A DNA stretch of 43,119 nt from a virus. Below the pieces are notes generated by a model. The model made no database searches. It was not told where the DNA came from and was given only the letters and a program-made list of their open reading frames with translations. Both the position numbers and the translations under genes were made by a program. Shown here piece after piece: positions 1 to 43,119 of the stretch (position 1 is its first letter; every line of letters begins with the position of its first letter). The DNA is taken from positions 1 through 43,119 of the IMG/VR virus record IMGVR_UViG_3300032287_004025; one strand, given 5' to 3'.

Positions 1-351
1 GATAAATACTCAGTTTACTACACCAATAATTGGATTAAAAATACACAGGGTAGTTTAAAATATTGTTCTGAAAATAAATTACCAGTTTACATTTTAAAAG
101 AATCAAAAGATAGAGTTGAGTTTTTAACTAACCTTTCAAAATGTAAGGGTATTGTGTTTTTTCCAATTGCAAGAGAAACGTTTTGTAGGTTAGTTGTGGA
201 ATCTAAATGTTTAGGTTTAGATGTAATCACAACACAAAATTATGGTGCTAGTTTAGAAGATTGGTTCCATCAATTTTCAGGTGAAGAACTTATAAATTTC
301 TTAGAATCTAACACCTCTAAGAACTTAGATATTATTTCAAATTATTTATGA
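1..351 (+). CDS. Glycosyltransferase, C-terminal part (5' end outside window)
   Basis: The reading frame is open from base 1 to the TAA at 349-351, so only the last 116 residues are visible. The segment FFPIARETFCRLVVESKC followed by LGLDVITTQNYGA resembles the C-terminal nucleotide-sugar binding region of GT-B glycosyltransferases, where a Glu precedes a conserved 'EA..LG..VIT....G' stretch. The first ATG (154) falls inside this motif region, so it is not the start. The stop overlaps the next gene's ATG (348) by four bases, which fits translational coupling in the sugar operon. Donor and acceptor cannot be told. Confidence 0.6.
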   Translation, partial: DKYSVYYTNNWIKNTQGSLKYCSENKLPVYILKESKDRVEFLTNLSKCKGIVFFPIARETFCRLVVESKCLGLDVITTQNYGASLEDWFHQFSGEELINFLESNTSKNLDIISNYL

Positions 352-1340
352 TACTTTTCTGTTACGGGACTAGACCCGAATATATAAAAATTAAAAAATT
401 AATTGAATCATGTGAAGGTGTTATACCGTATAAAGTATTGTACGTAACCCAACACAAAGACATAGTATTGGGTGATTTCGATTACAAATTAGTCATTGAT
501 GACCTTTGTGATAATAGGTTAAACAGTATAATGGCGTCAGTCTTTTTAAACTTTAAAGAAGAATTTTTAAAAGATGTGACCCACATACTTGTTCAAGGGG
601 ATACGGCAACCGCATTGTCACTTTCTTTAATTGGTTTACATTACAAAAAAGAAGTCATTCATTTAGAAGCTGGTCTTAGGACATATGATTACAATCATCC
701 TTATCCCGAAGAAATGTATCGACAACTAATAAGTCGAGTGTCAAATTATAACTTGTGTCCAACAGAAAGTAACAAACTTAATTTGGAAGATGAGAAAGTA
801 CAAGGACAAAATTTTGTAGTCGGTAACACCGTTTTAGATAATTTAGATAGGGACAATATTTCTTACGAGGATAAAGTTTTAATTACTTTACACAGACGCG
901 AGAATCATGAACAAATGTCCGAATGGTTTAATGAAATCAATCAACTCGCAATAGAGAATCCACAATTGGTTTTTACACTACCAATACACCCGAATCCAAA
1001 TGTCCTAAAACACAAACATATACTATCACATGTTAATGTTGTTGACCCAATGAGTCACGATGATTTTATAAAAGAATTTAAATCTTCTAAAATTTTAATA
1101 TCAGATAGTGGTGGGGTTCAGGAGGAGGCTGCGTTCTTAAATAAGAAAGTAATTGTCTGTAGGGAAAAAACTGAAAGACCTGAATCGGTTGGTAAAACAT
1201 CTTTCATATGTAAAAAACCCATTGACTTAAAGGGTATTTTTTACGATATTATTAATGATTTTAATACACAACACGACTGTCCATATGGTGATGGTGATTC
1301 TTGTGGTAAAATTGTAGAGATATTTAAAAAAATTATATGA
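348..1340 (+). CDS. wecB: UDP-N-acetylglucosamine 2-epimerase (WecB-like)
   Basis: The 330-residue product has the full motif series of non-hydrolysing UDP-GlcNAc 2-epimerases, which make UDP-ManNAc: GTRPE (7-11), QGDT (83-86), EAGLR (107-111), HPYPEE (117-122), HRRENH (182-187), HPNP (214-217), DSGGVQEE (253-260) and TERPE (275-279). The acidic and histidine residues known from the bacterial enzyme correspond to D85, E107, E121/E122 and H182. It is somewhat shorter than the usual ~370 residues. Both ends overlap neighbours by four bases. It probably supplies a ManNAc-type donor to the transferases around it. A hydrolysing relative (NeuC-type) is possible but less likely, since the motifs match WecB. 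Confidence 0.88.
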   Translation: MILFCYGTRPEYIKIKKLIESCEGVIPYKVLYVTQHKDIVLGDFDYKLVIDDLCDNRLNSIMASVFLNFKEEFLKDVTHILVQGDTATALSLSLIGLHYKKEVIHLEAGLRTYDYNHPYPEEMYRQLISRVSNYNLCPTESNKLNLEDEKVQGQNFVVGNTVLDNLDRDNISYEDKVLITLHRRENHEQMSEWFNEINQLAIENPQLVFTLPIHPNPNVLKHKHILSHVNVVDPMSHDDFIKEFKSSKILISDSGGVQEEAAFLNKKVIVCREKTERPESVGKTSFICKKPIDLKGIFYDIINDFNTQHDCPYGDGDSCGKIVEIFKKII

Positions 1341-2065
1341 GTATAACAGTTATCTTAAATGGTTATAAGAGACCTCACGTTCTTGAAAAACAATTAGAAA
1401 GTATTAGAAATCAAAGTGTTCAACCTGAGTCAATTTTATTTTGGCAAAACTCAGGTGCCGAATTTGATTCTAATTTAACTAAGGACTTAATTCACGCGTC
1501 ATCTAATCACAACTTTGGTGTTTGGGCTAGATTTGCATACGCTTTAAACGCAACAACAGAATACATTTGTGTATTTGATGATGATACCATTCCCGGTCCA
1601 TTATGGTTAGAAAATTGTTTGAATACCATGAAAATTCAAGAGGGATTATTGGGAACAATTGGTGTTAAATTTCACACAAAAAACACATATTGGCCAGCAA
1701 CAAGAATTGGTTGGGATGGTCCAAATGAACAGATAGAACAAGTGGACATCGTTGGTCATTCTTGGTTTTTTAAAAGAGAATGGTTATCTATTTTTTGGAG
1801 GGAGTTACCCGAAATCAATCAAAGTAAATTGGTTGGTGAGGACATGCACTTTTCTTATACCCTACAGAAATACGCCAACATAGGTACATTCGTTCCTCCA
1901 CATCCAAAAAATAACATGGATATGTGGGGAAGTATTCCTGAACATGCTTGGAAACACGGTACCGATTCTAATGCAATTTCAGTTCATAATTCAAATATGA
2001 ATTTAATGAGTGAAGTGTACCGTGGTTATATCAATAAAGGTTTTAAAACTATTTTAAATCCATAA
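1337..2065 (+). CDS. GT-A (family 2-like) glycosyltransferase
   Basis: The 242-residue product starts with a typical family 2 strand (ITVILNGYKRP) followed by 'LEKQLESIRNQS', and has a DDDT metal/nucleotide-sugar motif at 81-84 in the context YICVFDDDTIPGP. An acidic patch further on (LVGEDMHFSY) could be the catalytic-base region. No membrane segment is seen, so it is probably cytosolic. It overlaps the epimerase gene by four bases. The sugar specificity cannot be predicted. Confidence 0.75.
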   Translation: MSITVILNGYKRPHVLEKQLESIRNQSVQPESILFWQNSGAEFDSNLTKDLIHASSNHNFGVWARFAYALNATTEYICVFDDDTIPGPLWLENCLNTMKIQEGLLGTIGVKFHTKNTYWPATRIGWDGPNEQIEQVDIVGHSWFFKREWLSIFWRELPEINQSKLVGEDMHFSYTLQKYANIGTFVPPHPKNNMDMWGSIPEHAWKHGTDSNAISVHNSNMNLMSEVYRGYINKGFKTILNP

Positions 2066-2070
2066 TTCAT

Positions 2071-2667
2071 ATGATTGATAAAAACGAAATATCAATTATT
2101 ATACAGGGTCCATCAATAAATGTTGGGGAATTGAGGCAACGATGGTCTGGTTTTAATGTAATATGGTCAACGTGGGTTGGGGAAGAAAGAAAATACCAAG
2201 ATGGTGATATTGTAATTTTTAATAACCAACCACCAGATAAAGGTATTCAAAATATTGCACTACAAAAAGAGTCAACATTAAATGGAATAAGAAAAGCAAA
2301 AGAATTAGGTTTTAGTTGGGTTTTAAAATGGAGAAGTGATATGTTACCAAATGACTCTGAAAGTTTAATTAATTGTTTCAAAAAAGATTCAATTAACTTC
2401 TTGGCGTGGCATAATGGAGGAAAATATTTTGTTGATTACTTTGTCGGTGGTAATATCGATGACGTTTATAAAATATGGGACATTCCTCAGATATGGTCGT
2501 CCCATTCAGAAAAAATAACAACTGATAATATTTTTTCATTAGGGTATGATAATTTTAACTTTATTGGTGATAAATTAAACACCAATAATGAAATATATTG
2601 GTCCAAATATAAAATCAATCTATCCACATATAAAGATGAGAAATGTTATACTATGGAGGTAAAATAA
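2071..2667 (+). CDS. WavE-like glycosyltransferase
   Basis: The 198-residue product has the ISIIIQGP start (residues 7-14) and a downstream 'VLKWRSDML' segment (KWRSD at 86-90). Both are features of the WavE family, named for a Vibrio LPS-core gene and regarded as GT-A-like. The Arg-x-Asp pair probably takes the DxD role. It is shorter than many WavE proteins. It starts five bases after the previous stop and lies inside the sugar operon. The family call rests on these two motifs only. Confidence 0.55.
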   Translation: MIDKNEISIIIQGPSINVGELRQRWSGFNVIWSTWVGEERKYQDGDIVIFNNQPPDKGIQNIALQKESTLNGIRKAKELGFSWVLKWRSDMLPNDSESLINCFKKDSINFLAWHNGGKYFVDYFVGGNIDDVYKIWDIPQIWSSHSEKITTDNIFSLGYDNFNFIGDKLNTNNEIYWSKYKINLSTYKDEKCYTMEVK

Positions 2668-2674
2668 TAATTAA

Positions 2675-3406
2675 ATGTACGATAATTCAAAATTTATTAA
2701 TAACGCTTTTACCGAAGACGAATATAATCTTGGGGTGTTTGTCGATTTAAATGGTAAGTGTCCTTTATGGACAAAAAAATTGATATCTAATATTAAAGAT
2801 AAAATTGATTTCAATTCCATAAACACAATATTGGATATTGGTTCAAGAGATGGGTGTCAAAGTTTAGAATTAAATCGGTGGTTTCCACATGCAAAGATTT
2901 ACGCATTCGAACCCGTACCAAATAACTATGAGTTTACCGTAAAAAATGTTCAAGGTGTTGATAATATCAGAGCACTTCCATACGCAATAAATTCATTTCA
3001 TGGTAAGACTAAATTTTATGAGGTATACAATGGGAACGTAGGTGCTAGTTCATTGTTAAAAACAACGAACCACTGGCGTTCATCACAATGGGCACAAAAA
3101 GAAATTGAAGTTGAATGTATAGTCCTATCTGATTGGTTAAAAGAAAATGATGTTAACCAAGTGGATTTAATATGGATGGATGTACAAGGTGCTGAAAAAA
3201 TTGTCATAGATAGTTTGGGTGATTACTTAAATGAAGTTAAAGTAATCGCAACTGAAGTCGGATTACAAGAGTTATATGTTAATTCAACTACTAAAAACGA
3301 ACTTGATAAATTATTAGATGGGTTTATCGCTTTAGATGAATCACCCGAATCGTCAATGACCGAAATGGACATTATCTATATCAACAAGAAAAATGGAACA
3401 ATTTAA
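2675..3406 (+). CDS. FkbM-family SAM-dependent methyltransferase
   Basis: The 243-residue product has the class I methyltransferase motif LDIGSRDG (53-60), the acidic loop AFEPVP (77-82) and the FkbM signature WMDVQGAE. FkbM-family enzymes O-methylate sugars or polyketides and are common in glycan clusters. It is one of two paralogues in this operon (the other starts at 4791), so the final glycan may carry two methyl groups, or one on each of two sugars. It overlaps the next gene by 14 bases. Confidence 0.85.
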   Translation: MYDNSKFINNAFTEDEYNLGVFVDLNGKCPLWTKKLISNIKDKIDFNSINTILDIGSRDGCQSLELNRWFPHAKIYAFEPVPNNYEFTVKNVQGVDNIRALPYAINSFHGKTKFYEVYNGNVGASSLLKTTNHWRSSQWAQKEIEVECIVLSDWLKENDVNQVDLIWMDVQGAEKIVIDSLGDYLNEVKVIATEVGLQELYVNSTTKNELDKLLDGFIALDESPESSMTEMDIIYINKKNGTI

Positions 3407-4112
3407 AAGTGATTTTGTAAGGTTCACCGAAAAAATAAAAAATGGTGAGAATTTTGCATACGCAAGATATGCGGATGGTGAAGTATTGTTAATGAAAGGT
3501 AATGAGGTGGGTCAAAATACACAAGCTTTTAAAATCGATAATTGGAGTTCACCAAATCAATTAACTACCGTAGGTAATGAATTACTTGAGAGTTTATCAC
3601 ATACCGAATCTAATTATTACTATGCAATTTCATCCGTATCTGACAATATTTCAGACTATAGATTTTTGACGGATAGAATTAAATCAAAAAAAGAGAATAT
3701 AACATTCGCCAACCTATGGATAAATTCAAATTACCAGCAGATGAAAGATTTTTACATGGGGTTGGATAAGGAGTGTTTCGTTATATGTAATCATCGGGCT
3801 AATATCAATAATTTTCCTTTTAAAATAAAAGAATTTTTTCCATTTCCTGATAATTGTGTTGAGTTTTGGGAATCCTCAGGGTCCGACTATATGACACAAA
3901 TTAATCAAAAAATACAACAATTAAATAATGAAACTTTCTTTATATCAGCTGGACCAATTTCTGAAATAATAATACATAAACTGTACTCTTTGAACCCAAA
4001 CAATCAATATATTGATGTTGGTTCCTCAATGGATGAATTTGTCCACGGTAAAAAGACAAGACCATATATGGAACCAAATTCATTTTATTCTAAACAAATA
4101 TCAGTATTCTAA
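3393..4112 (+). CDS. GT-D-like (DUF1792-type) putative glycosyltransferase
   Basis: The N-terminal stretch FAYARYADGE (21-30) matches the 'RYGDGE' signature of GT-D fold glycosyltransferases (DUF1792-type), in which Asp and Glu contact the nucleotide sugar. The rest of the 239-residue protein is soluble, and its C-terminal half has 'FFISAGPISEIIIHKLY', consistent with a Rossmann-like strand-turn-helix. It lies between an FkbM methyltransferase and another transferase. The family assignment depends mainly on the one motif. Confidence 0.5.
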   Translation: MEQFKSDFVRFTEKIKNGENFAYARYADGEVLLMKGNEVGQNTQAFKIDNWSSPNQLTTVGNELLESLSHTESNYYYAISSVSDNISDYRFLTDRIKSKKENITFANLWINSNYQQMKDFYMGLDKECFVICNHRANINNFPFKIKEFFPFPDNCVEFWESSGSDYMTQINQKIQQLNNETFFISAGPISEIIIHKLYSLNPNNQYIDVGSSMDEFVHGKKTRPYMEPNSFYSKQISVF

Positions 4113-4789
4113 TGATTAATATTGTATACACAAATAGTAAATGTCAAGATGTTTTTAATATTTTTAAATCACAGCACGACACATACTCAAAATTACCACT
4201 TTTTGTAATATCCGATAATGGTGGGGATTTTACTTATAGAAACGAAGACCCATATTACAAACATTGGTTAGATGCATTAAAATTGGTGAATGATGATTTT
4301 TTCATTTACAACCAAGAGGATTTCATTCTTTATGATTCAGTAAATCATGATATTTTAAATAGATTAGAAAACTTTTTAATAGAAAATCCTGAATATTCAT
4401 TTGTTAGATTAATTAAAAGTGGTCAAAATTTATCAAGAGAAGAATTGGTTGAAAACATATACCCGATTGGTGACGATTCTTTTCCACTTTATTCGATGCA
4501 GGCAACAATTTGGAATAAAAATAAATTTATCGAACTGTATGAAAATACTAAACAAGAAAAGTGGTTTGAGTCTCAATCATATGAAGATGCGTGTAAAAAA
4601 TTAAATATAAGGGGCGTTTATTATTACAATGGTGAACCAAAAAGAGGTGGTCATCATGACTCATCAATTTATCCTTATATCGCAACCGCGGTTGTAAAAG
4701 GTAAATGGAATTTAAGTGAGTATAAAAATGAATTATTACCTCTACTTAACGAACATAATATAGTTATAGAAAATAGAGGTATATTTTAA
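4112..4789 (+). CDS. Putative GT-A-type glycosyltransferase
   Basis: The 225-residue product begins with a short strand (MINIVYTN) and has an N-terminal alpha/beta region followed by 'FFIYNQEDFILYD' (QEDF at 68-71). That resembles the 'QED' motif found near the DxD in small phage and capsule transferases. There is no signal peptide or membrane segment. It overlaps the previous gene by one base (TAATG). It could not be placed in a named family; the operon context is the main support. Confidence 0.45.
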   Translation: MINIVYTNSKCQDVFNIFKSQHDTYSKLPLFVISDNGGDFTYRNEDPYYKHWLDALKLVNDDFFIYNQEDFILYDSVNHDILNRLENFLIENPEYSFVRLIKSGQNLSREELVENIYPIGDDSFPLYSMQATIWNKNKFIELYENTKQEKWFESQSYEDACKKLNIRGVYYYNGEPKRGGHHDSSIYPYIATAVVKGKWNLSEYKNELLPLLNEHNIVIENRGIF

Positions 4790-4790
4790 T

Positions 4791-5402
4791 ATGTTACTTG
4801 ATTTAATTAGTCTATCAAAAAAATACAACATGAATATTAGTGGCATTATTCACATAGGTGCCCATTTCGGTGAAGAACATTCAACTTATAAGAGTTTAGG
4901 TGTAAACAATATTGTTTATTTTGAACCGGTTAAAAAAACATTTGATGTTTTAAATGAAAGAGTAACGGATGCAAAATTATATAATTACGCTTTAGGTAAT
5001 GAAAATAAAATGATTGAAATGTATATTGAAGATAACGATACATATGGGTGCTCTTCAATACTTCAACCAAGTTCAAATTATGCAAACATCGCTTTTAGTC
5101 CAAATGAATTAGTTGAAATGAAACGATTAGATGATTTTAATTTTAATGGTTTTAATCTATTAAATATAGATGTCCAAGGTTACGAATATGAAGTTTTAAA
5201 AGGTGCTGAAAAAACATTAGAAAATGTAGATTTTATTTTATGTGAAATAAATCGAGATACCCCAAATAAACAACTAGATTATATCGGCTCAAAAACGATA
5301 GATAAAATAATAGAACTATTAACACCTTACGGTTTCAAATTGAGTGAAGAAAATTGGGCTGGAATATCGTGGGGTGATGGTTTTTTTGTAAAACAAAAAT
5401 GA
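4791..5402 (+). CDS. FkbM-family methyltransferase, second copy
   Basis: The 203-residue product has motif I as GIIHIGAHFGEE (18-29), FEPV (44-47) and LLNIDVQGYEYEVLKGAE, the best-known FkbM signature. It is about 40 residues shorter than the FkbM protein starting at 2675 and lacks its N-terminal extension. The two are clearly divergent in sequence, so they are unlikely to be a recent duplication and probably modify different positions. It starts one base after the previous stop and overlaps the next start by four bases. Confidence 0.85.
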   Translation: MLLDLISLSKKYNMNISGIIHIGAHFGEEHSTYKSLGVNNIVYFEPVKKTFDVLNERVTDAKLYNYALGNENKMIEMYIEDNDTYGCSSILQPSSNYANIAFSPNELVEMKRLDDFNFNGFNLLNIDVQGYEYEVLKGAEKTLENVDFILCEINRDTPNKQLDYIGSKTIDKIIELLTPYGFKLSEENWAGISWGDGFFVKQK

Positions 5403-6076
5403 TTGTAGGTAAAGGGTTAATATCATCCGGGTTTCAGTCATCAAAAAATGACTATACCAATTACATCATATTTGCATCAGGAGTTTCGAATTCAAAAGAA
5501 ACGAATGATAGTGAATATAATCGTGAAAAAGAACTGATATTAAAAACCATAAATGAAAACAAACAATTAAAAATAATTTATTTTAGTAGTGTTTTAGTTG
5601 AAACAACCAAAAATAAGTACTATCAAAACAAATTAGATATTGAAAATCTAATCAAAACTAATTCAGATAACTATATTATTTTTAGAATTCCTCAGGTTAT
5701 TGGATACAATGGAAATCCTAAAAATTTGTTCAATTTTATAAAAAATTCTATAGTAAACGAAACCGAAATAACAATCGATAAAAACATAGAAAGGTCTCTA
5801 TTAGATATTGATTATTTGGTAGATATTGTTGATTACTGTAAAGATAAAGTATCTTGCGAGATACTGACAATTTCAGGTGTAAAAAAAATAAAAGTATTTA
5901 CTCTATGTAATCTAATTGGTAAATTTTTAAATAAAAAACCTATTTTAAAAATAGTCGATGATGTCGAATATAAAAATTGGTTTACCAAAAACTCTAAGAT
6001 TATTAATCAATCAATAATCAATATCAATAAACTAACTTATTATGAAACTCTTCTAAAAAAATATATTTCTCAATGA
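5399..6076 (+). CDS. Short NAD(P)-dependent epimerase/reductase-like protein (extended SDR)
   Basis: The 225-residue product looks like a compact extended short-chain dehydrogenase. It has a glycine-rich start (VGKGLISSGF), a 'YFSSVLV' strand where the catalytic Ser normally lies (61-67), a YxxxK pair at Y74/K78, and 'FRIPQVIGYNG', equivalent to the 'R..nvyGp' strand of sugar epimerases. At 225 residues it is much shorter than the usual ~310, mainly because the dinucleotide-binding half is reduced. It may act as a sugar 4-reductase or epimerase on an operon intermediate; the substrate is unknown. Confidence 0.55.
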   Translation: MIVGKGLISSGFQSSKNDYTNYIIFASGVSNSKETNDSEYNREKELILKTINENKQLKIIYFSSVLVETTKNKYYQNKLDIENLIKTNSDNYIIFRIPQVIGYNGNPKNLFNFIKNSIVNETEITIDKNIERSLLDIDYLVDIVDYCKDKVSCEILTISGVKKIKVFTLCNLIGKFLNKKPILKIVDDVEYKNWFTKNSKIINQSIININKLTYYETLLKKYISQ

Positions 6077-6840
6077 AAGTTATAACTTTAACATTCGCCT
6101 ATGATATAAGCAAATTATTTGAAATTGGTAGATTTTGGGCAAAAGATGTTTATATCGATAAAGATTTTATATCTGATTATTCTGCCGCATCTTATGCTAC
6201 ATTTTTACATACAAATCCGGATTTACAACTTCATTTATATACCGATGACATTGATTTAATTAGAGAAAAATTAAACCAATACAATGTAAATTTAAAAAAT
6301 GTTGTTTATCATGATTATTCTGAAAAATTAAAATCATATGAAGGTAAATTAAAATATAGTTTTGATATTTTACATGATTTTATTATTGAGCAGAGAAGTA
6401 ATAGTGAATACACGGTTAAAATTGATTGTGATTTATCATTTCGTAACAAGATACCAATGATGGATAATACAAGTAAAGATATTTTAGTTTGGAAATATGA
6501 AAGAATGTTATTTAACGGTGACCCTAGAATGGGTGAAATTAAATCATCAACGTTAAGTGTTGGTAACATTAATTATAAAATATTTAATGTTGGCTTATTG
6601 GGGATACCACCAACATTTGAAATCGATGAATTGGATGATGTGTATCGAAAAATGTCCGACGTTAATATTATGGATGTTTCAGATATAAAAGTAAATTCTT
6701 GGCATTGTGCTGAACAAACATCTAAAAATTGGATTTTTCATAAATACAATTACAATGTCATTGAATCATATAACTTTGTTAATCATCATTTTGAAACCAA
6801 AAAAAAATGTATCGATGACGCCAAATATTTATTAAAATGA
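6073..6840 (+). CDS. Putative GT-A glycosyltransferase
   Basis: The 255-residue soluble protein has a plausible DxD motif in VKIDCDLSF (IDCD at 117-120), preceded by an alpha/beta segment with 'LQLHLYTDD', as in transferases related to GT8 or GT32. Near the C-terminus is 'SWHCAEQTSKNW', where a conserved His/Glu pair could help bind the diphosphate. It overlaps both neighbours by four bases. The fold is inferred from layout and the DxD, not from a clear family match. Confidence 0.5.
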   Translation: MKVITLTFAYDISKLFEIGRFWAKDVYIDKDFISDYSAASYATFLHTNPDLQLHLYTDDIDLIREKLNQYNVNLKNVVYHDYSEKLKSYEGKLKYSFDILHDFIIEQRSNSEYTVKIDCDLSFRNKIPMMDNTSKDILVWKYERMLFNGDPRMGEIKSSTLSVGNINYKIFNVGLLGIPPTFEIDELDDVYRKMSDVNIMDVSDIKVNSWHCAEQTSKNWIFHKYNYNVIESYNFVNHHFETKKKCIDDAKYLLK

Positions 6841-7655
6841 TTACAATAATAACTACAGGTAGAGATGATGATTACGGACATGGATTTTTAGATAGACTGT
6901 ATTCGTCAATAAAAAATAATATAGAAATACTGCACAGTTACAGTATCGAATACGAATATATTATTTGTGAATGGAATCCGGTAAAAGAACCCCTTTTGTA
7001 CCACGAAAAATTTAAAGAATTATTTGAAAAATATAATTTAAGAGAAGTAATAATTACAAATAGTGTTGTCGAAGAAGAACGGTTAAATCATAATATTTTT
7101 TATGAATATTTTGCAAAAAACGTCGGTGTTAGAAACGCCAAATATGAAAATATATTAATAATTAATTCAGATATTGTTATTCCTTCAGAATCCTTTTCAA
7201 TTATCATCGATAACATTAAAAATGGTTTAGAAAAAGATAAATTTTATAGATTAGAGTTCAGAGAACAAATAGATAATGATTTTAATTTTATTAAGATAGA
7301 ATCTGTTTATCACCCGTCTAATCCTGATTCAGTAATATGTGGATATTGTTCTGGTGATTTTTTACTAACAAATAAAAATAGCTTTGTTGAATTTGGGATG
7401 GGATATGACGAAACAAATTTTGCTCATAGAACCATTTCACAAACAGGTATGGATGGTGAAATATTATGGAATATGTACAATAATGGTATGAGAATAAAAT
7501 TAATTCCGACTAAGTATATGCACATAAATCACGGTAAACCTAACCCATATGATAATTACTATAATGATAAAGGATATATAAATAAGAGTAATTGGGGGTT
7601 TATTGATTATGAACATGATGAAGTTTCAAATAAATTAATGATTATAAAAAAATGA
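6837..7655 (+). CDS. Glycosyltransferase family 2-like protein
   Basis: The 272-residue product starts MITIITTGRDDDYG, continues with 'FLDRLYSSI', and has the family 2 pattern 'GVRNAKYENILIINSDIVIP' (NSD at 110-112 in place of the usual DxD). A later 'GMDGEILWNMYNNGM' could be the ED-type catalytic-base segment. Soluble, with no C-terminal membrane anchor, so cytosolic. It overlaps both neighbours by four bases. The reduced DxD (NSD) is seen in some active family 2 enzymes, so inactivity cannot be concluded. Confidence 0.65.
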   Translation: MITIITTGRDDDYGHGFLDRLYSSIKNNIEILHSYSIEYEYIICEWNPVKEPLLYHEKFKELFEKYNLREVIITNSVVEEERLNHNIFYEYFAKNVGVRNAKYENILIINSDIVIPSESFSIIIDNIKNGLEKDKFYRLEFREQIDNDFNFIKIESVYHPSNPDSVICGYCSGDFLLTNKNSFVEFGMGYDETNFAHRTISQTGMDGEILWNMYNNGMRIKLIPTKYMHINHGKPNPYDNYYNDKGYINKSNWGFIDYEHDEVSNKLMIIKK

Positions 7656-8581
7656 AAAAATTTATAGTAACAACAACAATTAATAAACCTACCGTAGCGA
7701 CCTTAAAATTTGCGGAAATATCAGACAGAGATAATTGGACTTTTGTAATTGTAGGAGACACCAAAACCCCACATGATGAATATGAGAAATTGGTTTCATC
7801 GCATAATAATGTTGTTTATTTATCACCAATCGAACAAGAGAAGTTGTATCCCGAAATCAGTAAATTAATTGGTTGGGGTACAATACAAAGAAGAAACATT
7901 GGGTTCATCTATTCATACCACAACGGCGCAGACATTATGTCGACCATAGATGATGACAACATACCATATGATAATTGGGGTCAAAATAATGTGGGTAAGG
8001 AAATTGAAGTTGACCTTTATGAACCACAATTAAATGTATTTGACCCATTGTCAATTACCCGAGATAACTATCTGTGGCATCGAGGTTACCCAATCGAATA
8101 CTTACAAAAAAGATTTCAAGTTGAGTACAAGGGTAAAATAAAAAGAAAAGTATTGGTTCAAGCGGATTTGTGGGATGGTGACCCTGATATTGATGCATTA
8201 GCAAGACTAACATATAAACCAATCGTTAAATATTCTGACGTGGCTCACCCATATTGTTCGAATAAAATATCACCATTTAATTCTCAAAATACGTTTCTTG
8301 ATAGGTCTGTGATTCCCGTTTATTCGGTTTTACCATTTATTGGTAGAATGGATGATATTTGGGGGGCTTACATACTCCAACACTATTTTCCCAATTCTGT
8401 GATTTATTCACCCGCCAGTGTTTATCAAGACAGAAATTCTCAGGATTTAATTACCAACTTAGAAAAAGAAATCATTGGGTATAGAGATACTTTAAACCTG
8501 ATTAATAATTTAGAGAATTTTGAAAAAATAATACCAAAAGAGACACTTAATTTTTATAATTTATACAAAAAACAATTTTAA
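7652..8581 (+). CDS. STELLO/DUF288-like putative glycosyltransferase
   Basis: The 309-residue product has 'IQRRNIGFIYSYHNGADIM' followed by a DDDN motif (100-103). This matches the 'KNIGYLYAI.HGA..I...DDDN' pattern of the DUF288/STELLO group, known best from plants and other eukaryotes, where STELLO proteins affect cellulose synthase. Only the transferase-like domain is present, with no membrane anchor. It is translationally coupled on both sides (four-base overlap with the previous gene, stop directly abutting the next ATG). The reaction is unknown. Confidence 0.55.
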   Translation: MKKFIVTTTINKPTVATLKFAEISDRDNWTFVIVGDTKTPHDEYEKLVSSHNNVVYLSPIEQEKLYPEISKLIGWGTIQRRNIGFIYSYHNGADIMSTIDDDNIPYDNWGQNNVGKEIEVDLYEPQLNVFDPLSITRDNYLWHRGYPIEYLQKRFQVEYKGKIKRKVLVQADLWDGDPDIDALARLTYKPIVKYSDVAHPYCSNKISPFNSQNTFLDRSVIPVYSVLPFIGRMDDIWGAYILQHYFPNSVIYSPASVYQDRNSQDLITNLEKEIIGYRDTLNLINNLENFEKIIPKETLNFYNLYKKQF

Positions 8582-9583
8582 ATGAAAAAAGTATTAGTAC
8601 TAGGGGGTGGAGGTTTTATTGGTGGTCACCTTGCAAAAAGATTAAAGAATGAAGGAAACTATGTTAGAGTAGTTGACATAAAAAGACACGAATACTTTGA
8701 CGAGAAGGACTTTTGTGATGAATTCATAGTTGGAGACCTAAGAGACCCTAAAGTTGTCTCAGAATCAATTGATGAGGGTATGGATGAAGTTTATCAACTT
8801 GCTGCTGACATGGGTGGTGCTGGGTATATTTTTACCGGTGATAATGACGCGAATGTGATGCACAACTCAGCGTTAATTAATTTAAATGTTGTCCATGAGT
8901 GTGCTAAGAAAAATGTAAAGAAAGTTTTTTACTCATCATCGGCATGTATGTACCCCGAACACAACCAACTTGACCCTGATAACCCAAATTGTGAAGAATC
9001 TTCAGCGTATCCCGCGAATCCCGATTCGGAATATGGGTGGGAAAAATTGTTCTCTGAAAGGTTGTTTTTAGCGTTTAATAGGAACTATGGATTGGATGTC
9101 CGTATTGGTAGATTCCACAATATCTTTGGTCCTTATGGTACTTGGAAAGGTGGTAAGGAGAAAGCGCCAGCGGCAATGTGTAGGAAAGTTTCCGAAATGT
9201 TGGATGGTGGTGAGATTGAAGTATGGGGTGATGGTCAACAAACTCGTTCATTTTTATATGTTGACGAATGTGTTGAAGCAGTATTAAGACTTATGAATCA
9301 AAATGAATTTTTAGGTCCTGTTAATATTGGTTCGGAGGAAAAAATTACTATAAATGATTTGGCCCAAATGGCGATAGATATCTCAGGAAAAGAGATTTAT
9401 ATAAGAAATATAGGTGGGGAAGAATTTAAAGAAAAGTATGGTTACAAATGTCCTGTCGGTGTACGTGGACGAAACTCAGATAACAAACTTTATTTGGAAA
9501 AAATAGGATGGGTTGTTAATGAACCATTATACAATGGTATGGTAAAAACCTACGAATGGATTCAAACAATGGTTGAGAAATAA
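8582..9583 (+). CDS. GDP-mannose 3,5-epimerase-like NAD-dependent epimerase
   Basis: The 333-residue extended SDR has the Rossmann motif GGGGFIGG (8-15) and the features of GDP-mannose 3,5-epimerase: ADMGGAGYI (75-83), SSACMYPE (119-126), YGWEK (catalytic Y151 and K155), FHNIFGPYGTWKGG and KEKAPAA. C122 and K194 sit where the plant enzyme has its acid/base Cys and Lys. The product would be GDP-L-galactose or GDP-L-gulose. Last gene of the operon, followed directly by a terminator hairpin. The sugar may be used by the upstream transferases. Confidence 0.85.
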   Translation: MKKVLVLGGGGFIGGHLAKRLKNEGNYVRVVDIKRHEYFDEKDFCDEFIVGDLRDPKVVSESIDEGMDEVYQLAADMGGAGYIFTGDNDANVMHNSALINLNVVHECAKKNVKKVFYSSSACMYPEHNQLDPDNPNCEESSAYPANPDSEYGWEKLFSERLFLAFNRNYGLDVRIGRFHNIFGPYGTWKGGKEKAPAAMCRKVSEMLDGGEIEVWGDGQQTRSFLYVDECVEAVLRLMNQNEFLGPVNIGSEEKITINDLAQMAIDISGKEIYIRNIGGEEFKEKYGYKCPVGVRGRNSDNKLYLEKIGWVVNEPLYNGMVKTYEWIQTMVEK

Positions 9584-9585
9584 AA

Positions 9586-9606
9586 AAGGGGGTTATTGAC
9601 CCCCTT
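9586..9606. terminator. Bidirectional rho-independent terminator between convergent operons
   Basis: A 7-bp stem (AAGGGGG / CCCCCTT) closes a 7-base loop. On the plus strand it is followed by a T-rich stretch (TTCTTCTTTTTG), and on the minus strand by six T's. It sits three bases after the stop of the epimerase gene and contains the stop codon (9593-9595) of the convergent glutaredoxin-like gene in its loop. It ends both the sugar operon and the redox/AAA/methylase operon. Confidence 0.85.
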
Positions 9607-9886
9607 CTTCTTTTTGAATGTATTTTAATATTATCTCTACCGCTTCATTATCATCTTTGAAATCTTTCTGCGGTGCGAAAAAAGGTCCCTTACCAGTATC
9701 ATCTTTTTTAATGTAGAAAGCCGGAAGATACTCGTTACCCGTTTGGTCAATAACTTTATTCCACAATTCTTTATTTTTACCAACCTCAATTTCTCTAAAT
9801 GGTAGAGATTCTTTTTGTAATCTTTCTTTCAGGTTCTTACAACTACCACATCCTTCTAATGTGAATAATAATAATTCATTTGCCAT
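9593..9886 (-). CDS. Glutaredoxin/thioredoxin-fold protein
   Basis: The 97-residue product has the strand-loop-helix active site LLLFTLEGCGSCKNL with a CGSC dithiol (C13, C16) and a cis-proline strand in EYLPAFYIKK. This is the size and layout of a glutaredoxin. The CGSC motif differs from the common CPYC, so the partner is unclear; ribonucleotide reductase would be usual for phage glutaredoxins, but none is in the window. It follows the thioredoxin gene with one base between them. Confidence 0.75.
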   Translation of the reverse strand: MANELLLFTLEGCGSCKNLKERLQKESLPFREIEVGKNKELWNKVIDQTGNEYLPAFYIKKDDTGKGPFFAPQKDFKDDNEAVEIILKYIQKEEGGQ

Positions 9887-9887
9887 A

Positions 9888-10193
9888 TTAAAGTGAATTT
9901 AAGACTTCTTTGTAAAAAGTGTCAGGTCTAACACCTGAAGTTCTTGATACCTCATTATCCCCATTAAAAATCATCACTGTGGGTACAGAGCGAACACCGT
10001 ATTCTTGTGAACCTTGTTGATTTGAATCAACATCAACTTTGACGAATTTAACGTCGGGGTAGTCATGTTGTAAAAGTTCTAATCTTGGTAATAACATTTT
10101 ACATGGTCCACACCAAGATGCGTAAAAATCGGCAAGTACTTTCTCACCATTTTGTTTCATTTCATTTAGTTTTTCAACTGTTACTAATTCCAT
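9888..10193 (-). CDS. trxA: Thioredoxin
   Basis: The 101-residue product has the classical active site ASWCGPCKM (W27, C28, C31) and the cis-proline strand VRSVPTVMIF, with the expected spacing and total length for a one-domain thioredoxin. It probably supplies electrons to phage or host reductases in the cytoplasm. T7 shows that thioredoxin can also serve a phage polymerase, but nothing here indicates that. It lies between the AAA+ gene and the glutaredoxin-like gene with gaps of four and one bases, so all three are likely cotranscribed. Confidence 0.93.
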   Translation of the reverse strand: MELVTVEKLNEMKQNGEKVLADFYASWCGPCKMLLPRLELLQHDYPDVKFVKVDVDSNQQGSQEYGVRSVPTVMIFNGDNEVSRTSGVRPDTFYKEVLNSL

Positions 10194-10197
10194 TTTT

Positions 10198-11274
10198 TTA
10201 ATTGTTTTTAAATCCTATTTGTATTTTATTTTCAACTCGAGCCAAATCCTCGTCAATATGATAAATATCCGCAAGACTTGTTGGTTTGTCAACTGTTTTT
10301 GTTTTACCTAAGTGTTTTAATAGTTTGTTTGAATTCTCAACACTAAGTGGTGTGAATTTATGTTCACAGATTAACCTACCTTTCCTTAAAAGTGCCTTAT
10401 CAATTTTCTCTTTTTTCATATTGAACGTGGCAACAATTTGAATGTTTAGACAGTCACCTAAAATTCCATCGGTTATGTTTAATATATTTGATACACCAGC
10501 GGAAGAACCGTTTATCTCTCTGTCAGAAATTACTTTTTCGGCGTCCTCAATAATTAAAATGGAATTTTTATGTTCCATTAAAAATGGTATAATTGAGGGT
10601 TCTGATAAAGATTCCGCCATAGAAGGTGGTATGAACAAAATCTCTTTTTCTTTTATTAGTCTTGTGAGGTATTTTATATAGGATGTTTTTCCTGTACCTG
10701 GGTCTCCGTGAAAAAGAATAATACCTTTATCATTCATGTTGTTCAATCTTTTAACTATGGTTTCGTGAATTTTAGAAAATTCTTGACCATAATTTAATTC
10801 CACATCAACATCAGGTACGTTCAGTTCATAATCTTCAGTGTCCATGTGACCATGCTCGGACTTAACCAAACTAATACCACTTTTCTTCAAAACCACTTCA
10901 AACTCCGATATTTTTTGTACATCAAAATTTGATTCAAAACTACCGTTTATGAGTGTATAATAACATTCGATTTCGAAAAGTAAGGTGTCTTTTTCGTATT
11001 TTGATTTTAACAATACTCCGGTTTTATTCTTATCATTGAATAAAAGAGTCTCAGTATTTAATTTTTGTGCTCTTCTTCTGTTTACCGTATTTACTTCGGT
11101 CAATAGTGTAAAGCCATTTGATATCAAATATTCTTTGATATCAGGTTTATAGGTCTTCTCCATCTTATATAATGAAGGTATTTCATCAAACATGTGTAAA
11201 AACAATTGATGAACTGGTATGTCATTACCATAAGAGGTTTCATAAATAAAATAATTTTCTGGCGTCTTTCTCAT
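10198..11274 (-). CDS. AAA+ ATPase
   Basis: The 358-residue product has a C-terminal AAA module: Walker A GDPGTGKT (190-197), Walker B ILIIEDAE (239-246), sensor-1 Asn in ATFN (N285) and likely arginine fingers in ALLRKGRL (R297, R300). The 'LRKGRL' ending resembles the BCS1/CDC48 side of the AAA family. The first ~180 residues show no recognisable domain and probably bind the substrate. Its ATG overlaps the stop of the upstream 97-residue gene. Similar ATPases occur in large phages; the role is unknown (protein remodelling or unfolding is a guess). Confidence 0.8.
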   Translation of the reverse strand: MRKTPENYFIYETSYGNDIPVHQLFLHMFDEIPSLYKMEKTYKPDIKEYLISNGFTLLTEVNTVNRRRAQKLNTETLLFNDKNKTGVLLKSKYEKDTLLFEIECYYTLINGSFESNFDVQKISEFEVVLKKSGISLVKSEHGHMDTEDYELNVPDVDVELNYGQEFSKIHETIVKRLNNMNDKGIILFHGDPGTGKTSYIKYLTRLIKEKEILFIPPSMAESLSEPSIIPFLMEHKNSILIIEDAEKVISDREINGSSAGVSNILNITDGILGDCLNIQIVATFNMKKEKIDKALLRKGRLICEHKFTPLSVENSNKLLKHLGKTKTVDKPTSLADIYHIDEDLARVENKIQIGFKNN

Positions 11275-11564
11275 TTCTTAAATATAAATTTCAAATCAGT
11301 TGATTCATAAAAATAAATTCCCTCGTACTCACTATCCTCAACTTTTTTGAAAATCATCAGTGATATTCTTAAAAACTCAAGTTGTTCTTGTGTTAATTGT
11401 GGTTCCCCCATTTTTCTAAAATTGTTTTCCGCAACTTTTAAAATACCACTATAAAATTCATCTTCATTTAATTCAGACAAAAAGTATTTTCTGGCATCTT
11501 CATTATTTTGAAAATAATTTTTTATTGTTTGCAAATATATTAAACTTTCAGGGGAAAATTCCAT
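11271..11564 (-). CDS. Hypothetical protein (97 aa)
   Basis: Not recognised. A small, acidic, soluble and largely helical protein with no cysteine or obvious motif. It has a four-base stop/start overlap with the AAA+ gene, so the two are translated in a coupled way; a cofactor or adaptor role for the ATPase is possible but is inference. It starts two bases after the methylase stop. Confidence 0.6.
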   Translation of the reverse strand: MEFSPESLIYLQTIKNYFQNNEDARKYFLSELNEDEFYSGILKVAENNFRKMGEPQLTQEQLEFLRISLMIFKKVEDSEYEGIYFYESTDLKFIFKK

Positions 11565-11566
11565 TT

Positions 11567-12457
11567 TTAATAATTCATAATCAGTAATTCAATACCCTCA
11601 TTTTGAGTTCCGTCTTTCTTCGCAGCTGCGGCCTTTTTAAATGTTTCTTTGGCCCATTTAAAACCAGTTGGTTCAAACATCAATAACTGTCCGTTTTTAC
11701 CGACCCCAACCCCATTTTCGGGAAACCATTCGTGTAGTTGTTTAAACTCGTAATATGATAAACTAAACTTACCTTGTATACCTTTAAGAGTGTTTGCTAA
11801 TCTTTCGTGGTCGTTACTATCAAAATCGTGATTGGAGTAATAGTTTTCTGTTTTCCAATATGGTGGGTCCATATAAAAATAAGTTTTCGGTGAGTCATAT
11901 TTCTCAACGACTTTTTGGAAATCCATATTTTCCACAAATGTGATTCTATCTAAATGCGCCCTATATTCAGGATGTTTTAATTTATCCATGAATATGAGGA
12001 CCTTACATCTATACTTACCCTTGTAATCGGTGTAACTAGATGTTTCGGGTTTTGAACCTGAGAATACTTGGGTTAATACATAAACATACTTAGCGGCAAC
12101 ATCGAAATTTGGTTCGTCACCAATGACAAGTTCATTATCAAAGACTTCTTTTTGATAAGTTCGAAACATTTGTTCATACTCAGGTGGTGTGTCTTCAACA
12201 CCCAATTGTTGACAAGGGTATTTTGATAACTCTTCCCACAACCTATCGTAGTGTTTTGCACATTTAAAAAGATTTGCGTTCAAACGATTAAAGTCATTAT
12301 AAACCACGGTTTTAAGATTAGGGTACTTTTTAAGGTCCATATTAAAAAAGACCCAGAACATACCCGAAAACCCCTCTACGTAGGTTTCAATGTCGTTAGG
12401 TATGAATGGAACAATCCATTTACCGATTCTAGCTTTTCCTCCGATGTATGATATCAT
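11567..12457 (-). CDS. dam: DNA N6-adenine methyltransferase (Dam/D12 class)
   Basis: The 296-residue product begins ISYIGGKARIGKWIV, the N-terminal motif of D12-class adenine methylases, which bind DNA with this segment. The FxG-type SAM motif is seen as EGFSG (28-32) and the catalytic DPPY at 197-200. Length fits (E. coli Dam 278, T4 Dam 259). The target cannot be read from sequence. It probably protects phage DNA from host restriction, or marks it. No cognate nuclease lies next to it. First strongly supported gene of the minus-strand redox/AAA operon. Confidence 0.88.
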   Translation of the reverse strand: MISYIGGKARIGKWIVPFIPNDIETYVEGFSGMFWVFFNMDLKKYPNLKTVVYNDFNRLNANLFKCAKHYDRLWEELSKYPCQQLGVEDTPPEYEQMFRTYQKEVFDNELVIGDEPNFDVAAKYVYVLTQVFSGSKPETSSYTDYKGKYRCKVLIFMDKLKHPEYRAHLDRITFVENMDFQKVVEKYDSPKTYFYMDPPYWKTENYYSNHDFDSNDHERLANTLKGIQGKFSLSYYEFKQLHEWFPENGVGVGKNGQLLMFEPTGFKWAKETFKKAAAAKKDGTQNEGIELLIMNY

Positions 12458-12543
12458 TTATTGTTTTAAATTTTGCGTTATTCTTCCTCTAACTATAAAA
12501 ATATAAGAAACTTTTTTTGAAAATGGAAATCCGATTGAAACTT

Positions 12544-12711
12544 TTATTTTACCGGTTCGGATTTAGTTTGACCGCCTTTCTGTCTTTTTCTTCTTGCGGC
12601 ACAGTGTGCTTTTTGAGAAAAACCTTTTGGGTTGTTACAGTCAATAGTCTTCTTATATTTCATTGACCATTTTTCCACCACTAAATCCTCTAATAATTCC
12701 ATCAATTTCAT
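12544..12711 (-). CDS. Small basic Cys-containing phage protein (55 aa)
   Basis: A 55-codon frame, short enough to be missed by common length cutoffs. It runs from the ATG at 12709-12711 to a TAA at 12544-12546. The N-terminal third is an amphipathic helix (MELLEDLVVEKW). The C-terminal part contains 'DCNNPKGFSQKAHCAARRKR', with two cysteines, one histidine and a basic cluster. I recall similar 'NPKGFSQKAHC' segments from other phage small proteins, but this needs a search. It could bind nucleic acid. A coding call is favoured by the motif and the good gene-sized gap; function is unknown. Confidence 0.65.
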   Translation of the reverse strand: MKLMELLEDLVVEKWSMKYKKTIDCNNPKGFSQKAHCAARRKRQKGGQTKSEPVK

Positions 12712-12748
12712 ATTGATAAATACTTATTTATTACTTATTTTTTATATT

Positions 12749-12913
12749 ATGGGATGTTCAAGTTGTAAACAAAAGAAAGAAATAGTGGCACCAACAAAGG
12801 AGTCATTGGAGAGATTGGCTCAGAAAACCGAGAAAGTTGTATATTGGGCGTTTGTTGTGTGGAGTGTCTTTGCTGTTTATGGTATATACAGTTTCATTAA
12901 ACTCTTTCTATGA
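12749..12913 (+). CDS. Small Cys-motif single-pass membrane protein (54 aa)
   Basis: The product starts MGCSSCKQKKE and has a C-terminal membrane segment (about residues 30-50, YWAFVVWSVFAVYGIYSFI). The frame is open further upstream (to 12632), but that extension would overlap the minus-strand 55-aa gene, and 12749 has a very AT-rich leader, so 12749 is preferred. The CSSC pair could bind metal, or Cys3 could be lipidated if processed; there is no signal peptide. It overlaps the next gene by four bases. Function unknown. Confidence 0.65.
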   Translation: MGCSSCKQKKEIVAPTKESLERLAQKTEKVVYWAFVVWSVFAVYGIYSFIKLFL

Positions 12914-13548
12914 AGAATGGGAAATATTTTATAGTTCTTTTTTGTAACAAAAAAAGAGTCAAGATTTTATACAGGTGTCAAAAAAAGGCAACTGTGTACG
13001 ACTATTGGCATGAATATAAAACAGAAAAGAAACCAAGGTTTGTTAAAACACAAAACAGAAAAAGAAACAATGAGGTTGTTTACGAGTTGGCATTAATTTT
13101 CCCAAATAATAGGTGGGCAACAAAGACTTTTGTAAAAGATAGTTTAGGTCGTTTGATTGAAGCAAAATATGAGGACGATAAATTCAGGATAAAAGAAATA
13201 ATTCCGTATTGGAAAGAGGAACTAATATACGACCTACAGAAAAAGACAAGAGTTCGTTATCATGAAATATTGGAACAAATAATGTCTATAAATGAGATTG
13301 GTCAAATATTCACATTGAACAATAAATTATTTGTTCAAAACGACGACAATATACTTTTGTTTGGAAATAAAAATATACGTGATTCAAAAAGACTGTTTGA
13401 ATTAATCAGAGAAGATGTTCTGAGAAAGAAGAAGGGTAATTTTATTTTTGTGAAGGATGTGTCAACAGCTCAAAGAAAAATACTTTATCAATTACTTGAA
13501 TCGAAAGGGTTTAAAAAATCAGAATTGTTTAGGCACTATTCTTATTAA
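12910..13548 (+). CDS. Hypothetical protein (212 aa)
   Basis: Not recognised. A basic, soluble protein rich in Lys and Tyr with no clear catalytic motif. The N-terminal half has repeated short beta-like stretches (KYFIVLFCNKKRVKILYRC), and the rest is mixed helical. It is coupled to the small membrane protein gene by a four-base overlap. Its 3' end overlaps the convergent 79-residue gene by 20 bases, and no terminator is visible there. The two-gene plus-strand island within a minus-strand block suggests separate regulation. Confidence 0.65.
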   Translation: MKNGKYFIVLFCNKKRVKILYRCQKKATVYDYWHEYKTEKKPRFVKTQNRKRNNEVVYELALIFPNNRWATKTFVKDSLGRLIEAKYEDDKFRIKEIIPYWKEELIYDLQKKTRVRYHEILEQIMSINEIGQIFTLNNKLFVQNDDNILLFGNKNIRDSKRLFELIREDVLRKKKGNFIFVKDVSTAQRKILYQLLESKGFKKSELFRHYSY

Positions 13549-13768
13549 AGATAATGTCCACTTCCCCAATCTTTATTGTAAAAGTTTTATCGGGTTTTGA
13601 CATCCTACCATTTTGTTTTCTTGATATGTAATCAAAGGTTTCAAAAAAGGCATCCTTATTCAACTCAAAAACTAACGTATTTGATGTTGCATCCAAATTC
13701 ATTTTTTCAATTAAATCGGATATAATGGCTAATTGATTTATTAAATCACCCTTTTTTTCCATATCCAA
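13529..13768 (-). CDS. Hypothetical protein (79 aa)
   Basis: Not recognised. A small soluble protein: N-terminal helix (LINQLAIISDLIEKMNLD) followed by short beta segments ending in FTIKIGEVDIIF. It overlaps the upstream minus-strand gene by 23 bases and the convergent plus-strand gene by 20 bases. Nothing identifies its function. Confidence 0.5.
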   Translation of the reverse strand: MDMEKKGDLINQLAIISDLIEKMNLDATSNTLVFELNKDAFFETFDYISRKQNGRMSKPDKTFTIKIGEVDIIFNKNSA

Positions 13769-13958
13769 AAATTATCGATAACTTTTTAAAAAATGTAAGT
13801 TTTTCTTTTTTTGGGGCTTCAAACATTTTGGTTTTATCCAACTTTTTGATTTCCTCAATCATTTGATTCTTGTGGGACTGTATCTCCTTGGAGTCCTTCT
13901 CCGATTCTCTCTTCAACCAATCTAATCCCTGTTGTATTCTCTTGTTTTGCATCCTCAA
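13746..13958 (-). CDS. Hypothetical small helical protein (70 aa, or 38 aa from an internal start)
   Basis: A highly charged helical protein (GLDWLKRESEKDSKEIQSHK) ending in a basic tail (FGYGKKG). The full frame from 13958 overlaps the upstream gene by 104 bases in a different frame. An internal ATG at 13862 would cut the overlap to eight bases and give 38 residues. The N-terminal part looks like genuine protein (regular heptad-like charge pattern), so the longer form is preferred but not certain. Function unknown. Confidence 0.45.
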   Translation of the reverse strand: MRMQNKRIQQGLDWLKRESEKDSKEIQSHKNQMIEEIKKLDKTKMFEAPKKEKLTFFKKLSIIFGYGKKG

Positions 13959-14310
13959 TAAATGATATATCTTTTAACTTATCAAGTGACTGGTGTTGAA
14001 ACAATACTTCCAACTCTTTAATTTTTTGTTGTAGTAGTTTTTGTTTCTCCTCCATTTCTTTATTCGTTGTGATTATTTCTTTAGCGCAAGAAAAAACTAC
14101 ATCGTATCCATCTGCAGTTGCGTTACTTATCAAAGAAACTAAAGTGAACTTCTCATTCTTGTCTTGTACTTTGTATTTAATGGATTTATATAACGAAATA
14201 ATTGACTCGATTTTCCAAGTTGCAGGAAGTTTAATGTCTAAACTTACGTTATTATCTATTTCCCTTAAGGAAAAAAAATACGGTCTTAGATGTCTTATAT
14301 TATCAAACAT
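13855..14310 (-). CDS. Hypothetical protein with C-terminal coiled coil (151 aa)
   Basis: Not recognised. The N-terminal ~85 residues are mixed alpha/beta ('FSLREIDNNVSLDIKLPATW'). Residues ~85-112 form a Lys/Glu/Gln-rich coiled coil (EMEEKQKLLQQKIKELEVLF). The last ~40 residues are acidic and probably disordered. The final 104 bases overlap the following small gene in another frame. The start overlaps the end of the membrane protein gene by eight bases. Confidence 0.6.
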   Translation of the reverse strand: MFDNIRHLRPYFFSLREIDNNVSLDIKLPATWKIESIISLYKSIKYKVQDKNEKFTLVSLISNATADGYDVVFSCAKEIITTNKEMEEKQKLLQQKIKELEVLFQHQSLDKLKDISFIEDAKQENTTGIRLVEERIGEGLQGDTVPQESND

Positions 14311-14494
14311 TTGGCCACCTGATTATGAATGTTATTATATATGATATTGATAGATAAAGAAAAGTCTTATCTACCTGTGAAAGTTGCATTATAGATGGTT
14401 CATCAGAGAATAGTTTAATCACAAACTCTGAAACAAATCTAAGTAAGTATACTATACTTAAAACCATTAAAAATACTAAAATATTAAGCATCAT
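14303..14494 (-). CDS. Small two-pass membrane protein (63 aa)
   Basis: Two hydrophobic segments are visible (about residues 4-22, LNILVFLMVLSIVYLLRF, and 44-60, FLYLSISYIITFIIR) separated by an ~18-residue polar loop. No motif. It overlaps the histone-like gene upstream by 11 bases and the next gene by eight bases. Function unknown; small membrane proteins of this kind are common phage accessory genes. Confidence 0.55.
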   Translation of the reverse strand: MMLNILVFLMVLSIVYLLRFVSEFVIKLFSDEPSIMQLSQVDKTFLYLSISYIITFIIRWPNV

Positions 14495-14666
14495 GTTTTT
14501 TTATTTCTTGTAAAAGTTCTTTTCTGTAAAGAGGAATGAGCTCCTTTATTTCTTGAGCATATTTTCTTGCTCTAATAGATGCACTCCTGTTACCTTTTTC
14601 GAAAACTTTAGTAGTGTCAACAGACATTCTTTCTACCAAGTCTTTGATTTTTTTAAGTGTGTCCAT
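14484..14666 (-). CDS. Histone H1-like (Hc1-type) DNA-binding protein
   Basis: The 60-residue product fits the short bacterial Hc1-like pattern: a helix MDTLKKIKDLVERMSVD, then 'KVFEKGNRSASIRARKYAQE', then 'IKELIPLYRKELLQEIKK'. Bacteroidota and Chlamydiae encode proteins with the same 'FyekGNkaAgtRaRKalQeiK' core. There is no long Lys/Ala tail as in chlamydial Hc1, so only the N-terminal core is present. It may compact or organise phage or host DNA. Its upstream region has a TTTCCGTATACTATATAT-type AT-rich element. Confidence 0.7.
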   Translation of the reverse strand: MDTLKKIKDLVERMSVDTTKVFEKGNRSASIRARKYAQEIKELIPLYRKELLQEIKKHDA

Positions 14667-14678
14667 TTTTCCGATTTT

Positions 14679-14697
14679 ATATATAGTATACGGAAAA
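14679..14697 (-). promoter_or_regulatory. Candidate promoter (class A motif) before the Hc1-like gene
   Basis: Read on the minus strand, TTTTCCGTATACTATATAT lies about 12-30 bases before the Hc1-like start. The pattern TTTC(C/G)TATAnTnTATA recurs ahead of several minus-strand genes that begin new units. It is a pattern seen by eye in AT-rich spacers, without experimental support. Confidence 0.25.
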
Positions 14698-14701
14698 TAA
14701 A

Positions 14702-15166
14702 CTACTTTTTCAAGTTTTGTTCGAATAATTTATAAATTTCAGTTAGGATGTCTAATTCAGACCTTGACTTACGATATCTGAAATCAAATAATTTGTAAAA
14801 ATATTCAGATATTCTTGTTTCTTTTTCTTCGAATTTCACAAAATAATATGCCTCAAAGAAAAAGTTCCACATGTACTCATAGTGGGTACCCTTCTCCTTG
14901 AAGAATATTTTTTCTTTATCAAAATTTGTGATTATTCTATTCCAACACCAATTAAAGTGATTTCTTTGGTCCAATTCGTCATAAAGAACGTCGGCACCCA
15001 AAAAGGTATCATCAACTAAATTGTATAAAGAGGATAAGAAATCATAAAATAATATAATCTTATCTCTGTTGATGTTGTAGGTTCTATACCAAATGTCTAT
15101 TTGATGTCTATATTTTTCAGATATATCTGACTCAATATATTCTTCTCTATTTTCCATAATCCTCAT
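14702..15166 (-). CDS. Hypothetical protein (154 aa)
   Basis: Not recognised. Rich in aromatic residues (many Tyr, Phe and Trp) with predicted helices throughout (FNWCWNRIITNFDKEKIFF, YMWNFFFEAYYFVKFEEK). No signal peptide. The start could be the ATG at 15166 or the fourth codon (15157). It is flanked by AT-rich gaps of 35 and 42 bases, so it may have its own promoter. Function unknown. Confidence 0.6.
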   Translation of the reverse strand: MRIMENREEYIESDISEKYRHQIDIWYRTYNINRDKIILFYDFLSSLYNLVDDTFLGADVLYDELDQRNHFNWCWNRIITNFDKEKIFFKEKGTHYEYMWNFFFEAYYFVKFEEKETRISEYFYKLFDFRYRKSRSELDILTEIYKLFEQNLKK

Positions 15167-15208
15167 TAATTATAATATAAGGATAAAAGAAAATAAAAAA
15201 AAGAAAAA

Positions 15209-16534
15209 TTACTGAGTACTTTCGTCGTATCCTATGATTTTTTTCATTCTCGAGATTTCCTCATTCACAATTGAAGTCATAGTGGTTTTAGATTCGTTCA
15301 CCGTTTTAACTTTTAATGGTTGAACTCCTCTTGCTCCGTAGAATGCTTCAGGTGTGTCTTTCTCTTTTTGTTTTTTTCTTTCAGCCGATTTACTTAAATT
15401 CTCTCCCGTTTTTGTTTTAATTACATTTGCAGCATCTTGAGAGTTACCCATAGTTGGGTCACCTTCTAATGCCATTTTTAATCTTTTCTTAAATCCTTCA
15501 GATGGTTCAAAATCGTAATCTAAATCCAATAATGTACCACCTTTCATGTTATCGTCAATATATTCTTCTTCCTCTTTATTTGGGTTCACAGCCATCTTAT
15601 CACCCTTACTAATTTGATTAGGGAATTTTGGATTGTCATTACCATCAAAAGAAGATGCTTTTTTCAATTTATCTTTAACTAATTTCATTGCGTCATCACC
15701 ATCTTTTTTAGTACCACTTTGAGCTTTTTTGGTAACTTCTATACCTGGTATTGCCTCACTCAAATTTTTCTTAGAGTTCACAACCATTTTTTTAATCAAT
15801 GAAACTAATTCATTTTCATTAAGTCTAAGAACTGGTTTTTTAGATTCATACATACCTGTTCCACATTCGTTACACATACCTTCTTCATTCATTGGTGAAC
15901 CACATTCATTACATGTTTTCATTTCACCCTCATTAGTGTCAATATCTTTGGTTAGAGTCACTTTGTGCATTTTACCACTTCCTTTTGGGAATTCAAACTC
16001 TTTTTTACCAGCATCTTTGGCTTTATCGGCAGCTAATATGAAAGCGTTAGATTCTTCGATATCGGAATCCTCTTCCATGTAACCTTGACCACACTCCTCA
16101 CAAGAACCTTCCATTTCTTCAAGTTCTGACCATGATTCGTCAACATTATATTTTTTACCGTTAAATTTAAACTCTTTTAAACCTTTATCTTTAGCGGATA
16201 AAATGGCCTCTGCCATACCTGATACTGTAGTTTTTTTCATTTTGTTTGTTTCTTTGTTTTTTTCTAATTCTTCACCCATTTGGTCTAATTTATCAATCAT
16301 TTCATTTGGTGAACCATATTTTACTTTTTCGATGATAAACTCCTTTTTAGGGTGTTTCTTCTTATAAATATCCAAATGTTTCATTGCAATCTCCTCGGAT
16401 TCGAATGATTCAACAGGTTCTCCTTCACAAGTGATTTGGAACATCTCTTTAGAATCCTTATTCTCATTAATGATGGCTCTTTTAACCTCATTAAATAATG
16501 ATTCTTCTATTATATTGGATATATTCATTTTCAT
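15209..16534 (-). CDS. Zinc-ribbon protein with internal repeat; candidate head/scaffold-type protein
   Basis: The 441-residue, highly charged protein has an internal duplication: residues ~105-131 (SGMAEAILSAKDKGLKEFKF) and ~163-192 (NAFILAADKAKDAGKKEFEF) share A..A.DKG.KEF.F. It also has three CxxC pairs (C145/C148; C208/C211; C221/C224), as in rubredoxin-like zinc ribbons. The C-terminus ends in a helix, NEEISRMKKIIGYDESTQ, a form I associate with terminal tags of phage head-related proteins. The lysine/glutamate-rich, low-aromatic composition fits a scaffold. The scaffold role is inference from composition and neighbours. Confidence 0.5.
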   Translation of the reverse strand: MKMNISNIIEESLFNEVKRAIINENKDSKEMFQITCEGEPVESFESEEIAMKHLDIYKKKHPKKEFIIEKVKYGSPNEMIDKLDQMGEELEKNKETNKMKKTTVSGMAEAILSAKDKGLKEFKFNGKKYNVDESWSELEEMEGSCEECGQGYMEEDSDIEESNAFILAADKAKDAGKKEFEFPKGSGKMHKVTLTKDIDTNEGEMKTCNECGSPMNEEGMCNECGTGMYESKKPVLRLNENELVSLIKKMVVNSKKNLSEAIPGIEVTKKAQSGTKKDGDDAMKLVKDKLKKASSFDGNDNPKFPNQISKGDKMAVNPNKEEEEYIDDNMKGGTLLDLDYDFEPSEGFKKRLKMALEGDPTMGNSQDAANVIKTKTGENLSKSAERKKQKEKDTPEAFYGARGVQPLKVKTVNESKTTMTSIVNEEISRMKKIIGYDESTQ

Positions 16535-17227
16535 TTACTTAATAAATATCTTATTTATTTCATTTATTACTAATTTTTCTACCTCAGAGTATGGTAAACC
16601 TAATTTATTAGATACTTTTTTAACTGATTCTTTTAATTCCTCGGATTCAAAAAAATCTAAACTCTTGATATCCCCTTGATTACAATATGGGTATCTTTTA
16701 CATTTCTCTTTTACTTTAACATACACCCCACCAGGACCACCCCATTTAGGGAAATTTTTGTCCTTAACGGCACGGCTTTTTAAAATACTTTTAGGTCCAT
16801 TAATTTTCAATGGATTTGACCTACCCGAACTAAATGAAACATCGTATTGTCCTGAAGAGCTAGCGTCGGTAATTTCACTTAAATCACCCTCAAAATTGTG
16901 TATTTTATTGATTTTTCTTTTTACGATTGGTCCACTACTAAATGCGCCCTCAAAAGAACCTGATGCTCCCGCATCCATAGCTTCTTTAGTTTCAATTTGT
17001 TTTAATTTAATATAGTAATTTGGGTCCTCACTTAGATGGTCCATAGCTATTTCTTTAGCCATTAACTCATTATTGGTGTGTTCCTTCTCTACTTTAATTC
17101 CTTTATCTAATTGTTTTTTTAAGAACTTAACCATATCCTCGATATGGTAATATCCTTTCTTATCATGTTTTTTTGCAATGTCTTCTAAGGACATTTTATC
17201 CGATATTCCACCTTTTAGTTTTTCCAT
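16535..17227 (-). CDS. DUF5661-type phage protein, candidate virion-associated
   Basis: From the ATG at 17225-17227 the product has 230 residues. Its stretch 'EKEHTNNELMAKEIAMDH' followed by LSEDPNYYIKL matches the pattern of the DUF5661 family (GxxVExEHTxxxxxAxEIAxDHLxEDPxYYxxL). The middle part contains Gly/Ser-rich repeats (SGSFEGAFSSGP, SSSGQYDVSFSSGRS). An upstream ATG at 17257 exists, but the chosen one forms a TAATG overlap with the preceding stop. It lies next to the scaffold-like gene. The family has no known function. Confidence 0.55.
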   Translation of the reverse strand: MEKLKGGISDKMSLEDIAKKHDKKGYYHIEDMVKFLKKQLDKGIKVEKEHTNNELMAKEIAMDHLSEDPNYYIKLKQIETKEAMDAGASGSFEGAFSSGPIVKRKINKIHNFEGDLSEITDASSSGQYDVSFSSGRSNPLKINGPKSILKSRAVKDKNFPKWGGPGGVYVKVKEKCKRYPYCNQGDIKSLDFFESEELKESVKKVSNKLGLPYSEVEKLVINEINKIFIK

Positions 17228-17466
17228 TATCTCACACTTTTTAGTGGGGTTTCCCAAAAAGATTTACGTTGCCATAGAGTTTTAAATAACTCAACAACAA
17301 CCTTTGATGATAGGTCAACTATTCTTTCATCTACTGACCTAGCACCAATTTCTTTTTGTATTATTTTCATAACAATATTATGTGCTTGAGTGGTTTCAAG
17401 AAAGTCTTTCATTTCCTTTCTCGCGATTTTCTCAATTTCTTTTATGTCAGTATTTGTTAAAGCCAT
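17227..17466 (-). CDS. Hypothetical protein (79 aa)
   Basis: Not recognised. A small helical protein starting MALTNTDIKEIEKIARKEM, with a C-terminal basic/aromatic tail (LWQRKSFWETPLKSVR). It overlaps both neighbours by one base, so it is coupled to the DUF5661-type gene downstream. A structural or chaperone role is possible from context only. Confidence 0.55.
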   Translation of the reverse strand: MALTNTDIKEIEKIARKEMKDFLETTQAHNIVMKIIQKEIGARSVDERIVDLSSKVVVELFKTLWQRKSFWETPLKSVR

Positions 17467-18011
17467 TATGCACTCATTCTATCTCTAATTAATGGCTCCA
17501 TAGCCGTGATGAAAGTAGGTTCAAATTTTCTAAGTTTTTCCAACATATCCATTGTTTCATCATCAAGAAGTAACATATCACCATTTAGATATAAACCACT
17601 TCCCTCACCTGAAATTAATACAAAATTTATTTCTAAATCCGGTATCTCACCATCGAATCTGATTTCAGTTTCTGTTATGGTAATCCCTGGTTTCAAATTT
17701 GCAATTTGTGAAACTTGTTGTCTAAAAGAATCAACTATTTGTGAAATACTTGTTTTTTCTTCTTGTTTCAGTTGGGTATCTTCTTTGTCCGTAGATAATA
17801 ATTTTACGTCCACATCATTTACGACCTCAATATTGTCATATTGTTTCTTTTCCGCGGAATTGTCAACACTTTGTGTGTTATCAGTCGGTTGTTGAACCTC
17901 CTCTGTTTCTTCGGTAAGTGATTTTTTAGCGTATACCGTTTCATTAAGAGACCTTAATGTTTTCAACATACCTTTTATATCATCGTACCCTGTATTTTTA
18001 CTATTGTTCAT
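17466..18011 (-). CDS. Hypothetical protein with globular C-terminal domain (181 aa)
   Basis: Not recognised. The N-terminal ~90 residues are low-complexity and Gln/Thr/Glu-rich (TEETEEVQQPTDNTQ). From about residue 95 it becomes ordered: 'SFRQQVSQIANLKPGITITE', then beta-rich 'EIRFDGEIPDLEINFVLIS', then a helical end. It overlaps the amidase-like gene by 11 bases. It may be a head- or tail-associated protein, but nothing proves it. Confidence 0.55.
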   Translation of the reverse strand: MNNSKNTGYDDIKGMLKTLRSLNETVYAKKSLTEETEEVQQPTDNTQSVDNSAEKKQYDNIEVVNDVDVKLLSTDKEDTQLKQEEKTSISQIVDSFRQQVSQIANLKPGITITETEIRFDGEIPDLEINFVLISGEGSGLYLNGDMLLLDDETMDMLEKLRKFEPTFITAMEPLIRDRMSA

Positions 18012-18606
18012 TTTTAAAAATTAGTCTAAAATTAAATGATGGGTTTATATCTGTATAAATATTTGAGAAATTGGATTTACACACAACACCATTAAATTTA
18101 ATAGCACTTTCTAAATATCCCTGAGAGGGTACAATTTGTTTTGGGATGTTATGTAAATCACAAATGTGTTCACATAGTTTGGATATTACCGATACTTGGT
18201 CATCATTATACTTGTCCCAGAAATAGTAGTTTCTCCAATTTCTAAAGAACGGTTCGCAACGATATGGGTCACCAATCCAATTGTGCATGAAACCGGTAAC
18301 CGTGTTTTTATTCAACCAACCAAGATTTTCGACCGCAATCTTTATGAATTGCTTATCGATATATGGTTCGTCAAATGTATTTGAATAATAATTGGTATCA
18401 AAAAGTTGGTAGACTGTACCTAACTTAGTTACAATAAAATGTGGAATTTCATCATACTTACCGCATTTACGGTATCTTAGTTTATTGATGAAATCGTCGG
18501 TTCTTCTACTTGTATCGTAAAGTAATATTTGACTTTTTTTCGTTTTCCGACGAACAACATTTAGAGTTTTACTATCTAAACCTTCTACGTTGTGTATTTC
18601 CAACAT
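18001..18606 (-). CDS. N-acetylmuramoyl-L-alanine amidase-fold protein with degenerate zinc site
   Basis: The 201-residue product has the amidase_2/PGRP layout: strand with the first zinc His in IPHFIVTKLGTVYQLFD (H56), 'FIKIAVENLGW' (the 'sigIe' strand), helix 'DDQVSVISKLCEHICDLHNI' and a final 'NIYTDINPSF' (D186), which corresponds to the 'H.D..P..K.DPG' region. There the second zinc His appears replaced (C176-K177-S178-N179). It may bind, not cut, peptidoglycan, or be a structural tail component. Overlapped by the frameshifted tail of the upstream membrane protein. Confidence 0.6.
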   Translation of the reverse strand: MLEIHNVEGLDSKTLNVVRRKTKKSQILLYDTSRRTDDFINKLRYRKCGKYDEIPHFIVTKLGTVYQLFDTNYYSNTFDEPYIDKQFIKIAVENLGWLNKNTVTGFMHNWIGDPYRCEPFFRNWRNYYFWDKYNDDQVSVISKLCEHICDLHNIPKQIVPSQGYLESAIKFNGVVCKSNFSNIYTDINPSFNFRLIFKNEQ

Positions 18607-18735
18607 TTCTAGTTAACTTTTTACTGATAACAGAAGAAATGTCGTTGTCTTCTGTATTATTTATTTCCGAATTGTCCGAACCATAGTTTTCCAACGAGTC
18701 CACCTCTGGTTGGAATTCTTCTAATTTTTTTTTTC
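18572..18735 (-). other. Probable -1 frameshift extension of the membrane protein gene
   Basis: The upstream ORF stops at 18721 right after a run of ten A's on the coding strand (reading GAA AAA AAA AAT TAG). In the -1 frame translation continues for about 53 codons (KKLEEFQPEVDSLENYG...), staying acidic, and ends at 18572 inside the start of the amidase-like gene. Without it, 18607-18720 would be an unusual 114-base non-coding gap. It may be programmed frameshifting, transcript slippage on the A run, or a homopolymer error in the assembly. Confidence 0.6.
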
Positions 18736-19866
18736 TTCCTCATTGGGAAGTTCTTCTATTGGTTCGTCAATAACTTGTAGTTCTTCCACAACTTGTGGTT
18801 CATCGATAACAGGTTCTTCGTTGTGTAGAGATATCTCTTCAGTGTATTCTTGTACCTCCGTTGGTGTTACAATTGTTTCTTCAACAATATGTTCTTCCTC
18901 AACAACTTGAATTTCTTCTATTGGTTGCTGTGGTTCAACAACTTGTGGTTCTTCAATGACTTCAGGTTCATCAATAACAGGTTGTGGTTCTTCTATTACT
19001 TGTGGTTCATCAATAACAGGTTGTGGCTCTTCAATTGGTTGTGTCTCTTCGATAATTTGAGGTTCCTCTATTACTTGTGGCTCTTCAACAATCTGTGGTT
19101 CTTCAACGGGTTGAGGTTCTTCTGTTACTTGTGGTTCTGAATCGTTATTTATTAAATGGTCCTCAATCAAAAAAACATCATCAATTTCATTTTTATCCTC
19201 TTCTTCAGTAATTTCAGGTTCCTTATCTTTAGGTTGTATATTCCTGTTAAGGTACTTCTCAAGTAAATCTAAATCTTCCTGTTTTAATCTCACTCGAGAA
19301 ACTTCACCCACAATATCTTTAGCGTCTACAACCGGTGTTTCTTCACCAACGGGTTCGGGAGATTCTTTCACCACAGGTATTTCCCCTACATTAGTGTTTT
19401 TTTCAGTCTGTGTGAATTTCACTAACATGTGTAAGAATGAAAGTGATATAATTGGTAACATACCTCCAGCGAAAAACGCTAAGAATCTCTTATGACCAAC
19501 CATATCTGCAGGGTCAACACCAATGTATTCTAAGAGTGGTGAAACTAACTCAACCCAAGAGATAAACGCTTGACTTGTTATGTCTATATAAGAATACGCA
19601 AAATAAATGTTACCAATAAATTGAATCAAGGTAACAATACCAAATGGGAAGTAAACTTTTTTTCCCATATCGGCAGAAATGGCAGCAAGTGCCGATAATG
19701 CGGCAATCTCAATACCGATTGAAAGGTAAATTGCCCAACTCAATGGGTTTGAAATACCATACCATTTAGTTACGTGTGAAATTGAAACTAATGCAACAGT
19801 TACAATCGGAATTAAAAACGCAGATATTATTAATGTTTTATAATTTTTACTGAACCAATTTTTCAT
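18721..19866 (-). CDS. Four-pass membrane protein with long acidic EEPQ-repeat tail
   Basis: The 381-residue product has four hydrophobic segments (about 10-31, 42-64, 72-94 and 126-147) followed by ~230 residues of acidic, Pro/Val/Ile-rich low-complexity sequence with 'EEPQVIEEPQ'-type units from ~245 on. The tail is probably cytoplasmic or periplasmic and disordered. No family recognised. It overlaps the following upstream gene by four bases. The natural product may be ~53 residues longer through a -1 shift (see the extension entry). Confidence 0.65.
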   Translation of the reverse strand: MKNWFSKNYKTLIISAFLIPIVTVALVSISHVTKWYGISNPLSWAIYLSIGIEIAALSALAAISADMGKKVYFPFGIVTLIQFIGNIYFAYSYIDITSQAFISWVELVSPLLEYIGVDPADMVGHKRFLAFFAGGMLPIISLSFLHMLVKFTQTEKNTNVGEIPVVKESPEPVGEETPVVDAKDIVGEVSRVRLKQEDLDLLEKYLNRNIQPKDKEPEITEEEDKNEIDDVFLIEDHLINNDSEPQVTEEPQPVEEPQIVEEPQVIEEPQIIEETQPIEEPQPVIDEPQVIEEPQPVIDEPEVIEEPQVVEPQQPIEEIQVVEEEHIVEETIVTPTEVQEYTEEISLHNEEPVIDEPQVVEELQVIDEPIEELPNEEEKKN

Positions 19867-20150
19867 TTAATACTATTTTCCAACTTTGTTATTTCATTGT
19901 CAATTTGTGTTTGACGAGTTACGTCTAATATTTTTCTATCAGTCGCTTGAATCATTCTTTTTTCAGATTTCAATCCTTCAATTCTCAATCTAACATCCAT
20001 TTCTTCTTTTGTGTAAGTTGAGTCTTTGATTGATTCAATTTCTTTTCTCATTTTTGAAAGTTCTCTTCCGTCACCGCAACTTTTGAATAAACCTAAAAGT
20101 GCAATAACTAAAACGATAATTGTGAAATTTTTTTGAATAAAATTTTTCAT
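19863..20150 (-). CDS. Single-pass membrane protein with coiled coil (95 aa)
   Basis: The N-terminal hydrophobic segment (about residues 7-24, QKNFTIIVLVIALLGLF) is followed by a charged helical region with heptad-like spacing (REIESIKD..., DRKILDVTRQTQIDNEITKL). The 'LFKSC' after the membrane segment is not a normal lipobox (Lys at -2). The topology resembles i-spanins, but a better spanin candidate pair is at 21847-22239. Coupled by a four-base overlap to the downstream membrane protein. Function unknown. Confidence 0.55.
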   Translation of the reverse strand: MKNFIQKNFTIIVLVIALLGLFKSCGDGRELSKMRKEIESIKDSTYTKEEMDVRLRIEGLKSEKRMIQATDRKILDVTRQTQIDNEITKLENSIK

Positions 20151-20160
20151 GTCTTTTTTT

Positions 20161-20172
20161 TATTTATAAATA
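20161..20172 (-). promoter_or_regulatory. Candidate class B AT-rich promoter element
   Basis: The palindromic-like TATTTATAAATA lies about 10-21 bases before the start at 20150 and overlaps the stop of the sigma gene. ATAAATA/TATTTAT is repeated before other minus-strand genes (for example 32355-32362 and 37682-37689). In such AT-rich spacers it may be chance. Confidence 0.2.
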
Positions 20173-20976
20173 GTTTAATAATCCGTAACTGTCGTTACGC
20201 AATTTCTTTAAAGCCTTATCACGTAGTTGTCTAATCCTCTCTTTAGTACAACCAAACTCATCACCTAAATCCTCCAAGTTCATCTCAATACCATTTAACC
20301 CGTAAGATTTTTCAATAATTACTTTTTCCCTGTCATCTAATATCGACAACATCATTGATACTCTTTTCTTGATTTCCTCAGCTGTGTTTAAGATATCTTC
20401 AGGGTTATCAGCGTTTACATTTATGATTGTGTCAATAAGTTGGTCTCCTTCTTCATTAATCTCATCATTAAGGTTTACACAGTGAGGTAGAACAATTTCT
20501 GAACCATTGTCTTCATAGTTGATGAAGAATTGGTCGTCAGCACTTATTTGTTCATTTTTTCTCCTCTTTTGATTTTCCTGAATGATGTTAGATGGTAAAC
20601 GTATCATCCTTGAATTTTCATTCAATGATGCCATGATAGATTGTTTTACCCACCAAACAGCATAAGAAATAAATTTGTACCCACTGTTTGGGTCAAATCT
20701 TTCGGCTGCACGAATAAGTCCGATGTTACCCTCTGAAATCAAGTCAATCAAATCCATACCATTATTTTGATAGGACTTAGCGACAGTGATTACGAAACGT
20801 AGATTTCCAACTACGAGTTCGTTAAGTAAATCTTCTTTTTGTTTCTTCGGGAGATTCTTATTTTTTAGCTGTTCAAAGATTTCATCCTGTCTTTGGTGGG
20901 TGATTACCTTTATTTTGCGGATGTCCTTGATGTAGTTCTGAATTTCTTCAGTGTTGATTAGTAATGTTTTGGCCAT
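20164..20976 (-). CDS. RNA polymerase sigma-70 factor (phage-encoded)
   Basis: The 270-residue product has region 2 at about 52-122 (NLRFVITVAKSYQ, DLIDLISEGNIGLIRAAERF, SGYKFISYAVWWVKQSI) and region 4 with the helix-turn-helix at 210-262 (DDREKVIIEKSYGL, LEDLGDEFGCTKERIRQLRD). It is nearly as complete as the short primary sigma factors of Bacteroidota (~287 residues). T4's late sigma gp55 is far more reduced. It probably directs host RNA polymerase to phage middle or late promoters. It lies in the minus-strand block with structural genes further along. Confidence 0.92.
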   Translation of the reverse strand: MAKTLLINTEEIQNYIKDIRKIKVITHQRQDEIFEQLKNKNLPKKQKEDLLNELVVGNLRFVITVAKSYQNNGMDLIDLISEGNIGLIRAAERFDPNSGYKFISYAVWWVKQSIMASLNENSRMIRLPSNIIQENQKRRKNEQISADDQFFINYEDNGSEIVLPHCVNLNDEINEEGDQLIDTIINVNADNPEDILNTAEEIKKRVSMMLSILDDREKVIIEKSYGLNGIEMNLEDLGDEFGCTKERIRQLRDKALKKLRNDSYGLLNYL

Positions 20977-21020
20977 GAATGTTCGGTTTGTGGTTCATGG
21001 GTAAAAATAAGGAAAAAATT

Positions 21021-21482
21021 TCAATTTTCAAAGCTATCCAAAAACTTTTTTTCGTCAGGTGTTAAACTTTCCAATCCTTGTTGTTCTATTTTTTCTAAAA
21101 TATTGTCGAGGTCCATGGTTTCACCGGGCTCCCCGTTTTTACCCTTCTTTTCGTATTCTAATCTTAGAGAACTGTGTTCCTCACTTGGTTTGAACATGAA
21201 GTCCTTCATCTGTATTGGTAGATTTGCGCTGTATATACTTTCTCTTTCAAAAAGGAAATAAAATTTTACATCCTCCATAGAAATGATATTGTGCAATTCT
21301 TCAGAAAGTTCTTTTCTTGTAGATTCAGATTCAAATATAACAATTATACTTTTAGATGTATCTTCAATCACAAACCTAACCTTTGAAACCTTGGGGCTAA
21401 CACCAAGAACTTCCAAACAAAAAAATTCAATGTCTTCGTGGTCTTCGAAATTGGCAAATAAAAATAAAAGATATGTCTTCAT
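21021..21482 (-). CDS. Hypothetical protein with rhomboid-type C-terminal motif (153 aa)
   Basis: The N-terminal half is alpha/beta (MKTYLLFLFANFEDHEDIEF). It ends with 'LEKIEQQGLESLTPDEKKFL', a pattern (LxKI...G..SLT..E..FL) known at the C-terminus of some Bacteroidota rhomboid-family and related proteins, here without any membrane domain. A protein-protein docking motif is possible. Otherwise unrecognised. It starts just after the stop of the 142-residue protein. Confidence 0.55.
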   Translation of the reverse strand: MKTYLLFLFANFEDHEDIEFFCLEVLGVSPKVSKVRFVIEDTSKSIIVIFESESTRKELSEELHNIISMEDVKFYFLFERESIYSANLPIQMKDFMFKPSEEHSSLRLEYEKKGKNGEPGETMDLDNILEKIEQQGLESLTPDEKKFLDSFEN

Positions 21483-21491
21483 TAAATAAAA

Positions 21492-21920
21492 TTACTGTAT
21501 TAGTAAAAATACGGATAATATCGCAATTAGCCCACCCCCTACGAAATTTTTAAACTTGTTTTTTACCTTTTCTTTCTTGAGTTGTGTTTCCAAGTTTTTA
21601 GTGTGGTTTTCTAAGACCTGATATTTCTCATCTTGGGATTTAATTATCGTCAAGTAATTTTCTTCTTTCTTTTGCATTGTAACAATTACACTGTCCTTCA
21701 AAGAAACTTTTTCTTCTAACTTGATGATTTGTTCGTTCGCTAATTTAAGTTCTGCCATTGCAGAATCTCCCTTTAATAAATCTTTAGCAATAGATTTAAA
21801 TGTTGAAACCGGTAAACATTTTACAGGTTCAGGAGTATTATTCTTTTTACTTGTATCTGTCTGAGAAAAAGCTATCAAGCTCTGGCTCAGTAAAATTAGA
21901 AACACGATTAATTTTTTCAT
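21492..21920 (-). CDS. Candidate outer/periplasmic spanin-type protein (142 aa)
   Basis: The product has a signal-peptide-like N-terminus (MKKLIVFLILLSQSLIAFSQ), a central Lys/Glu-rich coiled coil (about 55-115) and a C-terminal hydrophobic segment (about 125-142, GGGLIAILSVFLLIQ). No lipobox Cys was found, so it is not a typical o-spanin or u-spanin. Its start lies inside the 3' end of an i-spanin-like gene in another frame (74 bases), an arrangement known from Rz/Rz1 pairs. A role in lysis of the outer membrane is inferred. Confidence 0.45.
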   Translation of the reverse strand: MKKLIVFLILLSQSLIAFSQTDTSKKNNTPEPVKCLPVSTFKSIAKDLLKGDSAMAELKLANEQIIKLEEKVSLKDSVIVTMQKKEENYLTIIKSQDEKYQVLENHTKNLETQLKKEKVKNKFKNFVGGGLIAILSVFLLIQ

Positions 21921-22239
21921 GATATATTTCTTTAACGATTGTCTTTTGATTTTTTATTTTATCGATGCCATTATCCACCTCAATGATTTCCTTATTCAAG
22001 TCATCTATTTTGTCATCTAATAATTCTTGTTCCTTATACATCGTATTGATAACAACATTCAATGAATCAATCTTAGCCCTATCTTCGGGTGACATCCCAA
22101 CTTTTGGTGTTAGAATAAACATCATCCAATATAGAATGAAAAGACCGAATAAAAATCCAAAAATAATTTTATAATTTGTTTTTACAAATTCAACAATCTT
22201 ATTACTATTTTCTTTTGCGTTTATAAGTCTTTGGTCCAT
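21847..22239 (-). CDS. Candidate inner-membrane spanin (Rz-like)
   Basis: The 130-residue product has an N-terminal membrane segment (about 24-44, KIIFGFLFGLFILYWMMFIL) and a periplasmic coiled coil (about 55-108, KIDSLNVVINTMYKEQELLDD...). It ends 'FTEPELDSFFSDRYK', a tail shape seen in i-spanins. The next gene starts inside its 3' end in another frame. Neighbours include no obvious holin or endolysin, unless the degenerate amidase at 18001-18606 counts. The spanin call rests on topology and the nested arrangement. Confidence 0.5.
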   Translation of the reverse strand: MDQRLINAKENSNKIVEFVKTNYKIIFGFLFGLFILYWMMFILTPKVGMSPEDRAKIDSLNVVINTMYKEQELLDDKIDDLNKEIIEVDNGIDKIKNQKTIVKEIYHEKINRVSNFTEPELDSFFSDRYK

Positions 22240-22260
22240 ATAAATAAATATAGGTATTCA

Positions 22261-22935
22261 TTATTTTTTCTTTCTGATTATTTCGTCGATAATCCCATAA
22301 TTTAGGGCATCTTCAGATGATAACCATAAATCTCTCGAAGCATCTTCCATAACAACTTCAGATGGTTTGTTACAGTATTCACCCAATAAGTCAAACAACA
22401 ATTTATTCAATTTCTCCCATTCTTTCATATTGATTTTAGCGTCCTGAATGTTACCTTCGAATCCACCTGATGACTGATGTAACATTGTTCTACTAAATCT
22501 AAGTGAACATCTTTTTCCCTTGGTACCCGCACCAAGAAGAACAGAACCCATAGAAGCTGCCATACCTGTATTAATGGTTCTAATGTCTGAGTTTATGTAA
22601 TCCATTACGTCAACCATAGATAGTCCACTCTTAACCGAACCACCTGGACTATCAATGTGCATCGTGATATCTGTATTGTCGAGACTGTCTAAAAACATGA
22701 GTTGAGCTTGAACCACGGTAGACATGTTGTCATTTACCACACCAGCAACCCATATAATCCTTTCCATCATCAATCGAGAAAAAACGTCCATGACCGTAAC
22801 GTTCATTTGTCTTTCTTCTAAGATGTATGGAGTTAGACTATCCTCAACTTGTTTGTTGTAGTGGTGTAAATTCAACCCACTAATACCTTTGTCCTTCGCG
22901 AACAAACCAAAATCTTTATATAATTTAGAGCTCAT
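22261..22935 (-). CDS. clpP: ClpP-like serine protease
   Basis: The 224-residue product has the ClpP core: IDSPGGSV (94-101), GMAASMGS with nucleophile S128, MLHQSSGG with H153, and RDLWLSSEDALNYG with D202, so the triad is intact. The N-terminal ~40 residues differ from cellular ClpP, whose axial loops contact ClpX/ClpA. No ClpX-type unfoldase is in the window (the AAA+ at 10198-11274 lacks ClpX features). It may act as a prohead maturation protease, as ClpP-fold proteases do in many phages, or with a host unfoldase. Confidence 0.85.
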   Translation of the reverse strand: MSSKLYKDFGLFAKDKGISGLNLHHYNKQVEDSLTPYILEERQMNVTVMDVFSRLMMERIIWVAGVVNDNMSTVVQAQLMFLDSLDNTDITMHIDSPGGSVKSGLSMVDVMDYINSDIRTINTGMAASMGSVLLGAGTKGKRCSLRFSRTMLHQSSGGFEGNIQDAKINMKEWEKLNKLLFDLLGEYCNKPSEVVMEDASRDLWLSSEDALNYGIIDEIIRKKK

Positions 22936-22973
22936 ATTGTTAATTTGTTTAAATCTAAGAAATAAAATTGATA

Positions 22974-25340
22974 TTACGAAATTTTAGGTGTAACAAAATC
23001 CACAGAACTTATGTTGTTCTCTTTTTTAACCATAACCAAGTTATCAGACCAGTTTCTAATTAGTGGGTTATGTGATATTACAAAAATATGTTCGAAGTAG
23101 TCTTTGATTTTCTTAAAGAATTCACCAACCATTTCTAAATTTTCATCAGCAATTTTACCAAATACCTCATCCATCACAACGATGTTTGGTTTAGGTAATG
23201 ATGATATTTTAGTAAGTACACTTCTCAAAGCCAAAGACGATATAGTTCTTTCATATCCTGAACCCGAAGCGAGAGGTTTAACTACCCTTGTTTCCGTGTC
23301 AATCATAATGAACTCAACTTCATTCCTTTCATTTATATTAAGTTCTAAGATGAAATGACAACTATCCACCAACAACCTATATAACTCTTGATTTATTAAT
23401 GGTACCATGTTTTTCAAAATAACTTTTGAGATACCGTTTTTACCAAAAACTGTTAGGTATACCTTAAAAATAGATTGTGTTTCGTTTTCAACCTTTATCT
23501 TGCGAATCAACTCTTTGTTTGTTTCAATTTTTTCTAAGAGTGTTTGGTTTTGATTTTTCAAACGCTCCACACCACTTGAAAAAGTTCTGATGTTAGCGTT
23601 TAAGGTCTCAATTTGCGACCTTAAACCAATTAACTCTCCATCTATTTTTTGGTTCTCATCTAACTTTTGTTTGTTGCGGTCAAAATTATCAAGTTTGACT
23701 TGTAACTTATCGATTTCCAACGTTTTTTGTTCTGACTCTAAATCGTATTTAGTTTTACGAAGTTTGTTTTTTTCGTATTCGTCAAATTCTTTCTTTAGAT
23801 TGGAGTATACTTTCTCAGATTCAGTTAAATCATCGTATTTTTTTCTATTTGCAATCTGAATATCTTTAATAGAAGTGACTAAATCTTTTAATTTTTGAAT
23901 CTCACCGCTGTGGTCAACGTCCTCTAATGCTCTGTTACAAGTTGGACATATTTGACCATCCTCCAATTGTTTAATTAACTTCTCGTTTCTCTCAATTGAT
24001 TCCGCATTAACCCTACCTTCAACAATAAGACCATTCATTTCGTCCTTTAATGTTTGGTGTTCATCCTCTAAATAATATTTGGATGGTTCTTTAACATCAA
24101 CCGACTTTGAGTTTTCAATTGCAAGTTGCTTTTGTTTATTTAACTTGTCAATATCATATTTTATTTGGTCGACATTGGTTCGTATTAAATCTTGGTCAAT
24201 GTCCGTATTTCTTTTTGATAACAATTCATCTCTTTTATTTTCGGAAGCCTTTAAGGTAGTTTGTGATTTTTGTGTTTCACTTTCCAATCTCAATATTTCC
24301 AATTTGTTTTCCTCAATACCCTCTTGAAACGAAGTATTTTCAGTCTCTAAATCATTTATATTATATTGATTTGAAATTAATTTTTTACTCCATTCACTCT
24401 GAATTGTTTTACAAATTTCTTCCTTCTCTTTTAGAATTTCTAATCCTAAAAATTTCGTTAGTATTAATCCTCGAGATGTTGGTTTAGATTCAATTAATTC
24501 TTCTAAATTATAACCGGTTGTAAGGATAGTAGAAAGGAAATCTTCCTCAGTTCCGATTGCCTTAGTTATAAAATCTTCGGTCTCTCTACGTTGTTCACCT
24601 GTTAGGTTTTCAACGGTACCGTCTTGATTTACTTTGTAAAATTCTAATTTATTGGTGACATTATAGTCCCCACTTTTTGTCTTTTTACGAAAACTTGACC
24701 TTTCAATTACATACTCCTCATTATCGATTGTAATGTAACCCTTAACCCTAACCTCGTCATTATCACTAAATCTGTTGAATATCTCTGAATTGGTTTTAGT
24801 TTTTGTTGTTTTATTGAAAAACAAATACATCATTAAATCAACTGTAGCTGTTGACTTACCACCAAAATTTTTGGGTGTTGATTCTACAACAGTAATGCCG
24901 GGTAAATTAGTAAAATCAATTTCATTATTTTCACCGTAGGAAAGAAAATTAGAAAATTCAACCTTTTTAATGTACCATTTGGTGTATTTTATTCTGTCTC
25001 CATTTTTACGTATAAATTCTTCATTTACTTTGTTGTCGAGATTATACAGTCTATCCAAAGAAACGTTGATTTCATTTTCCTCAACGAAATCCTTCATTAA
25101 TGTTTTTTGGTATTGGAAATCAGATATGTTCTCGGTTATATCTAACGACGCCAGTTTGGTTTGGTCCTCGTTTGTGATAACCTTGGTAATGAGTTGAACA
25201 TACTTTGTATTATATTTTTTTTGGAAATATGACTTAACCCTGTTTAATTTTTCAGGTGTAAAATTTTCATGAGTATCCTGCCATGTTACTTTGATGTACG
25301 GATTTTTAAAGTCCGTCATTTTTTTCTTTGTAGTATCCAT
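22974..25340 (-). CDS. 46: Recombination endonuclease subunit, Rad50/SbcC-like (T4 gp46-like)
   Basis: The 788-residue product has the ABC-ATPase halves of Rad50/SbcC: VEFSNFLSYGENNE then GGKST Walker A (160-164), long coiled coil (~330-650) with a zinc-hook CPTC (C465-C468), and Walker B 'NIVVMDEVF' (~724) with a final His loop 'FVISHNP'. With gp47 it processes DNA ends during recombination-dependent replication. T4 gp46 is 560 residues; this one is longer mainly through a ~120-residue N-terminal extension and a longer coiled coil. The extension starts with a region unlike gp46. Confidence 0.92.
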   Translation of the reverse strand: MDTTKKKMTDFKNPYIKVTWQDTHENFTPEKLNRVKSYFQKKYNTKYVQLITKVITNEDQTKLASLDITENISDFQYQKTLMKDFVEENEINVSLDRLYNLDNKVNEEFIRKNGDRIKYTKWYIKKVEFSNFLSYGENNEIDFTNLPGITVVESTPKNFGGKSTATVDLMMYLFFNKTTKTKTNSEIFNRFSDNDEVRVKGYITIDNEEYVIERSSFRKKTKSGDYNVTNKLEFYKVNQDGTVENLTGEQRRETEDFITKAIGTEEDFLSTILTTGYNLEELIESKPTSRGLILTKFLGLEILKEKEEICKTIQSEWSKKLISNQYNINDLETENTSFQEGIEENKLEILRLESETQKSQTTLKASENKRDELLSKRNTDIDQDLIRTNVDQIKYDIDKLNKQKQLAIENSKSVDVKEPSKYYLEDEHQTLKDEMNGLIVEGRVNAESIERNEKLIKQLEDGQICPTCNRALEDVDHSGEIQKLKDLVTSIKDIQIANRKKYDDLTESEKVYSNLKKEFDEYEKNKLRKTKYDLESEQKTLEIDKLQVKLDNFDRNKQKLDENQKIDGELIGLRSQIETLNANIRTFSSGVERLKNQNQTLLEKIETNKELIRKIKVENETQSIFKVYLTVFGKNGISKVILKNMVPLINQELYRLLVDSCHFILELNINERNEVEFIMIDTETRVVKPLASGSGYERTISSLALRSVLTKISSLPKPNIVVMDEVFGKIADENLEMVGEFFKKIKDYFEHIFVISHNPLIRNWSDNLVMVKKENNISSVDFVTPKIS

Positions 25341-25822
25341 TTGTTGTTCTTTAGATTATAGGTTTGAACGTGTTCTTTTCTAAATGACATCCACTTCTCA
25401 ATCTCCTCACTATTGTTTGGTTTAAATTCTGTGAAAAGTATTTTGTTTTTATTCTTTATTGATGTTGGTTTTATTAGTATAACTTGAGTGAAGTCCCTAT
25501 TCGTCCTAAGAAACCAATGTTTGTTTTTGTTAGGTACCAGTGAATCTCCAACTTTATCATACCAATATTTTGATTTACGTATTGGTATGTTAACAGTCCT
25601 AAACTCTTCCCCACTTATAAAAGAATACTCATTTTCCCAAAAATCACCAATCCAACCACCTCTTTCCAATTCTACACCAAATGAATTATCATCGATACAA
25701 ATTAAATCAATTGCTCTCAAATTTGGATGTGATTCGAATAAAATGTTAAAAACTTCTTTTATAAAAATCTTCGCAAAGTTTCTTACTTCGGTGTCATCGA
25801 AATTTCTTTTTATATAACCCAT
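25316..25822 (-). CDS. Hypothetical protein (168 aa)
   Basis: Not recognised. A soluble alpha/beta protein with 'LICIDDNSFGVELERGGWIG' and 'FRTVNIPIRKSKYW', then 'HWFLRTNRDFTQVILIKPTS'. The acidic pair followed by ELERGG may point to a nuclease-type fold, but no full active site can be named. It lies directly upstream of gp46, overlapping its start by 25 bases, so a role near recombination is possible. Confidence 0.5.
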   Translation of the reverse strand: MGYIKRNFDDTEVRNFAKIFIKEVFNILFESHPNLRAIDLICIDDNSFGVELERGGWIGDFWENEYSFISGEEFRTVNIPIRKSKYWYDKVGDSLVPNKNKHWFLRTNRDFTQVILIKPTSIKNKNKILFTEFKPNNSEEIEKWMSFRKEHVQTYNLKNNKWILQRKK

Positions 25823-25850
25823 TTAAAATTTTTGAACTACCCATACGGGT

Positions 25851-26195
25851 TTATTTGTTGAATCTATTCTCTTCGAAAAATTCAACTATAGAGTTTATTG
25901 CCCAAACACTTCCGGCAGTAAACATACCGTCAAAAAATATTGATGGTAACCAATGCATTCCGAATTGTGATGTCAATCCACCAATACAGATTGAAAAGAA
26001 AAATCCAACCCATGTCGATGTACACAACATGCAACTTATTAATCCTGAAATAAATTTTCCTAATCCTTGAAAAGGGGCGAAATCATTTTGTCCCCAACGG
26101 TGAATGGAATCTCTGACCGAATCAAAAATTGAACCGTAAACAATAATTGTGCTCATTCCATAAGCAGCCATAATCCAAATAAAAACGTTTGTCAT
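25851..26195 (-). CDS. DUF1360-like small membrane protein
   Basis: The 114-residue product has three hydrophobic segments (about 4-24, 47-72 and 82-104). 'LGKFISGLISCMLCTSTWVG' contains the CxxC segment of the DUF1360 family (usually 'l..C..C.g.w.g'). The function of that family is unknown; it occurs in phages and Firmicutes. The cysteines could bind metal. A class A promoter-like element (26210-26226) precedes it, so it may start a unit. Confidence 0.55.
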   Translation of the reverse strand: MTNVFIWIMAAYGMSTIIVYGSIFDSVRDSIHRWGQNDFAPFQGLGKFISGLISCMLCTSTWVGFFFSICIGGLTSQFGMHWLPSIFFDGMFTAGSVWAINSIVEFFEENRFNK

Positions 26196-26209
26196 TTGTT
26201 AATGTATTT

Positions 26210-26226
26210 TATAAAATATAGGAAAA
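26210..26226 (-). promoter_or_regulatory. Candidate class A promoter motif
   Basis: On the minus strand TTTTCCTATATTTTATA lies about 14 bases before the membrane protein start at 26195. It matches the pattern TTTC(C/G)TATATTTTATA seen ahead of several genes that begin new units. No -35-like or Bacteroidota -33 TTTG box is obvious at a fixed distance. Confidence 0.3.
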
Positions 26227-26243
26227 AAAAATCAATAAAAAAA

Positions 26244-26816
26244 TTATTCATCATATAAAGACGACAAGTTACTATCTTTCATTAGTTTGCCCTTTTTACC
26301 TAAACCTTCAAGCGATTTTGTAATCGTATTTAGTTCGTCTTTTAATTTTTGGTTTTCTTCTTTTAATTGAGTAATCTCATCATCTTTAATTTTTAGGTCT
26401 TTTTGGAAAATATTTTCCATTTCTTGGGTTTTAGTGGAAAATTTTCTCTTTTCCTCCTCAAATTCTTGTTTTTGCTGGAAAATTTTTTGCTCGGTCTCCT
26501 CTTCATTGGTTATGTATACAACCTTTTCAACCGGCACTTCTTTAATTACCTCAACAACTTTTTCAATCGGTACTTCTTTGATTACCTCAACCACTTTCTC
26601 CACGATTGTCTCAACAGGAATCTCTTTGATTATTTCTTTCTCAATTATCCTTTCTCTACTGTTAAAACCAGGAGGTGATTCTCCATATTTTGTGATATTA
26701 AATCCCGTCCCAAAAACTTTTTTTGCAAATTTTTCGGTGTCGGTTATTTTGTTTAATTCACAATATCTTATGAATTCATCATCTAATGTTAAGTAGTTTT
26801 TCTGACTCATTTTCAA
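26244..26816 (-). CDS. Coiled-coil protein with VEVIKEVP repeats (190 aa)
   Basis: The N-terminal ~40 residues (LDDEFIRYCELNKITDTEKF) look like a small ordered DNA-binding or dimerisation domain. It continues with short repeats of the type 'VEKVVEVIKEVP' (about 58-97), and then a long coiled coil (~100-170). The start could be the ATG at 26816 or the third codon (26810). It overlaps the gp47 gene by 38 bases, so it is translated with it. It may be a recombination accessory protein; this is inference. Confidence 0.55.
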   Translation of the reverse strand: MKMSQKNYLTLDDEFIRYCELNKITDTEKFAKKVFGTGFNITKYGESPPGFNSRERIIEKEIIKEIPVETIVEKVVEVIKEVPIEKVVEVIKEVPVEKVVYITNEEETEQKIFQQKQEFEEEKRKFSTKTQEMENIFQKDLKIKDDEITQLKEENQKLKDELNTITKSLEGLGKKGKLMKDSNLSSLYDE

Positions 26817-27585
26817 TGTCTAATATATCAGATATGGAGAAGTGTAAAAATGGTTGTTCATTCTCTATATCGTAAGTATGGTACTCATTATTCTCGACAT
26901 CGTAAATACCATATCCGTGGTAATTAATTGTCTCACCAAAATTTTGTTGAATTAACGAACCAATCATCACCGCCTTTCCTCCATTTGGTAACTCAAACAT
27001 TTGTCTTTTATGAATATCTCCACAGAGTAGAAGGTCCAACCCAACGAAATTTAAAGGTGAGTATGCGTTCTCAAATTCAAATCCCAAATCGGTTGATAAA
27101 CCTTGTATTGGTCCATGGAATAACCCCACCTGTAATTTGTTTTCATCCCTTTCAAAATCCGGTTTTTGATTGTGTTGATACAAAGAGTAAACCACCCAAT
27201 TAATATTATCATCCTCATATACACCCGAGTTTTTATAGTATCTAATGTTATCACTATCCAACATCTCAACGATTGGGGTGATACTGTCTAAACGACTTAC
27301 ATTATTTTCTAAGAAATCGTGATTACCGGGGATTAAAATAACAGGACCTAACTTTTCATTAAGTTGGGTTAAGAACCATGATGTTAACATCATTTGTTCA
27401 TTTGAGATATTAATTTTTTGATGTGCAATATCACCTGTAATTACAACTCTAACCTCATTATAGTCATAATCACCAATTCTCTCTTTAACATCATCAATAA
27501 ACAATTTGAATTGTCTTTTGTACATGTCATGTAACTGAAAAGTTCTGATATGTAAATCAGATACGTGTATAATCTTCTTTATCAT
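26779..27585 (-). CDS. 47: Recombination endonuclease subunit, Mre11/SbcD-like (T4 gp47-like)
   Basis: The 268-residue calcineurin-type phosphoesterase has the metal motifs in order: VSDLHIR (D10, H12), ITGDIAHQ (51-52), PGNHD (86-90), 'GLFHGPIQG' and 'CGDIHKRQ'. This is the nuclease partner of Rad50/gp46; together they resect double-strand ends. T4 gp47 is 339 residues, so this form is shorter at the C-terminus, where the Rad50-binding region lies. It precedes the gp46 gene by ~1.4 kb, separated by three other genes, unlike the adjacent pair in T4. Overlaps the nuclease gene upstream by four bases. Confidence 0.9.
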   Translation of the reverse strand: MIKKIIHVSDLHIRTFQLHDMYKRQFKLFIDDVKERIGDYDYNEVRVVITGDIAHQKINISNEQMMLTSWFLTQLNEKLGPVILIPGNHDFLENNVSRLDSITPIVEMLDSDNIRYYKNSGVYEDDNINWVVYSLYQHNQKPDFERDENKLQVGLFHGPIQGLSTDLGFEFENAYSPLNFVGLDLLLCGDIHKRQMFELPNGGKAVMIGSLIQQNFGETINYHGYGIYDVENNEYHTYDIENEQPFLHFSISDILDIENESEKLLNIR

Positions 27586-28436
27586 TTTAAATATTTTTTA
27601 ACGTCCATCTGTAAAATTGAGTTGGTCATGTCAGGTGGTACTTTATACTCGGTAAATGTACCATTATCCTTCAAATGTGTAATAACACACCCAAGTAACT
27701 TAACATCAGAAAATTTACTACCCTCTAACATCTTTAATAGTAGTTTACCATACAATGGTAACTGTATGAAATAATGACTTAAAGCAGTGTCATAATAATT
27801 TTCAAACGGATGTAACATTTTTGATGTGTATGAGTGGATTTGAAAACTTTTTTCTTGGTTTGTCTTCCAATCTGTAACCACTATACCAAAACCATTTTTC
27901 ATTTTATTCATCATCAACCACATTTTATCTGGTTGACCAACAAAACCTAAAAGTGGGTCCCCTAAAACCATCTCAGTATCTAATAAAACAGCACCTCTTT
28001 CGTGCATCAAGTCAATGAACTCATTACCCGCGGAAATCATATTGTCACCACGAGAAATTTGTTCATCATCACACTCAAAAATTGGTTGTCTAATCTCTTT
28101 GTAGTTCCCATACTTGTCAACCAAATCACTTTCCAACATGTAGTGAACTCTACTACCTAAGTTGGTAGAGTAATCTCCCGCCATTTTCCATTTTTCCAAC
28201 AATAATTTGGTCTCATGTTCATCACCACCAGTCATCTGAGACGCTTTCGTCTCAGCATCAAATGGGATATAAAAGTTTTTAATCACTTTAGACACGGATG
28301 GAAAATTGTTTCGTAATTTTCCATCAGAATCTCTCATAAAATAAATGTGTTCGTCTTCATAGAACGTTAATTCTAATTCTTTTTTTCTTTGTTCAACACA
28401 TTCTCTAATTTCTTGTGCAATTTCTGTTAAATTCAT
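27582..28436 (-). CDS. PD-(D/E)XK nuclease (RecB/Cas4-like)
   Basis: The 284-residue product has the RecB-type nuclease set: GSRVH (H98), 'LLDTEMVLGDPLLGFVGQPD' (E155, D170), VTDWKT (D189, K191) and 'SHYFIQLPLYG' (Q225, Y229, the QxxxY motif). No CxxC iron-sulfur cluster typical of Cas4 is seen. A phage DNA exonuclease for recombination or host DNA breakdown is likely. It lies between the primase and gp47, consistent with DNA processing. Confidence 0.85.
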   Translation of the reverse strand: MNLTEIAQEIRECVEQRKKELELTFYEDEHIYFMRDSDGKLRNNFPSVSKVIKNFYIPFDAETKASQMTGGDEHETKLLLEKWKMAGDYSTNLGSRVHYMLESDLVDKYGNYKEIRQPIFECDDEQISRGDNMISAGNEFIDLMHERGAVLLDTEMVLGDPLLGFVGQPDKMWLMMNKMKNGFGIVVTDWKTNQEKSFQIHSYTSKMLHPFENYYDTALSHYFIQLPLYGKLLLKMLEGSKFSDVKLLGCVITHLKDNGTFTEYKVPPDMTNSILQMDVKKYLK

Positions 28437-28437
28437 T

Positions 28438-29376
28438 CTAATCTAATTTAAATTCTTGATATACTTCCAAATTACCTTGTAAATCTGCGATGTCCTTGTC
28501 CTTTGGAAGTTTGACAATATTGACCCGACCTAATAGTTTACCACAATTAAGTCGATGGTATAGTTTTTCGGCGTCATCCCACGCATCACCATCCAAAACG
28601 ATTGTTAGTTCACACCTTAAGTCATAAATTTTGTTGAAAAGTAAATCACTTATGTATTTACCTAACATTGGTATTGAGTTATCTAAAAATATTGAGTCAA
28701 AAGCACCCTCTACTAAATAAATTTTCTTATTCCAATCAATCAAACTCTCATTAAAAATTATGGTCTCTTTTTGAATATCGGGATTTTTATATTTTAACTT
28801 GGTTTTGGATAAAAATGAACGAGCGACAAAATAATTGATTTGTCTCCATTCATTGTAAGAAGGAATAATAATTCTATTTTCATACGGTCCACTAAACGCA
28901 AATCCTATGTTGTATTTTCTTATAATTTTATCGGTAACATTCCGTTTTTTAAGATAATACATCGCTTGTCTATATTGGGGGAGTAGTTTTACACCTTCAC
29001 TCACATTGTTCAGTGGAATAAATTCCTTTGGTAACTCAACTTGTTTGTATTGTTTGACAGCTAACTCAACCTCATCAGGTTTTAAGAGTTCATATCTTTT
29101 CAAGTGTTTCTCGTTTCCATACTTTTTTATCAGTTTGTAAACCGACCCATGTGTGTTGTACATTTCGGAACAAGACCAACACTTATAAACCAACATCTTA
29201 TAATTGATTTCTAAATTACCTTTACCATCACCGTGGTCTAATCCCTTAATTTCGTAGGAACATACGGGACAATCAAAAGCCAATTGACCTTTGTAATCAT
29301 TGTGCATTCTACAATCACCAAGAATATCTTCGAGGATGTCTATTATAGGTTTATATTCTACAGCAAGTGATGACAT
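28438..29376 (-). CDS. DNA primase with zinc ribbon and TOPRIM domain (T4 gp61-like)
   Basis: From the ATG at 29374-29376 the product is 312 residues. Its zinc ribbon uses C36/C39 (DCPVC) and C66/C69 (KCWSC). The TOPRIM domain has LVEGAFDS (E223) and VLDGDAWD (D262, D264). This is the set of a bacterial/phage DnaG-type primase, working with a replicative helicase that is not in this window. An ORF start at 29454 is possible on paper but would lie in the strong hairpin and add a non-conserved hydrophobic leader, so it is rejected. Confidence 0.87.
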   Translation of the reverse strand: MSSLAVEYKPIIDILEDILGDCRMHNDYKGQLAFDCPVCSYEIKGLDHGDGKGNLEINYKMLVYKCWSCSEMYNTHGSVYKLIKKYGNEKHLKRYELLKPDEVELAVKQYKQVELPKEFIPLNNVSEGVKLLPQYRQAMYYLKKRNVTDKIIRKYNIGFAFSGPYENRIIIPSYNEWRQINYFVARSFLSKTKLKYKNPDIQKETIIFNESLIDWNKKIYLVEGAFDSIFLDNSIPMLGKYISDLLFNKIYDLRCELTIVLDGDAWDDAEKLYHRLNCGKLLGRVNIVKLPKDKDIADLQGNLEVYQEFKLD

Positions 29377-29377
29377 A

Positions 29378-29393
29378 GATAAAGTATACGAAA
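29378..29393 (-). promoter_or_regulatory. Candidate class A promoter before the primase
   Basis: Minus-strand TTTCGTATACTTTATC ends two bases before the primase ATG at 29376. It follows the hairpin terminator-like element, so the primase may start a new transcript. If it is a -10-type box, the leader would be almost absent. Confidence 0.25.
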
Positions 29394-29408
29394 TAAAAGT
29401 TAAAAAAA

Positions 29409-29482
29409 CAAAATAGCATAAAAAAGGTGGGGGTTGTACACCATAACCACCCACCTTATGTCAGAATACAAATGCTATTTTG
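29409..29482 (-). ncRNA. Structured intergenic element with nested stems
   Basis: The outer stem pairs 29409-29419 (CAAAATAGCAT) with 29472-29482 (11 bp). Inside lies a strong hairpin, 29424-29457 (AAGGTGGG with CCCACCTT plus a further four pairs after one bulged A; loop GTACACCAT). On the minus strand the hairpin is followed by a run of T's and then the outer-stem strand. This may be a terminator/attenuator after the RuvC gene, or a structured small RNA. It is non-coding in the favoured gene model. Confidence 0.5.
29418..29457 (-). terminator. Rho-independent terminator after RuvC-like gene
   Basis: On the minus strand the GC-rich 12-bp hairpin (29424-29457) is directly followed by six or seven T's. 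That is the standard layout for termination of the transcript from the RuvC-like gene, whose stop is 90 bases upstream. It could also be an attenuator, since the outer stem can compete with it. Confidence 0.55.
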
Positions 29483-29546
29483 ACACTACTATTTATTGAA
29501 TGAAATTCTTATTCAAAGTATAAGAAAACTTTTTTAAAAAACAAAA

Positions 29547-30155
29547 TCAACTCTTTTGATTTTCGTTTTGCATGTTGACAAAACCAATTACCGCGGTTGC
29601 GGCATCACTCATGTCATAATTTTCTTTTTTCAATTGTCCATTTTTACCATACAACCATTTAACTTCGGGACATACCGTGTTTACGTTCTCCCAAATTATA
29701 TGTTTTTTGTCGATGTCTTTTGGTAATCCACCAAAGAGTACATTTTTACCTTTGTCGTTTTTACCAACTAAACTTGGAAAAGCGTACTTCCTGGCATTGT
29801 ATGTACTAATAAATGTTGGTACAAGACCCAAAATCTCATAACAAGATTTTAAAATCATTGTATTGTACCTTAATAAGGTACCAACGGTGTAAATGTTATT
29901 TGAATTTAGAAGTGGTTCTTCGATAACTACTCTAGTGATACCCACGTCTTTGTAATCCTCTAAGTGTTTTTTGAAGGCCTCAGCTTTCTTCAAGAGTTCT
30001 TCAATTTTATCCTCAGGTTGTGGTTTTATTTTAGGTGAGAAATGTGTCAATTCTAAAAGTTTAGAAGAATTAACATCAAAAAGCGCCCATCCGATGGTCT
30101 TAGTTGAAATGTCTAACCCCAAAATTTTGGGTGCATTCTTAAATTTTGTACTCAT
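29547..30155 (-). CDS. RuvC-like Holliday junction resolvase
   Basis: The 202-residue product has the RNase H-fold acidic set of RuvC-type resolvases: ILGLDIST (D15), VVIEEPL (E79/E80) and 'NYDMSDAATAVIGF' (D181, D184). It is longer than E. coli RuvC (173). It would cut branched DNA formed in recombination-dependent replication, before packaging. T4 uses the unrelated endonuclease VII for this. An AT-rich promoter-like element (TCTCGTATATATTTTTATA) directly precedes the ATG. Confidence 0.85.
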   Translation of the reverse strand: MSTKFKNAPKILGLDISTKTIGWALFDVNSSKLLELTHFSPKIKPQPEDKIEELLKKAEAFKKHLEDYKDVGITRVVIEEPLLNSNNIYTVGTLLRYNTMILKSCYEILGLVPTFISTYNARKYAFPSLVGKNDKGKNVLFGGLPKDIDKKHIIWENVNTVCPEVKWLYGKNGQLKKENYDMSDAATAVIGFVNMQNENQKS

Positions 30156-30174
30156 ATAAAAATATATACGAGAT
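30155..30174 (-). promoter_or_regulatory. Candidate class A promoter before RuvC-like gene
   Basis: Minus-strand ATCTCGTATATATTTTTATA runs directly into the ATG. It shares CGTATA plus a T/A-rich tail with the elements before the primase and the Hc1-like gene. Detected by eye only. Confidence 0.25.
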
Positions 30175-30194
30175 ATTCTTTGAATTGTAAAGCC

Positions 30195-32345
30195 TTAAAA
30201 ATCTATTTTGACTGCAAACACTTGAGTTCCGCTTCTTTTTACAGGATTTGCGGTTTTACCAATAGCAAGAACTTCTTTATTCTCATTCAATAAAGCTACC
30301 TCGGTAATTCTCTTATCTTGTCCTGTGGTATATGTAGGGTTCTGTGTCACATTAAATTGACTAGCCGGTAAGTTGACCAAGAAATTCATTTTTTCAATGT
30401 CCATGGCTCTAACTAATTTAATACTACCAGGGAATGGTTGTTCGTCACCAAACTGTGGTGATGTCGATGGTTGGTTTGGAATATCTCCGATATATGATTC
30501 TAAGTCAAATATTGTAGTATCATTATCGTACATGTCAAATGTCACTTGGAAAGAATAATCAACCAAATTTGATGGATTAATTATGTTACCCACAGTGTGA
30601 TTAGGTATGTACGATGTCATATCTAATAACTTCCATAGATTTGGTTCAGGTAAATCTCCGTAATTGGTTACTTGAATTAATAATTGAAATTGATTTGCAA
30701 TGAATCCATTACTAAAATTACAAGTACTACCTGTTACCATGTTACCAAAATATCCGTTGGCGAACTTAACATAAAGTTGACACGGTGTTGTAAAATAGGT
30801 ACTACCTGTTGTTGTTTCAAATTTGGTGTAGTAGTTACACGGTAACCCATTCATTTGGGTATCTCCCGTATAATTTAACATATAAGTTAACCATATTGTC
30901 TGTTCTGTCGAACCACTATAAAACGATTGAGACGCCGGTAAATCACTTGGTAATAAATTAATCTTAGGTGACGGTAAAGTATATTTTCTATTTGATTTAT
31001 AGTCCATTACTGCAACCAATTCTTGGTCGTCGATTACGATTGTTTTATTGTTTACAAATACTTTACCAACCTTATTACCAAATTCGTCTAATAGATATCT
31101 AAACTTCACCTTTTGGTATGCGTTTTTCTTTGAACTAACAAAATAATCAACGGTATCCATGGTAAGTAACGCACCAATGGTTGTACCTGTATTTCTATGA
31201 TATTGTATAAATGGAATATAAACCTCAAAGTATTCTAAATCAGTAATTGAGTTACCAAGAGAGTCTTCTAATAACGCTTGTGATTCCACGTTATTTGTAC
31301 TCAAATAATCATCGTATTTATAAAACCTTTCGGGGTCATTTTTTAAATCACCTAATTCAGAATAGTGAATCACCGCGATACATCTTTGTTCTTCGGGCGT
31401 CACATTAATTAATTCGTTATATGAATTACGATACGCCGTAGGATTATCAATTGTTGTACCCGTACTTGTTGTAAAAGTTTGACCACTTGATGTAGTATAA
31501 CCTAAGAATTGTTTGGTTGAAACATGTTTATTTGAAGTAAATCCAGTTATGTTTTCATCTAAACCGTTAACATCAAACCCTATTGGTTTCATCCCCCAAA
31601 CCACATTCATTGTCCATGAATTCAATTGTTGTGATGGGTCGATTTCCGCTGCTTGACAATTTGGATTGTATGTAACAGATACGGGATATTCATTTTCACA
31701 TGAATTACATACTACTTGAGCGGGACCTGTACATCCTGAAAAATTTGGTGTATTTCTATCTAAATAAAGTGTGTTACCAGTAACACCTGTGATTTTATAA
31801 ACTAAACTATTTGTTTCACCTGTAATGACAGGGTGATTTGGGTCGTTACCACAAAAAGTACCAAAAACTATTGTAATAAATTCACAATCATTAAAACTTG
31901 AACCTGTCAATACTGTGACACTATTGTCGCCCGTCATTGCAGATAATGATATTTGTTGTGTTTCACACTCGACAGTGGTTCCTTCACAAACACTACCATC
32001 ATATTCAATATATTCAGTAACAAATCCAGCGGGACCCATTACGTTTCTTAAAGTGTCTGTTGTTGATGATTGAATTGGAATACCGTAAACAGTAGAACCT
32101 GTGTTACTACTATCCAATTTGTATGGATATTTTATACCACCCTCTCTATCAAATGGTGCAAATACCATTTGGAATGGTTGTGAATCTAATCCTGTGAAAT
32201 TGTCAAAAGGTGATGTGTAATCAAATTCAGAATCCCCAATTTGGAAATAGGCAATATTAAAACTACCCTTGGCGATAGAATTTCTACCCTTTTGAGTTAT
32301 TCTAACTGATAAAAATTCCGAATTGTTATTACTTAAAAAGCTCAT
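30195..32345 (-). CDS. Putative virion structural protein (716 aa)
   Basis: No enzyme motif. The N-terminus 'SVRITQKGRNSIAKGSFNIA' and 'YFQIGDSEFDYTSPF' resembles the opening of large baseplate or tail proteins from Bacteroidota myoviruses that I recall as '...TxxGRxxxAxGxFN...DxExDY'. The body is beta-rich, with Thr/Gly/Asn-rich stretches and several Cys (FGTFCGNDP, VVCNSCENEYP). It shows no Pro/Ser/Thr linker, unlike the genes beside it. It could be a tail, baseplate or fibre protein. The motif memory needs a search. Confidence 0.55.
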   Translation of the reverse strand: MSFLSNNNSEFLSVRITQKGRNSIAKGSFNIAYFQIGDSEFDYTSPFDNFTGLDSQPFQMVFAPFDREGGIKYPYKLDSSNTGSTVYGIPIQSSTTDTLRNVMGPAGFVTEYIEYDGSVCEGTTVECETQQISLSAMTGDNSVTVLTGSSFNDCEFITIVFGTFCGNDPNHPVITGETNSLVYKITGVTGNTLYLDRNTPNFSGCTGPAQVVCNSCENEYPVSVTYNPNCQAAEIDPSQQLNSWTMNVVWGMKPIGFDVNGLDENITGFTSNKHVSTKQFLGYTTSSGQTFTTSTGTTIDNPTAYRNSYNELINVTPEEQRCIAVIHYSELGDLKNDPERFYKYDDYLSTNNVESQALLEDSLGNSITDLEYFEVYIPFIQYHRNTGTTIGALLTMDTVDYFVSSKKNAYQKVKFRYLLDEFGNKVGKVFVNNKTIVIDDQELVAVMDYKSNRKYTLPSPKINLLPSDLPASQSFYSGSTEQTIWLTYMLNYTGDTQMNGLPCNYYTKFETTTGSTYFTTPCQLYVKFANGYFGNMVTGSTCNFSNGFIANQFQLLIQVTNYGDLPEPNLWKLLDMTSYIPNHTVGNIINPSNLVDYSFQVTFDMYDNDTTIFDLESYIGDIPNQPSTSPQFGDEQPFPGSIKLVRAMDIEKMNFLVNLPASQFNVTQNPTYTTGQDKRITEVALLNENKEVLAIGKTANPVKRSGTQVFAVKIDF

Positions 32346-32354
32346 AGTTTATAT

Positions 32355-32362
32355 TATAAATA
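32355..32362 (-). promoter_or_regulatory. Candidate class B element before a structural gene
   Basis: Minus-strand TATTTATA lies nine bases before the ATG at 32345. The same 8-mer precedes the gene starting at 37665 (37682-37689, 16 bases away), and a near copy (TATTTATG) precedes 35026. Variable spacing makes a promoter call weak. Confidence 0.2.
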
Positions 32363-32380
32363 TTTTATTAACATTTTTTA

Positions 32381-34672
32381 TTAAGGACAACTACCATAAG
32401 TTATTGTGTAATCAGCAATCCCTGGTGGTGGTATTGATGCGTCCGCCCATTGAACCGAGGTTATCGTACCACAAACACACCCACTATCACCTTGTACTAT
32501 GTTTAAAGTTGTTGGTGAACCATTACAATCCGTATAGAAAACTCTTATAGTTGAAGAACCATTTGGGTTACCGGGTGTAATATTATTTACACCGTTACAT
32601 TCACACGGTGGAGTTGAACTTGGGGTGGGTGTAACCGTTCTTGTTGGTGTAACAGAACTTGTTGGTGTAACTGATGAGGTTATTGAAGGTGTTATAGATG
32701 GGGTTACGGAACTTGTGATTGATGGAGTTATAGTTGGGGTTACACTCGGAGATGCTCCCATTGTTGAAGATGGTGTAACAGAATTAGTAGGTGTGGCTGT
32801 AATAGATGGAGTCACCGATGGAGTTGTACCCATTGTTGAAGATGGTGTTAACGAAGGTGTAATTGACGGTGTAATTGTAATAGACGGTGTGACAGAAGGA
32901 GTTACGCTCGGAGTTGGGGTTGGGCTACCCGGAACACTTTCGCAACATTCATCTAAATTTATTCTAAACACTTGTTCACAACATCCCTCACAGACTAATC
33001 GTACATACATTTCCATCAATGTTGCTGTTATACCTGTAATTTCACAAACATCACCTGTGGTCATTCCTGTACATGATGTAACTCCTGTTATGTTAGTAGA
33101 AGTCAATCCCGTATAAACTGAACAATTAGTATAATTTGAACCTGAATTAAATGAAATTTTTATTGCTTTTGGTGTTACCGTATCATTTACACAAGGACTT
33201 CCACTTGTTGATGATGGTGTTGGGGTAATTGTAACACTTGGGGTTATAGATGGGGTGATTGTAACTGATGGAGTAACAGATGGTGTAACGCTCGGTGTAA
33301 CACTTGGGGTTGTGTTTGATGTTTGTGATGGAGTTGGGGTTAGTGAAGATGTTGGTGTAACGCTCGGTGTAACACTTGGAGTCGTATTTGATGTTTGTGA
33401 CGGGGTAACAGTTGGGGTGATGGATGGGGTGATTGTTACAGATGGTGTAACTGATGGTGTAACACTTGGGGTAACTGATGAACTAACCGAAGGTGTAACA
33501 GTTGGAGTTGGGCTCGTTGTAACTGATGGTGTAACACTTGGGGTTGTATTTGATGTAACCGAAGGTGTAACAGTTGGAGTTGGGCTCGTTGTAACTGATG
33601 GTGTAACACTTGGGGTAACTGATGAACTAACCGAAGGTGTTGTCGAATTTGTTGGTGTAACACTTGGGGTAGTGGATGGTGTGACCGAAGGTGTTGTCGA
33701 ATTTGTTGGTGTAACACTTGGGGTAGTGGATGGTGTGACACTTGGAGTTGGGCTAGCTGATATTGAGTCACAATTTTGATTGTCCTCACATCCACCATTC
33801 GCATAAACAAAAATATCTGATGGGTCACTGAATGTAATTGTTTGGTTATCAAAACACACACACTGATATACAGTACCCAATGGTGGTATAACACCTGAGG
33901 TTTGAAATTGGTTATAACAATCGGTGTATGAATATGTAACGGTATTACCGTTTAGACTTACAATTTGTTTACATACACAATCAGTACACAAAACTTGGGG
34001 TGATGGGGTAGGTGTGGGTGTTACTGAACTAGTGACTGACGGTGTAACTGATGGTGTTACTGATGGAGTAACCGAACTAGTAGGTGTTACTGATGGTGTT
34101 CTTGACGGTGTAACCGATGGGGTTTCAGATGGGGTTGGAGTGGGTGACGGAGTTTCTGTTGGGGTTGGGGTTTCAGATGGGGTTGGTGATGGTGATGGAC
34201 ATACTGGGCATTCTCCATATTCACAACTTGGAGCTTCAACCCATGTATTAGTATCATTTACAACACTTGTTGGGATAAAATCATTCAGTACTGCAATCCA
34301 ACAATCGGTACCGTCATTGTAAACATTCCCTAAATTATATTGAAATCCACTTAAGGTTTCATAAACAGTCCCACCTTGTTCACAACATTTATTAAACTTA
34401 TTTGTGGCGGTACACTGTGTACCATCATTCGAGAACGAACTATTGTTTGCGGTATATATAGTATTATTCTTGTAATAATATAGTGTTGGTGGGTAAGAAT
34501 TAGAATCGACACATATTTCGTGACCACCTGTTAAAAAAGATTGTGTTTGTGGATTACCACTACAATCGTTATAATCAACAAATACACGTGAATTCCATAA
34601 CGGATTTGTGTTACCCGTTGCGTTACCCGTGTCTAATGAACTTATGTTTAATGTTACTAAAAGACAGGCCAT
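32381..34672 (-). CDS. Mucin-like virion protein with Cys modules and TPSV linkers (763 aa)
   Basis: Four Cys-containing globular modules are separated by three long Pro/Ser/Thr-rich linkers built of TPSV, TPSxTP and TPTP units. Modules share the pattern Y-(T/N)-D-C-x(N/G) near their start ([10 protein letters not shown] at 31-40; [20 protein letters not shown]), with further CxC and CC pairs. No signal peptide is evident. It is likely displayed on the virion as a flexible, possibly glycosylated fibre or decoration. It is separated by only three bases from the next small gene. Confidence 0.7.
33630..33739. repeat. 54-bp tandem duplication in a Pro/Ser/Thr linker
   Basis: The stretch 33630-33685 is repeated exactly at 33684-33739 (period 54 bp, 18 codons). 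Most of the surrounding linker has varied synonymous codons, so this is a recent duplication. It codes for TPSV-type units of the 763-residue protein. Confidence 0.9.
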
Positions 34673-34675
34673 TTA

Positions 34676-35026
34676 TTAAGTTATTTGAACAACGTTAACT
34701 CCAAAGGAACATGGATTATAACAATCACTACATCTTAAATCGACAAGCGCTAATTGATAACCACCTTGTAATTTGGTTGCAGGTTGTGGTACTGAGCTTA
34801 TGTGTCCGTCACAGTGTTCTACAAATACAAACATTTGTGGAATTGTATTTAATAGATTTATATTAAATGTATATCCTGAGGATAATGAAATTAAACTTAC
34901 GTTACCATTGAGATATCCAGCATCGTCAATATTGTGAGTTAACCCCGTGTAGATATAATACCCACTACAAGGAGTTTGACCAGAAAAATTTGATATTGTT
35001 ATTTGATACTGTTTTAACGATGGCAT
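34676..35026 (-). CDS. Small Cys-containing structural-type protein (116 aa)
   Basis: Beta-rich throughout (QYQITISNFSG, NVSLISLSSGYTFNINLL, FVFVEHCDGHISSV) with Cys at several positions (TPCSGY, DLRCSDCYNPC). It has no Pro/Ser/Thr linker, but its Cys pattern and position among the linker proteins suggest a capping or accessory virion protein. No family recognised. It ends three bases before the 763-residue gene. Confidence 0.5.
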   Translation of the reverse strand: MPSLKQYQITISNFSGQTPCSGYYIYTGLTHNIDDAGYLNGNVSLISLSSGYTFNINLLNTIPQMFVFVEHCDGHISSVPQPATKLQGGYQLALVDLRCSDCYNPCSFGVNVVQIT

Positions 35027-35068
35027 ATTTCATAAATATAAAAAATCATATTTTATAATAAAGTATTT

Positions 35069-35821
35069 TTAACAAGGACCCCCAATTGTACATACATAAT
35101 TTACACCACTACCCGTTGATTCAAGAATATCATTTAGTGCACTTGAATGTGTGAAAAACCCTATAAACGGATTTGTTAATGATGTGTTAGTATATATTGC
35201 GGTGGATACTCCCGTCAATTCACTAACACTACAATTAGTATAAACTGTTGTTACTGTTGAACCAACACATGTACACGGACCACTACATGTCGATGAACAC
35301 TGTTGTATTGTCCAAGATAGATATTGACAAGATGGTGTTGGGGTTGGGGTTAAAGTTCTTGTTGGTGTTGGGGTTGGGGTTAAAGTTCTTGTTGGTGTTG
35401 GGGTTGGTGTCGGAGTTGTTGTAGACGTAACTGACGGTGTTATTGTTGGGGTGACGCTTGGTGAGGGTGGAGGTGGTGTTGCACTCGGTGTAACAGATGG
35501 GGTCACACTTGGTGTTGGACTTGGACTAACACAAACTGTTTGTACATCGAAACACATTGTGTCATAACATGGGAATGCTTTACTATCGTGAGTATAGATA
35601 TTTTTAATAATATATCTTCCCGTAGTTTCATCAGTCATTTTAATCCAATATTGGGTATCAAAAGACAAACCACTAATGGTTACATTATTTACGGTTAATC
35701 CCGTGTTTAATAAAGTAAAAGATGAATCAACTGTCTCAGGATAAGGTGATTCACCGGATTTATATCGAATGGAAAAACTACCATCCGAAACAATATTATA
35801 TATTTTTACATTTAATCCCAT
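35069..35821 (-). CDS. FN3-like domain plus Pro/Thr linker and Cys module (250 aa)
   Basis: The first ~90 residues resemble a fibronectin type III sandwich ('NNVTISGLSFDTQYWIKMTD' is the typical F/G strand region). Then comes a [21 protein letters not shown] linker (about 103-166), and a C-terminal Cys module with YTNC (TTVYTNCSVSEL), like the YxDC modules of the neighbours. It probably belongs to the same surface complex. It ends 42 bases before the next gene. Confidence 0.6.
   Translation of the reverse strand: MGLNVKIYNIVSDGSFSIRYKSGESPYPETVDSSFTLLNTGLTVNNVTISGLSFDTQYWIKMTDETTGRYIIKNIYTHDSKAFPCYDTMCFDVQTVCVSPSPTPSVTPSVTPSATPPPPSPSVTPTITPSVTSTTTPTPTPTPTRTLTPTPTPTRTLTPTPTPSCQYLSWTIQQCSSTCSGPCTCVGSTVTTVYTNCSVSELTGVSTAIYTNTSLTNPFIGFFTHSSALNDILESTGSGVNYVCTIGGPC
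35341..35400. repeat. Exact 30-bp tandem repeat in a TPTPTRTLTP linker
   Basis: Two identical copies of a 30-base unit (35341-35370 and 35371-35400) code for ten residues of the linker. A third copy begins (first seven bases) and then diverges. It shows recent copy-number change. Confidence 0.9.
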
Positions 35822-35823
35822 TA

Positions 35824-37665
35824 TTATGTCGTTACATCAGAAGTTATATAAATTATTAATGATGTTGTACTGTTAGGTATCAAATAAGTATCATTTATTG
35901 AACCCGTACCACAACTTGATTCGGTGTTTGTTTGTACTGTCACACCATTTCTAACTATAGAATATCCAACAATACTACATCCGTAACCTAACGCGGTACA
36001 TCCTGAGGTTATACCTAAGGCATCCATGCTTAAATCAATTAAATCACCAACATGTGCGGTTGTTGTACCGCTATATGTACTAACAGGGAATGGTGTGTTC
36101 CATGTATAAAAAGTAGTTCCATTTTTTTGAATATTACCAAAAGTTCTTGAACATGAATTCAATTTTTGATGTTGGTAAATCAAGGATATTGTAATTGAAC
36201 TTGGGGTTGGTGATGGTGTAATAGATATCGATGGTGTTGGTGTGATAGATGGTGTAACAGAAGTAGTTGGTGTAACCGATTGTGTAACGTTTGGTAAAGA
36301 CGAACTTGGTGTTGGTGTGATAGATGGTGTTCTTGTGGGTGTTGATGAACGTGTGGGTGTAATTGATGGTGTTATGGTTGGTGTTTTTGTTGGAGTTGGG
36401 GTCTTGGTTACGGTTGGTGTTGGTGTTTTTGATGGTGTAGGAGATGGTGATGGTTGAGGTATCGGAGTTGCAACAAGATAATCAACCGAATTAGTACATG
36501 TACCAACACTTTGTATTGTTCCACCTGTTATCGAGTAACAAACCGTCGTAGTATAACCTGTTAACAACTGAGCATTTGTTATTCCTGTTGCGATTGTAAC
36601 AATTGTTCCACCTGTTGTGACCCCTGAAATATTATATGAACCTGCTTGATTTAAAAAATAGATTTCTTGTAGTGTAAATGTATATTGTGAACAACCAGTT
36701 GGTATTGATGAGGGAGTTGGCGTCACCGTCATGGTTGGAGTGAGTGAAGGTGTTACCGAAGTTGTAGGTGTATTGGTTGGTGTTGTACTTGGAGTTACTG
36801 AACTTGTTGGTGTAACAGTTGGTGTGACCGAAGGTGTTGAACCCATGGTTGATGACGGTGTAGGTGTAATAGAAGGTGTTACAGAATTTGTTGGAGTAAT
36901 ACTTGGTGTAATTGATGGTGTAACAGAACTTGTTCGAGTAATACTCGGTGTAACAGATGGTGTTCTACTTGATGTTGGGGTTGGCGTTGGGGTAACACTT
37001 GGACAAATAGATGTACATGGTGTACCAACATATACATAAATACCATTAGTTGGTAAAGAATAATCGACACAAACACCTAAATATAAAGTTGTTCCAGATT
37101 GATAAATTCCACAACAATCATAATAATCCCAACTTGTACTATCTGTTAAACCACTATAACATATTTTTGGTGTTGTTGATGGAGTTGGGGTTGGAGTTGA
37201 GGTGGGTGTTGGACTTGGCCCCGCTTGACAAGTGGGACAATCAAGATAGAATAACCCATTATCTTTTAACGTTTGAACGGTAAATGCTGGAATTGTATTT
37301 CCTGTACCCGCGGTATAAACAGGTGTAAATGTGTAACATTCTTCAGAATAGGATATTGTTGCACCTGTCGTATAAAAATATTCGTAGATTTCTGAGTTGG
37401 GGAAAGAAAATTGTTGGTCAGCACCCATCGGGTCACAATTATCAAAATCCCAAGTATTGTATGTACTATTACATTGACTACATCCTGTATATCCTGAAAA
37501 AATAACAGTACCTGTTGGCCCTGCACCAACGTTACCTGTGGATTCCCAACATTGGTAATCCGCAAAAATGGTGTGTCCCGATAAAACAACACTATCGTTA
37601 ACTATAAAGTCTTGATAAGTCGAAGGATTTGAACAAAGTTGGAAGGTTATTATTTGAACTGCCAT
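35824..37665 (-). CDS. Mucin-like virion protein with Cys modules (613 aa)
   Basis: The N-terminal ~150 residues are globular, with Cys pairs and a 'TWDFDNC' segment. They are followed by short TPTP linkers around a module with 'SWDYYDCCGIYQ', then a long TPSVTPSI linker, another module (about 322-395, CSQYTFTLQEIYFLN...) and a further Pro/Ser/Thr linker. The C-terminus is a beta-rich domain (FYTWNTPFPVSTYSGTT...). No signal peptide. It shares the YxDC-type pattern with neighbours. A virion fibre or decoration is likely. Two bases separate it from the next gene. Confidence 0.7.
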   Translation of the reverse strand: MAVQIITFQLCSNPSTYQDFIVNDSVVLSGHTIFADYQCWESTGNVGAGPTGTVIFSGYTGCSQCNSTYNTWDFDNCDPMGADQQFSFPNSEIYEYFYTTGATISYSEECYTFTPVYTAGTGNTIPAFTVQTLKDNGLFYLDCPTCQAGPSPTPTSTPTPTPSTTPKICYSGLTDSTSWDYYDCCGIYQSGTTLYLGVCVDYSLPTNGIYVYVGTPCTSICPSVTPTPTPTSSRTPSVTPSITRTSSVTPSITPSITPTNSVTPSITPTPSSTMGSTPSVTPTVTPTSSVTPSTTPTNTPTTSVTPSLTPTMTVTPTPSSIPTGCSQYTFTLQEIYFLNQAGSYNISGVTTGGTIVTIATGITNAQLLTGYTTTVCYSITGGTIQSVGTCTNSVDYLVATPIPQPSPSPTPSKTPTPTVTKTPTPTKTPTITPSITPTRSSTPTRTPSITPTPSSSLPNVTQSVTPTTSVTPSITPTPSISITPSPTPSSITISLIYQHQKLNSCSRTFGNIQKNGTTFYTWNTPFPVSTYSGTTTAHVGDLIDLSMDALGITSGCTALGYGCSIVGYSIVRNGVTVQTNTESSCGTGSINDTYLIPNSTTSLIIYITSDVTT

Positions 37666-37681
37666 TTATTAATTTTCTATC

Positions 37682-37689
37682 TATAAATA
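37682..37689 (-). promoter_or_regulatory. Candidate class B element before the 613-residue gene
   Basis: Minus-strand TATTTATA, 16 bases before the ATG at 37665, in the context GAGTATTTATAGATAG. A near copy (AAGTATTTATCA) lies before the 55-residue gene (start 12711). Confidence 0.25.
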
Positions 37690-37710
37690 CTCAAACCATT
37701 ATTTTATTTT

Positions 37711-40700
37711 TTAACATGGTGTACCACATCCAGTACAATTACCACATGAACCCTGACCTATACTTGTGTATGTTGAACCAAAGACAGGTGGTACAAATGC
37801 TCCCCTATTAATTACATAGAAACCTGTAACTCTTGCAATACATCTATTGAAGATACCACCATTCATAAACGTTTCTGAGGTGAATAGACCGTCACAACAT
37901 TGGTAATATAGGAACAATCCTGTGTAGTATAACGGGTCTCTCGCGTCTACTGTTATTTCGTAACATTGACAATCGCCACATGCACCATTACTTGTCACCT
38001 CACCACCCCAAATTCCAATAACAGAAGGTACGGAACACGAACACAGAGTTAGAAAACCATATTCCCAGTTAACTGTGTCAGTAATTTGTTGACTTGTGTT
38101 AGTACAACAATCGGTGTAATCCACAGCATTACCAGCGTTTAATTGTGTAATTGTATACTCATTACAAATACATGGTGTTACTGAAGGTGTTGGTGTTGGT
38201 GTTGGTGATGGTGAAACTCCCGGTGCGGGTGGTGTTTCTGATGGTGTAATTGATGGTGTTATACTTGGTGTTACTGAAGGTGTTGGCGTCACTGACGGTG
38301 TCCTTGATGGTGTAACAGAAGGTGTAACGGAACTACTTGGTGTTACAGAAGGAGTTCTCGATGGAGTAACTGATGGTGTAACGGAACTACTTGGTGTAAC
38401 ACTTGGTGTTCTTGAAGGAGTAACACTTGGTGTAACTGAACTCGTTGGTGTAACACTAGCAGTTATTGATGGTGTTACTGAAGGTGTTGGTGGTGGAGAT
38501 GCTCCAGCTGTTCTACTTGGTGTAACTGATGCAGTTCTTGATGGTGTTAAAGAGCTTGTTGGTGTTACCGATGGTGTTCTTGATGGTGTAACGGACGGTG
38601 TTACCGAAGGAGTCGGTGTTCTACTTGGTGTAACTGATGGTGTTATACTTGGTGTTACTGAAGGAGTTGGTGTAACGGATGCCGTTGGTGTTGGTGTTGG
38701 TGATGGACATGGATTATGAATTTGACAATCTGCACAAAGATTATATGGTCCATACGCATTTACACCAGCACCTGTGCCAGGTCCACCATATGATAGAACT
38801 TCATAACAACATCCAATATATGAAATATATTTTCCTACTAATATGTTTGGATTAAATGCGGGGTCACAACCAAAATTTATTTCATATATTCCATTCGCTC
38901 CACAACATGGGTCACAATTTCTAAGTTGGTATCTATGGTTTGCACATGGGTAAGTAGTCAGACATGTTGCACAATCATTAACACTAAATTCATTAGGTGG
39001 GTAATAACCGTGAACACCCGTGAAATTTGGTGAACTATAAGTTTGACTATATCCTTCTACATAATAACAACATCCATCAATTACTATAGTATAATTTTGT
39101 TGTATTCCCACTTGAACATAAGTTAAGTCAGTTGTGATACTCAAGAATGGTATAGTACCTTGGTCATATCCACTATTACAACAAGGTAATAAATACACAT
39201 AACCGTACTGTGGTGATGGTGATGGCGTAATAGACGAAGTTACTGAAGGAGTTCTCGATGGGGTAATCGATGGAGTTACTGAACTAGTTGGTGTTAGAGA
39301 TGGTGTTGTTGATGGAGTCACAGAACTAGAAGGAGTTACCGATGGAGTAACAGAAGGTGTCACACTTGATGTTGGTGTCACAGAAGGTGTAACGCTCCTT
39401 GTTGGGTCTGGTGTTCTTGATGGTGTAGGAGTAACAGAAGGTGTCACACTTGATGTTGGTGTCACAGAAGGTGTAACGCTCCTTGTTGGGTCTGGTGTTC
39501 TTGATGGTGTAACGGAACTACTTGGTGTTACAGAAGGAGTAACCGATGGAGTAACTGATGGTGTAACTGATGGTGTAACAGATGATGTTGCGGTTACTGA
39601 TGGTGTTGTACTTGGTGTAATTGAAGGTGTTACAGAACTACTTGGAGTTACAGATGGTGTTCTTGAAGGGGTAACTGATGGGGTTACAGAACTACTTGGA
39701 GTTACAGATGGTGTTGTACTTGGTGTGATAGATGCGGTAACACTTGATGTTGGTGTTAACGACGGAGTGATAGAAGGTGTCACTGATGGTGTTACTGATG
39801 GAGTTACGGATGGGGTAACAGAAGGTGTTCTTGACGGAGTTGCAGTTACTGAACTTGTTGGGGTTGGTGATGGTGTTGGACAGGTAAATACCGCGTTACA
39901 ACTTGCACAATCGGTGAATTTTGAACTACCCAATGTATAGAAAGGATATGCACCATTTGCAATTAAAACAAATGATTGATAACATGTCCCTCCAAATGCA
40001 TAAATTCCAGGGTTACCAGTTATGTAGTTAAAATCACCCTGTGTCATGTTGATGTTGTAAATATTGTTATCACAACAACTCTGCGTTTGTACCGACACAA
40101 TTACAGTTGATGGTGTTACTGTAGGTGTAACTGATGGAGTCACAGAACTACTTGGGGTTACCGAAGGTGTTACAGAAGGTGTAACGCTCGATGTTGGTGT
40201 TACTGTAGGTGTAACTGATGGAGTCACAGAACTTGTAGGGGTTACGGATGATGTAACAGAAGGTGTAACGCTCGATGTTGGTGTCACAGAAGGTGTAACG
40301 CTCCGTGTTGGGTCTGGTGTTCTTGATGGTGTAGGAGTAACAGAAGGTGTAACGCTCGATGTTGGTGTCACAGAAGGTGTCACTGATGGTGTCACACTTG
40401 AAGTAACAGATGGAGTTACTGAACTCGTAACCGAAGGTGTTACCGATGGTGTTACAGAACTTGTAACTGATGGTGTTACTGAACTAGTTGGTGTTACAGA
40501 TGATGTTGGGTCTGGTGTTCTTGACGGAGTAACGGAACTACTTGGTGTTACTGATGGTGTTACTGAACTTGTAACCGAAGGTGTTACAGAACTAGTTGGG
40601 GTGACTGAAGGTGTTAGTGATGGGGTAACTGATGCGGTTCTACTTGGTGTCACTGATGGTGTTACAGATGATGTTGGTTCTGGTGTTCTTGATGGTGTAA

Positions 40701-43119
40701 CAGATGATGTTGGTGTCACACTTGGTGTTACGGATGGTGTAACTGAACTTGTTGGTGTTACTGATGGTGTAACTGAAGGGGTTATACTTGGTGTTACTGA
40801 ACTAGTTGGTGTAACACTTGGTGTTCTTGAAGGAGTGATTGATGGTGTCACAGATGAAGTTGCAGTTACTGAAGGTGTTGTACTTGGTGTGATAGAAGCC
40901 GTCACAGATGGTGTTACCGAACTACTTGGAGTTACTGATGGTGTTGTACTTGGTGTTATTGAAGAAGTTACCGACGGAGTTACAGAACTACTTGGAGTTA
41001 CCGAAGGTGTTCTCGATGGAGTAACAGAAGGTGTTACAGAAGATGTTGGTGTAACAGAAGGTGTTACAGAAGGGGTCACCGACGGTGTAACACTCGATGT
41101 TGCAGTCACTGAAGGGGTCGTACTTGGTGTTACGGATGGTGTTACAGAACTACTTGGTGTAACACTTGGTGTTCTTGAAGGGGTAACCGAAGGTGTTACT
41201 GAACTTGTTGGGGTTACCGAAGCTGTAACAGAAGGAGTCACGGATGGTGTTACCGAACTACTTGGGGTAACCGAACTAGTCACACTCGGTGTTATTGATG
41301 GAGTAACCGAACTACTTGGTGTTACTGATGGTGTTGTACTTGGTGTAAGTGATGGGGTAACACTTGAAGTTACTGTTGGAGTAACACTTGGGGTAACTGA
41401 GCTCGTAACACTCGGAGTCACTGATGAGGTTGGTGTTACAGATGGTGTTCTACTTGGGGTTACAGATGGTGTAACAGATGATGTCGCAGTTACAGAAGGA
41501 GTAACCGATGGAGTAACTGATGGTGTAACGGAACTACTTGGTGTAACCGAAGGAGTAACAGAAGGTGTTACAGAAGGAGTAACAGATGATGTTGCAGTTA
41601 CTGAAGGGGTTACTGAAGGTGTAACTGAAGGTGTTACCGAACTTGTTGTAGTTACCGAAGGGGTTCTTGACGGGGTGACACTCGGTGTAACACTAGAAGT
41701 AGGTGTAACAGATGGAGTAACGGATGGGGTTACTGAACTTGTTACGGATGGTGTTACCGAACTAGTAACTGAAGGGGTAACTGATGAAGTCACACTTGGA
41801 GTTACGGATGATGTTGGTGTAACACTCGGTGTTCTTGAAGGAGTTACCGATGGTGTCACAGATGATGTTGCAGTCACCGACGGTGTTACAGATGGTGTTA
41901 CGGATGGAGTAACCGAACTAGTAGGTGTAACGGATGGAGTTACTGATGGTGTAAGTGATGGTGTAACGGAACTAGTAGATGTTACAGAAGGGGTTACTGA
42001 ACTCGTAACACTCGGAGTAACTGAAGACGTTGGTGTTACCGAAGGTGTTACCGAAGGTGTAACCGATGGGGTTACTGAAGAAGTTGGTGTTACTGACGGT
42101 GTTACCGAAGGAGTTACAGAACTTGTTACCGAAGGTGTAACGGAAGGTGTTAAAGATGGTGTAACTGACGGTGTTAAAGATGGTGTTACGGAACTACTTG
42201 GTGTAACACTTGGTGTTCTTGAAGGAGTAACACTTGGTGTAACTGAACTTGTTGGCGTAACTGAACTTGTAACTGACGGGGTTATTGAAGAAGTAACACT
42301 TGGAGTTACGGAACTAGTAACAGATGGAGTGACACTTGGTGTTATAGATGGTGTAACAGAACTTGTGGGTGTTACTGATGGTGTAAGTGATGGAGTAACA
42401 GAAGGTGTTACTGACGATGTCGCGGTTACGGATGGGGTAACAGATGGTGTAAGTGATGGTGTAACGGAACTAGTAACAGACGGAGTAACTGACGGTGTTA
42501 CCGAACTAGTAACAGAAGGTGTAACTGACGACGTTGGGGTTACACTTGGTGTTCTCGATGGAGTAACTGATGGAGTCACTGAAGATGTTGCAGTTACCGA
42601 CGGTGTCACAGATGGTGTTACCGAACTTGTTGGAGTAACAGATGGTGTAACGGATGGTGTAACAGAACTAGTAACTGATGGAGTAACCGAACTTGTTACT
42701 GAAGGAGTTACACTTGGCGTAATCGATGGAGTTACTGAAGATGTTGGAGTTACAGAAGGTGTTGTACTTGGTGTAATTGATGGGGTTACAGATGACGTTG
42801 CGGTTACGGATGGGGTAACAGAAGGTGTTACTGAAGGTGTTACACTTGATGTTACTGATGGAGTAACACTTGGTGTTCTTGATGGTGTTATAGATGGTGT
42901 AACTGAACTTGTCGGTGTAACTGAACTTGTAACAGATGGTGTGACAGATGGTGTTACCGAACTAGTTGCAGTAACCGAAGGAGTAACCGAAGGGGTAACC
43001 GACGGAGTAACGGAACTTGTCGGTGTTACCGATGGTGTTAATGACGGAGTAACAGAAGGTGTTACGGAACTAGTTGGGGTTACAGAAGGTGTTCTTGACG
43101 GAGTTATACTTGGGGTTAC
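37711..43119 (-). CDS. Giant mucin-like virion protein (5' end outside window)
   Basis: The frame stays open to the right edge, so at least 1,802 residues are present and the true start lies beyond it. The visible N-terminal >1,000 residues are almost only Thr, Pro, Ser and Val with Arg/Leu/Ile/Ala substitutions (units such as [30 protein letters not shown]). Then come Cys-rich modules (40104-39872, ~39212-38706, 38172-37711) separated by the same linkers. They carry CC pairs and a '[17 protein letters not shown]'-type ending. The C-terminus is a Cys module. A long, stiff extended fibre is expected. Function is inferred. Confidence 0.75.
38172..38706. repeat. Degenerate Pro/Ser/Thr repeat linker
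   Basis: Mixed [12 protein letters not shown] units between the C-terminal Cys module and the next module of the giant gene. It has irregular 12-bp periodicity with varied third codon bases. Confidence 0.8.
39212..39872. repeat. Degenerate Pro/Ser/Thr repeat linker with SRTPDPT units
   Basis: A linker between two Cys modules of the giant gene. It contains [13 protein letters not shown]-type units that also occur near 40310 and 40505, and the exact 84-bp duplication described separately. Confidence 0.8.
39344..39511. repeat. Exact 84-bp tandem duplication
   Basis: The 84 bases 39344-39427 recur exactly at 39428-39511 (28 codons). The match ends on both sides at the unit boundary. Most of the linker around it has strongly varied synonymous codons, so this is a recent expansion. 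Confidence 0.93.
40104..43119. repeat. Long Pro/Ser/Thr repeat region, running off the window
   Basis: Over 1,000 codons with Thr-Pro-Ser-Val type units and no globular insert. Third codon bases vary freely, so protein sequence, not DNA sequence, is conserved from unit to unit. No stop or recognisable start in the visible part. Confidence 0.9.

Follow-up and report, generated by a model that had tools for sequence, protein, structure and literature searches.

The usual picture of phage host recognition is one of rigid trimeric fibres and spikes. In Flavobacterium phage immuto (vB_FspM_immuto, MW353175), gp25 and gp6 are followed, further along, by genes annotated as a tail fibre, a tail spike and another tail spike, and then by the primase gene. 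Other phages display modular adhesins; BACON/PKD/Ig adhesins, for instance, occur in gut Bacteroidota phages (PMC13370021). Moraphages are large aquatic phages of Bacteroidota (200-307 kb), mostly from freshwater metagenomes, whose core includes four glycosyltransferase orthogroups (PMC12619734). Glycosylation of mycobacteriophage virions, with glycans on capsid and tail-tube C-termini, is summarized in the same paper (Freeman et al. 2023, via PMC12619734). Here we analyzed a 43,119-bp stretch of DNA (the window) from a large freshwater bacterial virus, together with related IMG/VR jumbo-phage contigs; the nearest cultured relative is immuto.

Pro/Ser/Thr-rich genes of the window

Four adjacent genes between positions 32381 and 43119 of the window, all on the minus strand, encode proteins rich in Pro, Ser and Thr (PST proteins), all of which are known here as predictions from DNA alone. 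These residues make up 64% (37711-43119), 46% (35824-37665), 45% (35069-35821) and 51% (32381-34672) of the encoded proteins, 1,939 residues in all; the 38 other ORFs of the window average 14% (sd 3%, maximum 24%). An earlier note on this DNA had described at least four genes in which TPSV-type linkers are joined to small Cys modules, and this was confirmed. The window linkers have 1,012 (in a gene open at the contig end), 238, 191, 112, 101, 81, 82, 196, 120 and 28 residues, with longer ones in relatives, and the modules are 42-153 aa in size and contain 2-14 Cys.

Because the window is a fragment, its largest gene (37711..43119, minus strand) is incomplete: only the 3' part, encoding at least 1,802 aa, is present, and the N-terminal anchor lies beyond the contig. 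This part encodes, in order, a T-P-S-V linker of at least 1,012 residues (40084..43119, minus strand), regarded as disordered in line with the prediction for PST linkers nearer the C-terminus, a 61-aa module with 4 Cys (39901..40083, minus strand) related to modules of relative G009, the 238-aa linker, a 153-aa double module with 14 Cys (38728..39186, minus strand) conserved in G001, G005 and G006, the 191-aa linker, and a 147-aa C-terminal double module, also with 14 Cys (37714..38154, minus strand). The latter is conserved in every ortholog whose C-terminus is complete, apart from that of G005, where it is found in the next ORF. A plus-strand ORF of 1,018 aa (40064-43117) was rejected as a gene because TPSV codons read in antisense contain no stops, and a 'GTG' start within the giant gene is likewise a by-product of stop-free repeats.

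In the 613-aa PST protein (35824..37665, minus strand), a 144-aa N-terminal module is combined with three linkers (28, 112 and 101 aa) and three further modules (42, 69 and 117 aa); related genes bear beta-propeller or additional Cys modules. A 250-aa PST protein (35069..35821, minus strand) consists of a conserved 90-aa N-terminal module, which in G005 and G006 is joined to a beta-propeller, an 81-aa linker and a 79-aa Cys module. Its match to NCBIfam BimA (5e-5; cut-off 600 bits) was discarded as proline-rich low complexity. The fifth gene of the row (34676..35026, minus strand) encodes a 116-aa protein without a linker, which has an ortholog in G001 and whose sequence, by eye, resembles the N-terminal modules seen in G007 and G009 PST proteins. 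It is followed by the gene for the 763-aa PST protein (32381..34672, minus strand), in which a 151-aa N-terminal module is combined with three linkers (82, 196 and 120 aa) and three Cys modules (67, 78 and 69 aa). A conserved structural-type protein of 716 aa (30195..32345, minus strand) is the last of the cluster.

Structure prediction of the Cys modules, proposed earlier as a check, was run with AF2, which for the window giant covered its last 496 residues. The better-predicted C-terminal modules reached a pLDDT of ~73-91; values were ~73-88 for the C-terminal double module and 76-91 for the second half of the double module at 38728..39186, which is predicted to be beta-rich. Classical tail fibres are rigid trimers, whereas the PST linkers look disordered: their pLDDT was below ~50 and no secondary structure was predicted, so that a rigid, usually trimeric beta-structured shaft is not what these models suggest. 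Searches of Pfam, NCBIfam, PDB sequences and Foldseek gave no significant match for the window Cys modules, and a binding role is therefore proposed by analogy. Foldseek matches of the modelled modules to pilin and Fn3 were not significant, Pfam detected no Ig, BACON, PKD or Fn3 domain in the window proteins, and neither the C-terminal module nor the anchor described below matched PDB by sequence. Matches to phrog_15511 appeared to reflect largely linker composition.

Giant orthologs and their gene neighbourhood

Complete orthologs of the giant gene encode proteins of 2,737-5,472 residues. Each starts with a conserved 60-aa N-terminal domain, the anchor, from which an unbroken disordered linker of ~2,000-4,700 residues runs to the C-terminal modules. 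Shorter paralogs with the same anchor carry differing C-termini, which include GLEYA/PA14 (E = 3e-20), laminin-G (2e-13), BspA-like DUF285 (6e-240) and F5/8C (3e-5) domains and, in one paralog, a weak PKD match; the AF2 model of the anchor plus F5/8C protein had a mean pLDDT of 40. The lectin-bearing paralog of G001 is encoded ~50 kb from the tail cluster. Beta-propeller modules, related to the propeller of a surface-layer protein (PDB 1l0q, E = 5e-22), are exchanged among the cluster genes. A search of 50,697 deposited phage records gave no homolog of the anchor, the giant C-terminus, the 716-aa protein, a 1,414-aa cluster neighbour or two of the modules, and a pattern-limited scan of bacterial and archaeal genomes gave no relatives of the anchor.

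In G001, a gp25-like gene and gp6 (baseplate wedge, PHROG E = 1.7e-22) are followed by five ORFs, the gene of the conserved 1,414-aa protein, the giant PST gene, four further cluster genes, the gene of the 716-aa protein, RuvC and primase, all co-directional and with gaps of at most 129 bp. The PST genes are grouped with baseplate genes, in the slot that in immuto is taken by the tail fibre and spike genes. The N-terminus of the 716-aa protein is weakly related (E = 0.0026) to a 219-aa immuto protein that is encoded shortly ahead of the annotated tail fibre gene of that phage. For the 1,414-aa protein, matches to PDB fell in the PST tail that some rows have, apart from a single match without significance; our impression is that it is a candidate P2 gpI-like baseplate protein.

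We consider it likely that the cluster encodes virion adhesins in which an anchor and a tether of great length are joined to binding modules that can be exchanged, and that the giant proteins probably act as tethers for gripping the host from a distance. The short N-terminal domain would hold each protein on the particle, with the baseplate or tail as the most likely site. The distance of the lectin-bearing G001 paralog from the tail cluster and the disorder of the linkers, unlike the shafts of classical fibres, fit this reading less well. The disordered, low-charge Thr/Pro/Ser/Val linker (81 to ~4,700 residues) would be a flexible tether that may carry sugars, and the Cys-stabilized beta-modules, like the lectin-type or propeller modules found in related phages, may attach to the surface of the host or to its coat of polysaccharide; glycan binding by the Cys modules is proposed by analogy. 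Gene position, architecture and the lectin-type paralogs support well the idea of long flexible fibres raised in the earlier note, and from them we infer that the PST proteins are present in virions. Its other suggestion, a surface layer, found no specific support; synteny favours a place on the tail or baseplate.

Mucin likeness and linker evolution

The description of the proteins as mucin-like holds for composition: there is a long PTS-rich tandem-repeat region, and T+S amounts to 47-54% of the giants. It does not extend to the cysteine domains, since Pfam recognized no VWD, C8, TIL or CK domain in the window proteins. A sugar-gene cluster at 1..9583 (plus strand), a candidate glycan partner only, comprises a GT1-like fragment, UDP-GlcNAc 2-epimerase, GT2, a WavE-like gene, two FkbM methyltransferases, an NAD-dependent sugar epimerase and ORFs without assignment. 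GT2 genes are present in 16 of 17 relatives, so that mucin-like O-glycosylation of the linkers is conceivable, and FkbM genes in 10 of 17. The proteins might then form an O-glycosylated brush coat on head or tail, made by phage glycosyltransferases, that shields the particle or sticks to environmental polysaccharides rather than tethering receptors. We regard this as unlikely, because glycosyltransferase genes are general in such phages (PMC12619734) and their co-occurrence with the linkers is not specific, UDP-GlcNAc 2-epimerase is found in 1 of 11 relatives, the linkers contain hardly any N-glycan sequons or D[ST]x motifs, the O-glycosylation motif of Bacteroidota, and gene position favours the tail. 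The 23 phage tRNAs of G001 cover most amino acids and are not a special supply for Thr and Pro.

Less probable still is a non-structural role, with release or display of the proteins in the course of infection; they might serve as decoys, for instance, or form a matrix around lysing cells. The Cys modules do have a composition like that of extracellular proteins, but the genes are co-directional with baseplate genes and occupy the tail-fibre slot of immuto, and no obvious signal peptide was seen by eye at the listed N-termini.

The possibility that the repeats were collapsed or expanded during assembly, named earlier as a refutation, was also checked. No 127-mer is duplicated in the giant gene of the window or in those of G001, G005, G006 and G009, the 16,419-bp giant gene is identical in G001, G002 and G003, and the repeats have diverged at the DNA level, with codon identity between adjacent units (0.36-0.45) similar to that of random pairs (0.37-0.43). 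The TPxx peptide is retained even though synonymous codons are close to saturation. An artefact is therefore unlikely and was dismissed as the source of the repeats, although individual linker lengths are slightly uncertain, since the G011 assembly differs solely by a 253-bp frame-breaking deletion. The codon pattern suggests that selection acts on the linker peptide. Duplicated 33-mers exceed those in synonymous shuffles, which shows that internal duplication in the linkers is ongoing. In phages with 96.5% identity in the neighbouring gene, the entire linker has been exchanged, TPSV versus TPTN. That the linkers represent, for the most part, selfish or slippage-driven expansions of little function, possibly inflated by assembly, is very improbable: the 33-mer excess, the range of giant lengths and the G011 deletion would fit, but TPxx is kept despite codon near-saturation, five distinct phages keep an intact frame across 8-16 kb, three records carry the same gene, and a tether of at least ~2,000 residues is kept in all complete giants.

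Returning to tethered adhesins, general polymer reasoning gives a 4,600-residue tether a stretched length of more than 1 micrometre and a coil of some 50-150 nm, about the size of a virion. More tentatively, the giants might represent an undescribed class of host-recognition device, namely a tail-anchored, disordered, possibly phage-glycosylated mucin-type mega-protein of 3,000-5,500 residues with exchangeable grip modules. In this reading, internal duplication would renew the whole linker and preserve the TPxx tetrad, and reach and surface chemistry could be quickly retuned. If the genes do encode proteins of the kind indicated by their architecture, a widespread group of large aquatic phages would use flexible tethers thousands of residues long, the expected adsorption reach through capsules and slime would change, and there would be a natural acceptor for the many jumbo-phage glycosyltransferases, whose targets are mostly unknown. 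The TPSV/TPTN replacement would offer a clean system for studying the evolution of disordered proteins in which mainly composition matters.

Comparison with known systems

Tandem Thr/Pro/Ser repeats combined with Cys-rich modules are shared with mucins, from which the window proteins differ in their Cys domains, and with PST-rich linkers of bacterial surface proteins. A strict T-P-[ST]-V pattern, run on 84,980 bacterial and archaeal genomes with loci given as short stretches, found linkers of at most 290 aa (median 54). Bacterial and phage proteins so rich in Thr, Pro and Ser had been called uncommon. Judged from at least 80 IMG/VR stretches inspected, PST linkers in phage proteins are not very rare in aquatic viromes, but within this sample no other gene family had linkers of more than 1,000 residues. 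We found no precedent for PST or mucin-like phage fibres in the open-access literature.

To our knowledge, T4 Hoc lacks kilo-residue disordered tethers. Like Hoc and the gut Bacteroidota adhesins (PMC13370021), the proteins described here would be modular binding proteins displayed on phage virions, but no window protein significantly matched an Ig, BACON or PKD family. With moraphages, the phages analyzed here share the mostly freshwater origin, the size range of 200-307 kb and a T4-like core (gp25, gp6, primase, glutaredoxin and sigma factor, besides several core glycosyltransferases), and the likeness consists in these shared genes; the main text of PMC12619734 mentions neither threonine nor mucin. 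Mycobacteriophages, as far as that paper summarizes them, have virion proteins as glycan carriers, whereas the putative acceptor here would be thousands of Thr/Ser residues.

Immuto and the relatives of the window use the same slot, after gp25/gp6 and ahead of primase, presumably for host recognition. The 60-aa anchor has no match in immuto or any deposited phage, and the annotated fibre, spike and neighbouring proteins of immuto contain 21-33% PST and 0-2 Cys. Where immuto has ordinary fibres and spikes, the cluster of the window encodes long PST proteins that probably act as tethers.

Composition of the Pro/Ser/Thr-rich genes and contents of the window

The earlier note had proposed that several genes encode Thr/Pro/Ser-rich proteins in which long linkers are joined to small Cys modules, and this was confirmed. 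Four right-end genes on the minus strand, located at positions 37711-43119, 35824-37665, 35069-35821 and 32381-34672 (PST genes), encode proteins of which 64%, 46%, 45% and 51% of the residues, respectively, are Pro, Ser or Thr (1,939 residues together), versus 14% ± 3% for the other 38 ORFs. The longest TPSV-type linker spans 1,012 residues and continues past the contig end, and the modules between linkers are 42-153 residues long with 2-14 Cys each. The 1,018-aa antisense frame at 40064-43117 (plus strand) is not a gene: it results from TPSV codons being stop-free, and could be taken for one by automated annotation.

The window is a complete IMG/VR record, a linear fragment of 43,119 bp that is AT-rich (G+C about 31%, up to 46% in the repeat region). 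It contains T4-like genes for a primase (phrog_47, E = 7e-39), a sigma factor, a RuvC-like resolvase and a ClpP-type protein, an SbcC/SbcD-like pair (Pfam; SbcC E = 9e-4, phosphoesterase E = 1e-11) and, on the minus strand, a D12-class N6-adenine DNA methyltransferase gene (11567-12457; Pfam E = 9e-21). Adjoining glutaredoxin and thioredoxin genes (9593-10193, minus strand) could function in nucleotide reduction or handle disulfides in the Cys modules. The 381-aa protein encoded at 18721-19866 (minus strand) is also of low complexity but differs in composition from the PST proteins; it has a membrane-like N-terminal region and an extended tail of EEPQVIEEPQ-type repeats.

Complete giant orthologs and the integrity of their repeats

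Using the 716-aa protein encoded next to the PST genes (30195-32345, minus strand) as bait, 20 related loci were obtained, several of which were then extended. Complete orthologs of the largest PST gene, the giant, are present in contigs G001 (5,472 aa; 288-kb contig), G004 (2,940 aa), G005 (4,688 aa), G006 (2,737 aa) and G009 (4,989 aa). Their N-terminal domain, about 60 residues long (MALIKINTGNFDGE...; 82-90% identity to the G001 giant) and here called the anchor, is conserved, and in each of them it is followed by one linker of about 2,000-4,700 residues and then by Cys modules or more linker; in G005, the usual C-terminal modules sit in the next ORF. The G001 giant contains 4,045 residues in a row without Cys, Trp or Tyr, and the 23-gene tRNA cluster of this phage (L033:573-5473) includes Thr(UGU), Pro(UGG), Ser(UGA) and Val(UAC), which decode the commonest or next-commonest linker codons.

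Assembly artefacts, raised in the earlier note as an alternative source of the repeats, do not explain them, as judged by k-mer uniqueness, an identical gene in separate records and codon divergence. Repeated 127-mers are absent from five of six giant genes (0.3% in the sixth), and the 16,419-bp giant gene of G001 is exactly the same in G002 and G003. In G011 (L054/L011), a fourth record of this phage, the sole difference in the gene is a 253-bp frame-breaking deletion in the linker, either an assembly collapse or a real variant, a warning that a piece may be lost from single assemblies. These four records, obtained from different metagenomes, evidently represent one phage population type and are not fully independent. 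Same-residue codon agreement is 36-45% between adjacent repeat units and 37-43% between random pairs, and the 144 TPSV units of the window gene have 64 DNA spellings, indicating that the peptide is kept while synonymous sites are nearly saturated. Exact 33-mers recur at 4-11% of positions in the repeats, versus at most 0.15% after synonymous shuffling, which argues that linker segments are still being duplicated.

Linker turnover is far faster than that of neighbouring genes. The 1,414-aa protein encoded upstream of the giant is 96.5% identical between G004 and G001, whereas the G001 linker has 748 TPTN and 3 TPSV units and that of G004 has 348 TPSV and no TPTN units. Among other records, L176 and L190 (88% and 86% for the 1,414-aa protein) have TPSV and TPTI/TPTV linkers, respectively. 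Giant linkers stay very long and low in charge, and they keep the T-P-x-x tetrad. A degenerate (TP[ST]V)x3 pattern gave at least 120 stretches in IMG/VR; among the matches listed (80 loci), all have ORFs with TP[ST]V linkers, mostly below 500 residues, and those above 1,000 residues belong only to the giant family or to fragments made up entirely of this kind of linker. A stricter TP[ST]V pattern gave 118 stretches in cellular genomes (linker maximum 290 residues, median 54), lengths that are only roughly comparable because the patterns differ and the cellular loci are cut-off stretches.

Module swapping, anchor paralogs and predicted folds

Modules are swapped between PST-cluster genes: clustering of modules from nine contigs revealed shared N-terminal modules joined to differing C-terminal ones. 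In the 250-aa window protein, the MGLNVKIYNI module is joined to a Cys module, and in G005 and G006 to a beta-propeller, a propeller type that G001 has in its 854-aa gene; the profile of these propellers matches that of a surface-layer protein (PDB 1l0q, E = 5e-22).

A search of IMG/VR gave 96 occurrences of the anchor, from which 80 loci were retained. Shorter anchor-bearing proteins end in GLEYA/PA14 (E = 2.9e-20 / 1.7e-14), laminin-G_3 (2.3e-13), BspA-like DUF285 repeats (1e-80 and 6e-240) or, below the Pfam cut-off, F5/8 type C (E = 3e-5), which are mostly carbohydrate- or surface-binding folds. In L222-L241, the anchor and ten DUF285 repeats form an 803-aa protein of the same length in 9 of 9 records inspected. 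No anchor relatives were detected in deposited phages or, in a pattern-limited scan, in 84,980 bacterial and archaeal genomes. G001 also encodes a protein, probably of the tail or neck (61770-64304, L036:1770-4304), in which a PST linker leads into a seven-repeat DUF5122 beta-propeller (E = 6e-82).

AF2 modelling of the final 496 residues of the window giant predicted beta-rich C-terminal modules. The last double module, over most of its length, and the second half of the first reach pLDDT values of about 73-91, and the linkers between modules mostly stay under 50; the anchor gave no usable model. Foldseek found no significant match to the modelled modules: PDB matches, to pilins, Fn3-type structures and Vip3A, reached E = 0.18 at best, and those in a viral library E = 0.047.

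Putative function, glycosylation and relation to known phages

The simplest account is that the PST cluster encodes virion adhesins, most likely docked at the baseplate or tail, in which the anchor would attach the protein, the linker would act as tether and the terminal modules would grip a ligand. Sugar decoration of the linkers is suggested only circumstantially. GT2 genes are present in 16 of 17 relatives and FkbM methyltransferase genes in 10 of 17; against this, UDP-GlcNAc 2-epimerase is present in only 1 of 11, and glycosyltransferases belong to the core gene set of moraphages as a whole (PMC12619734). N-glycan sequons and Bacteroidota-type D[ST]x motifs are nearly absent from the linkers, and a general glycosylation system of the host is therefore unlikely to modify them. 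The thirteen-gene sugar cluster of the window (1-9583, plus strand; GT1-like fragment, UDP-GlcNAc 2-epimerase, GT2, WavE-like, two FkbM methyltransferases, sugar epimerase and several unassigned ORFs) possibly serves virion or DNA glycans.

The window phage has core features in common with moraphages, to which it may on these grounds belong; these are large aquatic phages with mostly Flavobacteriia as predicted hosts (PMC12619734), and a similar host is presumed here. Microcystis phage Mel-JY01 and Flavobacterium phage immuto are distant relatives (TerL 28-29%). In G001, a gp25-like gene, the baseplate-wedge gene gp6 (PHROG E = 1.7e-22), five ORFs and the genes for the 1,414-aa protein, the giant, proteins of 854, 282, 116, 973 and 716 aa, RuvC and primase lie in this order on a single strand with gaps of at most 129 bp. 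By gp6 and primase, the nearest annotated cultured relative is immuto, in which a gene lying a short way ahead of the annotated tail fibre gene encodes a 219-aa protein with weak similarity (E = 0.0026) to the 716-aa protein. The gene order of immuto is gp25-gp6, then, further along, tail fibre and two tail spikes, and later primase; this shared gp25-gp6/primase frame places the PST cluster in the tail-fibre slot.
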